From contig NC_135559.1 in assembly GCF_964340395.1 (NCBI RefSeq), positions 16,127,531 through 16,191,530 of the forward strand: a stretch of DNA of 64,000 nucleotides, read 5' to 3'. Shown one piece after another: positions 1 through 64,000 of this stretch. The position numbers and the translations under genes were made by a program. This stretch comes from Glandiceps talaboti. Taxonomy: Eukaryota; Hemichordata; Enteropneusta; Spengelidae. The notes beneath the pieces were generated by a model. The model was not told where the DNA came from. It ran no database searches and saw only the letters and a list, made by a program, of their open reading frames with translations. Each line of letters opens with the position of its first letter. The first letter of the stretch is position 1.

Positions 1-344
1 CCAGGCTATCATTCATAGTATAAATTTAAATATCTACACTGGTCTCCACGTCATAGGAAGATATAGTAGCGATCAACTTCTTGCAGCAAGTTACTTGACA
101 AGTTAAAAGACGTGATTTGTTTTCAAATAACGTTATAAATACACATTTTTATTTTACAAGAGGCTTATCATAATAATAATAATCTTTCTATATAGTCAAT
201 TCTTTGATTTTTTTATAAACTTGTCTCCCAAGAATTCCAGTGAGCGAATCCCTCATGGGTTCAGTGTTAATGCAGGAGGAGTACCCACGGAAAACACTCG
301 TTGTTCGGTAAGAGTCAAACCTCAAACCAGGGTAAGAACCCCGA

Positions 345-588
345 CCGCAGCACAGGGGCGTGTAATATTTCATAAATTGTTGTTTTCCAGGTCTACAGAC
401 TAAATATAACAACCTTTTGATTAATATATATTCCTACATGTAAGGGGAAGAGACTAATATATCTTTGCAGTATAGAGATTGATACATTTGTAGCAGCAAG
501 ATTCGTACGATATTTTTCTAAGAAAACGACATTCTAAGCAATAAGAAAACAACAATCTATGAAATATTACACGCCCCTGTGGACCGCA
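345..588. mobile_element. Inverted-repeat element (MITE-like)
   Basis: Arms 347-386 and 546-587 are near-perfect inverted copies of about 40 bases (shared core GGGGCGTGTAATATTTCAT), with a 160-base unrelated centre. No coding capacity and no clear target duplication. Confidence 0.6.
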
Positions 589-689
589 GTGGTAAGGCCA
601 GCCGTGTTTCCATTCGGTCACCGAAACCGTTGTGTGATTAACGTCGGGTCCCAAGGGTCGGTTTTGATTAAATAGAAATCCGATCTTAC

Positions 690-703
690 CTGCGCTTGTT
701 GTT
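690..703 (-). CDS. Gene A possible 14-base microexon
   Basis: 14 bases between a long polypyrimidine acceptor (T-rich run then CAG) and a consensus donor (CAG|GTAAGA). It goes from phase 1 to phase 0, the transition made by the linker exon just before the TNF domain in genes C, D and E (17, 26 and 125 bases there). It would encode EQQAQ. If real, the TNF domain of gene A starts to the left of position 1 or in the last few hundred bases. Confidence 0.35.
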
Positions 704-3700
704 CTGAAAAAAAAAAACAGAAAAAAAAACATGAGAAAGTCGACAAAGGACTTAGTACATAAGTATACATAACATAGTTTTGTTTTTACAAGTTGATAGT
801 GTTAGATGCTCATAGTGTGTGGTACTATCTTTCGTTTGCTTGATCATATTTGTTCTCTATAGTGTAGTGTATTTCATTATTATAATATTGCAGTGCATTC
901 AAATTCTCTGAGTTAGGGCTCAGTGGTATAAGATTAGGCCTCAGTGGTATGAGGTTTGGCTGACAGTAGGGTATTGTGCACACTTTAAATATGAGCCAGA
1001 ACACCCGTGGGACTCCAGAACATCTACATCAAAGGTGACTAATATCTGAATAACTAGAAAAACTTGCGTTTTACTTTTTATCTCTTTTTTTTAAATGTTG
1101 ATTAAATGATGCGTAGAAAAACTGTCCGTGGTTCTTAGTAATGGACAGAATACTACCAAATCCATTTTTACTTTTTACAAAAACACACGGCTGGTCATTT
1201 CTATCCAAAATATATTGCATATATAGACTGAAAGAGACGGCGTTTCGTTCCGCCCTCATCAGCCTCCTGGGGAGGGGATTTGACTGCTGTGTGCACTATG
1301 CGGGCCCCCGTCAGGGCGTACTTTACATACTATATTGCATATAGCTCGGGACATACCTTTCCGCGTTTTATTCAAATATACTTCGATAATGGATGTGACG
1401 TTACATGTACAACTTCCTGGAGGCCCTTCAATTCAAAGAAAAAAAAATTTAATTAATGCAATGTCCATGGTAACGGTATGACTATGTTCATTTAGAGTTA
1501 ACGATCATTTTTGCTTTATTTGGTTATATCTAGGTACACCTTCTTTCAGAAATTGTCGATATTGTGAAATAATGTCATGCTAGATATATCGTTGTTTAAG
1601 TCTGAGTACAACAGGATCATAACCAACAAATTGTAATAAGAAAGCAAAGTAAGATAAGACAACACAGCTCAAAACAGCACAACACAACACAACACAACAC
1701 AACACAACACAACACAACACAACACAACACAACACAACACAACGCAACGCAACACAACACAACACAACACAAACACAAGCACAGCACAACACAACACAAC
1801 ACAACACAACACAACACAACACAGCAGATACAACATAAAACGACACAACACATCATCACAACACAGAACAGCAGAACACGACGTGACACAACACACCACG
1901 AGACAAGACGAGGCAAAACAAAACGACGCAAAGTGAGACTCATCACATCATATTTTTAGAAAACTAAACAACGCAACAAAATAGCAAACTAAATACACAC
2001 CACACTCCTTCTACACGAAAAGTCCAATTTACCCACCTTTATTACCCAACCTGTGACCCACCTAACTACCAACTCTGTCCAGAGGTAGTACGAGACGCAG
2101 TGCCACTTTTGACTCTCTACGGAGAGATCACTGGGGGTAAATTAAGTCAAAGGTGGAACTTCGTCTCATACAACATTTACACATCCTCTGCCCAAGATTT
2201 ACCCCGATGGAAAGACATGGTCAAATATGACTTTTCGTATAGCGCCCATAACTACAAGACATTAACATTTAAACCAAAAATGAACCACGCAACATTATAC
2301 TATACCTTGCCGCACGACAGTACAATGAACTGCACTACACAAGATAGTTCGCATAGCATTACAGTGCTTGTCTGGAACTTCAAACCGCTACACAATGCAA
2401 CACTATAATACATCACACTGCACTACAGCAAGCGAAGGTACATACACTACACTGCATCGCACTACAATATAACACACTGCACCACTGTACAAACAACCGA
2501 CCTACGGCGCAAGCAATTAATACAGAAAATATAAGCTAACCTTGGGGCCCCTGTACACACTTTGTTCCTATGAGACAAATGTAATAAGAGATTTCTTTAG
2601 TATCCACTCTTAGTCGAGACTAAAATATAATTAACATGCATGAAAAAGAATATGCAGAAAAGAACGTTTAGGCCAAACAAATAAAAGGATTTTTTTCTCG
2701 TCCTCACGCAAGTCATCTAAAATCATGCCCGTCACACGTTTTTATTTCATTTTCCCGTTTTCGCAAACATCCACTTTCCATATCGATGGCGAAACCAAAC
2801 AGTTTGAGAAGTACAGATGAGAGGCTGTAAAACAAACATTTTACAATGCATGTAGTTTACTTTCAGAGTTCGATAAATGTTATTAATCGTTCAGGGCAGC
2901 TTCAGTGGTAACATCATGTATGTGATAGTGTAATGGTTGATGAGTCAGTGTGCTTCCCCAACCAACACCCACGCCCCCCCCCCTAAAAAAACGAAAAAAA
3001 AAAAAAAAAAAAAAACCCGCGTCACCGCATCATTTTTGAAATTTCCCAAGGACGAGAAACAAACTGTTTTGTTTTTTTGGCCTATACGTAAAGAATATCA
3101 TTAAGGGACAAAACTGTTCCCAACTCAACCGTTTGTGAGTGGGTTTCAGACATTGAAATGTAGTAAATAGGTGATACACGTGAAGATATCAAATAAAAGC
3201 TAGTGGGTGATTAGAAAGGGTATATTAGTACTAGTGTTAGTTTTGTAAAAATGACTAGAACAGAGGTTAGAAGGTAGGAATTATCAGATTTCTGGATAGG
3301 CCACCTGTCTTCATCTCCTTGAACCCTGTACATTGTTACACGTACATTTAAATGAGACATTTTCTTCACGTGTTATTTATTTGAAAGGAAACATCTTAGA
3401 ATGAAAGATAAGGAAAGACGGGCCGAGGCAGACATATACACAAACTTTGCCTTTGTCTGGAAAAAATACTCCATTTCAATTTTTTAGAACCGATGAGGGC
3501 GCTGTTAAAATGGCACCTTGATCGATGTAGCACTAATAACATAAAGCTCTTCTCGAATAGTAGTACTACGTCAAACTTCAATTACCAGGTCGTTGAACCC
3601 CAAATCCATCGGCGGAAATAATTGACAACAGTTTATCTAAATTGTACACTCAGGAATGTTCAACGCTTTTCAACGGGACATTAAAAAGTATAAAGATTAC

Positions 3701-6608
3701 GAGTAAGCGACTGTCCTCGCATCTCATCGTGAGGATTTGCTGCAATCGTTCTAAATATAGACCCATTCTTGTCTGTAAATCGCATTATTTTGGAATCGCT
3801 GGACACACTATTCTCTTTTTTCCATGTCCTTCATTGACATTTTCTTACTTGTCTGTGATTGACAATACTCTCTTCGTGCTTAAAATAAAAGAGATAACCC
3901 AGCTAAGACGTAAATCAGAAAATTACACAGTCACGAAAGAGTAGAGTAAACATGGACGTCACTTACTAGTGTGTTTTTTACTTTTGGGGATTTTCAGGTG
4001 AATAGAGTCGACCGTTGTCAGGCTTATGACTGACTAGTTCCATTATGCTACATTGCTGGGTTGTCAGTTCAACGGCCGAATGGTTTTAAGTTTGTTTACT
4101 ATTTGAGAAGCGCTGTCGTCATACAAGCTGAACTGCTGAAAAAATTCTGGTGAATATACATTGTTTTGAAACTAAGGTTTGTCCATAAAAGACTGGAGAC
4201 AGAGGAAACCTTTAAATGCAGTGTATAGTATACATGTATGTTGTTAGGAAAGTGCGCCACCCCACGTTCATACCTTTCTTTATTTTCGGTCTCCTTGGAT
4301 TCTTACGTTTCTTCCCAGCCCGTTTCATGCGATTATGAATGTCAGGAGGACAGGGAACCTCTCCTGAAAGTCAGGAAAGTGAAACAAAAATCCCTTCTAT
4401 GTTAAATTCAATCCTCATGCACAGTGCATCAGAGTGCCATTCTCAACTTCGTCAACACATTTCTATGTCCCTAACTTTCGTTTTTGGTGTTGTTATTCTA
4501 AACTTGAGCGTAATCGGAACCACACAGTCTTTTTAGGCCTAAAATGAAGTATGTAACTATTTCGTTTTCACGTTATTTTGATGTCTCAATACATTTGTTA
4601 GGTTAAATAATGTAAGAGTTGTCAAAAGAGCGAAAATAATAACTTCAGGAGAATGTCACTTTAATGTATTGAAGTTAATTAATGACGAAGTGAGTACAAG
4701 AAAATCATGAAATCTGAAACAAAATTTTGCCTAGCTGGACAAAAACTTTGCCAACTATCTTCAATCATCTGGCACCACACACATCTTAACCTACATTGCT
4801 ACACATTTTTTCTCGCGCCTATGGTGATCTAATTAAATGTTCTGTAGCACTTGTGTGTGTTTGTGTGTATTTGTCTACATAACAGAAAATCGCTGGGAAC
4901 AATTTCCAGCACAAAAAAATGTACGAGGACAACACAAATCTTGTCTTGCAGGACAACAACATGTGAAATTGTTATTACAGCGAATTTCACAATACCATGC
5001 AGCTTTTCTGTTTGATACAACCACGCAGAAACCAATAAGAAACTGGACATGCTACACTTTAAGATAGCAAGATTGGATCGGTACAGTTTTTTGCTATATT
5101 TTGTCTAAGTGAAATGAACTACACATGGTCCCATACAGACATCATTTGAACCCCACAAAGGACATTTTAGGCGCCCTTCATCAGGTGTTTTGATAATAAG
5201 AAAAACAATTAGCGCGCGAACGTTTGCCCGGCGTTGCAATACATTGAAATTGTTTACTTCATTTAGACTTAATGTAGAAAAAAAATGCGATCTTGCTATT
5301 GAAGTGTGGCGTATGCAGTTTCTTGTTAGTTTCTGCGTGGTTATATCAAAATGAAAAGCTGCACGGTAGAGTGAAATTTACTGTAATAGATTTTTTTTTT
5401 AGCTAGACCATACAATTTAGCAACGTCTCTGAGATATTTGTCTGGCCAGATAAGACGACTCGATACAGTGTAGCAATTTTGACGACATTTTTGGTTTAGC
5501 CAGACGACGTTTTGTTTCAGCGTTCGTGATTTTCGTTGTAATTGAAGGATAAATTATGAAGACTGTTTCATTAAAGCCACAGTAGCTGTGCATGCTGGTA
5601 AATGTTTCTGTTACTTTTGTGTTTCTGTTTGGTTAGAAAAAAACTTACAACTATTATTGTCATGTTGGCTTGTATCATCGGATAATATTTGGACTTCATT
5701 TACAGAACATATCTTTACTACATGACTTGTGTTGCCATGGGAACATTTTCAACTTGAAAATCAAATTTGTACACACTAAGCACTAAATAGAAAATAAGCG
5801 TGGGAACTTATTATGATTAACTTGTGTGCATGGAAAAATCCATGACTTAATAACAAAAGACATTGAATGATTCGATTGTTTCGGGATTGTTTCTGTAGTT
5901 TTACACGTATATACGTAGCAGATTTCTTTTGTTGAAAACTACAGCTAATGTGGCTGTAATATTATGCCATATCACGAACGTTTAAAGGAGCTTACCATTT
6001 TCCTGGGCATCCCTTTCTTGTCGAATGACTGGTGTGTTTGAATCTTCCTCACCCGTCCTTGACCCGTATTCCTGCAGAAAAGGTATTATTGTATTTCTTA
6101 GAAAATAAAAAACAATATAACTGAACACTTGCTGGCAACAAATGTATAATGTAAACTTGCGGATATTCAATAAATGTCCCTTCAGATAAGAAAGTATGAC
6201 ATCCGTGTTTCGAAGTTAGCTTGGCAGTTTGCCAATAGTCGATATACAACATTAACATGTATACCACATACGGGTCTTTAAAGTTTTATTGAGAACCGAT
6301 CATATGGATACCGCATCATCGACACGTGTAACAGTTTCAAAACCTACCTCTGCTATAGAATGCATAGATTAGGACGACGCACTCTTTTCCCATCTTTTTA
6401 GTCTTTCTACCAACATTTCGGTCACTTTCGTCTTTTTTTCTAGTAACCGACAGTACGCTTACTTATAAATTGAAAGATAGGGGGTGTAGCTTATAAATCA
6501 ACAATTCTTTTTATCTATTTTTTATCTATTTTGGTTTACCATGTGTAGGGTTCTATATGTTCACATCATAACAAGTTTCTTCAGTAGTACGCTTTCATCA
6601 TCATCATC

Positions 6609-6674
<66 letters not shown>

Positions 6675-9600
6675 TTTATAATATATGACGAGAATGTGTT
6701 ACAGTAACACTAACGACGGTCACATCGATGGCATGTACAGAAAACCTAGCCGGGTTTACTTTGAGACTCTTGTGAAGTAATAGGGACAGAAAACATGTAA
6801 GACTACCAGATTTCACAAATATTGTACACTATAGCTAGTAAAAGATCAAGGTATCTACAATCTGCGAAAAAAACTCCGATGCGTTTGCTTGCTTGTGGTA
6901 AGCAGGAATGAGACAAGGTTCTTGCAAAGACATACAATGTAATTAGTGTTGATAATTTATCAAAGCATAAACACCACAGGAGCCCAGATCCTGTGACTCT
7001 GTTTACTGATAGAATGTGATACATTATGACATTGAGATTGTTACTGTTACAATACAACGTCCATGGATATAAACAAACCATAGACCCTGCACGTGTAGGG
7101 TTGATGAACAAGCCTACACACTCATCACCTGAACTGCCTACATTAAAAGACACCGCTGTTGTTTTTGTATCAGTTGTATTGTTGTTTTTACCTAATCTTG
7201 TCTTGGTATGAAGTCTTTTCTTTGCCCACTTCATTCAAACAAACGCACTGGTGTTTTCCCAGTGTTGTACCAACCTCAACAAAAAGATGAAGTTTTAGCT
7301 TAATATGTGACAACTATTCAACGGTGTAGCTAGTAGTTACATAAAAGGTCTAAAAAAAGTTGTGTGGTTCCGGTTACCCGACAATACCTAGTTTTTCACT
7401 GCCGACCCTAAACTTTGTTTTACATATTCAAGAAAAACATAATAAAATCATGAAAATTGTGAAGTCTCGCCAGAAATAGTGGATGCGGAAACTGACATCA
7501 ACTTATATAATAATAAAATAAAATAAAAAATCTACCTATCCCACCTATTCTAAAGTTGAGTGTAATCGGAACGACACGATTTTTTTTATTAGGCCTAAGC
7601 GGACCAAAGACTGGACCTTTCAGACTGCTGCAAAAATGTACTTTATTATCATCAACCATTAAACTTGTATTCTATGATATTTATATATACAACTGATAAC
7701 TGATAAACGATGCCATTGAGAACTGTAATATCTGCATTACTATTGCAGACTGATGAAACGCATAGAGACAATTTTTTTTTTGAAAAACATACATTACATT
7801 TCGATGAATGTGTTAAATTTCGTAGAAATCTTATAATGTGGTCATTGTTCGTAATATAGTTTAGTATCTTTCAGTCTCAAACAGCTTAAAAGACTATGCC
7901 ATATTGTAACACAGTATATTATGTCACCATTTGTTGGTAGAATATGCATAGGCCTACATGTGAATAAAGTGTCCGATAATACATGATCGTTTATACAACT
8001 GGTCGGTGACAGTCCCTGGATGGGTTGGTACCCATCCTTGTTAGCGAAATTTCAAAGTGTACCCCTTTTCCCGGAACATTTCAATGAAAAACGCCCCTTT
8101 TTTTTAGTGAATCTTGGAGGAAATCACTGCAAAAACACCACCTTATTTCCGAAATCCGGGAGTTTTTTCCTTCAAGGACACCTAATCCATACACTGCATG
8201 TAAACTGTTTGCCCTAATGTGAAAAAGTACCCCCCTTTTTACGATTCCTCGGACCTAGATGAAGATAATTCTTTATCCAATTAAAATATCCTATTAAATG
8301 TAACGATTGTGAGAACATTGTAATTTCGGAATGAAATAACAAGTAGAAGATTTCATTTGCATATTCGTTTTCGTCATTACATTCAATCTCTTTTCTAGCA
8401 TATGTTTGTATTTGTAGAATTGAGATACAATGTAACCAGTTGACTTGAAACAAAATGTTTTTAAAAAATATCTTACTAGCCTGCGACATCTTAAAAACCT
8501 TACAACCCTTAACCACTGCTTCCATGCTTTAAGACAAAAACTATTGAACATTGCTACATTTCCTTTGCGTGAATTGCCATTATAGTACATAGTCGCCAAA
8601 TCATATACATTGTAACAACATTTTGTTCAGACATGTCAATAGATTAAAAATGTAACTATTCTACTTCATTTTTGTGGTGCCAGATGGCAACATTTGTGTC
8701 AGGCTAAGATTTAAAATAGTTGTTGAGATAGACAATCCAATATAGCTAGGATAGTAACATTTTTGTCGACTCGGAGACAGGCGATGATTTATTCTCAATT
8801 GCCTTCCCTTGTACGTATTGTGCATGGCGGATGTAGGCGAACTCGGTCCACACGTGTTACTTATCTGTGTGGTACACATAAGACGCACAGCAACAACGAT
8901 AGTGACAATTTCTTAATCCCTGTTCTTAATCCAACCTACTTATGACCTGAATCGATTTATCACTCACTAGAAATGTAAAAAAAAAAACACTTTCGAGGAT
9001 TAAATCAAAATGTCATCATTGTGTATTTTACAACAAATAATTGCATACACCAGCTCACTACTCTCTCTATATTGTATATCAAAGTATGATATTGGTGTTA
9101 TTATTATCAAAACTGTACATGTATGATTTACAGTAATATCCTTGTTTATAGGGGGTATAGGGGGTATGAGTGTCAGTTGTGATATATGACAGCAATATAT
9201 TGATTTCCAACTTCTAATACCCTAGTTATAGTAGGTGAAAGGGGATATATATGTACAATATACAAGTGACCCCCATAAAATAAGGGTAATATTTGATATG
9301 GAAAGGCCACTAAACATAAGAATCATGGTACATGTGTGCGAAGGAAGGATTTGTATGCAAATCCAAATCTAAGCACGAGTATCCTATCAAATATCTCTAC
9401 CAGTCTGTCTCTGTATCCGTATGTATGTATGTATGTATGTATGTATGTATGTATGTATGTATGTATGTATGTATGTATGTATGTATGTATGTATGTATGT
9501 ATGTACGTACGTACGTACGTGTGTGTGTGTGTATGTATGTATGTATGTATGTATGTATGTATGTACGTACGTATGTGCGTGCGTACGTGTGTGTGTGTAT

Positions 9601-9731
9601 GTATGTATGTATGTATGTATGTATGTATGTATGTATGTATGTATGTATGTATGTATACATGCACGTATGCAAGTATATTTCTTCTCTCTCGTCCGTCTGT
9701 CTGTCTGTCTGTCTGTCCGTCCGTCCGTCCG

Positions 9732-9820
<89 letters not shown>

Positions 9821-12800
9821 CTATATATGGTACAAATAGTAACTCCGAGTAAACAATCATCACACTGTAGAATAAGATCCGCAGATAGTACAACCCTTAG
9901 GGTCGAAATCAACAGTTCAATGTAGGATAAAAAACTAAATTCTTTTATGGGGGGGGGGGTTTGAGCCATTTTAGTTCTCATTCTACAAAATCGATTTTAC
10001 TTTTAATATTTCTTTAAAAAATGTCAAATTGAGAAAGGGAAGAAGTTTGCTTTAGTACTAGTAAATGCATGGCACTAAAAATAAAGTAAAGTGTCAACAA
10101 AAGAACTATTCTTTCCTCACTGCACACTGGCCTTTATATTACTAGCACTAAATATTCTTCTACATACTGATTCGAAACTGATTATGCAGTTTGAAACACT
10201 TTTCAATTTTGGCCAATTTAGTTAGAAAGGGGGTAGGGGTCTGAGGCGTGGCCTAAGTCTTAGAATTTAGTTTTTTATCCTACTATTGATCTCGTCCCTT
10301 ATTGAATCAGTCATCGAGGTTATATAATAGCATGGGCTATGTTATTGACACTGCCAAAGGATAAATCTAATCTTCTTATATTATATGAGACTAGACTGTC
10401 GACAGTCGTTCGTGCCTTTATTGCTACGTTTCCCCATCTAAATTAAAGTCGTCGCCTCGCTCCGTAGCACTGAATGTTAATGCGTACTGATATGAACTGT
10501 GAGTGCCAAAGGGCCTCCCGCACTCGCTGTTCAATCAGTACGCGGTTATAGTATTGCTCCGGATCGGAGCGAGGCGACGACGCGAATTTAGTTTTAGTTA
10601 AAACGTAGCAAAAAAGGCTCGAACGACTGTCGACAGTCTAATATGAGACACACAAGATAAAGGAGGTCCCTCGTATTACATAAACAGTGCAGTCCCTTCT
10701 GAATTGAACGACAGCGCTAGCATTACAATACCTATTACTTTGACATTGTCTGCAATATTTGATCGCTTCTTTGATTAAGCCAATCTTGTTTTCGAATTTC
10801 AGGTAACACACTATTGACAGATTAACATAACTGACTAATTTTCATAATTTATTAAAATTAATGTTCATTTTATAAACGAAATTACAAGAATTAGTATTGT
10901 GGCAAAATTGACGAAAACACACATGCGTAAACAACGCGTGATTTGACATCCCTGAAGAAGACCTGAAGACTCGGGTCGAATGCTAGTATTCGGCTTTAGC
11001 TTACATGGTACGTATGTCTTGTTCTCGAACGGTTCTATTTCCTCAATCACGAAATTGAGTGCAAATCACGCAATTTAAACAATTACAATGTGAAAGTACT
11101 GGTTCATGATTTTACATTATCAAGAGCGTACATTGTTGACAACAATTTTCGGTATGCTCATATTAAATTTTGTGTGAAAATTTTCACTTTCTTTTTCAAA
11201 GGAAATAATCATACGACCTAATTAACCGTCCCTAGTATTGTTGGACGCTCGTGAAGCAAATGTACAAAATACGCCTGAGCCTTGCTGTAATTGTACACGT
11301 ACATGCTAGATCCGAATACTGTGTACATATCTGAATTTCCCTGTCACAGTTGCTTGCATTATTGTTGGGTTTGAAGAAATTATAACGAAATATGCATCGC
11401 AGTCAACTTTTGAGTAATTACCCTTAACCACACACATGCAGGATTGGAATAAGGTCTACATAAACTGAACGTGTCTACACCAGAAACTTAGAGTACTTGG
11501 TTAATATTAGAGCTAACTTATATATCATACTGTGTCTAAGATGGCACGGAATTTGTAAGACAGTTTTGAAACTGTTGTTTAGCTGCGGATGACCTCGTTA
11601 AAATATCAACATACCGTGTCTGGAGTGGTCTGCTCTAATACAAATGTTGCACGCCATTTAGGACTGGAACAATCTACCAGCATCAATAAAACAGATATCA
11701 AAAGGAACGCCTTTAATAAAAAGCGGTCAAATAATATTTGTCCCCAGTACACTAAGGGATACTGAAAGCGGCGAGTTTATTCGTTATTAGTTAGTTTGCC
11801 TCCACGTTTTCCCTACTTCTGTTAGTCTTTCCCATTCATAGTTAAACATCTTTGCTAATCCCGCCACTTTCCAAGTAATTCAACAATTTGTACCAAGTTT
11901 TTATTTGTATATCTGTACTGTCGATCTTGTTGTTTTACTTAAATAAACTAATCTAAACTAAACTAAACACAAGTGTATCACTTTTTAAAAGAGTTTGATG
12001 AAATGACGTATTAAATTATTCAACAGAAAAACGGTCAATTTTTAAAATGTAGGTCGAAGTGGACATGTGGATGGCAAACAGGTCGGCCACGATGCAAGGA
12101 CCATTGATAGAGTTTGGGCACATTTTATACAACCGCTGCCATCCACGCGAGGGTTTAAGAAGACAATAAACATATTAAAATCATTCCAATTTACTGAAAC
12201 CATGTCATCGTTACCCTTGATAAATTGGCAAATGTAGCGCTTGTAATAAATCTATGATGTAACACTAAAAATCTGACGATCTTTCCTTAGTATCGTACTT
12301 GGAATCAATTACAGAAAAAAACAGTGCATCGCCAATGCAATCGTAATCATAGGCTGAAACATGGATGCATACTTCATATTTGATTACATTTTGCGAAGAA
12401 CCAGAAGAACTTTTACTTTCGATGCCATTCCCACACTCAATTGTGTTAGTAGTTGGAAAACATCAATGTTGAAGGAAGTAACGTTACAATATAACCGAGG
12501 AAAACAGGAAAGATGCGAATACGAGCAACCCCAGGCTAAGTGTATTACTATTAGACCATTGCTGATACTGTGTTTGTTGACTTCGCGCCGCTCGCCCGAA
12601 ATTTGTACCCCACCTGCCAAATTACATGGCAAACCGCATACACTTTGTAATGAAAAATGAAAATCTACTTATTCATCATTATATAACAGTTGTGTTTCAC
12701 CAGATTTCCTATTTGAAAATAGATTTGTAAAATCACTTTTTTTTGTTTACATTATTTCATAATTTTCGGTACGAACCTTCAGGCCTGGCTAAAACTAGGC

Positions 12801-13212
12801 CGGGCAATTGTGATTCACTCACCTCCATGTCGATACTGTCGAACGCCTCTTTCAGTTCTTGCAGCGAATCATAGTCGCCCTGGTTCAGAAGAAGTTTCTC
12901 CGTCACCCTGGAAAGGATCGCCAACTTCTCCTCGTATTCATGCTGTTTAGCTTCCATGATGTGGCATTTTATGCACAGATAGCAGCATGAGATCAACAAA
13001 CCGACGACGGCTATCGTAAGGACGATTTTGAACGCTTCGGCGAAAAATAACCTTATTGGGTTCCCTGAAAACTTGCTATCGTTTCCCTGAAAGGTTTCCA
13101 GGTGACGAGAGGCGTTTTCGGGGAGTTCACCGAAAGACGTGGGCGACACTGACTTGGTCATATTTACCTTTACAAATGGCGTGCTATAGTCCGAGTGATC
13201 ACCAGGGTACAT
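690..13212 (-). CDS. Gene A: TNF-superfamily (EDA-like) type II membrane ligand, 5' part only
   Basis: Spliced minus-strand gene read as exons 13212-12823, 6071-5996, 4363-4274, then two weak small exons 2567-2541 and 703-690. It continues past the left edge, so the TNF domain itself is not seen. The first exon gives a cytoplasmic N-terminus, one membrane segment and a coiled-coil-like stalk. The second is an acidic stalk. The third is strongly basic and contains the furin-type motif RMKR. The intron phases (0, 1, 1, 1, 0) match those of the TNF ligand genes further right in this window, and that match, rather than a visible TNF domain, is the main reason for the assignment. Introns are long, up to 6.7 kb. 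It could instead be a related type II membrane protein of another family. The first three exons are well supported and the last two are tentative. Confidence 0.6.
1660..1850. repeat. (AACAC)n minisatellite
   Basis: About 30 copies of the pentamer ACAAC/CAACA, degenerating into similar A/C-rich sequence to about 1930. Open frames on the other strand (Cys/Val/Leu-rich) are products of the repeat. Confidence 0.9.
2541..2567 (-). CDS. Gene A possible small exon with Cys and GPQG
   Basis: 27 bases, phase 1 to 1, between acceptor CTCATAG and a weak donor (GTTAGC). The peptide reads about GTKCVQGPQG, which could be a vestigial collagen-like or cysteine linker comparable to the small Cys exon of gene D at 53113. 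It is short enough to arise by chance and is offered only because the phase fits. Confidence 0.3.
4274..4363 (-). CDS. Gene A exon 3: basic segment with furin-type site
   Basis: 90 bases, phase 1 to phase 1, acceptor CTTTCAG and donor GTATGA. The peptide has EVPCPPDIHN, then the furin consensus RMKR, then a lysine/arginine-rich run (KKRKNPRRPKIKK). Genes C, D and E carry the equivalent basic exon in the same slot. In EDA proteins the furin site followed by a basic stretch lies just before the collagen domain. This is the best evidence that gene A belongs to the same family. Confidence 0.7.
4714..5520. mobile_element. Long fold-back element, about 0.8 kb
   Basis: The two ends are inverted copies starting CTGAAACAAAA, and long inner arms pair (4968-5076 with 5286-5388, roughly 85% by eye), leaving about 210 bases in the middle. 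No transposase frame. A non-autonomous DNA transposon or fold-back element lying in a gene A intron. Confidence 0.65.
5996..6071 (-). CDS. Gene A exon 2: acidic stalk
   Basis: 76 bases between a strong acceptor (TTTTCTGCAG) and donor (GTAAGC). It enters in phase 0, matching exon 1, and leaves in phase 1, matching the next exon. It encodes a polar stretch that begins EYGSRTGEEDSN. No domain is recognised. It occupies the same phase slot as the stalk exons of genes B, C and D. Confidence 0.65.
6600..6672. repeat. (CAA)n microsatellite
   Basis: About 22 uninterrupted CAA triplets after a short CAT run, within a region of gene A introns. Confidence 0.95.
7352..7587. mobile_element. Inverted-repeat element (MITE-like)
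   Basis: Arms of about 26 bases (A7 GTTGTGTGGTTCCGG and its inverted partner at 7562-7587). A related single arm (TAATCGGAACCACAC) occurs at 4510-4525. Confidence 0.5.
9413..9818. repeat. Compound microsatellite: TATG, TACG/TG, CTGT/CCGT, CT
   Basis: About 240 bases of TATG units with CGTA and GTGT variants, then CTGT/CCGT tetramers (9690-9745) and a CT run to 9818. Long Tyr/Cys/Met/Val or Ile/His/Thr frames here are repeat artefacts. Confidence 0.95.
9922..10283. mobile_element. Inverted-repeat element, about 360 bp
   Basis: Perfect terminal inverted repeats of 22 bases (GTAGGATAAAAAACTAAATT...). No coding frame inside. Similarity continues weakly inward (a G-run and TGAGCC versus the inverted CCCCC and TCTGAGG). 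Confidence 0.65.
10394..10638. mobile_element. 245-bp MITE with TA target duplication
   Basis: Ends are GACTGTCGACAGTCGTTCG and its exact inverse, flanked on both sides by TA. The arms pair again through TTGCTACGTTT and GTCGTCGCCTCGCTCCG, so almost the whole element folds back. The TA duplication suggests mobilisation by a Tc1/mariner-type transposase; no transposase is present. Confidence 0.75.
12823..13212 (-). CDS. Gene A exon 1: N-terminus, membrane segment, stalk
   Basis: 130 codons open from ATG at 13212, ending in phase 0 at a good donor (GAG|GTGAGT). Residues about 1-60 are hydrophilic. Residues about 61-81 (FKIVLTIAVVGLLISCCYLC) form one hydrophobic span with no cleavable signal in front, as in type II ligands. 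Residues about 85-130 are charged and heptad-like, suiting a trimeric stalk. The cysteines at the end of the membrane span could be palmitoylated or disulfide bonded; that is inference. Confidence 0.75.
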
Positions 13213-14441
13213 GTATGTCCGCTAGTATACCGATCGTCCTATATTTGGCTCAATGGCGCACAGACCACGACGTAAACAAAACAATACAAGGGGTAACCGT
13301 TGTCGAGTGCGCAACACAACATTGAGACACGCAAAAACATGCTCTGTGATCTTGTAAAACGATTGTAGTTTTGTTTTTTCTCTGCATGTGGTCAAATTTT
13401 CAATGCTGCTTCAATGTTAATTGTGGTCTTCTGAGAACAGTTGGCCAATTTCGTAGCACTGGACTCCAAATACCCAATCATTGCTGTCGGTCATTCTAAC
13501 ATTACCTGCACCCCAGCACTGAGTGTACTATGAACTTTCACCTCTCTCCATGTTTGTAATTGACGATAAGAAGGCGCGAGTTGCTCATAGGGGGTGTGTT
13601 TCTGTAGTACATGGACAGAGACTAAGAAAGAAAACCCTTCGGTTTACTGTCTCTGTTGTGAGTTCGTCTAGGACAGAAGATTTGCAGATCTTGGAAGTAC
13701 ATGGCAGCCATAAAAAGACTTGTACATGGCAAAAGACTTCACTGCTGTCTGCCGAATAGCTTGATAAGTCACATGATGATATTTATACAAAGGTCAAGTT
13801 CACCAGTACAGTGTTTTAAAAGAAAGACAACCATCTAAAGCAGACGACAATTAAGGTATTAGAAAAGTGATTTTTGTCTACATTATTTGTAAGAGAGGGC
13901 ACGTATATCTTGTATTGTAGCCAAAATGTCGAACTACATGGATACTACTAATTCGAAATGCCTTTTCATAACTTGTTTGGTATGCCATTTTAAAAGTGGA
14001 TCTTCTTCCCTACATGTCATCGCAACCATTTTCTCCATCCACAGGTGGGCATAATTAACCAATTCAAAAGTCAAAACTCAAAACCTTGGAATTTGGCACA
14101 GTGCGCCTAGATAAGTTATCCGGGTTGCATCACTAATGTTGTGAATCAAAATGTCAAAAATCAAAACGTATAGCACTGTTATTTTAATTTAAATCGTTCA
14201 AGATGAAACACGCAAACACACCAGTTTTGAAATAAAAGTTTGATAAAAGTGTACGTGTTCCACTTTTGAAAATATATAGTATGGGTTTTCCCGTCAAAAT
14301 ATCTATTACTTGTGAAGTAAGAACTTATAGGTTGGTTACTGCATTCACATTGTATGGGAAAAATACATGTACAACCACGTTCCGATTCGTGCAGCATTTC
14401 TATTGATCTTTACCTTCCGTAAGGGGAGCATTATAGTTTTG

Positions 14442-14512
<71 letters not shown>

Positions 14513-14531
14513 GTCTGTCTGTCTGTCTGTC
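14442..14531. repeat. (TATC)n/(TGTC)n microsatellite
   Basis: About 18 TATC units followed by five TGTC units. Confidence 0.95.
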
Positions 14532-15849
14532 GTCTATATCAGTCTGTCATCAAACTTCACATTTGTTTTATATACTTTGGCACACGCATCAATGATAACA
14601 AAGTGCGATTGTGTCATAACCTATTTGTATAGCTCTTTATTCAAATGATACATAATTCATTAAATCTGGTAATGAATACATGCTTGTAACTTCATATATT
14701 TTACACGATATACTGATGATAACATTCCATTGAGTCGTTTTTGTGCAATTAATGAAATTCGGTAGGCTTTATTTACATGCAAACTTGCAGTTGTTCTATA
14801 ACTATTATGGATGTATCGGCATAATTAATGTTTACCAATTAAGGGATTTCATTCATCATAGGAAGACACGCCACACTATAAATAAGATAGTTGTGACATA
14901 TCTCCCTAATTTGCGTAAATAACCTTGCATATTATTGCAAAATTATGCACAGACAATGTATGTAATAGCTTTATGGAAAGCATTCAGTTTACACCTGGTT
15001 ACTATGAATACCCAGGGTGCATATTCTTTAAAACGTTATACAAATTATCCAGACGCAACGTTCTTTTGATACGAATTCATGAAAAAATTCTTAGGTATTT
15101 AAATCTTTGTGATAATCTAGTTATCTTTTCACAGGGCAGGGGTGTCATTATTGTCTCTACCAGTGGGTACTTCCTTTCATGCTGACCTATATTACTTTGT
15201 TTTCGGTTCCGTTGAAAGTGTCTAGAATGTGCAAGTCTCTTCCAAGAAAACTGTCTAGATTAGACGTATTCCTTTAGTCAGCCTGTTGTTAAGGAAAAGC
15301 GCATGTCAATGTATGAAATCCACAACGAACAAAGTTAACCTTGTAACTGTATCATTATGTCTATATTTGAGATTAATGTTATGTGACAAAACAGAAATAA
15401 TCATATTAATATTCGTTTGATGTATGTATCTGCCTAGTGTATAAACTATAGGTGGTCTATTTTTCGATTTCTACAAAATATGACCATTGAGTAACATGAA
15501 GACATGCAATAATTAAATTAGGCAGTGTGAAGATAATCTGAAAATCGACGCTGTAAATCAAACACAATAAAACATTCATGAATACACGATGGGCTTTTTC
15601 GCGCGTCGCCTTTATCACTTCATGAGATCATATATAACAAATTTAGATCTCAATTCGCAGCACAACCAACGATTTTATTTCGCTATTTTTGTTAGTTATC
15701 CTCCGATAGCTGTAATACCAAATATGAACACATACAGAAGTAAATAATTGTTTAACCTTAGAAATATTGTGAGCATGCAATACACAAGATGGTAATTAAA
15801 TAGTTCTTTTATTGATATTATACAACTTATTTTATTGATACACACGACA

Positions 15850-16075
15850 GAATAGAATAGAATAGAATAGAATAGAATAGAATAGAATAGAATATAATAT
15901 AAATAGATTTGAATGAGTAGAATAGAAATAGAATTGAATAGAATCGATTTGAATATGATATAATATAATATAATATATAATATAATTTTATTATAATATA
16001 ATATAATAGAATAGAAATAGATTAGAATTGATTAGAATTAGAAATAGAATAGAAATAGAATTGAATAGAATAGAC
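15850..16075. repeat. AATAG/AATAT-type repeat tract
   Basis: Nine AATAG pentamers, then degenerate AATAT and AATAGA units for about 200 bases. The following sequence to 16190 (AACTTTATTGTCC..., then AAT units) resembles the tail of a retroposon, which I cannot confirm. Confidence 0.75.
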
Positions 16076-18589
16076 ATAACTTTATTGTCCATAGTGTAAA
16101 CCTGTAAAATCATTTATAGTCACTCGCGACAAAGCAAATGACATATACAACAATTACAACAATAATAATAATAATAATAATAATAAAAGGAAATAAAAAA
16201 AATAAAACACAAGCTAAAATTACAGACTTACAAAGTTCTGATCAACAGCAAGTAACAAAGTGACAAGGTAAAATGACAGACATTTTATAGTGCTGATCAA
16301 GAACAAGTAAAAAAGTGAAAGGGTAAAAAAACAGATCTGGGATAAAAAAAAAAAAAAAGGTTTACACTTTTGAAATTTTGTCATCTGAGGGCAAGACATT
16401 CTCGCTCTGTTTGAAGCCTGTGGAAAATGAAAGTTAATCATGTCGAATTTGAAACGAGAATGAGCAGTTTACTGCTGTTATTTTTTCATTTTCTCCCCTT
16501 TCTCCTCTATACTTTACATGCGATTCTGCAAATTTAAATATTATACATTCCATCATTATAACGATAAACATGATGATGAATGAGAAATAAAAAAATGTGG
16601 ATGTACAGTCTTATCTGCTGTAATTTGTAAAGTTCCTGTTAATATATGACGAGGGTGTTGACATCTTGTCGGGTTGTCATGGAGCTGGGGTCATGAACCT
16701 TTGAACTCTACATGAAGTGTGTCAACGATGCAATTCAACTTAATATTAATATCGCCATATTTCATCTTGTGTCCGCTTAATGTTATTATATCTGTACAGT
16801 CAGGACACGGTCTACTTTGCGAAAACTAAAATATCTGAATTATCCTTGATATCATTAGCTTTAAACACTTTGTTGGGACTATGACAACAGAATTATTTAA
16901 AACAACGCTACAGTCTAGTCAAACCACGACCTACTGGGCCACTCTATAAAACCTTTTAATTCCGGGGGTACTCTCATAGAAAGGTATACGGGTATATGAC
17001 GCCCAAATGGATCATTTTTTACACGGATAATCTCTTAACATACGTCGATAATTCATCTAAAAATTTCCCAAATTCATACTTTAGTATCAGAATAAAGGTA
17101 ACTGATCGGATGAATGACTGAAAATCCCTTACACTGGGTCTGGTTTTTTTTTATTATAACATTGATCAGATGTGTTGAATTTGGGCCGCACACTATGCCA
17201 CCTCTGAAAATTTGGGGTTTATCCCCCTCACCCTCCGCGGGTTTGTACATATAAAATATCCCCTAGTCTCTGAATAAGCAATTGCAAAGAAATACACGAT
17301 CTTCTTTTCTTAGTTTTTTTAATGGCATTAGCAGTGGCACTAATACTGAATTGTCTTGTTTAAAAAAATGAAACTCAAGTTGTCAAGTAAATATTCGTAC
17401 ATATGCGGAGATAACTATTCCGAAACCCGCTGATATGCTAAATCAAATCGTCGTACACCCGTTTTTGTTTTGTTGTTGTTGTTTGTCTTTTGTTTTTGTT
17501 TTGTTGTTGTTGTTTGTTTGTTTGTTGTTGTTGTTGTTGTTTTTTGGGGGGGGTTACTCTTCGGAGACCATTTGATCTTTAAGAAGCCAATTGGCAACTA
17601 AACCCGGATATGTAGTAAATGTCAGCTAAACCAGGATATGTTGTTTATGTGTCAAAGATCAGAGTACGACGGTGTGTTTATTTATAGTAATTTTTTTCAA
17701 TTCATCCGTCAAAGGATGACATTTATTCTTAAGCATCGGGTCAAAGGTCAATTGGACACATAAGCTACACCTAAACACTTGCATCATAAACAAACATAAT
17801 ACATAACATGCAAAAATAAGCAAAAACAAATTGGGTATAAAAGATACATAATAACACAAAATTGTACAAAATAGTTCAAAGTAAATCTTCGAATTGCTAA
17901 CATTTAAGGCCCTCTGTGAAAGCCTGAGCACTTTGCTTACATTTCGGTAATGGCGCCAAACAATGAACGCAATTTCTAAGAAAATTACGTGTACATTTTC
18001 CCGCTAACTGTAGCATAACGGCTGAGGATTACGTATCTCTCAAGGAAGTACTTACACACTTTATGTGAAGGAGGAACTTGGGAAAAAAATTCAAACTTTA
18101 CATGGGTTGCTTAGCTGAAGACATGCTTGAACGCGACCCAACAAAGGTGCAACAATTTTTTTTTAAAACACACCTGGACCGGAAAGAGTACAGTCTAGAC
18201 AGTGTACTATAAAATCCACCGTTGTGTTTATCAGTTAGACCCAGTAGACACGTAGACATTACTGGTTTCAAGTGCCTCGATTGACTACCAAAATACACAG
18301 ATGTTTATTCATTTATTTATTTATTTATTTATTTGAGATGTCTACAAGGATTACCCCATTTACAGACACTCAGAAATTGGAAAAGACTAAAATACATTCA
18401 ATATGTACAAAACTAATATAAAAAACAAAGATGTAACTCTGAATACATTAAAGATATTTAGTGATATGTGACATTAATGGTAATGCCTCTAAATTTATAT
18501 TTTTATCGCATATACGTACTAGATGTATAATATGGATACATTGTTTATTAAAAAACACCCAAGACCACCAAATTGAGATAACATTAAAA

Positions 18590-18725
18590 ACAACAAATTC
18601 TTCAAAATTCTGCCATACGATTTTACTTGAAACTGTTAACTTTTGGATTAAAAAATAATAACAAGTTGTTCAAAATTCTACCATATGATTTTACTTGACA
18701 CTGTTAACTTTGGGACTAAAAATCC
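18590..18725. repeat. Two-unit tandem duplication
   Basis: Units at about 18597-18655 and 18665-18723 share TTCAAAATTCT, GATTTTACTTGA and CTGTTAACTTT with about 85% identity. No coding meaning is evident. Confidence 0.7.
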
Positions 18726-20092
18726 TAATTCAACCAATTGACATGACATTGTCTATTGACAAACACTGTGTGCACCAATACATGTAAAACAGTCAAAGGA
18801 ATGACAGTCGGCCAAAAAAGTATGTATCCCATCTGAAAGTATAGCAATGAACAACACATAATTTAGGGTAAAATCTTTATTAAATATGATGACTTACATA
18901 TATCAAACCTAATACAATATTTGAAATGAAATCTAGTTCCACAAAAGATAAATATGAATGAGATTCCTGTAGTCATATAACACGACCCCTTAGGTCACTC
19001 ATGTTTTCTTGGCTGGACAATGACAAATGTTAGGTAAAATGTGGAATTGTGTTTTAGTTCTGCTCTGTACACAGGCATGGAGGTCTACAACCTGTATATA
19101 CTAAATATTTAAAAAGCGATGAAAAGATGAATAAAGATGTTGATAAAGTAGTAAGTAATCACTATATTATAGTATTAAAATATAACATATATTTCATATA
19201 TACTTTCACACACACATTATCCTATAAATAGCCTCTTTTTGACATACATGTTTCAACCATCTCTGTAGCAACATTATTTGAATATACTACAGATATAAAT
19301 ATGTCATTGAATGGACGTTTTAAACGTATGGTAATTGATACATTTTTTCTGTGTTAAAATCTTTGAATGAATATTAATATCACGTGTTACATAACAAAAA
19401 CACGTTTCTTTAACAATAGTAATATTTGATATAGTATATGAAAGGTAAATATCACTTTAAAATTATTAGTTATGATAATACATCTACAATATAAAACATA
19501 TACACGTCCGAAACTATACACTGTATAATTTTATATTTACAAATATTGTATACTGCGATCTTACATAAGTTAACTGACAGTCTGTAATTTATGGTGTTTG
19601 AGTTACTATTGTTAGATATTGATATATACTTATTAGTCAAGACACTCTAAAATAATGCCTAGCTAGTAATAGTCCTATTATGTGACTTTAGTTGTGATAT
19701 AAATTATCAATATATGGTATGCGTTTTGGCCCAATGTATTAACCAAGAATACCTCCGATATAAACAACAACACAGGCATGATTTCCAAGCACCTTAGTGC
19801 ATAATAAACACAAACTTTTTTTCTATTACAATGTGTCGATTCAGACTGACTTCTTGTGTAAGTTTTGGTGTGTTGTGATTCTGCATTTTGTACACAGGTT
19901 TTGGAACCCCAGGTACAGATGATGCCTCTTCAAAAGGTATGATGTTTGTCATCATTTTCAATACATTTTATAGTTTACACTGTAAAATAACGTTTCTGTC
20001 ATCCTGTGGTAAAGGTACAGTAAATATATCACTACGAAAGGTTTCTCCGACTCATCTTTTTCTGTTCACTTCCCAATGTTGGAATACCAGTA

Positions 20093-20802
20093 TCATGGGT
20101 AGTAGCAGGTTTTCTGCACTTCAGTAAGAATGCTCGAATCAGTGTCTTTCTTTCTCAAAATATGTTCCATGTTTGCGTCTTCCTTGCTGAGTTTTAAAAG
20201 CATATGAGCTGCAGCCTCAACTTTCAAACAATGAAACTCTAACTCAACTACTTCTTGTTTGTCAACGATACATTTCTCAGGACATTGCGTCACTCTGGTT
20301 TTAGAGACACACATACTATTAAACATGTTATCTAGGATGATATGACGAAAGACAGTTGGGCAGGTGCGTCGAACTTGCGCATGCGTTGTGTCGGTAACCC
20401 AAGACTCGAGTTGACCACGTGCGTCCATGAAATCATCACGTTCATGGTAACCTTCAAGAAACACCAAACCGAAAAAGGTACCTTCTTTCCCTAAATAAAG
20501 GGTACCACCTATTTCAGGAACTTCGATATACACGGTATCGTTGGCCGAAAGCGGGAAAACACCACCACTGTATATCGTCTGCTTGCTGTCTGAAGTTGTT
20601 GGTGTCAAGCTCCTGATGACTGGGTGATCATTTACGCAAATAAAGTTACCCATGGTCAAGAGCTCACTTTCGTCGAAATAAATCTGGCTGTATATGTAAT
20701 AGAGGCCTGGTATTAGCACGCGCACACGGCCACTCTTTTCATCATATTTGAGGGAAAGTGAGGTAGACCATGACGACATGTGCCAAATCTTTAACACCTT
20801 AT
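20093..20802 (-). CDS. Gene B exon 5: TNF core plus 118-residue cysteine-rich extension
   Basis: 710 bases from acceptor CCTTACAG to a stop. The first 117 or so residues hold the TNF core: WHMSSW, the GLYYIYSQ strand, VNDHPVIRS, then TFFGLVFLEG as the last strand. TNF ligands usually stop within a few residues of this point. Here the frame stays open for 118 more residues (20449 down to the stop) with six Cys and a charged helical-looking end. The codons carry on without a break, so this looks translated. A weak donor-like GGTTACC just after FLEG could remove it in some transcripts. Confidence 0.88.
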
Positions 20803-23433
20803 CTGTAAGGCAAGTATTAAACAAAAAAAAAAAATTATTATTATAATATCTTGAATATTTGAGAAAAATATCAAAAGAAGTAATGTAGATAGGCCTCAAA
20901 TTAGTACCTACCTGTTATGGTATAGATGTCCAATTTCTTAGCAACTAAGTGGGCCAAAGGACGGAAGACCCCCTGGTGAACCTGAAAAAGATTTCATTTC
21001 CAACATTCATCATTGTATAGACGCCCATGCTACCTTTAATTGGGTTTTAAGCAAAATCATAGACTGTGATTATGGCAAAGTCAAAGGACCCACGCTTTTA
21101 GTGATTAGATGCTTACTTCAATAAACTAAAGAGCAACAGAAATATGAATATTCATGAAGGTGTATGCAAATGACCCATCGATTAGCAGTAAGTCTTATAT
21201 TATTTAAAAGTTATATCCGGTAAACTTGACTTGCATATGTTTACACAGTCTCTTACCAATTCTTGGTCGATTTGTCCAGTTTGATGTAGGCGAAGTACGT
21301 ACTCCTGGAACGGATCGAGAGTCAACATGCATGAAGGATCTACGAAAACAGAGATGTCAACATTATGTCCATTTCAAGAGGTTTGCATTCAGTAATCGAC
21401 AGTTTACAATGACCTCCTTTGGTCCAAAATGTAAGGTGATGGTGTTGGTTGAACAATGTAAATCTGATAACACCATGGGAAACCAAGTGTTACAGTGCCA
21501 TGTCAATGTCTCAGCTATGTAGAGTATATAGTGTACACTTGTATGTTGCTTTTCACAATAAACTCATTTAACTCTAAAGGACATAAGCTTGTAAGAGGTG
21601 TACCGTAACGAGAGAACAAACGAGGCAACCGAGTGACCATATAAATAGTCCACAAATAAATCACTACAAAATCATTTCAGTATGTAAACATGCAAGTATA
21701 GGTTTAGCTTGGTCTCAGACTGCTATAAGAGTATAATGGTCTGAGCCTGAGATGAGAACATTTGTTGTCAGGTTTTTTTTGTGTTAGACAGAGTGTAATA
21801 ACCTTCATATGGTATTGTGGTTTCATGATATTTTGACCCCTCAGAAACAGGTCAAACTTGCAATTGACCACGTGCAAACAGTGCAGTGTACTCAATTCTG
21901 TATTTTATGTACCCTGGCCGAAATCTCCTTCACCTAGCGCTTAAATCAATGCCTGTCGCCAAACAAACAATGCTTATACCCGTATTAAAAGAATTCATGC
22001 CCGAGTAAGTAAAGTTGAATCAGTAGTTCTGAAGAAATAGACTTGTTCAACCAATCAGGCATGAGAATGTAATTTATTAATATATGCTAATTAACTTAGG
22101 GACATCCCCTCCGGCCCTTTACGTCATACGGGACTGTCCCTTTTCGTCTCACGTGAAAGGGGGTATAAAGGTTGATATATCACTGTACCTATGAAGTCTG
22201 AGGAAAAAAAGTAGACGACACTGTTTCTCCCAGAGAAAGAAAAACATGTTCTTTTAAGACGATGTAAAAATACAATGACAACACCAGACAAAGACAAGTC
22301 AATGAATGGACTGTAATTTGTAAATGTCGGCATGCAATTTTCGCACAGATACCCCACCGTTTAAACAACCTTACACAAATATAAAAGTGCTAGTATGCAA
22401 ACTTTTCAGTTAGCAATTAAAACCTGATTTAGACACAAAAATACTTTAAAATATGAACCTGAATGTAATGTAAATAGCGCCATCTCAGGTGACCTACAAA
22501 ATATGTCAAGGGTGTGCGCCCGTAAATTTCTTTCGACAGCAGCGCGGCAACGACTAGAGTGAGTCTGACAAGTCAGGCAGTGAACCCCAGCAGCATTCAT
22601 GGACGTCTTGACCGCATATTTGAAATAACACTTTAGCAATGGTATCCATGTTTAATGCATGCGTAGATTATTGGTTGTTTATTCTATGCATAAAGCTAGG
22701 ACAGTCTATTCAATATTATTGAGGGTACTAGAACCTAATATAATGGATAATGAAACGTGTTGAGAAAACCGATTTATTAAACCTACCTCTTGCATTTGTG
22801 CAATCCGCATCTCTTTTTTCCCTTTTGGTGTTGAATGGCTTCTATAATTTAAAAAAAAATGAAGTTTGTTAATAGAAAGATAACTCGAAAACAAGTTTTT
22901 TCCTATAATTATTCAAAAGAAAGTTAATGAGGTAATGCTTATGTATGCAAAGAAAACAATAGCATGTATTATAACCTCACCTTTAGTCGACCCTCATAGG
23001 TATCATCCGCTGTATGCAAATTCCGTCCTTGCTCACTTTCACTTTCACTTTTTTGTTTCCCGCCAAGGAAAATCGTCTGCTTTCCTGTATTACCGTTGAG
23101 TTGGTTGATAGTGCTAAATATTGAAGTCATTGCAAGCGCAAGCATGACAAATGCAGCCACATTTAGCAACGACAAGAACGTGAGAGCCGTTATCCATCTA
23201 TCCTTCTTTGAATAGCCTACATTCCCATTCAGTGGGGATGAAGAATAGCTATTTCTGTTCAGCATTTTTCTATCGGATTTGTCCTGACAGGGTGTTGGTT
23301 TGTCGTTGCGAATATTTCCATTACATTCACAACGAGGCTGCCTGATGAAGAGACTGCCCAGGGGTGTCTTTATTGACAGTGGGTGACATACATGCATTGC
23401 TCTAGTTCGGAGAAACGGGTTTCTATGTACCAC
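20093..23433 (-). CDS. Gene B: TNF-superfamily ligand without collagen repeat, with C-terminal extension
   Basis: Five exons: 23433-22981, 22841-22787, 21339-21257, 20981-20912, 20802-20093 (stop). The order is cytoplasmic tail, membrane segment, furin-type REKR site, a non-collagen linker with one Cys, then the TNF homology domain (strand A about HLVAKKLDIY, core motif [11 protein letters not shown], last strand FFGLVFLEG). The phases 0, 1, 0, 1 run without conflict and match the other ligand genes. No Gly-X-Y repeat is present, so it resembles TNF/TRAIL-like ligands more than EDA in the stalk. After the normal end of the fold it adds about 118 residues with six cysteines. Assignment to the superfamily is secure; the subfamily is not. 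Confidence 0.88.
20912..20981 (-). CDS. Gene B exon 4: first strand of TNF domain
   Basis: 70 bases, phase 0 to 1, with acceptor TTTTTCAG and donor GTAGGT. The peptide RPLAHLVAKKLDIYT is the typical first strand of a TNF homology domain (H-L-x-A pattern). It is equivalent to the 58-base exons of genes C and E. Confidence 0.85.
21257..21339 (-). CDS. Gene B exon 3: linker
   Basis: 83 bases, phase 1 to 0, donor GTAAGA. It encodes a linker beginning DPSCMLTLDPFQEYVLRL and replaces the collagen-like and linker exons of genes C to E. It shows no Gly-X-Y pattern. Confidence 0.75.
22787..22841 (-). CDS. Gene B exon 2: furin-type cleavage exon
   Basis: 55 bases, phase 0 to 1, acceptor after a T-rich tract (TTATAG) and donor GTAGGT. 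The peptide contains NTKREKRDADC: REKR is a furin consensus and is followed by acidic residues and a Cys. It holds the slot of the stalk exon in the other genes. Confidence 0.75.
22981..23433 (-). CDS. Gene B exon 1: N-terminus and membrane segment
   Basis: 151 codons from ATG at 23433 to donor AAG|GTGAGG, phase 0. Residues about 81-104 (ITALTFLSLLNVAAFVMLAL) form the single membrane span after an 80-residue cytoplasmic part. The part after the membrane is Ser/Glu rich. Later in-frame ATGs (residues 13 and 57) are possible alternative starts; the first is taken only because it gives the longest frame. Confidence 0.75.
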
Positions 23434-26124
23434 CTAGATTCTGAGTATATGGGCGAGTCGACGTAACTTCGGAGAATTAAATGTTTTCATTTTGCTAAAT
23501 TCTCTGGAAATTCAACAACTGAGTCACGACTGTTTTATTTTCTTTTTAATAAAAGTCTTGTTCTATTGCAACGGTTAGCACAAACCACATTCTGTCGTTG
23601 AAGTACTTGCTGTGCCCACTCCGTCTGGGATATTTTATCATTTTGTGCAAGTTCTCCCAAATCATGAGCGATTATCCAATGAGAAGCGTGGATTTAGCTG
23701 ACTGTACCTGATTGACAAGGAGGTCGCATGACTAGGGTAGAGTTCGTTCAACTGACCAAAGTCGTAAACAGGTATGTCGACCATTTTAACCACTGAATGT
23801 CAAAAGTAGTCTGGCTATGGCTGGTACTACAAAATCGACAACAATGCAGAGAAAGTAAAATATTCACGCACTTGAAAAATGTGTAAGGTTTGCACGGTTA
23901 TTATATTTTCATTGAAAGTGATGATATCACACCGTCGCAGAAAAATGGGGATAAGGGGTAGCAGGGAAAAGTAATATCAAGGCGCCACGAATAAGTGTAT
24001 CAAGCGTCGACGTCCTGTTGTTTGATAAAGTTCTTCACCTGGGAGAATGTCGTCGCAATACCCGCTCGCTGCATTTGACTACTGTGACAACAAACACTTT
24101 GTAACCCGATGAATTGTTGGAATAAAACCCTCGTAAATGTTATCTACACAAGTCATATTAAAAGTTATGAATTATGAGTAAACATAACAAATATTACAAT
24201 GCACAGTACTCCAAGACTTTTAAACGACTTTAAATTTTCTGTACAGTGTGGCAGCCAACGTGTTAACACGGTCGCCATTTTTATTTATTTTCAATGCGAA
24301 ACGCGCATAATTCTTGGAAAAGTTTGCCAAACAGTCTAGCGCTTTTTGTGTTGCGCGAGCTGTTGTATTGAAAATCCAGTTAAAGTATTTCTAAATCGCT
24401 GTTGTAGTCGTTAATAAAAACCAAATGATCATATAAGCACTTGTCGAGGAGGATCGAAGCGCCAGGTCAGTGCACTGAAAGTATGTGGACGTTGTGGGGG
24501 AGAGACATGTCGTTCTACAATATTGTTCGTAAAGAAGTCTTCCGTTCATTTTACAACGCTGACCGCATTTTGTTAAACGAGCTCGAGTCGTGGCAAACAA
24601 ATTCTTGAATTAAACTTAAATTTGATCGGATAAATTTGAGTCAAATAAAACAACCGATAAAATCAATTATCATACAAGGTTACATTTACATTAGTATGAT
24701 TTTGATAGGAGTGCAGCCTATAGTGTGCGTTGGATTAAAAAATGGCCGTCGCTTGCAGACTGAAGTCAGTGCTATGATATAACTTGAAAGAGGTCACCAT
24801 TTTTTCGATATTCTGTACAAAGTAAATTATATACAAATTTATATTTAGATAAAACTTAGATCTATCGTTGTATAAAAATCATGTATGCATAGTTTGTGGT
24901 CCCTTTGCCATGGTCTTGTGAGAGCAGTCATCTGGTGACACATCTGGCGAATCTATGTTAACTTCATATGGCATTAAGCCAGACCCTTTTTGAAAATTAA
25001 TGTTTATCAACGTCTACCAGCATATATTGTGCGATTTGAACTGCGTTTTATTTTACTTTCCCTTTGTTTATCACTTTTAGCGGATTCTAAATTTCTGGTG
25101 TGGTGTGGGAGATAGTTGAAACTATTGCAACAATAGAAAAAGTACTAAAAGTAAATGCAAATACAGTTCTTCTGAAAATACAAAATAACATGAAGCGACT
25201 AAAATTACACTCCAACTATAAATATTCAACATATATAGTAAGCTTTAGTGCACAAAAATATTTGAAGTAATTTAACTTACCTTCCTTACCTGTTTTGTAG
25301 AAATTCCACGAATGCACTATATACATAAAACGTGTTTTGTTGTTGTTTTTTGGTTCAGATGAATTTCAGATTGCTTCACTACCTTTGCCATTGACCTTGA
25401 CACTTCTTTGATTACAATCTTGAATGAGTGGCATTCTGCTTTTAATTTTATTCTTCGTCTATTCCCCAATCTTCATATATATATAAGTTCTTCTCATAAA
25501 ATAGACCATTCTTCTTTTTATATCTTCTTAACATCATATTTTCGAGGATGTGAACTGTGTTTTCATTTGGCCTTGTAGAAGACTTCTTCAGGGAATTTTC
25601 TACATTATTACAATCGTTTCTAAAAAGATATACAAGTTTGAAATTATACAAACTCCTTTTACTGTCCGTGTTAATAGGTTATGCTAGACAGGAAAGCTGT
25701 ACAGAAAAAAGGGGCAGTGGTATTTTCCACAAAGCATATCAAAATACCAAGATAAGTTCTATTATGAGGCATTTTTTTAACTATACTCACTATTATGACT
25801 GTTTAGACGAAAATTGTGAAATTAGTAATATTATTCCATATTTTAAAACTGCCAATGTTATTCATTTATATCTACAATTGAAAATTTTTCTTTTTCTATC
25901 TCTTTCATTTGTTATTTAATTTATACTTACCCTCAATACATGCAAAATCTAAACATCCTGCTAAACAAATACGTGAACAGACAAAAAGAAAGAATGGAGA
26001 CTGCAAGTCAAACAATCCCACAAGATGAACTTGAAGAACTAAAAAGAATCAACATTATTCATACTTTTTCAAGGATGGAATTTACAGAGTGTGTGAAATG
26101 TAATGTTTACACACACAGAGACTA

Positions 26125-26202
26125 GACAGACAGACACAGACAGACAGATAGATAGATAGACAGAAAAACAGACAGACAGACAGACAGGCACAGATAGATA
26201 GA
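26125..26202. repeat. GACA/GATA microsatellite
   Basis: Interrupted tetranucleotide run of CAGA, GACA and GATA units. Confidence 0.85.
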
Positions 26203-28068
26203 TGTGGCCTAAAATAGTGAAACACCTTTGACTCCCTAACAACCTGTTAATTTCCATTTTCTCACTTCCTCCTATATTCATGCCTTTCTATTATTGTATT
26301 GAGCTTTCCACACCCTAGGTTTAATTCCTTTTCAATTATTACTATTGTTCTCTCGTTTACTTACCTCATGATGCTCTCTTGATAGTCAATTTATTGGAAC
26401 CCTCTATAATGTGTTTATTTGTCACACCAGAAAGAAAGAGAAACAGTGTATGTATACATAAGAAAGGATAGATACTACAAAATTAAATAACAAACGGCAT
26501 TTATTTGAACGTGTGTCTCCCGACTATCATCATTATCATTGTAATGAAAACAAACCATTCTCTATGCAGGCCAACAACTGATTTTCAATCAACTGGTGTT
26601 CATTTGAATCGTTCGAAAGAGCTGCAGTTGGAATGATTTGGCATAAACTTCGTCAATTCCATCCTCTCTTTATTATTGTTAAGCTTACCCGATATTGCCC
26701 ACTGGCTTTTCGAATGCGTCTAACACACATACAACAGACAGCCAGACAGTAGTTTTATTGCAACTTTGTCTTTATTTCTCAAAATATGATTATAAATCAA
26801 CGTCCTGAATATTATATGAAATCGTTTCAAACTCGTTACAACATGGCGTGTCATGAGAATGTCGAGAAATAATGAAAATATGTATGTATACAGTAGCATC
26901 AGGAATTACATAACGCACAATTTCCTTTTACAATCATTACAAGACACATACTAACATCTATACAGAATTCTTGTGTAAATGATAACCACAAACACATCAT
27001 ACGGTACAATAGGAATGATGAAACAGCACTTTTTTTTCTATATAATTTAGCTTGTTTTCTCTTCTTCTTTTTTTTAAAATTAAAACTATAAATGGTTTTT
27101 TAAAATATTTACGTTCATTCTGATTCATGCCAGCACAACGGGTAAAAGATTTGCTTGGACTACGGAGTAATAGTCAAATTACGGTATTGATATTCAGTTT
27201 CGAAAGCGGTGTTTCGTCCTGCTTGACTACCGAAATACTGGGACTCGCTTCAGACTGTACCCCTATCAAACACCATATTGCAATTCAGCTGTCTTCACCG
27301 GTACGTTTCCGCCTTGGAAAGGGTCTACTATAAACTTAATATATACCAATTTGCAGTTCCATGTCCGACTGTAATATTACGTGTTCATGTACAGAATGCT
27401 TTCATTCGCCCTTCAAGATATCAGAATCGCTTTGGCCAAGTAATTGCTTTTATCTTGGTATGAAAACAATATTGAACACCGGATGACGTATTTCTTTCAA
27501 TTGTGAGGTATTGACGACAACCGTGTGTATGTCGCCGCCATTATGGTCACCCAGATAGGGTAAACACTTATTTCCTTAACTTCAGTACTTCTTACTTTAA
27601 AAATGTTCGCTGACAATAACAGAGATAATCGCTTAGTTGTCCAGTGCAAATATTTTGTTGAAATGGTTGAGTAATTCTCTTATCATTAAACCTGTGTCCC
27701 CTTTCAGATTGATTAGCCTTACTCGACAACGTAAATGTTTGCGGGGTGTAGTTTGAAGTGGGCAGCAGTAACGATCGAGTCCCTGCAGAAGGAACTACGG
27801 TTCTCCGTGCACCAGTCACGCTTATAAACGTGAATAGTTCTTGGTCAGACTTAAGCCTAATCAAAACCAAACGAACACGCGTATCTTCATTCCTATTGTC
27901 CCATATAATAGAAATAAAAACCTTTCTTGTTTATATAAAGCCAAATACACTGATATTAAAATAAATGTCACCAACTATCGAGTCACACAATTCTAAAGAT
28001 ACACTTTACTTCTTGGACATAGGCAGATGCGAGAATTAAAATAAATCCTAACAAAGGGATTGCTGGTT

Positions 28069-28384
28069 GGTATATTACGACGGAAATCAAGCTATAGGCA
28101 ACATAAGATAGTAAACTAAAATTATCACAGCAACATTTGATATAAGCAACCAATGTTCATCTAATTACAGTCACTGTTGAGTGACATCTCTGATAGCAAG
28201 TTTTCTTCAAATGGCTGCACGCGCACAGTCAATCACAGGTCTTCGGTGTTTACACTGTCTTGCTTTCGGGGTGATTATCCCCCTAACATAGGCACCGCAA
28301 TCACTCAATTGTGTAAATACAAGAAGAATATTGTCATGAGGTAACTTAATTCATCTATAGCTTGATTTCCATAGTAGTATATTC
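28069..28384. mobile_element. Inverted-repeat element (MITE-like)
   Basis: Arms of about 30 bases share GGAAATCAAGCTATAG in opposite orientation, with a 250-base centre and no frame. It lies past the gene C poly(A) signal. Confidence 0.6.
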
Positions 28385-28828
28385 CCCAGAAGACAAAATT
28401 AAGACAAGTAAACAAGATGCATATACACATATCTTGATAAAGTTATGTAGTGAAACCCGACGCCGGTTTATCTAACACTTCCAAACTGAATTCTACAGAA
28501 AGCTATTCAAAATATTTCTATGAATTTCAAACATGTGAAAATGAAAACGTCTGTTCGAAAGATAAGATGTCTTACAGATTGAAAACCTAGTGCAGAAAAG
28601 GACTAATTGTACTTTATATGAAATGATAGAGAAGTGAAGTGAAAGATCTCACAGACAGTATTTCTGATACAGAATCAAGTTACCTGGTGAAATAACTTAA
28701 TTAAGAGACATGTGTGATATGCTGGTGCAGTTCACAGTTTGTCAAATGAATGACAAGAAGAAAGGAGGTCTAGGATTATTTGCCCTTAGAGTCCTCGTTG
28801 TCATGACAATATCTGAAAAGTATGAATA

Positions 28829-28834
28829 TTTATT
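28829..28834 (-). promoter_or_regulatory. Poly(A) signal AATAAA for gene C
   Basis: AATAAA on the minus strand about 300 bases past the stop of the last alternative exon. I saw no AATAAA directly behind the first two alternative exons, so all forms may share this site. Confidence 0.45.
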
Positions 28835-29137
28835 TTTGACATAGATTTGTACACCAATAGAGATAGCGTTCCATTGTTTTTTAATTTGAGGCCACGGAAA
28901 ATATTAGACCGGAATTATTTACATTAATTCAAGCAGACAAGAGTTTCAGCAAATTTCGGCAAAAGTATTTTCAAACAAGATTCCTTTTTTTTAAATCTTA
29001 CTGTTTAAAGCTATTGAGGATACAATCACACAATTAAGATATGTATACTTGACAAAGATAGGACGTAACGAATACAAAATTGTAAATGTTGATGAGCACA
29101 AAAGTGTAAAATATTGAAGGCAATAATATATAAATGG

Positions 29138-29395
29138 TTATTTCATGTCTTTTAATTTTATGAACCCTACAAATGTGTTATCCTCTTCCTGGATTACTTG
29201 GTATGGGTGGTCGTCACTGCTGGATTCAGGCAATTTGACAGACACTGCTTCGTTATGGTTAATGTATGTAATCCCAGCGGTAAAACAGGAGTTGTAGGAA
29301 TAATCTGAATCGAAATTCTTGCAGGATATGAATTTCTTTTGTCCAATGAATACATGATGTCCGACAAAGGGATTATTCGCATCTTGATAGGTAAT
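29138..29395 (-). CDS. Gene C alternative terminal exon 3
   Basis: 86 codons including stop, phase 0 acceptor (CTTTCAG), only 98 bases past the stop of alternative exon 2. It encodes ITYQDANNPFVGHHVFIG, FISCKNF, YNSCFTAGITYI and NTFVGFIKL. It has a longer loop than the other two. Partner in gene D: 43223-43468 ([19 protein letters not shown]). Confidence 0.86.
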   Translation of the reverse strand: MTYQDANNPFVGHHVFIGQKKFISCKNFDSDYSYNSCFTAGITYINHNEAVSVKLPESSSDDHPYQVIQEEDNTFVGFIKLKDMK

Positions 29396-32300
29396 CTGAA
29401 AGTAAGGCACCAGAAGAACGAGTAAGGACTTGTGGTGCTTACACTTGCTTTTTTTGACGACTAATCTGGCATCCTATAGGTCTGATTTTAAGATTACGCC
29501 ATTTTCACCAAACCTACAAACGTACTGTCTGGACTCATGTTGATCATCCGATCTGGATATTGAATATTAACTTTGACCTTGCTGCCCGCCTTTAACCACG
29601 TGACACCACCTGTGAAGCACGTATTGTACTTTGCATCAGGAATGGTGGTGATGGTACACGATAAGAACGGCTTTTCATCAATCGAAACTGCATGGCTCAT
29701 ATTCTTGTCATCGTAATATAAAACCTGCAAATATGCAGATAAAATACGGTGTCACATCCCAGCTGAGATTAGAATTTTGTCTTTCTGCATATTTCATTCC
29801 CACCCCTCCATTTCATTTTTTTTTCACACGAAAATACCCCGTGTGAACTCTTTCACTTCACATAACCCTACAATTCTAATGGTCGTTAGTATTACACAGT
29901 TACATATACTTTGGTTCTACAGTAAAATCCCGAGTCTGCTGAATCTGACCATTTTCCATAATAGGTGTAACAACTCCATGCACTAGTTTAACTTGCCCAA
30001 GTTAAAGGGTTTGTCTACTTGTTCAATACCTTGCCTAACTTAGGGGGTATATGCCAGTTTTCAAATCTTGGCTCGGAGAAATACTGTGATCAGTTGTGAA
30101 ACTTGTACGGCTGAGACTCACATTTCCAGTTTACTCAAGACAATTTTATAAGTCCCATGAAAAGAGTTTGAGGACTGGACTGTACTGTTGTTTTATATAA
30201 GACCTTAACCCAAATGGGTTCGTCTTTCCCAATATATGCTACACCACCCGTGTAACAAGAACTCAGGCTTGCATTGCCACCAGCGATGAAGTTGTTACAC
30301 CTACAGTACATAATGCCATTAATGTATACTGCATGACCCACGTAAGCGTTGCCATCATACGTTACCTGTATGGAAAGAACGACACGAGGAATGGGAAACT
30401 GTTACAAAATGGGGAACGCCTCTTTCTCTGCCATATTATACACAAGAAAACCACGGCACAAGAAACTTGCTACTTGTAACCTGTCTAAATATGGGTTATA
30501 AAACACTTATTGCCTGGTTACATTCAGGTACTAGAAGACACAATATAACCCCTTCTGCTGTTGTGTAGGCACTATTTCTATCTGCTTTCAGACTCGGAAA
30601 TAGTTGCTGCATAACGACCCTTGGTTTAATTGATGTCTTCTAAAAATGAATGTCTTCATAGCTAGAACCAGGACCTCAGACGGCTGATAATATCAATATT
30701 TTTGGAGTTTGAAATTAATGGGTATATTGGCCTGAATGAAATCCGCCATTTCCCCCCACAAAAGATATCGCGGAAGTGACGTCACAACATCCTCTTGTCG
30801 ATTGGCAGTGATTTGTGTTGTCCTGGAAACAGAATTTACAGAACACCTGTTGTATCAAATGAGACGTTGGTTTGTGTTGATCTAGTGAACAACAAAACTG
30901 CTAAAGTTTAGTTTACCTCCAGACACGCATGTTGCAAACATTTATATCACAGTGCCAATATAGTACTACCAGTTCAACGGTTGACAAGTGGCCGAGGTTA
31001 TCTTGTGTAAATGTAAATAACAAATGTCAAACAGACATACTTATCACATATACCACACACGACTGTCATGTCACAAATCCACAATGATTCCCCTGGCGTG
31101 CTCTTACAGGAAACTCTTTTGCAATGTAATATCAGAAGGTCAAAGATTCACGTAGTTACAGTACGGTATGTTAAACTACTACATGCACGGAAACATTGTG
31201 TAGGAACTCTGCCGTCAGACAGAGATTGTCGCTTTCTGAGGTAGCATCGTGACTTGGCCTTGTAAGAACAAGTTTACACTTCGACAGAAAGCAACACGGA
31301 CTTGCTTATAAGCTGTTCAATATACATACCACGATGAACTATAGTACAATCATGGCGTTCAAGCAACAACCTTGACTTTAGTATTTTCATTGTAATGGGC
31401 ATGGAAATGTCCATTGTGTTTGTTTTGTCCTTGGTTTGAAATGTTGTCACTCCTTCATACACTCTAACTTACAAACACATCAGGAGGCATTGCTATCTCA
31501 CCTCACACTAGACAATTTGCCGAGCATTAGGGAGTTAAGTAAAAATCATGACAGTAATCAACAAGTATGTACCATGGATTTGACTCTCTTGTGCCTGACC
31601 ATTTTATCATTTAAACATCAAAAGATGCTACCAGTTCTAAGTATATATCTCGAGCATAAATTACAGTTTTGACCAATTTTGATCATCGATTCTTGTCACT
31701 TTTGACCAAAATACGATTGTTTGCTTAATTTCCATATAACGGACCCTATCACTTTATCAAGCTGAACCCATGTGGGATGGCCCTCACTGAACTTCTTGTG
31801 AGATAAATGAGTATATACTTAAAGAACTATCCAGTATAAAGAATGCTAGTTAGGTAAGACTAGGTTGGCAGACAGACAGACAGACAGACTCTTTACCATG
31901 TCTACAACTAACTCTCGCTTTGTTGTGTTGAAAATAAATACTCACCTGACTGTAGACGTAATACAGGCCAGGATCAGTTACTGTAATCTCCCCATTCACA
32001 CTAAGTTTAAATTTGTCTTTCATGTGTTTTTGTTCATCCTCATTCATCCAATCTGCATACGTCCAGAAGTGTATTCTTCCATCTTCAAGAAAACGACACA
32101 GATTATTTTTTAAAGCACAAAGTTCATAATGGCCTACTCGAACTCCATTCGAAATATATCCAACTTGGCATATTCAATATTGAATAGATTTAGAAACAGT
32201 TGTGTTCTTACATCGAGATTGACGAAGGCATTCAGTCAGGTTTATTTACCCTAACCAACAAGTTATTCGTTTATGGCTGTGTTCGTTTGTGGCCATTACG

Positions 32301-32866
32301 AATAGCACAGTTACAACCTCATCCAAATTGGAGAATCATAAATTTGAAACAAAATAGTCATAACAATTGACAAGTATCTGATTTAGTCCAAAAGTTGCAA
32401 AATACCCCCGAAATATCAAATTTTCTTTGAGAGGACGGGGTATGTTATCGAATCGTATTCCAAAAGGAAGAACAGGGGGAAAATGCTTTGACCCATAAAT
32501 TGTAGTTATGCATTTGCTACAAAGCAAGGGCATGACTAGCATCGTGGATATCATGGCTTGGGTTGGGGCCGAGTAGTTGTCCCTTACCTTTATCTAAATT
32601 TACAGACCCTCCATTTTGACGGTTACCAACGAAATGTGCAGATGCGGAACCCAACTATAATAGACAGACACCAAAGATGTATAATTAATATGCAGCTTTT
32701 AATAGAAATAAATAAAGTCAAACTCACTTGGGCCTGTGTGAACTGCCGATGTAGTATCACCTTGGAAGTGTGCTGCGATGATTGACTAATGTGGAGAATG
32801 AACAGAGACAACAACACTTCAACGAAAATTAACAAAATTAAAAAATGTTTTCCTACTGAGTTGTGC

Positions 32867-32934
<68 letters not shown>

Positions 32935-35047
32935 CATATAAAAAAACCCTTTAGAACTATTTTTTTTATTTATTACTGATTGTGTGCACATATATAACCT
33001 ATAACATGAGATAGAATAATCGGAATGTACAGTGCACATTTTATACAGAACACACGATATATATCATCTTGACTTCATCGAAAATACAACGCACACCATG
33101 CTTTAATTATATTCTATCAACAAAAATAGTATTTAAGATAAGTTACCAAAAAAGTCAAGACGGTTCGTGACAGTCTGAGTGAGTTGTTGACACGCTGATT
33201 GACAACATATATGAAATTCAGAGCGTTTCAAACTGTGCCTGCAGCTGCCCTACAGTTAAACAACCCCAATAACTTGACGACAATATCGCAGGAGAAGCGC
33301 GTCTAGTTTTAGTCATTACTCATTACAGTTTACAGTGTTAACGTTTAAACTTTTGACTGATAATATCCAAAATATGTCCAATGTTTAAATTAAGTGATAT
33401 TCTGAGAGGCTGATTTGTAAAATTAGTGTGATCAAAATGTTGAATTTATTAGTCTCAGACCTAAATCTACACACCTAAATCCATGGCAACTACCCAAAGG
33501 CATGTTGTCATTGCACGTACCCCTAAAAGTAAAGAAATAAGTTTATATACTTACATGACCACCGGTTGCACCTGAAAGAAATACAAGAATAATAAGTTAC
33601 CTATAAACCCTTGCAGGATCATTGTTTCTCGTTACATCCGGAGTCATTGAACGCAAGTATTTCACCTCAATTGTATGCTGATAATAAGGAGTTCATATAC
33701 AAAACAAACACTTCTTCCAAAATTGCATTACAATTAGTAGAAAGGTGATCACATTTAAGTGTTTATCCTGATCAAACAATAATGAATAACTACTGTTTAT
33801 TTAGTACATTATGTCGTTCCTTCTCAAATGAGTTCCCAGGCTCACCCAGGGAATGAAAAGTCAGCATTTCTCTACAACACTCGTCTGGTATGCCTTCAAT
33901 TTGTAAGCAAACTTTATTTATAATCCAATACGAACGCTGAGGTCGGTGGAGAAGTAATCAATTCGCCAATATGGACAGTATATTTATTATATAGTGAATT
34001 GTTAGGATGATACAACTTCGTGAATATACAACATCCATTTTATGGACAGAACGCTGATGCCATTTGGCTATACACATTAAAGGGAAGCGCCCTATATGTG
34101 CCAAAGTTGTGAGTTATTATGATAATTCTTTAAGCTTAGGCTAATGACCAGTGGTTACATACGCTGATTGTATTGTTATATTGGTATTGTTGAGTGGTTA
34201 TATGATCATTGTGACCACTGTGATATATTTTGCTTAGACACGGGTGTTGTATTGCTTTGATACTATACATTATGGGTAACCTGTTTGTATTATGGACGTA
34301 AAGTCAAATTTTTTAATTGCACAAAAAATGGATGTGCAATTTTTTAAACGTCATTAAATATGTGTGACACAGAATAACTATGCAATTATAGTGTACATAT
34401 ATTCAGGTGACGTCACTTTTTTATGTCTAGTAGTGCTTGTGGTCTAAATTTTCTGTATTTTCCTTTTAAGGTATAAACATTCTTTGTGAAGTGAGATTGT
34501 GAAATGGAAATAAGATAGATTGATATTTACCCCTTTCTCCTTTCTCTCCCTTCTCTCCTGTTAGAAATAAAGGACAATTGTTTTAATGAAAAACAAAGAT
34601 CAAAATTACTGTTCTGTCTAAGACTAATAAAACAATATATTTTTTAGATCATTTCGCTATGTTATAAACCGGTAGGAATGATGAATGTTGTTGACAGTCA
34701 ATTCAATATGTCAGAGGTATAAAAAGTAGAAAACTTGTACCCACCTTTTCTGTTTTTGCCTCGTCCCTTTCCCCCTCTCTTGCCGCCTTTTCCTCTTTTC
34801 ACACGAACTGAGCAATAGAATAAAATATATAAACAGGAATAAACAGGGGACACTAATATTACGTACAATTTAAAGCGACATTCACAACTCAAGCTTTGTT
34901 TTCAGATGAAACCTCACCCCCTTGCAAATAACTAGATTAAAATATTAGGAACTATGAAAGGCCTCACAACTGTTGTCATCAGTAACTCACCTTGGTTGGC
35001 GCATTCAAAGTGTATTTTAATACAAACAAACAAACAAACAAACAAAC

Positions 35048-35082
<35 letters not shown>

Positions 35083-35818
35083 CAATAATAATAGCAAGAG
35101 CAGTTTTAATAAAACATTTACTGATTGTTAATACGATTGCCGATTCTCACCTAGTATTTCATTAGCGAGGTCATCATTCGCAGGGTCATATTCTCCGATA
35201 AAGTCTGTGTAACCGAGATCTCCTTTGCGCCGATCTTCAATCTGCTTCGGACTAAGTTGATTATGTCGTGGGTTGCTACCTGCAATACCAGTAAGTAGTC
35301 TCTGAAAACAGAAAAAAAACACGTTTGTGGAGTCTTTGGTCTGTGTCACACTAACTCATGGACAATCTAAAGCGGCGACCACGTTACAAGTGCGTGAACT
35401 TGTTTACAACAAATGGAGAAGAAAAAAGTACAGCCGTCGAAGTTAAAAAGTCCACAACAACAAAAATGCTCGTGATACTTACCACAAGACGGCTACCTTC
35501 GAATTCGTCTCCACTGTCCTCCCACTCAGTGTCACCCTCACCACTGTTCTCTTCAGTTTTGCCGTTCGTCCTCAGTTCGTGCAATTCATTTGTCAGTAGC
35601 TCGTTCGTCCGTTGCAATACCCGTACATCGTTCTCTAACTTTTCAATCTTGCACGCCAGGTCACCAACTTTGGTATTGTTCACGAGTGCAAACGCGACGA
35701 CCGCGACAGTACAGAGGACACATACAATACCACTAGTACTGCAATTCGCCCAGAAAGACGTTTGTGTCTTTGCGGCGCTAGCAGAAGAAGTGTGTTTGGA
35801 CTCCATGGACGACTGCAT
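29138..35818 (-). CDS. Gene C: EDA-like collagenous TNF ligand with three alternative last exons
   Basis: Shared exons: 35818-35483, 35301-35151, 34807-34745, 34557-34531, 33571-33555, 32785-32728, 32082-31946. Alternative terminal exons: 30365-30135, 29724-29494, 29395-29138. The protein runs cytoplasmic tail, membrane segment, coiled-coil stalk, acidic stalk, furin site RVKR with a Gly/Lys/Arg run, a very short collagen-like stretch (GEKGEKGERG then GATGGH), then the TNF domain. The domain is interrupted after YYVYSQ; each last exon supplies a full second half with two Cys and a stop. All phases agree. The second-half motifs (FLSC, YNTC, FTGGV, STFVG) are EDA-like. A poly(A) signal is seen at 28829. 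Transcript evidence would be needed to say which last exon is used where. Confidence 0.9.
29494..29724 (-). CDS. Gene C alternative terminal exon 2
   Basis: 77 codons including stop, phase 0 acceptor (TTTGCAG). It encodes VLYYDDKNMSHAVSIDEKPF, then LSC, AKYNTCFTGGVTWL, INMSPDSTFVGLVKMA. This is the most EDA-like of the three; EKPFL, YNTC and INMS are features I recall from vertebrate EDA. Partner in gene D: 43615-43851 ([26 protein letters not shown]). Confidence 0.88.
   Translation of the reverse strand, partial: VLYYDDKNMSHAVSIDEKPFLSCTITTIPDAKYNTCFTGGVTWLKAGSKVKVNIQYPDRMINMSPDSTFVGLVKMA
30135..30365 (-). CDS. Gene C alternative terminal exon 1
   Basis: 77 codons including stop, phase 0 acceptor (CCATACAG). 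It encodes VTYDGNAYVGHAVYING, a Cys pair region, SCYTGGVAYIG and the final strand TLFMGLIKLS. It is a complete second half of a TNF domain. Its closest partner in gene D is the exon at 44962, which shares the SPQT motif near the end. Confidence 0.85.
   Translation of the reverse strand, partial: VTYDGNAYVGHAVYINGIMYCRCNNFIAGGNASLSSCYTGGVAYIGKDEPIWVKVLYKTTVQSSPQTLFMGLIKLS
31946..32082 (-). CDS. Gene C exon 7: TNF core up to YYVYSQ
   Basis: 137 bases, phase 1 to 0. It encodes GRIHFWTYADW and ends TDPGLYYVYSQ at donor CAG|GTGAGT. It is the same length and phase as gene D exon 46728-46864. The split point is directly after the conserved SQ pair. Confidence 0.88.
32728..32785 (-). CDS. Gene C exon 6: first strand of TNF domain
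   Basis: 58 bases, phase 0 to 1, encoding SIIAAHFQGDTTSAVHTGP. The AAHFQGD strand matches gene D exon 48424-48478 (AAHFQGDS). Donor GTGAGT. Confidence 0.82.
32868..32931. repeat. (TA)n tract
   Basis: About 32 TA units in the gene C intron upstream of the first-strand exon. Confidence 0.95.
33555..33571 (-). CDS. Gene C exon 5: 17-base linker microexon
   Basis: 17 bases between acceptor TTTCTTTCAG and donor GTAAGT, phase 1 to 0. It adds GATGGH, finishing the short collagen-like stretch before the TNF domain. The phase change is required to reach the next exon in frame. Confidence 0.7.
34531..34557 (-). CDS. Gene C exon 4: minimal collagen-like exon
   Basis: 27 bases, phase 1 to 1, encoding three Gly-X-Y triplets (GEKGEKGER) plus the next Gly. 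Genes D and E have a 14-triplet exon in this slot, so gene C has a strongly reduced collagen stalk. Confidence 0.75.
34745..34807 (-). CDS. Gene C exon 3: furin site and basic run
   Basis: 63 bases, phase 1 to 1. It encodes VRVKR followed by a Gly/Lys/Arg-rich run (GKGGKRGGKGRGKNRK). RVKR is a furin consensus, and EDA has a furin site followed by basic residues in this position. Cleavage would free a trimeric collagen-TNF part. Confidence 0.82.
35024..35083. repeat. (AAAC)n then (AAC)n microsatellite
   Basis: Tetramers followed by triplets in the short intron just downstream of gene C exon 2. Confidence 0.9.
35151..35301 (-). CDS. Gene C exon 2: stalk
   Basis: 151 bases, phase 0 to 1, with good acceptor (TTTTCAG) and donor (GTGAGA). 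It encodes a polar stalk beginning RLLTGIAGSNPRHNQ and ending in an acidic stretch. No domain is recognised; the phase places it with the stalk exons of the sister genes. Confidence 0.8.
35483..35818 (-). CDS. Gene C exon 1: N-terminus, membrane segment, coiled-coil stalk
   Basis: 112 codons from ATG at 35818 (a second ATG is four codons on) to donor GTG|GTAAGT, phase 0. Residues about 29-46 (SGIVCVLCTVAVVAFALV) form the membrane span. Residues about 54-84 are heptad-like (KIEKLENDVRVLQRTNELL) and should trimerise. The end is acidic. Confidence 0.85.
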
Positions 35819-36748
35819 GTCCTACCATCGTGTGCTATACCGTGACATGTTTATGCACTGAGCTCCGCGACTGACTAGAGCTAGCAGTGTGTATTTCTCC
35901 GAAATGCACGACAATCGACGGACCAATTAGGGGGGCTTAATGGCAGCACGCCAAATCTAGCTCGCTCTAAATTTGTAGTTATTTATAGAACAGCTCTACG
36001 GCTGTCTGCTCGACACATGTATTTTGTTATAGTTGCCGACCTTTGAACTTTTATTTATCCCTTGCAGATTGTCAGGGCCTGCATTTCTCATGTAAACACA
36101 ACGCATTTTCTTCTTATTTGCATTTAATATTGTATTATATATATTGCAGAATGTTCAAACTGTGTTTGTGTATACCTAGAATCATACTACGACAATATGT
36201 GGAACGGCTATCTGTACTAGCCTAATAATGCTTATGGACTAGTAAACTTTAATTTTAAAGCCGTACACGCCATAAAAAGGGAATTGTTAAACTTTCGCTT
36301 TAAATATCACCTTGAAACCCATTCTTCTCGAAACCTAGTCAGTGTTTACACGTGGTATTGTTGCTATGACTGGTAGAAGGTCACTCAAGGTCAACCACTG
36401 ATATTTGTCAATTGAATATCAAACAGTGACATGAGGGCGCTTGCGGTGTGCGTATCTCGTGACATCTCACATTTCACTGAATATGTCTACATGATGTCAT
36501 GTACATGTATCAGAACTGTGGAATGAAATCTCGTTGATCAACACGAGACCTACGCGTGGACGTCCCTCCAAATGATCCTACCACCCCTGGGTATGACTCT
36601 ATGAGTGGTTTTGGCCACTGTGACAGAAGGTGTCGAGCAGATGTTGTTTTAGGAGGGTGTTAATGTTTGTTTTATTTCTACCACGAGTTCGTTTTGCAAA
36701 AACATTTTTTTTTCCGCAATGGGCATACTACCCCGTGAAGTCTGGCCA

Positions 36749-36749
<1 letters not shown>

Positions 36750-36779
<30 letters not shown>

Positions 36780-36851
36780 TGTATGTATGTATGTATGTAT
36801 GTATGTATGTATGTATGTATGTATGTATGTATGTATGTGTGTGTGTGTGCA

Positions 36852-36886
<35 letters not shown>

Positions 36887-37010
36887 ATGTATGTATGTAT
36901 GTATGTATGTATGTATGTGTGTGTGTGTGTATGTGTGCATGTATGTATGTATGTATGTATGTATGTATGTATGTATGTATGTATGTATGTATGTATGTAT
37001 GTATGTATAT
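36750..37010. repeat. (TATG)n/(TG)n microsatellite
   Basis: About 260 bases of TATG units with three TGTG interruptions. Confidence 0.95.
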
Positions 37011-38749
37011 GTGTTTACTTATTTATTTAGTTAGTTAGTTATGCAATAATGTATTTACAAAAGTACTATACCTTAGTTCAAACTTTAAAATATCACGTGA
37101 TATGACAATGATTGTTTTCCCGGAGTTTGAGATATTGAAGAAAAGTTTAGTATCAAAATAAAGTTTTAAAAGACCACCAAACACATTCCAACCCATGTTT
37201 AATACTTTCAATCTTGTAACAGTCATGAACAAAGAGAATTTAAAAAGATTCAACTAATTGCGATTCAGAACAATTGCTATGAGTGGTGGACTTCTGTATT
37301 TCAAAGGCCACCAGGGTGTACGTTTATATTGTCATTGAATACTAATCAGAACGCCCACGTAAAGGGGACTTCCCCCAATCCAGGGATTTTTAGATGATCT
37401 CATCTCACATCGATTGCGTAGTGAAATCTTGGTTTCTCACTATTGGAAAATTTGATTTTGAGTACAAGTATAAACCTCGCTTTTCACATTTTGCTGAATG
37501 TAAAAATACACGAATGGTCATGTTTCTGAGGAAATTATTCAACAATGACAAACTTCTGAACATAAGGTGAAACAGCAATGAATTTGAGAAATGCAAACCC
37601 AATATTGTCTTTCAATACATTATAATTTATTTTTCTCAAAGTCACAGTCTCTGAAATGGTTTATGGAACCAACATTATCAAAAAATGGTGTAACATATCG
37701 CAATCTTGCTGCCCAATAGGGAGACACAAGACATGATTTCGCTAAAATGACATTTTTTCCTTTCTGGTGTATTACCTGACAGAACGAATTGTCGTTTATG
37801 GGTCCACGTTGACGTTCAAAACGCAAAATTACTAATCTGTGATTAAACTAACTCCAAATGTCTCAAAATGTAGTCTATAGGCCAGCCCGAAGGTCACGTT
37901 CGAGACGCTTTGATCTATTGAGCGCCCTGCAAACAAATATGGTCGCTCCCTAGCCCTGCCACAGGAGGCTACTGACGCAATCAAATGTCCCACAACTTCA
38001 TTATCAGGAATATGAAGTTCATTAGAGACTGTTAGATTTCCAGGCTTGACTTTCACAAACAGTATGGGTCAATAAAAGGGCATTATACAATACTTTACCT
38101 TCAAACGGGCCATTTTGAAGTCGGACAAACTATCAAACACCAAATACTACGCAGCGCAATTTATGGCTTCAGATCTTCCGATGTATACACTCTTCGTCGA
38201 CAAATTCTACTATTAAACGTAACCAACTACGTGTACAAGTATTTTAGACTCACCTACCCTCCTGTATAATATAGATATAAACTGGCCAAATACTTCTCTT
38301 ACCTTCAAAACACGATGGAACTGTCATGTTCTAAAACCGGCAACGAAATGACGAAGCATAGATATCGATGCGGTCAGTTAAGTTATGCAAAATAACGGGA
38401 ATACCCTAGAATCTATTAATACATCAGGGAAAGTCCGCTACCCTTTGTTAAACTCCAAACGGGGAATACCGATGACCCGGTCTAAATATTGAACGGTATG
38501 TGGGTTGGTAAAGTGCGTGGGCACATAAGTGTCATGTACGGTATAACGGGTGCATATATACCCATTACAATGTGTGTGTAAACGATAGCCGTATATACGT
38601 ATGGCTGACAGGTGTATAACACCATGCATAACTAAATGTACAGTAACTCAGCGACTAGTATGTGTCTTATCAACTCTCAAATGGCTGGTTTTCATCAATG
38701 ATAAATTATAACATGAATACTAATCACATTCGGTGTAACAGTAATACTT

Positions 38750-38754
<5 letters not shown>

Positions 38755-38824
<70 letters not shown>

Positions 38825-38880
38825 CAGACAGACAGACAGAGACAGAGACAGAGACAGAGACAGACATAGAGAGAGACAGA
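38755..38880. repeat. (GA)n then (GACA)n microsatellite
   Basis: About 32 GA units followed by GACA and GACAGA units. Confidence 0.95.
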
Positions 38881-39656
38881 CGTTACATAGAACGGTCAGG
38901 GTATATAACCCATAGTTTATGTTCATAAACAAATAAATTGCATTTGGCTTGTGCATGGTATACTAATTACTATCATGTCAAGCATCATTCAAGTGAAATT
39001 TCCATCTTTGAACACCACTCATCTGAGAAAAGGTTTTAAAAAGTCGATACAAGTTTACACGGCTGGACGAAATTGTGTAAGCAATGTGCTGACCATGCCC
39101 ATTTATTTTCTCTCCTGTCGACGTCACGATCTCAACTTTAAAAACACACGTACACACGTTGCCAAATAAAACGCATTGAACGATTTCTACACACTCTCCA
39201 CCGTGTCGTCAGAACACATCTTATTGTCAACCTATAAATCTCTTAAGTACAGATCATTAGATTTACTATGGATTTCAGTTTTTCCATTAATATGTGTTTG
39301 ATTCATTAACTTGTAAACACTAATTCGTGTCACCTAAGTATAGTGTTGTCGTCGGCTGTTAAAGGTACATTATTGTAAAACTGTGGACAAGTGGATATAT
39401 AGGTAATCATACAATGCGCACGAACCAAGATATTGTGTTTGAACAGAAAATGTGGATTGAATATACAATGGTCTTTGTACGTCAAGACAACCGGTGTCTA
39501 CGTCACTGGTTCTGCAGTGCTCGAAATATGAGTCAAAACGTTCTAAATTGCGATTAGTGTTCCCGATTTTTCATGAGTAATGCTTGAGGAGGTACATTTA
39601 TAATTGTATTATTCCCCAATACTGTCTTCATTCAACGGAAATTACTGGGTTTGCCA

Positions 39657-39736
39657 CTACTCGTCTTGCGACTCGTAGTGACAAGGCCCCTTAGATCACT
39701 TGTATTTTTATTGACTGAACGAAGAGAAATATTGGG

Positions 39737-39767
<31 letters not shown>

Positions 39768-39824
39768 TAAAAAACGAGTGACATAAGGGTACCTTGTAAC
39801 TACGAGCTGAAGACGAGTCGTAAC
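39657..39824. mobile_element. Short inverted-repeat element
   Basis: Arms at about 39658-39700 and 39775-39823 pair (CTCGTCTT...CTCGTAGT...ACAAGG), with an inner ATTATTCCCCAATA/TATTGGGGAATAAT pair partly outside. A related stretch (CCCCTTAGGTCACT) is at about 18985-19010. Confidence 0.5.
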
Positions 39825-40446
39825 AAAATTGTTCTGGCATGTGTATTTTCCGGCTGATAAAAAACACGTCTGGGAATATTATATTATTACCCGCGCGAGC
39901 GCAATTTAAGGCGAATGGGGGAAAATATGGCGTTTCTGAACGTTTCAAGGCATATTTCGATCTCAACTAAACCAATGACGTAGATACGCCTTGTCGTAAC
40001 GTAGAACGATCAGTAAATACATTCCGCATTTTATAAATCCGATTGTATTGTATAAACAAAAATATCGTTCTAGTTCCGAAAGGTAAGCTACTGATCCCCT
40101 ACAGATAAGAATCGAATAGGTTTTCAGTAAGGTTATCGTTCCGTCAGGCTGTTTAAACTGCGATATGTTATACCATGCGATGATAAAAGTTTCAACTGTA
40201 TCTCGTTTGACATGATTCGGCCTGCCATGACATTACGCAGTGTACGAACCGAGGGGTTAAAATTTTACAGTTTTATTAATGACGGTCAATGACGTCATCA
40301 ACGATACTGTGCATTGTTAAATCTACCAGCTCTTTGCAATTGTTGGGGAACCTTCTGTGTTGTGATACTTGTTTTCCTGAACCATATGTTGATGTCAACA
40401 AATCTGCAATGTAATAGTTTTAAACGAAAACAATTTTTTTGCGGTG

Positions 40447-40449
40447 AAT

Positions 40450-40495
<46 letters not shown>

Positions 40496-40496
40496 A
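40447..40496. repeat. (TTG)n microsatellite
   Basis: About 16 TTG triplets. Confidence 0.95.
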
Positions 40497-41403
40497 TTGG
40501 GACTTTCATGAATGGCAGAAAATACGCGTACTCGAACCTGATTGAAGTCAATATGTATTTGACGAGAGTTTGTTTGAATATGTCCGGAAACCAGGCCATT
40601 TTTAGTATCCCCCTCCCTAACATGTACTTTAAAACAATTGACACATGACACGACAATGTAGGCCTAAGTTTCCATCCGGGTAATTGAACCATTTCATGGC
40701 CGTCTGGACAAACATTAAGTCTGCACGCAAACACACAAAATTAGCTTCCTGTTGCGTGTTTCTGGCTTAAAGCCAACCTTATAGGTACACGTATACTAAT
40801 AAAGAGCAAATAATGGATTTTTTTTTCTAGATAGGTAGGCAAATACAGCTGGAAAATCCTTGGCCTCAAAATAAAATGGCCTTGAAATGAAGGTACGATT
40901 TAATCAGTCTTGAAGGGAGACTGGTCTAACCAGAGTTGTTGTGAAAATAGTATGCCGTCAATTAAACTATGATGGATCGGGGGGGGGGGGTACATTTTCA
41001 AGTTGGAACCGCATTGTAAACTTTGATAAATTTAAGGTAATAACAGTCCCAAATTAAGTGCATTGTTCAAATGTTCGGCTGATTAAGAGATTACTTCTTT
41101 CTGTTGTTTCAATGAAACAAGCAAGGTTGCGATCAGAAAGTGCAACTCCGGTTTTCAGACAAATTGTACGTGTTTGAGTGGAACGAAACTCCACTATTTT
41201 CTTTCAAAACATCTTTTGTTGTTAACCAAGGTGCGACTAAACCTTGGCTGAACTTTGTGGTGTAAGAATACCCTTTAACTCGGAACGATTTGGTCGCGTT
41301 GTTGCGCTTTGAAGTGTTCTCTTTTGTAGCATAGCCAGACAGGAATAGGTATGAGTAATACTATTGTTGTGCCTATAGTATACACGTACAATGATCCTAA
41401 AGT

Positions 41404-41612
<209 letters not shown>

Positions 41613-42201
41613 AAGAGAGGGCTACGGGGGGATTTTAGTTGTGGGGGCGGGGTATTTTTTACACATAATAGGGGGTATTACTTGAACTGGTACTCTTATA
41701 TATCCCTCATATCTGAACCGTGTAATTACTAACTTACACTGCTTGTGTAAAAATAAACAAAATTTCAGACACAGAAAGATTTCATTTACAACAGAAACCG
41801 TTTTTAATTCCAGAAATTGGCAAAACATAACTTGTAAATGTTGATCCAAATACAATGTCTATGTTTTATCGAAACCCATGATCACCTTATGGTCAATACA
41901 CAGTTGTAAACATAAAATACTAACACATGACGAAATAAAAAAGAAAAAAAGAACACCAAAGATAATATAACATCTTGGACTTTCAATATGTCTTGGACAG
42001 GTACATTGCAGACCGTAAACCAAAGGGACTCTCCTTCGGTTTTGATCATTTATTAATATGACGTGTTTGTATAAAGTATAGGTATGGTGACATTAACAAA
42101 GATTGTTTGCAATAATATAAAATATATATATAATTATTCACATGACGTCACTACTAATTTCCTGATATAAATTTATGTATAGTCGAACTCTACTTAAACT
42201 T

Positions 42202-42482
42202 TTAAAGTGGCTAATCGCCATATGGATGAGGATTGGTACTTTGTCATTATTTTTAATTAATAAAACAATTTTATAATGGCGTCCTACTTGAAAAAAACCA
42301 ACACCAACCCGAGTGTGTTATTGTATGTACAATAACAAATATTTACTAGTCGTTTGCAATTTATTGAGTTACAAACAAGGACTTAGCATATGTTTCACAT
42401 TGATTTTTCAAGTAGGACGCCATGATACATTATTTTATAAATCCAAAATAAATGCTCAATCTAATCCATATGGCCGCTTTAA
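42202..42482. mobile_element. MITE family 1, copy 1
   Basis: Palindromic ends TTAAAGTGGC...GCCGCTTTAA with inner arms (ATATGGATGAGGATTG / AATCTAATCCATAT and ATGGCGTCCTACTTG / CAAGTAGGACGCCAT). Copy 2 lies in a gene D intron. The TTAA at each end would fit piggyBac-type insertion. Confidence 0.7.
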
Positions 42483-43085
42483 GTTTGAATATCAAAAACA
42501 ACTAAACTAGCTATCCAACACCTGATTATGCGTCGGTGAAGACAATCATAAGTATGTGGTTGAATTTACAAGTCTAGCTAAATTACAAAACAAACAAAAG
42601 ATAAGGTTACGGATTTCCAAATGCCAAACCAACAGAGTAAGTAGCTGATGTCCGAGACAATACCAGGGTATGGTTTGTACAAAGGTCAACAACCATTGGT
42701 GTTGTTGTTACAGCACTCTACACAGAGTAGACTTCATGAATATTCTCCATGGGTTGTAACACTGGAAGCTACTACATTTAACCATGTCGGTTGATATATG
42801 GAAAATTACACCAAAACGTATTCACAAATCACTCTAAAATAAACGTTTGCATATATCTTATAGCTTGTCATAGTTCCTTTACATATAGGACACAACTACA
42901 GTATTAAACTACAGGAAGTGAAAGAGTGCACAACATATATGTCAAATCCGACAGATATGCAAATTAGGTGTTTGATATGTAAATACGTTATGTCTATATA
43001 CATAGCATTCTGGATAATCTGTTGTCGATTTTTTTTTTCTCAAATTTCAACATAACAAATTATAGTGACATGATTGGTTAGTTAG

Positions 43086-43095
43086 TTTATTTATT
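43086..43095 (-). promoter_or_regulatory. Overlapping AATAAA poly(A) signals for gene D
   Basis: Two overlapping AATAAA hexamers on the minus strand about 130 bases past the last stop of gene D. No clear AATAAA was seen shortly after the two inner terminal exons. Confidence 0.5.
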
Positions 43096-43222
43096 TACAA
43101 CTTTTACGTTTACGTTTACTGTGTATGTACAAGTATATAAATATCTGAGTCTATGCACAGATGTGTTAAATGTTACTGTACATGCTGTGTTTGGCTTGAC
43201 CATGCCATTATTTCCTGGGACA

Positions 43223-43468
43223 TTAGGACAGTCGTATAAATCCTATGTAGCTTGTGTCAGCTTCTAAGTCCACTTTGAGTTCAGGATGGGATAAAATAAC
43301 AGACACTGTTTTGCCAGATTCGACCCGAGTTATTCCAGAAATGTGACAGGTATGGTACTGTGTTAGCCCGTCAAGCTTGAAGTCTTTAAACTGTTTACAA
43401 CTCAAGAATCGTTTTCCATCAGTAAATACAGAGTAGCCAATGAAGGCGTTGTTGTCCAGAAACGTGAT
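43223..43468 (-). CDS. Gene D alternative terminal exon 3
   Basis: 82 codons including stop, phase 0 acceptor (TGTTACAG). It encodes [37 protein letters not shown] and [10 protein letters not shown]. Like its gene C partner it begins I-T and has a longer loop between the two Cys. Confidence 0.86.
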   Translation of the reverse strand: MTFLDNNAFIGYSVFTDGKRFLSCKQFKDFKLDGLTQYHTCHISGITRVESGKTVSVILSHPELKVDLEADTSYIGFIRLS

Positions 43469-46400
43469 CTGTAACAGCAAAATGCACCAAGAGTGTCCAA
43501 TGAGCTTCTTTTATGTTATTTTTATGCTAAGATGACAGTATCTCAGTACCACATTGATACTTTATGTAAATGTGTTAGAATCTCAGGCCAATCAGCAGTG
43601 TCTCATTAGCATGATCAAGCCAACCTCACAAAACCTATAAATGTGCTATCAGGGTGCATATTTATAATCCTATCAAGATATATGATTTTGACAGCGATTA
43701 CACTTTCTTTAGCTAGTGCTATGATACCTCCAGTATAACAGGAGTTATACTTAGCATCAGGCGCTACGGTCGTTTGTGTACATGAAAGATGCTTGTCACC
43801 ATTAACATAGATGGCATGGCCCATGAACTTGCTGCTGTCGTAATATAACACCTGTAATGTCCAGACAAAACAACAAGCCATCAGGGTGGGGGATACTAAT
43901 AACACATTCAATTGCTAAAACACTCCTGACACACGGGTTTACAAATATGTTTGTATTCTTATTTCAATTCTGCAAATATCTGGTAGTTGAAATAACACTA
44001 CGTTTCTTTGGCAATTTTTTTCTGACAAGAAGGATATCGAAAAGACTACGTTGTGAACTCTTTCACCCTGAACGTCAACACATGTATACAACCGAGTGAT
44101 AACGATCAAGTGTCACCCAGGCTAAGTTATATTTGATATATTGGCAGTGTTGAATACGGGTATTCAAATTGACTATATAGTTCGTTGGACTGCACTCATG
44201 TCCTACTGATGATAACAGCATGTAGTTAAATACGTAAGAATGATAGCCTATCTACAAACTCGGGGTTTATATGTAAAGTAAACAAATGTACATATTATTT
44301 AAAGTCTCTTGCACATACTAGGCCGAAGTATAGCCAACTAAAGTGAAAGTGAAATATCTTGAAACTTTCGAGAACTCGACAAGAAAAAAGAAAATCTACA
44401 AGTTTACTGATGAAGAAGATTGAACCCATAGCAAAACAGATTGTAAAGTGCGAGAATGAATGCTCATGTTCACTAGGTTCTTTTACTAATGAAAATTCCT
44501 ACCCACACAGTCAAGAAATTTTATGAAGTGATAGATGAAAACTGAACACCGTTCTGATTGCTAATGAAGTAAAACAAACAAAAAGAAAAAACTGACTATA
44601 AAAAAGGCATACGCTATCATTCTGAAACCTGCGTAATCACTAGATTAAAATGAAAGACGAGGACAACTTTAACATCCTTGTCAAAAATGTATATATTAAT
44701 AAAACATCTGATCTTAATAGGTTAATCTTAAAATTCTCGACACAATATGAACTTGAACATTTTCAGCACTGTGCTAAACCACAGACCCTCCGTTGGTGGA
44801 GGATGAACGACTAAACAGATTAACTAACAGACGTCTTGAGACAACATGAACTTGAATACGTTGCATTACTTTTTACGTTTATGAGAGTCACTGGTTCATA
44901 ACAGCGACATACACTGTGCGGGCATATTTCGATATCGTTTGTTGATATCAGTTTTGGCTCGCTAAGCTAATCTGACGAAGCCAACGTATGTTGTTTGAGG
45001 GCTAAGTTGAATAAGACGTTGGTTGTATGACACTCTAACTGCAATCTTTGAATCTTCTTCCAGGTAAGTGACACCGCCCACAAAACACGAGTTAAATTTT
45101 CTTTGGTCGCTAACAGTGGACTCTGTACATCGCAAAAACACTTCTTCGTCTATGGATACAAAGTGACCCATAAAGGGGAATGTGTCGTAATATTGGACCT
45201 ACAAGTGCAAAATTCAATTGAAAATGCATAAGTGTGAATTTTCCCATTCAATTTTGGCGTAGTGTTGATTTTCAAAATATAGCTTATGCGAATCAAGACA
45301 TTCGACGTCTCCTTCTAACAAGTAGTGAAGTAGTGAAGTAAAATAGACATTTCCATGGTAGTTTCGACCAAAAGATATAACACACGGTATAAATGTACCC
45401 CCCCCCCCCCCGCTCGTGAAAACAAATGTCGGGGTGTTTACCTCCCCTTAATGGGAAATGTTAAACTAACAAAACTTTCTTTGGTAAATACTGAAATTGA
45501 TTGACCTGAAAACGACATCTCAGTTATGATTTATAATTGGTCCAGAAATTTATGACGCGTAGTACTTTAAAGTTCAAGGCAACTATGGTGGTGACAGGTA
45601 CAAAAGTTGTTTTATCATATACTCTATCGATCTTCATAAATGTACGCAAACAGTTATAGCTGGGGGTCATTAGAGAAATACACATTCTTGAACAAACATT
45701 GTTACATTGATTAATTGCTAATGTGATAGTTATCAAGTGAACTCAAAAAGGGACAATAAAGTGGCTGCTATTAAGAACCCCAGGAGTGAATAAGGATTTA
45801 AATTTGGGTGTGAAAAACAGTTATCTGAGAGAACTATAGAAAAGTAAAGTATGATCCTATGTAATCCTTATGACCCCACTGACAGAGAAAGAACACTAAT
45901 GCAAGAGCCTGGGATTGAATACCTGGCTTTAAGGCGAATTAGTATTGATTTGGTTGAACCTGTTCTGATGTGACAAACCTTTAAGACCAGATTTCAAAAG
46001 ATTTTACAACAATATCCACTTTTACTGAAAGTGTTGTCTCCATAGGGTAATTAAGTAAAGGAAAAAAAATGACATTTTGGGACAAAACAAATTTCAGCTC
46101 ATTCGACTTCATTTTAGGCTTACTATACCTGTGCTCACAACTATTAGTAATTATATCATCCAAATTATAACATTTCGTTGATAAGAGTGAATGGCTGGTA
46201 CTGATAAGTTTAGTATTATCAACGGGAACAAGATGTATGAAATAACCATTGTGAGTGATATGATGAAACTGTACTGTTCAATATACTAATTATATTCAAT
46301 GCTGTAAATCAATTTACTCTGTAAAAAGTGTGTGTGCAATATTTCCTGATATTATAAGGTTGACGTGACACCAGCTGAGTTTATTAACCGACTGGAGTAA

Positions 46401-49400
46401 AAAGACTTACACAAAACCATGACTAAACTAGTACTATTCTAATGTCATGATAATGTTGAGTCGTGCCTTATAGGACATAACAGTTGTCTTCTGACATTGT
46501 TAATACCAGTGTTGAGTTCAGTCCATTGCAATTAAGATATTAAGTATGTAGAATACAACAGCATATTTTAAGATGTTGCAAGTACGATGCCAAAACATAT
46601 ACAAACTCAGCTTGTGTCCCTTGAGGTCAGCCACCTGAAAAATATCTGATTAATTTATTGGTCCATGCACTTCAAAAGAAGTGTCATCTAATCTTACTAA
46701 GTTTGATATTATAATACAAATATTTACCTGGCTGTAGATGTAGTATAATCCAGCTTCCCTGACAGTGATATTGCCATCAATATTAAGATCAAAGTTTTCT
46801 TTCATCCCAGCATACTCAGGCTTATCCATCCAATCTGCATGGTCCCAGTAATGAATTTCCCCACCTAGTGAAAGTTGGTTATAAAGTCATTTACAATGTG
46901 TTTGTTTTCTAACATGACCCTATATCTTGTGAATGTTTAGAACATACTGTATTAAAATAGTCCCCAAAAGAGTAAAGTTAGTGCAATGTTAAAGTGGCCA
47001 TGTGGATAAGGATTGGGTATTTATTTTGGATTTTATTTTATAAAACAATTTCATGGTGGCTTCCAACTTGAAAAATAGATATGAAACAAGGTATGCCAAC
47101 TCCTTGTTTGTCACTCAATAAATTACAGAAGATTAAGAAATCTGTAAAAAGTGTTATTGTACGTACACTAAGAAACTTTTTTTACACATTTCTTTAGCTT
47201 TTTGCAAATGATGTCTTGAGTTACAAACACAAATTTTGTCAATGTTGTTTCACATTGATTTGTCAAATAGGAAGCCAGGATGAAATTGTTTTATAAATCC
47301 AAAATAAATACCCAATCCTCATCCACTTTAACATTATTTAACTTTACATCTTTGAGGAATGTTTTGCATCATGTTCTACACCACTTTTAGTACAGTCCTA
47401 GCATTATTAAAAGCTTTTAGTGATGATTTGTTACTTCGGGACCTGGACTTTCAATATACACATGCAACAAATAATAATAAAATTCTTGATGTCTCTTTTT
47501 TCTGTTGGGAGGAATTTCTGTCTGATATTGAAGAACAAATTTCAAAGTAGCCAGGTCCTAGAAATGATGGCAAAATCAAATTAAACCCCCTCCCCCCCAT
47601 TAAGCATAGCTATTTATAATTCAAGGTAGCGAAATAGGAAAGGCTTACCTTTCCCAACTGTTACCTCACCATATTGTCTCTTATTTCCTAAACACACCAA
47701 CATGCATAAACAGAAAAAAAGAAAGAAAATCACAATTCACTGCAAACAAAAAACCCTACTGATTTTAAAATGTCCAGGTCCCTCACAAACAGAAACATGT
47801 CTCCCATTCTAAGAAAAATGGAAATTCGTAGAACTTGACTTGTCGAAACTTTGAGTCGAATACTGTAGTGAGACATGTTTACCTTTCAGGAAGTTATTTT
47901 ATTGAATTAGTTCAGTACTTTGACATCTAAGGCCAGACAGAACCCTTAGTATATACAATTTACATAACAATAACTGGAAGGCACGTGACCTATGTCCTCA
48001 ACTCAATAACAGCACTGACACATTTATAAGAATGTGTTATTCCTATCCAGAGAGCAATGGAAACATGCCTATGCCATAAAATATGGGTATCATTTTCTCT
48101 GAATTGACGAAGGGAAACTAAGTACCTAGATTATGAAATATAATGGTATTTACAACTTTTTGAGTAACAAATGATAGCTGCCTGCATATAGGCAGCTATA
48201 GTACAAAGTATTTTTTATAAATCATTAATCTAGTTTCAAGGACGACCTTGGTGCGTTCAATGGAGTTGTATCAGACCAATAGAATCAAAATACCTACCTT
48301 TGCCAGCTCTTACAGCTTTGTCGAAATCTCCAATGAAGTGAGCGGCAGAAACAGCAAACTAAAATGGCGGATATACAGGAATGGAAAAGAGTCAGTATGT
48401 AAAGTAAAAAAAATCTAACTTACTTGTGCCAGTATGGACAGCTACTTCGCTGTCGCCTTGGAAGTGGGCGGCCAGTAACTGGTGGAAAGGGGAACGGAAA
48501 TTGTACCAAATGGGAATTACTCATACAAGAACATGCAGCAAAATGATATCAACATTATCCACAAAAAGCAAACACAAACAATTTCACAATGGAATATATG
48601 GAAGCCATGCAAGCCTGTGGAAGGGTGATGACTTTATAATGAGTGAGGAATCATGTTATTATTTTGGTAACGACTGGTATGGTATTAAATATATTTGTAA
48701 ACACATAAGGAAAGGGACTATGACCCATGGGATGAATGTATGATACTGCCTGCCATCTAAAACTGACCATCATGAATATGCAAAGTATCCGGTCTCTTTC
48801 TACTCACTACACACTGCCAAAAAAGTGCTGGGACAGTAGGGACAGTTTGCTTTTCCACAACAAATATAAGTAACAACTTACCTTTGGACCTTGTTCACCT
48901 GGGGCACCTATGTAATAAAAGTAAGAGAACACGGAAGTTATAAAACGTTGCAAAACTTCTACAAATATACACTTCAGCCTGGCTTAATTATAACACACAA
49001 ATAACCACACAGGTTACCTTTCTCATGCATGTCATTGTGGAAATGGGTTTATCAAAATTTTAAATGTACAATGTTAGATTATAGGTGATGAAATGAATTT
49101 TATGAGATCTATAGTCTGCACTTATTCTATCAGCTGACGCGTTAGAGCTGGTCAGAGTACTCGGACTAGAATTCGGGGGAGGCGAGTTCGAATTTCTCAA
49201 TTTAACAATAGTATAGGCATCTTTACAGAGAATGGCTATTAAATTAGCAACCTTAATCATTATTGCCAGTTATGCACAATTTGCGACACCACACACGAAA
49301 CCCTTTTAAACTATTTCACTGCACAAGACCATGCAAAGATGGAACAAGTGCTTGCCTTTCTCTCCACTATCCCCTTTATCTCCTTTTGGTCCTGGCAGAC

Positions 49401-49827
49401 CTTTGGGTCCAGGTATTCCATCTCTGCCATTTACACCATTATATCCTGGTGGTCCCTGAGGACCAGGTGGGCCCTGAGGTCCTTTTATATAAAATATATC
49501 AACGGTATAAAGCTATTTGTCAACATATATACACATTTTTTTTAGATATTACATGCATGTCAGAAAATTAATGTTATGTTTAATCTTAAAGCATGCACTG
49601 AGTGAGTATGAGTGGGTTGATCTACAATAGTATGGAAAACTATTCCAACATGTGATAGTGGTGTACAGTTTAATAAGTACTGATGAGATATGTATAAGCT
49701 TATGTTCAAAAAAGCATTTTGTGTGGATCGAACCTTATTGGCGCAATTGAACAATACTTTGGTTCTGGAATCTAGCACGTTATAATTTTTTTCTGATTAA
49801 TAGATAAATTGATTGATTGGATAGGTA

Positions 49828-49916
<89 letters not shown>

Positions 49917-52900
49917 TGATTTGATTGATTGATTGATCGATCGATCGACTGATAGATAGGTAGGTACCTGGTAGGTTGGTTGGTTGATTGATTGATCGAT
50001 CGACTGTTAGATAGATGGATGGATGGATTGATTGATTAATTGATCGATTTGATTGATTGATTGATTGATTGATAAGATTGAAAGATATAGTGTTTCTTTT
50101 TATACTAATCGTAATGCTTGTGGCGTTTCTAATATAAATGATGTTATCGATCCTAAAATTTGTAACTTGCATCTCTACGACTATAAAATAATTCAAAATG
50201 CATTACAATACAATTAATTCGTGGATAATTATATACCAATGCCTGCAAATCGAAGCTTCCAACTTTAACAGAAACGATGTCATGTCATGTATCAGAAAAT
50301 TCGTAACTTGTATATCAAATTAATGGCGGCCAAACTGCAATATATTTTTGCGGGTATCTACACTACACTATAACTCTCGGTACATAGATTTGGACATTTT
50401 TTCCGATGTGAAAGGTCATCAGCATGCGATATTTTATCACCTGGGTTAGGTGTGAAGTAATAACTCAGAGTTTTTTGTTTTCTCCGAGTGTGACTCAGTA
50501 GAGCCGGCGACTACAGATAATCTCTATTGTTCGTATTAGGAGTAGAGAAAGTCATACGGGGTAAATTTTGACAGCGTCATTGATGTAATAATGTTGTGTG
50601 TTTTTCTCTTCTTCGAGTAAAATACTTTGAGAAACTTGTAAAATCTATTCGGGAGTAATTTTGTTGGTCGGTCTTTCCAGACTGTTTTGCGAATCAAACT
50701 ACACAGTCACAGACCGTGAGGCGCTTACCGTCATCTGTGTGACCAACATTATTTAAGAACGTCTATTTTAAGATCATTACAGATCACGCACATTTGCCTT
50801 AGTTTTTTTAGACGAAAATGCCAACCGGTTGTTTAGCGCGATGGATTATGACCTTGCAAGAATACAACTGTGAAATGATCCACTACGAATTACCCCCCCC
50901 CCACCCCACCCATAAAATTGTACATATGACAAGGCAAAGCTTCTAGAATTCAACGTTTGTCCGCGTTCGCTCTCACTGTCTTTGCCACATATAGCGAAAC
51001 ATTATGCGACATGCGACAACGACTCTCCACACGATATCAGTATCATAATTAAAATTACCAGTCCAAGTCGAAAAATCAACCAAAATCCAGTAAAATTTTG
51101 GAGATTTAATGTCATCATCACAGTTCGACGCCTACGGTGCTGTATTTACCACTGATCAAAAGCATTATGTGCAAACGACTGTCGAGAATCTATGATGATT
51201 AGAACTACCATTTCTGTCGAAAAAATGAACCGTAATCCAGTAAAACTTTGGAGAATTGTGATACAGTTATATGATTATAATTTAATAAAGATGCCGATGC
51301 TTATTTATTGTGCTTCAACAACAACTTTCCTTTAGCGCATTATTGAGTTTGATGTCTTTGGCGTTTTCAACTTAAAATAGAACGATACAAGGCACTAATC
51401 CCATGTGCAAACAACCATACGACGTTGTGTAGCGATGATTCACAACTGAGAACGCCATCATTGCAAATCGAAGAGAACTGTACTGAATAAACTGTAATAG
51501 TTTCGGCTATTACACAATGTAAAACGTATTATGTCGACCTCATATAACTTCATTCGTGACTCGACCAACGACTATAGTAAGTTTGCTCTCATACGAAGTC
51601 TACAATTCACTTTCTTCTAAGAATTTGTGGCACGGAATTGCAACTATAACTTCCAAAGACGTTGTGAACTGCGTGACCCACTTTGTATATATGTGAATAG
51701 TACTAGATCGTAAAGACTTACAATAAACACAACAACGTTACTGGAGTGCTCAGTTTACAGCAACATTGGAGATACTATCCCATTCAGAGAATATGTTCAG
51801 ATTGCATGCTTGCCTAATAACAAGTTTATTTTATGATGTTAAATTCATGCAATAGTTGGTCAATATTTGCAAAGAGTTGCACAATGCAAAGACAAATAGA
51901 AAGTGTGCAAACAGGCAACGTCAACGGCACGTTTTAACAAACGCCATACCCAAGTCGGATGAAAATTCTTCCTTGCATTTTAATATAATAATTTCGGATT
52001 TATTTTAGATCTATTTTAATTATTTAACGTCTTTTTATTCAACAGTTTTTATATTTGTGAATCTACCTCTAAAATTGGATTTTGCATGTCGCTATCAGGC
52101 ATGTCTTTCACTGTCTAGTGTACTAGTAGTGGCATTAAACATGCGGGTGGTGACGATACGACGAGACAACATGCATACGTGTACGGATCTATCGTACCGA
52201 CCTAGTTTACACTTTTTCTTTCTCCGGCATTTATCTTTACGCCTATGCTTTCGTTTTCTCCTCTCACCTTTCTCTGAAATGATGGGTGGAAGATAACGTT
52301 TTTGATGAACACAACGATTTGTGAAAGTGAAAGTAACGTTTAAGCTCTATGTTAGCTCTTCGACGAACACCTATGATTGAACGATTTATTATGTAATTAT
52401 GCATACAAACGTGTGATGACGTCATGACATGATTCCCTTCCAGGTACGTGGTTGAACTAGCGGGAAAACGCACACAAAAACGAAACTAAGATGACATGTT
52501 ACAAATGTGAAATACTGTTGGGAGCTGTTAGATATTCTACGGTTTTTGACCCCCTTATTGTCTTCAAGTTTGTTCTTGCAAATGAATTTGATAAGTTAAA
52601 AGAGACTCGTACCGGAACACAGGGCTTACTCTTTATTTGTGTTCCAGGCTCCATGTTTACTGAGCTGAGAGATGCAATATGATCATGCACGTGTGTCCAA
52701 TTGTTAGAGTCACTGTAATATCCGGAGTGTAAACCTGTTTTTATTCTTGTATCGTTTTTAATACAGTAACTGTACGTTAATATCGTTCGAAAATAAACGT
52801 ATTTGGGTATGATACTGCAGGTGTGTGTGTACACAGCCGCTACGGAAATCTTAATCAATTAGCGTGGCACACTATTAATTTAATATTTCACAGCAATGTC

Positions 52901-55173
52901 CGATAACTACCAAATCCCTGGTACCTCGATACCGCGGTATTTGCGTGTAACATTGGTCAAACTTGGTGGACTATCAGTATCGTACCGTGTCTCAATTCAA
53001 AATCTGGCACAGTTACAAGTGAATATGACAAGCTAATGATATGCTGAGATGAATTACACATGACTTTATTTATATGTATTTGATTACAATGTGCACATGA
53101 TTGGTTACCCACCTATACATTGTCCTTTGCATTTCGACTTGTCTAAAAATTTCAAAAGTAAAAAAAAAATGAGAATTTTTACCAATCCCATAAAGCACGT
53201 GTAAATAACCATATTGTGCGTTGCAGTTTAAATTTCGCTCATATAGACCTGGTGCTCCCGTAAAACAGTAAACTTATCATTTCCTTTAACTTATTAGAAC
53301 AGTTGCAGTCTAAAAAAAATCCATTCTCGCAAACCAGCGCATGTCGTAAAGAGGCAAACGGTTTACGATTATGATTCGCCGCCGTAAAGAGGCTAGTGGT
53401 TTACAACGATGAAAAAATCATGAAATTATGAAAACTTTCTACTCAGTCTTGAATGCCAACACAGTAGTACGTGTGCGATATGACGAGGGTATTTTCCTAC
53501 TGAAAAATAGAATGTTAATGTTTACCGTTCTTGTAGAAAATTATTCGTTGAGACAAAGGGTGTTAATTTTTCCGGCATGACAAATCTTGCTAGGTAAATG
53601 TATTCATTTCTTGTAGAAAACAAAGAATTCATTTTAAATCTATGTAGGCTACATACGGGATACCAATTTTGTACATTCCATCTTCTGAACTTTCTAGTTA
53701 CACAAAAGTCAATCATTTACAAAATGTCCTACATAATTAATATTCATCATTATATGATAGAAATTAAAGATACATCTTACCTCTCTTTCTACCTGATCGA
53801 TCTTTCTTTCCTTTTCGCTTCCTCGACGCTGCAACACAATGAATTTACTAAAATTAATGACGTGTCCCCAATAGAGCTGATGATCAAGTTTTCAAGTTTC
53901 CACTCATGTGGCGTTCTTTGCGTTTCTCATACTGGAAAACTGTGTTTAACACGTCACCAGAAGTTACACAGAGCCAGCTTTCTTGTTAACTTACGGATAT
54001 TCTAGCTGATAAATTCGTGTTTCCGTGTATAACCCACGGGTAATTTTACCGCTCAGTATAAAAGTTTATTTCGTAGTCTTTCTGTTACTGGTACGTTTGT
54101 ATAAAATCCTGGAAAACTACACTATGACGTCATCGCCATCACTCAAACATACTCAAGAACTGCTATAAAGTGCATTTATCCATTTGTCAATATGACAAAT
54201 AATTCGAACAGTTTATCTAAGTTGTATTTTCAGACTGCTTTCCTGTTTTAAAATATCTGATAAATCAACATTTGGAAAACTTTAAGTTATTTCCAATATA
54301 AAAAACACCAAAGTGAAAACGAAATCTGAAGTGAAACGACCGCTTTCTTAAACTCTTTTGACGCCGATGGACAAAATGCATCAAGTTCTTCGTATTTGTA
54401 GTGTACTTGCCTTTGTCGTTCTGAGAGGCATCACTTTGCACATCTGTCATGTCTTCAACTGTACCGTCACGTTTCTCCCTTCTGTCTTCGATGACTTCAT
54501 TCTCTTCATCTTCTGCTACCTCTGCATCACCCTTACCCTGCCGCTTACCCTGCTGGAGCTATTTTACAAGGAAAAACCCTGGTTTCAATATTGTATTCCA
54601 TGAAAACTACGGTTTCCATAGCAACGGTACTTCTTCGTACTGTTCTATGGAAACGACTTATGCTAATCCAACGTCCAGGGTCGAGAAGTCCCAATGCTCA
54701 TTTGCATATGAACATCTATTGAATGTTACTTTGTTTCAACTTTTTGTTTCATTTTCATCCGACTCAAACGTGTGACATGCTAATTGACATGATGTAAACA
54801 TTGGTTTGGAGACAACTGTACCACTCACCTTTGCCCATGTTCCAGTACCAACCAAATCATCGCCAGCTACGTCTTTATGCTCTCTAATATATGACCGAAG
54901 CAGTTTTTTCAACTCTTGAAGTTCCCCTTCAGTTTGCAGCTGTTGTTCTTGCAAACTATCGAGTTGTGCCCTGGTTGCGTCGTCGCTCTTTCCGTGCGAT
55001 AAGATCATGAAGGTGAGAATAGAGGACCACGCAAAAAGAATAAACAAAGCGATAAACAGTATCCGCTCAGTACTACTAAACCGCGACTCGCACCCTTTAA
55101 CGGGCGACTTCATGGTTTCATAGCCTGCCGGACCTGCGCTTACACTTTCTGCTGAGCCAAACCCCGTGTTCAT
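43223..55173 (-). CDS. Gene D: EDA-like collagenous TNF ligand with alternative first-strand and last exons
   Basis: Shared exons: 55173-54829, 54558-54411, 53828-53781, possibly 53142-53113, 49481-49356, 48907-48882, 46864-46728. Mutually exclusive first-strand exons: 48478-48424 or 48358-48298. Cassette: 47687-47649. Terminal exons: 45198-44962, 43851-43615 or 43468-43223. The protein runs cytoplasmic tail, membrane span, coiled-coil stalk, furin site REKR, basic run, 14 Gly-X-Y triplets, then the TNF domain, split after YYIYSQ. Phases agree throughout. A trimeric, furin-released EDA-type ligand is the expected product. In theory up to twelve TNF heads could be made. A poly(A) signal lies near 43086. 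Usage of each variant is not visible from the sequence. Confidence 0.9.
43615..43851 (-). CDS. Gene D alternative terminal exon 2
   Basis: 79 codons including stop, phase 0 acceptor (ACATTACAG). It encodes [33 protein letters not shown] and [15 protein letters not shown]. Nearest relative is gene C exon 29494-29724. Confidence 0.87.
   Translation of the reverse strand: MLYYDSSKFMGHAIYVNGDKHLSCTQTTVAPDAKYNSCYTGGIIALAKESVIAVKIIYLDRIINMHPDSTFIGFVRLA
44962..45198 (-). CDS. Gene D alternative terminal exon 1
   Basis: 79 codons including stop, phase 0 acceptor (CTTGTAG). It encodes [36 protein letters not shown] and [13 protein letters not shown]: a complete second half of the TNF domain. Confidence 0.86.
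   Translation of the reverse strand, partial: VQYYDTFPFMGHFVSIDEEVFLRCTESTVSDQRKFNSCFVGGVTYLEEDSKIAVRVSYNQRLIQLSPQTTYVGFVRLA
46361..46630. mobile_element. MITE family 2, copy 1, in gene D intron
   Basis: Ends GACACCAGCTGAGTTTAT and inverted ACAAACTCAGCTTGTGTC. Aligns along its length with copy 2 at 63483 (shared ACAGTTGTCTTCTGACAT/ACAATTGTCTCCTGGCAT and TTGAGTTCAGT). Confidence 0.65.
46728..46864 (-). CDS. Gene D TNF core exon up to YYIYSQ
   Basis: 137 bases, phase 1 to 0. It encodes [17 protein letters not shown] and ends [11 protein letters not shown] at donor CAG|GTAAAT. It has the same length and split point as gene C exon 7. Confidence 0.88.
46989..47331. mobile_element. MITE family 1, copy 2, in gene D intron
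   Basis: Ends TTAAAGTGGCCATG...ATCCACTTTAA, with inner arms GGATAAGGATTGGGTATTT and its inverse AAATACCCAATCCTCATCC. It sits between the cassette exon and the TNF core exon. Confidence 0.75.
47649..47687 (-). CDS. Gene D 39-base cassette exon
   Basis: 39 bases, phase 1 to 1, so it can be included or skipped without a frame change. It encodes [12 protein letters not shown] between the first strand and the conserved W-containing strand. Gene C has no counterpart, so it is probably optional. Acceptor GTTTAG, donor GTAAGC. Confidence 0.6.
48298..48358 (-). CDS. Gene D alternative first-strand exon 2
   Basis: 61 bases, phase 0 to 1, only 65 bases beyond its sister exon. It encodes [26 protein letters not shown] is conserved while the rest differs. 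Good acceptor (ATTTTAG) and donor (GTAGGT). The very short intron and the phase clash both fit mutually exclusive use. Confidence 0.8.
48424..48478 (-). CDS. Gene D alternative first-strand exon 1
   Basis: 55 bases, phase 0 to 1. It encodes [18 protein letters not shown], matching gene C exon 6. Donor GTAAGT. Because it leaves in phase 1 and the next copy must be entered in phase 0, it cannot be spliced to exon 48298-48358 in frame. Confidence 0.82.
48882..48907 (-). CDS. Gene D linker exon, collagen-like
   Basis: 26 bases, phase 1 to 0, with acceptor TTACATAG and donor GTAAGT. It adds GAPGEQGPK, three further triplets, and makes the phase change needed for the first TNF strand exon. Confidence 0.78.
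49134..49200 (+). repeat. Possible tRNA-like SINE relic
   Basis: TAGAGCTGGTCAGAG resembles a pol III A box and GAGTTCGAATT a B box about 40 bases later. The stretch does not fold into a convincing intact tRNA, so a degraded SINE head is more likely than a tRNA gene. Confidence 0.35.
49356..49481 (-). CDS. Gene D collagen exon, GC donor
   Basis: 126 bases = 14 perfect Gly-X-Y triplets (starting [12 protein letters not shown] and ending [10 protein letters not shown]), phase 1 to 1. The donor is AAAG|GCAAGC (a GC-AG intron); no in-frame GT alternative is evident. It is about 92% identical at DNA level to the gene E exon at 62380. Confidence 0.85.
49813..50075. repeat. (TTGA)n tract
   Basis: Interrupted TTGA units with TCGA and GGTT variants in the large gene D intron upstream of the collagen exon. 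Confidence 0.9.
50990..51480. repeat. Diverged tandem repeat, unit about 150-240 bp
   Basis: ATCCAGTAAAA(T/C)TTTGGAGA occurs at about 51087 and 51234 with similar lead-in sequence (GTCGAAAAA), and a further part-copy near 51405. It lies in the 3.6-kb stretch of the gene D intron that shows no exon. Confidence 0.4.
53113..53142 (-). CDS. Gene D possible small two-Cys exon
   Basis: 30 bases, phase 1 to 1, acceptor TTTTTAG and donor GTGGGT. It encodes [11 protein letters not shown] just before the collagen exon. Two Cys here could form interchain bonds; gene E has a similar C-x3-C (CLSDC) beside its collagen part. Its shortness makes it uncertain. Confidence 0.4.
   Translation of the reverse strand, partial: TSRNAKDNV
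53781..53828 (-). CDS. Gene D exon 3: basic segment
   Basis: 48 bases, phase 1 to 1, acceptor GTTGCAG and donor GTAAGA. It encodes [17 protein letters not shown], the Lys/Arg run found in the same slot in genes A, C and E. Confidence 0.78.
54411..54558 (-). CDS. Gene D exon 2: acidic stalk with furin site, GC donor
   Basis: 148 bases, phase 0 to 1. It encodes [20 protein letters not shown], then RREKRDG (furin consensus REKR), then an acidic end SDASQNDKG. The donor is AAAG|GCAAGT, a non-canonical GC donor with otherwise perfect consensus. The acceptor AAAATAG is taken; a second AG six bases on would also keep the frame. Confidence 0.75.
54829..55173 (-). CDS. Gene D exon 1: N-terminus, membrane segment, coiled coil
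   Basis: 115 codons from ATG at 55173 to donor AAG|GTGAGT, phase 0. Residues about 38-58 ([20 protein letters not shown]) form the membrane span. Residues about 65-98 ([20 protein letters not shown]) look like a coiled coil. There is no signal peptide, as expected for type II topology. Confidence 0.85.
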
Positions 55174-55457
55174 TGTTGTTACTGAAGTCGCGTGGTTAGA
55201 CGATGTGCGCCAGTTTTGCTGTCTGTTTGATGGTCAGGTCACAGCGACATCGGAATTCGGTCCGCTGGACAACGTTGCGATGTTGTTTTGACTCGCACTT
55301 CTCAGAACTGGACTTCAGTATCTATTGAACGGGGTCATGTCAGGCGATAATTATGTATTCAAACACGGTTATGTGTTTATATCTTTGCAGCCAACCGACA
55401 GTGCAGACTGATCACGTGCTATCTGCTTAACAATTATACCTGGATTTGTGTGGCAGA

Positions 55458-55601
55458 GATGGCGGGAAACATTATCAAGAAAAGGGGCGTTTCACTTACG
55501 AGTTTCTTTATACTTCTATGCATTATAAGCCTAACTGTGTCATCTCAAAACACAAAGCAACGATCGGGCCCATCTACTGTGACAACGCCACCACGTTGCA
55601 G
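55458..55601 (+). CDS. Possible first exon with signal peptide, plus strand
   Basis: From an ATG at about 55459 the frame reads MAGNIIKKRGVSLTSFF followed by a hydrophobic run (FILLCIISLTVSS) that looks like a signal peptide, then a polar Ser/Thr-rich tail ending PPRC near an AG|GTTAGG donor-like site. It diverges from the start of gene D, about 285 bases away. No later exons were found, so this may be chance. Confidence 0.3.
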
Positions 55602-55869
55602 GTTAGGGAAACGGTTGAAAAGGTTCATACAGATTCCCTTCTAGTCTGGATGCCAATGTGGTTTCTAACTAAACCACGTCGGTGAGTTGAGGTGTAAATG
55701 GGAACGATACTGTATAGGAATTAGACTAATTCTCTTCCTGCCCCCATGCGTGAATGTATGTGGCTGTATTGTAAGCCTATGCACGGCGAAAAGAGAAGAT
55801 AGCGAGGCTGACAATAGGTTTTTGTTTTAAAATGGTGTTTGCATTATTGTGTATGGCTAAGTTGTCCAA

Positions 55870-56051
55870 CCGAGTTAGCCTACCTGTAGACTTGAAGGAC
55901 TATCGCTACTACACTATTCCGCTTTCCTATCTGACATTTTGATTTTTTGAATTTTCGCTGTTGGGAGGACAAAAATCTAAATGTTAGTTAGGATAACGGA
56001 ATAGTGTACTATTAGCAATAGTCCTTCAAGTCTGCAGGTAGGCTAACTCGG
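55870..56051. mobile_element. 182-bp MITE-like palindrome
   Basis: Ends CCGAGTTAGCCTACCTG and its inverse; arms pair for about 50 bases (AGACTTGAAGGACTAT). No frame. Target duplication not clear. Confidence 0.7.
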
Positions 56052-57159
56052 TTATGCTTTAATTTAATAATGCGAATTGAGTGGACTTTAAATACTAGCA
56101 GAAACAAAAGTTTAGAATTAATGACAAAAGCAAAGCGAGCATTGGTCACGCAACAGCAAAGCTCTATACCCATGAGTGCTTGTACTGAATATAGGTACAA
56201 ACCTCAACACTGATTACTAACCACCGCCGGGGTACACGAGTTCCTTGCCGACGGTAATTTTTTTATGCAATATAACGACTTGAAGAATATGACGTAAAAT
56301 GAAGAAATTTTGGTCAAAATGAAAAAAAAAATGAGATGTCATGACTCAAAATGTAAAAGTACATCTTTTGAAAATATTCGGCCTACCACAAGTTGTGTCA
56401 GTCACATGACACGAAACACACCGCCATATTAGTCAGCAATTTTTGTTCGTGCTGAAACATTAATATTTTGAATGTTTTATTGTTTCATTTTGTCAATTAC
56501 GTTATTTATTTATTTACTTTTTTGTTTAGATGACCCCTTCTTTCACCTCAATGACCAGGGTCCAGTGACATGCATGGTACGACTGGAAAGGTCTCATCTA
56601 TAACGTGTTGCCATGACAATGAGAGTACGAGGTCAATCTATCAAAGGTCATAAATTGCTGTACTACATGTCCAGCTAGCTCCAGCACACACAAGGATATC
56701 ATCAACGTACACTTCCGTCAACATAGCTCATTTGTACCATAGAGGGTGCACTGTTAGGCGGAAGGGACAACATGTACAATGCATGCAATGATGAAACATT
56801 GTAAGCAAGCACTGTATACACGTATAACATTGACAACATACTGTACTTATATTACTATGCCAATGTACGTATATGATGTTTGATAATAGAACCAATCAAA
56901 AAATTTTAGTAACAAAAAAGAAATTGGCAAATCTTGTGCAGATCTTGTTATTATAATATATATTTGATGGAAAGAAACATTTTCATTTGCTCATCTGATG
57001 ATGCTCTGTTCACTGGGTGAAAGCTAGTATAGCCAGAAATTTAGGAAATCCTTTGAGTTGAGTTTGTTGGTAATTCGGTTTTCATTTGTGTTTATAAATA
57101 TCTATTATCCTTTACTACTAATATTGTATTGGGCACTGTTTTCTCCCATGAGATGCCTT

Positions 57160-57161
57160 TA

Positions 57162-57192
<31 letters not shown>

Positions 57193-57301
57193 GTCTGTCT
57201 GTCTGTCTGCCTGCCTGCCTGCCAACCTACCTACCTATATTTATATATACATACACACCCCCCCCCCACACACACACACATATATATATACTATATATAT
57301 A

Positions 57302-57375
<74 letters not shown>
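57160..57375. repeat. CTGT/CTGC, CA and TA compound microsatellite
   Basis: CTGT and CTGC tetramers, then CA, then about 75 bases of TA. Confidence 0.95.
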
Positions 57376-57378
<3 letters not shown>

Positions 57379-58003
57379 TATGAAACTTTATGTGCTTTCA
57401 TGATAGGTTTCATAATTTTTGCTTTTTGTGCACTTATTTGGTGGTCATATTCATCCAAACTATATACCTGTATATACAATTACATGATAGTCATTTCGTC
57501 ATTGGGGTAAAAAGTTCATTGATCCATATGTTCAGGTCATTGCTTTAGTTAGCATATATCTCATAGAATACCTATGCAGCAGGAGCAATTTGACGTCAGG
57601 TCAAAGTTCATCCCAGGTCATGCAACAAAACAGGGTCACTGAAAGATGAGGTTAAGCACTGACCCATATTATTTTAAAGACACTCTAACGTCCAAACGTC
57701 CGTCATTTTGGACTAAATGAGCAACTTTAATTTCGACAAAAACAACAAGAGATTTTAAACTTAAAGATAATCTGTCATTTATTTCATCCTTAGGTGGTGA
57801 CTTTGAAGTGATTTATTTTACTCCATGGCAAGTAATTTGGCTTTTTCGGATTTTTTTCCCTTTTTACCAGCTTAAAGCGTGACCGATAAGCAAGCTATAA
57901 TAAGACACTAGCGCATAGCCGTGTGACAGTTTGCTATACAGCGTGTCTGTATTACACATTTCGATTGCCTATATCTACGTATCGGGATCAAAAATGGCAG
58001 CGC

Positions 58004-58130
58004 GGGAAAACACGTATCCTCGTTCAACTGATTATGATGTACCTGAAATATAGTCCATGTCATAGTCAGATATCAGAACAACATTTTACAAAGATGGTAA
58101 TCATCAGTTGAACGAGGACGCGCTTTTCCC
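58004..58130. mobile_element. Short inverted repeat, 127 bp
   Basis: Arms of about 30 bases (GGGAAAA...TCCTCGTTCAACTGAT and inverse) around a 65-base centre. Confidence 0.55.
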
Positions 58131-59310
58131 CCGCCTTGTTGTTACCGATTCTCAAGTTGCATTTGATAGCAAATTTAAACCACTGCTACGTAAGTTGAAT
58201 GAAGTTTAACTATTGAAGTCACACGGTAAGTACATGCAATACTGTCAACCACCCGTTCCAAGTGTGATTGGGGAAGAAAGCCCTTGCCCAGGCCATCATG
58301 ACCTTGGTTACTTTTGAGACAGTATAAGCTTAACAAGAACAAGAGAAATGAGTTTTACCTACCTTACGGTACATCTTCAAGTGTCTCGGGTAAAGAACAC
58401 TGAAATACAGAGCAGTTTTTCAACTTGCAGACTATTGCAAGCGGTTGAACTAGTTACAGAATGAACCCACTCCCATTGAACACTACACTTCATCTGACAT
58501 TTTGACAGAAACCACTCAAAAGTGTTCACGTTATGGCATGTCATGTCATCCAGCATCTGCAGGAATTGGTTACGGTTACAAAATTAACGTTGATGCATGG
58601 GAAATTCCCATAGCCACATAACGTATTCGCAACAATAGCCCGGGAATCCCCGACCAGAACGTGATCATGATTTGTTGAGAAACATCACGTGACTTAAAAG
58701 TAAACACGTGATCAGTATTTGACTACTACGGACTATTCCAAAAATCTGGAAAAGTTGTAACAATGTGTGACGTAATACTGATATCACGAGGATGGGCGAC
58801 GCGCCTACCCAGGCCCACTTCGGTTACTCAATTCAACGCAACGAGGTCTCATCACACTTATTCAAGATTAGATAGAGGCACTGTACTTCTAATTCCATCA
58901 AATTCTGCTCCTTCTATTAAAGAGGCATGGACGACTACTGTGGTTCCACGAAGCAAATATCATTTTTATACCTACGTATATATATTAAATACGTGTTCAG
59001 GAATATTTACAGCCATGCCACTACAGGCTTGGCTTTTCACGAATGCATTTTGGCCACACTTTAACCAACGATTGATAAACTTACACTGACCATTTACCGA
59101 CCCTGCAAGCACCTATGGTCTAGAAGTACACATCTATGGAATGGTAAACGTAATGCATGCTAGATCCCTCTTGTGTTGACTTCGTAAGTTCCATGGCTTA
59201 TGAATTAGGGACGCGTAATCTTTCTAGTAGGAATGGATATGTATACGTTACGTATATATATAATGATATGTTACTACTGCATTGGATGGATTCAAGGTTT
59301 ACCATTACCA

Positions 59311-59350
59311 TTTATGCTGAGAATATATATATATATATTCTCAGCATAAA
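59311..59350. repeat. Perfect 40-bp palindrome
   Basis: TTTATGCTGAGAATATATAT is followed directly by its exact inverse, so it folds with no loop. Confidence 0.8.
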
Positions 59351-59904
59351 CACTATATATGTATATATATATATATATATGCCAGTATATATGTATTATG
59401 TATATATACCAGTATATATGTATATACTAGTATGCTGGTATGTAATTATGCTTAGCTAGTATCAAGCGAGGATGTGCTTATTCGTAGATTATTCTAAAGT
59501 TCATATTCATCGCTCTTGTATATATCTCAATTCAGGCATAGGCGTCCCAGTGCCATGACAAACCAATAACCACCTTCCCCCAGTTAGAAGGCGGTCTTTT
59601 TTAACTGACTGGAGGGGGGGGGGGATTGGAGTTGAGCTGAGTTTTTTTTTTCAAACTGTCCACTCCCCAGCTGTGATAAACAAAGCCAAAGTGACACCAC
59701 ATATGAAGCCCACATTTTCCAAAATTCTCAGTGCACTTTATTAATACTAATCAACTTCTAAGTTTTTTTGAGTTCCATTTATACATTCAGATATAACCCA
59801 AACCATAATGCTTCTACACATTTCATGCATCAGGTTGACAATTGTCATTGAGGTCGACAGATCGACTACATCACATGTTACCAGTATATATCTGCAGTTA
59901 AAAG

Positions 59905-59957
59905 CATACATACATACATACATACATACATACATACATACATACATACATACATAC
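59905..59957. repeat. (ACAT)n microsatellite
   Basis: About 13 CATA units, followed downstream by GCAC/ACGC and CACT units at 60070-60130. Confidence 0.9.
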
Positions 59958-60693
59958 GCGTGTGCGTACGAACGCAAGATTACGTACGTGCAAGCATCAT
60001 ATACGTTTGTCAGAGGGGCGTTTGTCCTAGATAGAACCCATATACACATGCACTCACTTCCACCCATCCATCCATGCATACGCACGCACGCACGCACGCA
60101 CGCATGTATGCACACACTCACTCACTCACTTATATAGTATGTTTATATACAAGCATTGGTCGTATTCTTCTCATATCAACAGAATTTAATTGTAGATTGC
60201 CATGAAACACACCAGTAGTGTACAAAACAGTAAATTCTTATATAAAGTAAAACTTCACTTAACTTTATACTACGGTTTACATCATAGTTAGTTGATTCTT
60301 TTTGTAAAGTCTTTATTAAAGTCTTTATTTTGCCTACTAATTGCCTTTCTTGGTTATACATAACAGGATGGAATGGTGAAAGTGATAGAGATCCATTACT
60401 TATCTTACATAAGTACAAATGAACTCTATATCTCATTTGTTATACAATATCATATATGTGGGTTTCCAATTACAGAGTACCATGTATGTGACTACCTATG
60501 TATATACTACCCACAAGATATGGATATATTGTGCAGGGTAATCCGAAGCTCCAGCTGTAGCTAAACTCACAAAGTTATGAATGCTACTGTATTTGAAGAA
60601 TATATGCTGGGGTTTTGTACTTTACTATACGCATATAGAATGAATGGCATTGTAATGACGATCACTGTTCATTTACAATATGTAAATAATAAA

Positions 60694-60699
60694 TTTATT
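60694..60699 (-). promoter_or_regulatory. Poly(A) signal AATAAA for gene E
   Basis: AATAAA on the minus strand about 115 bases downstream of the gene E stop. Confidence 0.5.
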
Positions 60700-60814
60700 A
60701 TTATGCAAAATATGCCAAATAACTGAAACTGCAACGGACTGGTAACACTGGGGCTTAGAAAGGCATTCGGGATACCTATGGCTCTCAGAAGGTGGCGTGC
60801 GACTAACTCACAAA

Positions 60815-61176
60815 TCAGTCTCCATCTAACAGTATTACACCAAAGTACGAAGTGACAGATTCCACGATGAGTCGACACTTATTTTCCTGCATGATTTTGA
60901 TCGAAATTTCATCGTTTTCATTCAGACGCACCACACCAAATGAGTTGACGGTTTTTTGATGGTGTTCAGTCATAGAACTGAAGCTATGAATCACGGCATG
61001 GTTGTTGACATGGGTTTCATGGCCACATAGTAACTGGTGTTCATCGTCGTAGAAAAGTTGACTGTAGATGTAGTATAGACCAGCTTTCAGTACTTTCAGA
61101 CAACCTGTGAGTGGATCGTATGTCATGAATCCCGTAGTATCCCAGTCTGGTGGGTTCCAAAACTTTAAGGTTTCCC
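60815..61176 (-). CDS. Gene E TNF core, single exon
   Basis: 362 bases to the stop. [47 protein letters not shown] and [11 protein letters not shown] give the full core. The VNxHxVI motif is shared with gene B, and neither has the intron after YSQ. The domain ends normally three residues past the last strand. Confidence 0.9.
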
Positions 61177-61252
61177 CTAGAAAGAGTGGCATTATGAGCG
61201 ACAAACACAGAAGTGATCATTTCTATCGTCGTCGTCGTCGTCGTCGTCGTCG

Positions 61253-61288
<36 letters not shown>

Positions 61289-61368
61289 CCACCACCACCC
61301 CTACCACCACCACCACCGATACCACCACCACCACCACCACCACCACCATTATTATCATCATCATCATC

Positions 61369-61400
<32 letters not shown>

Positions 61401-61685
61401 CATCATCACCACCACCATGCACCACCACCACCACCACCAACTACCATCAGCAACTCAACCCTATAATTCAAAAGCCACCAGGAGCAGCTAACTTTAAGTT
61501 ACCTTTTGGATTTTGTACGAAGAGATCTTTAGCTTTCAGATGACCTATTGGTCTGCCTTTCTGAATGTAGAAAAAGAAACAAAATCTTGAAACCACCGTT
61601 ACAATTACTACCAAACTATTTTGTGTTTGAATATCGCTTGTTTCATCCGATATATAATGCATATAGTATATACAATATACATGTA

Positions 61686-61729
<44 letters not shown>

Positions 61730-62773
61730 TAGTTTTTGCTATACTTACTTTCTCAGATATACCGCCCATAAGTGTGAGGAGACCACTGCGTCCTCCTTCA
61801 TAATCTTTACCATTTTTTCCCTCACAATCAGATAAACAAGTAGAACGAGGTGGTCCTGGTGAACCACGCAGACCTGTTGGGTATACATAGCAACGTGTAA
61901 TATATCAGTGCTTGTGCATAAGTCTGTGTAAAATCTTGGTGGTGGTGGGGGTTCTCTTCCTATTTATCATGTGTTTTATGACAGATACCAACCCTAATTG
62001 TGGGGACCAATTAAAGTCCTAAAATTGCAAAAGCATACTTCTAAAGATGTATTATAAATTATACCCGTGTATTTCATTACAAGATAACGTTCTTTTATAA
62101 AAATTGCCAATGAAATAATGAATACTAACCCCGTTTTCAAAAATACATGTATAAAACTAATGACAGTACAATACAATATTATATCTGTATTCTCCAAACA
62201 TGGACAATAATCTTTGTGTGACAGTAGAGAATAAACCCATACATGAAAAAAATATTTAAAACAAAGTCACAACATACATTAAAATACAGTTCAAAAATGA
62301 AGAGACGGTTACTAATTTTACTTCACGAGATATATTCTTATTAGTTCATTTTATAAAACCTTAGAGATATTGAACTTGCCTTTGTCTCCAATATCCCCTT
62401 TATCTCCCTTTGGTCCTGGCAGACCTATGGGTCCAGGTATTCCATCTCTGCCATTTATACCATTATCTCCTGGTGGACCCTGAGGTCCAGGTGGGCCACG
62501 AGGTCCTTTTATAGTCAATACTAGAAAAGCCATGTAAGCAAGTATCTATTCATTTTGTGGTCTTTTCAAATAATGTATGCATACTTTAAATATACCATAG
62601 GTTTACGATTTTCAGGAGCCAGTGAAAAGAGAGCGAAGTTACGTTATATCCACTAAAATTTAATTCAGCGTTCAGTATCCCAATTGTATCTACTGGTATT
62701 ACCTTGTATTTGACTTGCATTTCAATTGATACATGTATATGGGTGGTTGGTTGATTGATTGGTTGTTGGTTGG

Positions 62774-62831
<58 letters not shown>

Positions 62832-64000
62832 CCATCGACCCTAGATGAATCCCCGAAATCAAGAATAAGAAATTATCTACAAACCTCTCCTGTACCGACG
62901 TCTTCGTCGTCTTCGTCCTTTTCGCTTCTTTTTACGACCTGTAAAGAGAGAACATTCAAACGACTGTTTTTCGGTTTTCAGTGTATCATCATAATGCAAT
63001 ATGAGCAAACAACGTCGTGCATTCGATAACCCCATAGAAGATAACTATTCCAGACATCCGTCATTTTTTTAGTATAATTGTACTTTTGACGATCAGATTC
63101 TAGACGGGGAAAGTTACAAAATACATGCAATTTCATAATTTGGTTCATTTATTGAAAGAGAACACTGTCTCTTAATAACTCATCACATACCCCTGATAAA
63201 ATGGCAAAGTTTTTAGTTTATTTTAGTTCATAAGTTTAGAATATGATTGTATTGGATACCAAACTATGCATACATTTGCATATATTTACATACTGTGCAT
63301 ACATATAATTTTGTAACTTTCCCCGTCCTATTTTTTGAATTTTAAATTGAGCTAATGTCATAAAAATCAAAATGTTTAATGATATTTGACAGCTGAAAAA
63401 AATAAAGTACATAATTTATGATTTTGGGAACTTTTCAACCATTCTAATATCTGATCGTCAAAAGTACAATTTCTAGATTAGGCTTAAAGTGGCACAAGCT
63501 GAGATTATCAAGCTTAACTTTCACTCAAGTGAAAATACTTACATAAAACCTTGATTACAGTATTCTAGTATAATATTAATGTCAATGCATGCCTTCTATG
63601 ACATTACAATTGTCTCCTGGCATTTTTAGAACATGTGATTGCCTAGAATCGATTCCTCGACATTTTTTGGTACGTATGAAAATTACGTCATCGGATCGTT
63701 TATTTGTTATATCTTAATACCATATTTGAGTTCAGTAAATTGCAAGTGATGGTTACCATTGCTTCAGTAATGGGTGACTTTTAAATTCGCAGCATAAATC
63801 TCGTCCAAAAAATGTATAAACTCAGCTTGTGCCCCTTTAATGTAAGATTGTGTTGCATCTAATCAGTGACTCAGACGGTACACCTAAACATGGATCTCTC
63901 TATAGTGATTCATACATCTCATTCTTACGTGCTAAATCACTTTAAGGTGACATTCACCTCTTTGTCTTCTTTGAGGACCATCAATATTTATTCCCGCCAA
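60815..64000 (-). CDS. Gene E: EDA-like collagenous TNF ligand, 3' part
   Basis: Exons: 64000-63958 (partial, tentative), 62938-62885, 62505-62380, 61873-61749, 61560-61503, 61176-60815 (stop). The N-terminal membrane exon lies beyond the right edge. The visible part has a possible RRQR furin site, an Arg-rich run, 14 Gly-X-Y triplets, a linker with CLSDC, the first TNF strand ([10 protein letters not shown]) and an unsplit TNF core ([11 protein letters not shown], ending [10 protein letters not shown]). Phases agree at every junction. The unsplit core links it to gene B, while the collagen exon is almost a copy of that of gene D. A poly(A) signal is at 60694. Superfamily assignment is secure. 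Confidence 0.88.
61223..61440. repeat. Trinucleotide repeat block in gene E intron
   Basis: CGT, CAT and CAC triplets (plus strand) fill about two thirds of the 326-base intron before the TNF core exon, ending about 47 bases from its acceptor. Confidence 0.95.
61503..61560 (-). CDS. Gene E first strand of TNF domain
   Basis: 58 bases, phase 0 to 1, as in gene C. It encodes [24 protein letters not shown] fits the H-L-x-A first strand. Confidence 0.82.
61690..61729. repeat. (TG)n tract in gene E intron
   Basis: About 20 TG units between the linker exon and the first-strand exon. Confidence 0.95.
61749..61873 (-). CDS. Gene E linker exon with two Cys
   Basis: 125 bases, phase 1 to 0, donor AAA|GTAAGT. 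It starts with a last collagen piece (GLRGSPGPP), then [18 protein letters not shown] and a Gly/Leu-rich end. The two Cys may cross-link chains. Confidence 0.8.
62380..62505 (-). CDS. Gene E collagen exon, GC donor
   Basis: 126 bases = 14 Gly-X-Y triplets (starting [12 protein letters not shown] and ending [10 protein letters not shown]), phase 1 to 1. Donor AAAG|GCAAGT is a textbook GC donor. About 10 mismatches in 126 to the gene D collagen exon by eye. Confidence 0.85.
62745..62831. repeat. (TTGA)n microsatellite
   Basis: About 16 TTGA units, about 50 bases downstream of the basic exon of gene E. The same motif fills a gene D intron. Confidence 0.95.
62885..62938 (-). CDS. Gene E basic exon
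   Basis: 54 bases, phase 1 to 1, acceptor CTTTACAG and donor GTTTGT. It encodes [17 protein letters not shown], an extreme basic run containing several R-x-R-R sites. It matches the basic exons of genes A, C and D and could also bind heparan sulfate (inference). Confidence 0.78.
63076..63472. mobile_element. 397-bp inverted-repeat element in gene E intron
   Basis: Terminal inverted repeats of about 22 bases (AATTGTACTTTTGACGATCA and inverse at 63450-63472). A second inner pair (GGGGAAAGTTACAAAATA / TAACTTTCCCC) supports one folded unit. Confidence 0.7.
63483..63842. mobile_element. MITE family 2, copy 2, in gene E intron
   Basis: Ends TTAAAGTGGCACAAGCTGAG...CTCAGCTTGTGCCCCTTTAA with TTAA at both tips. 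Directly adjoins the previous element. Related to copy 1 at 46361. Confidence 0.7.
63958..64000 (-). CDS. Gene E possible stalk exon with RRQR, cut by window edge
   Basis: Open frame of 14 codons to the edge, ending DGPQRRQR in phase 1 at donor GTGAAT. RRQR is a furin consensus, and phase 1 exit is what the basic exon needs. The acceptor is outside the window. Confidence 0.45.

Follow-up and report, generated by a model that had tools for sequence, protein, structure and literature searches.

Exons of the tandem genes C and D

The window analysed here, a stretch of 64,000 nucleotides of Glandiceps talaboti (contig NC_135559.1), holds on its minus strand two neighbouring genes, here named C and D, each of which begins with a membrane anchor and ends in several last exons for the second half of a TNF domain. 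The exons of gene D are the following (window coordinates):

54829..55173, minus strand: exon 1, with ATG, membrane anchor, cytoplasmic tail and coiled stalk (open; donor AAAG/gtgagt)
54411..54549, minus strand: furin-type exon, RREKR (frame and motif)
53781..53828, minus strand: basic exon 1 (phase 1 to 1)
52202..52273, minus strand: basic exon 2, optional (open in frame; omitted from spliced models)
49356..49481, minus strand: collagen exon, Gly-X-Y (in-frame reading)
48882..48907, minus strand: short Gly-X-Y exon (phase 0 at end)
48424..48478, minus strand: strand-A cassette Aa, LLAAHFQGD... (acceptor phase 0, donor phase 1)
48298..48358, minus strand: strand-A cassette Ab, alternative to Aa (acceptor phase 0, donor phase 1)
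47649..47687, minus strand: middle exon, optional (phase 1 to 1)
46728..46864, minus strand: shared exon, ending YYIYSQ (donor gtaaat directly after YYIYSQ)
44962..45198, minus strand: last-exon cassette L1 (in-frame reading, Pfam TNF match)
43615..43851, minus strand: last-exon cassette L2 (in-frame reading, Pfam TNF match)
43223..43468, minus strand: last-exon cassette L3 (in-frame reading, Pfam TNF match, pairing with gene C L3 in trees)
43090..43095, minus strand: first canonical polyadenylation signal (AATAAA) after the cassettes (motif scan)

Gene C reads as follows:

35483..35818, minus strand: exon 1, with start codon, membrane anchor and stalk (identical to P0013)
35151..35301, minus strand: exon 2 (spliced model, P0013)
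34745..34807, minus strand: basic exon with RVKR (spliced model, P0013)
34531..34557, minus strand: short Gly-X-Y exon (spliced model, P0013)
33555..33571, minus strand: micro-exon, GATGGH including the preceding base (spliced model, P0013)
32728..32785, minus strand: strand-A cassette Aa (used in P0013)
32588..32654, minus strand: strand-A cassette Ab, alternative to Aa (in-frame reading)
31946..32082, minus strand: shared exon, ending YYVYSQ (spliced model, P0013, tblastn)
30135..30365, minus strand: last-exon cassette L1 (in-frame reading)
29494..29724, minus strand: last-exon cassette L2 (in-frame reading)
29138..29395, minus strand: last-exon cassette L3 (used in the NCBI protein P0013, same as the model)

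Isoform X2 of NCBI LOC144442193 equals the spliced gene C model letter for letter. Between anchor and TNF domain, gene D carries RREKR, a putative cleavage site recognised by motif, and a Gly-X-Y exon; by the same kind of motif reading, gene C carries RVKR and a Gly-X-Y stretch much shorter than that of gene D. The furin-type exon of gene D has a GC donor (gcaagt), and the counterpart of its RREKR in the acorn worm Ptychodera flava is RQKR; exon 1 is identical to its P. flava counterpart at 27 of 104 aligned residues.

The jelly-roll fold of the TNF ligand superfamily was found, and the Pfam TNF profile was matched above the cut-off in all five homologous proteins scanned (P0013, P0001, P0006, P0012 and P0014). 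By sequence, the closest solved single-ligand relative is EDA, ahead of which stands only a three-domain APRIL-BAFF fusion, and rows 1-7 of the Foldseek result are EDA; APRIL and BAFF (TNFSF13, TNFSF13B), of related fold, are the next closest solved relatives by sequence. With VIA-align, EDA was tied with TWEAK and Eiger for P0013, and with Eiger, BAFF and the APRIL-BAFF fusion for P0001, so that the fold alone does not single out EDA. Vertebrate EDA resembles the acorn-worm genes in its type II anchor, furin-type site, collagen stalk and TNF domain with a Cys pair, and according to PMC5316386 invertebrate EDA-like genes, acorn worm included, group with EDA at low support.

Last-exon and strand-A cassettes

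L1, L2 and L3 of gene D each have an AG immediately 5', enter in phase 0, stay open to a stop of their own, and encode 78, 78 and 81 residues, respectively, with two Cys in each. The initial annotation had given the exons at 44962, 43615 and 43223 a phase-0 acceptor, two Cys and a stop of their own, and its acceptor coordinates (45198, 43851 and 43468) are exact; the three last exons of gene D are thus confirmed as real, in frame and intact. The triplet is not confined to gene D, as gene C contains it too. The second half of the Pfam TNF profile was matched by D L1 with an E value of 4.1e-7, above the curated cut-off, and by D L2 (E 0.0045) and D L3 (E 0.004) below it; among the six cassettes of both genes, all match at E<=1 and two exceed the cut-off. 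The gene D cassettes find one another by tblastn with E values from 6e-23 to 3e-10, and in 20 windows shuffled in two-base blocks none of 13 exon queries had a match at E<=1e-3. Frames of at least 76 open codons following an AG are not rare on the minus strand of the window (137 of 3359, simple repeats included), so that an open stretch alone is no strong evidence for the cassettes of gene D; it is homology, exact phase and conservation that argue for their reality, and chance open frames were set aside on homology and conservation, frame length not being decisive. We also rejected the idea that L2 and L3 are separate genes: tblastn found a single EDA-type shared exon in each gene, with no extra cassette copies, and hence neither L2 nor L3 is preceded within the window by a gene belonging to it. 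Cassettes aside, the remaining tblastn matches at E<1e-3 fall in B and E, the other two genes of the TNF type.

The six cassettes of genes C and D tend to group by class and not by gene, as judged from trees with modest and model-dependent support. The L1 class was united with support of 83/95 in a ten-row tree and of 52/80 once human EDA and APRIL were added, and it was not recovered under LG+G4. D L3 and C L3 paired with 88/97 and 90/88 in two trees and with 93/95 in the ten-row tree. The pairings of C L1/L2 with D L1/L2 were tied by score (455 vs 456), and a strict position-by-position pairing between the genes was therefore discarded, only that of the two L3 cassettes being fairly clear. 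Within gene D, L1 and L2 are 45% identical, and L3 is the most diverged (27% to L1, 24% to L2). All six cassettes are intact and pS exceeds pN across them, with pN 0.369 vs pS 0.929 for the L3 pair; dN/dS was dropped as a figure because 13 of 15 pairs showed saturation at synonymous sites.

The first strand of the TNF domain likewise has two alternative exons in each gene, Ab following Aa after 65 nt in gene D and 73 nt in gene C, so that both genes contain tandem homologous exons of equal phase, three last and two strand-A. Joining Aa to Ab would shift the frame, which would make the two mutually exclusive, and an intron of 65 or 73 nt is perhaps also too short to be spliced. As a tblastn query, C Ab picked up none of the other three A exons at E<=1; its match to them is seen by eye and in the tree alignment.

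A motif scan for AATAAA and ATTAAA found none between L1 and L2 or between L2 and L3 in either gene, and in the stretches searched canonical signals lie only behind L3 in both. Variant hexamers, for example CATAAA, are present after D L1 and D L2, and the lack of canonical signals departs only mildly from expectation (0 seen vs 2.5 expected, P(0) 0.078). A poly(A) site for each cassette thus has no canonical signal behind L1 and L2 to speak for it, weak as these statistics are, and L1 and L2 may be without separate polyadenylation.

Isoforms of Ptychodera flava

The eleven D-type isoforms retrieved from P. flava (ectodysplasin-A-like, P0001-P0011) each contain a single exon for the first strand and a single last exon, L1 in four and L2 in seven, and all four combinations of Aa/Ab with L1/L2 occur among them. 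Upstream of L1 and L2 the chain is one and the same, anchor and furin site included. These isoforms are automated NCBI models, in which choices far apart may have been phased by computation; such models generally rest on read support. They resemble gene D in Aa/Ab, in L1/L2 and in optional middle, basic and collagen exons: counterparts of the middle exon are found in 6 of the 11, of the collagen exon in 9 and, likely, of basic exon 2 in 4. They differ from gene D in the absence of L3 among the 11 retrieved and in an L1 that has lost its second Cys (NSG). Identity to gene D amounts to 56 of 78 residues in L1, 48 of 78 in L2, 15 of 18 in Aa and 17 of 20 in Ab.

As for the C-type proteins of P. 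flava, C L1 likely belongs to the class used in P0012 (42% identical, paired with 94/97 in the tree), C L2 to the class used in P0014 (74% identical), and both proteins use the Ab class. Their N-terminal parts differ, and C-type L1 and L2 may be separate genes in that species. Use of the L3 class is annotated in gene C only (P0013). The proposal that one of three last exons is used behind a shared chain is therefore supported for L1 and L2 by the P. flava isoforms, and for the L3 class through gene C only. With the D L3 region as query no protein was found at E<=1e-3, a weak negative in that the C L3 protein P0013 was missed too.

A putative splice choice at two places of the TNF domain

Taken together, we consider it probable that C and D, which lie in tandem, encode ectodysplasin-like TNF ligands of G. 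talaboti and offer a choice of exons at two places in the TNF domain. The first choice would be between Aa and Ab for the first strand, in both genes, and the second between the acceptors of L1, L2 and L3, with which the fold is completed, the donor at 46728 presumably being the one for which the three compete in gene D. Because each cassette ends in a stop, the choice would be exclusive for the protein. Given that canonical signals are confined to the stretch behind L3, messages that use L1 or L2 probably extend across the later cassettes, carrying them as 3' UTR to a common poly(A) site.

The two choices together would alter the receptor-contact patches of the trimer. In a MAFFT alignment (the HMMER alignment of strand A to 1rj7 being poor), 5 of the 12 named EDAR-contact residues fall in the last exon of gene D, short of the larger part of the receptor-facing surface initially ascribed to it, and 4 more fall in the strand-A pair; the strand-A mapping is restricted to gene D because the gene C alignment is gapped there. 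In vertebrate EDA-A1/EDA-A2, a splice choice whose two-residue difference lies right behind YSQ goes with a different receptor; human EDA has an intron at this place. Vertebrate EDA swaps two residues (Val307-Glu308), whereas the acorn-worm genes exchange 76-85, from three exons, and have, unlike vertebrate EDA, another pair of alternatives for strand A. The arrangement would be the EDA-A1/EDA-A2 switch writ larger, at the same junction, its likely outcome being ligands with different receptors or different affinity; receptor switching by cassette choice is here an inference.

Splicing could be real and leave receptor choice unaltered, the isoforms being redundant or differing only in expression or stability, a reading we regard as unlikely though deserving of attention. 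L1 and L2 are, after all, 45% identical, and the fold is retained by the L2-class half. Yet the gene D cassettes carry different residues at the contact positions of patch III, five in number (YY-QR-F, YY-DA-Y and FL-LT-Y), and according to PMC9918506 a two-residue change at the same junction of human EDA goes with a different receptor. It is also rather improbable that L1 and L2 are the true alternatives of gene D while its L3 is hardly used, or is merely 3' UTR of other messages. The absence of L3 from the P. flava D-type isoforms, the empty protein search and the divergence of D L3 would fit this; however, D L3 is open behind a normal acceptor, pairs with C L3 in the trees, shares with it a pN well below pS, and has in C L3 a relative annotated in P0013. 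That the cassettes are remnants of tandem genes with their own promoters and upstream exons, or pseudogene pieces, is nearly excluded: TNF genes are tandemly duplicated in the window and P. flava C-type L1 and L2 lie on two distinct proteins, but there is one EDA-type shared exon per gene, all six cassettes are intact with pS above pN, and P. flava L1 and L2 stand behind one upstream chain.

If the two-place choice holds, a single gene could give rise to ligands that differ in their receptor-binding face; gene duplication is a known route by which ligand families widen their receptor choice. More tentatively, the exon sets may form a two-position splicing code (2 x 3 per gene, plus optional exons) on two of the three EDA contact patches, with up to twelve faces on two anchors. 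Regulated splicing at this junction would then be old, and what survives of it in vertebrates, in reduced form, would be the EDA-A1/EDA-A2 switch. This raises the questions whether each cassette has a different acorn-worm TNF receptor, and whether regulated splicing at the YSQ junction is older than the vertebrates.

Such a cassette set in a TNF ligand was not described in the titles and abstract openings listed, nor was there a paper on P0001-P0011 among them. The initial statement that no such ligand has been described therefore stands for the papers listed, but the L1 and L2 isoforms are already present in the automated NCBI models of P. flava. For APRIL and BAFF, no alternative form of this half of the domain is known to us. 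In neuregulin 1, the exon layout underlies an alternative EGF-like domain, so that part of a receptor-binding domain likewise comes in alternative types, in a fold and family unrelated to TNF ligands; these alpha and beta types are mentioned in PMC5317163.

Predicted alternative last exons of gene D and gene C

The initial annotation had proposed three mutually exclusive last exons, each encoding the second half of the TNF domain, in gene D, which together with its neighbour gene C forms a pair of ectodysplasin-like (EDA-like) TNF ligand genes. Its coordinates were exact, and the phase-0 acceptor, the stop and the two cysteines claimed for each exon are all present in the three, here named L1, L2 and L3:

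46864-46728, minus strand: gene D shared exon, ending YYIYSQ, then a donor
45198-44962, minus strand: gene D L1, phase 0 after AG, open to its own stop, two Cys
43851-43615, minus strand: gene D L2, phase 0 after AG, open to its own stop, two Cys
43468-43223, minus strand: gene D L3, phase 0 after AG, open to its own stop, two Cys

All three match the second half of the Pfam TNF domain, one of them passing the curated cut-off and two falling short of it, and they match one another by tblastn (E 6e-23 to 3e-10), while 20 control windows shuffled in two-base blocks gave zero tblastn matches at E<=1e-3. Frames open for at least 76 codons are no rarity here, with 137 among the 3359 AG-started frames of the window's minus strand, so the case for these exons rests on homology, phase and conservation.

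The same triplet was found in gene C, which follows the plan of gene D:

35818-29138, minus strand: gene C
31946, minus strand: end of the gene C shared exon, at YYVYSQ
30365-30135, minus strand: gene C L1
29724-29494, minus strand: gene C L2
29395-29138, minus strand: gene C L3

By tblastn, the window contains six last-exon cassettes and one EDA-type shared exon each for C and D, the other matches below E 1e-3 being to TNF exons of two further genes, B and E. In a tree built from ten last exons of acorn worms, grouping was by class for L1 (support 83/95) and L3 (93/95), a single L2 group was compatible with the data (p-AU 0.485) and a split by gene was disfavoured (p-AU 0.0405). When human EDA and APRIL were added, the L3 group held (88/97) and the L1 group was weak (52/80) and, in an LG+G4 tree with these two proteins, not recovered; pairwise scores were tied for the pairing of L1 and L2 between C and D (455 vs 456). 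The simplest reading of these comparisons is that the triplet may predate the C/D duplication. In all 15 pairs of the window's last exons pS exceeded pN, with dS saturated in 13.

No AATAAA or ATTAAA lies between L1 or L2 and the following cassette in either gene, a mildly unusual absence (0 seen vs 2.5 expected, P(0) 0.078), and variant hexamers such as CATAAA occur behind gene D L1 and L2. The canonical signals behind L3 are:

43095, minus strand: AATAAA, gene D
28885, minus strand: ATTAAA, gene C
28834, minus strand: AATAAA, gene C

As canonical signals are found only behind L3, we favour a model in which one donor would compete for three acceptors with a common poly(A) site; the 3' UTR of an L1 message would then include L2 and L3.

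Predicted alternative exons for the first strand

Both genes also contain two homologous exons, Aa and Ab, for the first strand (strand A) of the TNF domain, which were absent from the initial annotation:

48478-48424, minus strand: gene D Aa, phase-0 acceptor, phase-1 donor
48358-48298, minus strand: gene D Ab, phase-0 acceptor, phase-1 donor
32785-32728, minus strand: gene C Aa, phase-0 acceptor, phase-1 donor
32654-32588, minus strand: gene C Ab, phase-0 acceptor, phase-1 donor

Because of these phases, joining Aa to Ab shifts the frame. The gap between them is 65 nt in D and 73 nt in C, the next shortest intron across the two gene models being 181 nt. Gene C Ab is the most diverged, with no tblastn match to the other three at E<=1, and still shares the AHF-G core. 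All twelve Aa/Ab and L1/L2/L3 combinations of C and D, modelled without the optional basic exon 2, read open from start to stop.

Annotated isoforms and conservation in Ptychodera flava

Of 18 candidates in a protein search with the TNF domain of the gene C model carrying Aa and L2, six reached E<=0.001. One of the six, Glandiceps talaboti LOC144442193 isoform X2, is identical over all 348 residues to the Aa-L3 model of gene C, and gene C L3 is thus annotated. Searching with the Ab-L2 model of gene D returned 12 of 96 candidates, all from P. flava, and 11 of these 12 are D-type isoforms sharing one N-terminal chain. Their isoform numbers all differ (X5 to X31), all lie on contigs of identical length (39.76 Mb), and they are named variously as ectodysplasin-A-like, protein eiger-like or uncharacterized; we infer that they come from one gene. 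Every isoform has a single first-strand exon (Aa in 7, Ab in 4) and a single last exon (L1 in 4, L2 in 7), and all four combinations are present, although these are automated models in which combinations of far-apart choices may have been generated computationally. Six include the middle exon, four have basic exon 2 and nine the collagen exon. L3 occurs in none of the 11, the proteins being clustered at 90% identity, which may hide further isoforms. A search with the gene D L3 region found 0 of 38 candidates at E<=1e-3, a weak test since it also missed the gene C protein, whose L3 is 42% identical.

Two C-type proteins of P. flava carry L1 (P0012) and L2 (P0014). Their N-terminal halves and collagen parts differ; given the differing N-terminal halves, the C-type cassettes may be split between two genes in this species.

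Identity between gene D and P. flava is 56/78 for L1, 48/78 for L2, 15/18 for Aa, 17/20 for Ab, 10/12 for the middle exon and 28/45 for the shared exon, vs 27/104 for exon 1. The second Cys is lost in P. flava L1, which counts against constraint.

EDA-like genes of the acorn worm Saccoglossus were already published as sequences (PMC5316386), and isoforms of P. flava carrying L1 or L2 were already in NCBI. Among the literature matches listed, judged by titles and abstract openings, no description of alternative halves of a TNF domain was found. The predicted EDA-type TNF ligand with two alternative exon sets in its receptor-binding domain would be a new form of a known type.

Receptor-contact positions and the surrounding cluster

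The nearest single-ligand structures by sequence are EDA-A2 and EDA-A1. According to PMC9918506, the two differ by Val307-Glu308, EDAR is bound by EDA-A1 and XEDAR by EDA-A2; in our alignments, the two extra residues of EDA-A1 directly follow YSQ, the junction of the last-exon choice. The same paper gives as EDAR contacts Arg289; Gln256, Ser258, Ala259, Gln261, Asp265 and Asp273; and Tyr310, Tyr311, Lys340, Thr341 and Tyr343. In the alignment to gene D, the strand-A cassette takes in four of the twelve (a mapping restricted to gene D, the gene C alignment being gapped there), the optional middle exon one and the last exon five; Asp273 aligns within the shared exon, and Arg289 faces a gap in that exon's region. 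Nine of the twelve listed positions therefore lie in the two alternative sets. At the five last-exon positions EDA has YY-KT-Y, and gene D has YY-QR-F in L1, YY-DA-Y in L2 and FL-LT-Y in L3.

TNF ligand genes form a tandem cluster in the window. Two more TNF genes on the same strand (20093-20914 and 60815-61216) have the TNF domain in a single open frame without the YSQ split, and both match Pfam C1q. An open exon at 12757-13221, with no Pfam match at E<=0.01, has a hydrophobic stretch resembling the anchor of a further ligand gene. In the intron before the gene D shared exon, a 447-base stretch (46935-47381), about 70% self-complementary and with partial copies behind gene D (42217-42482), is probably a small palindromic transposon. 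The gene D model has two GC donors, gcaagt (54405-54416) and gcaagc (49350-49361), which is unusual within one gene. Over 139 bases (49351-49489 against 62375-62513), its collagen exon shares 92.8% DNA identity with one near gene E, the similarity ending near the exon edges, suggesting either recent copying of the exon or gene conversion from one ligand gene to another.
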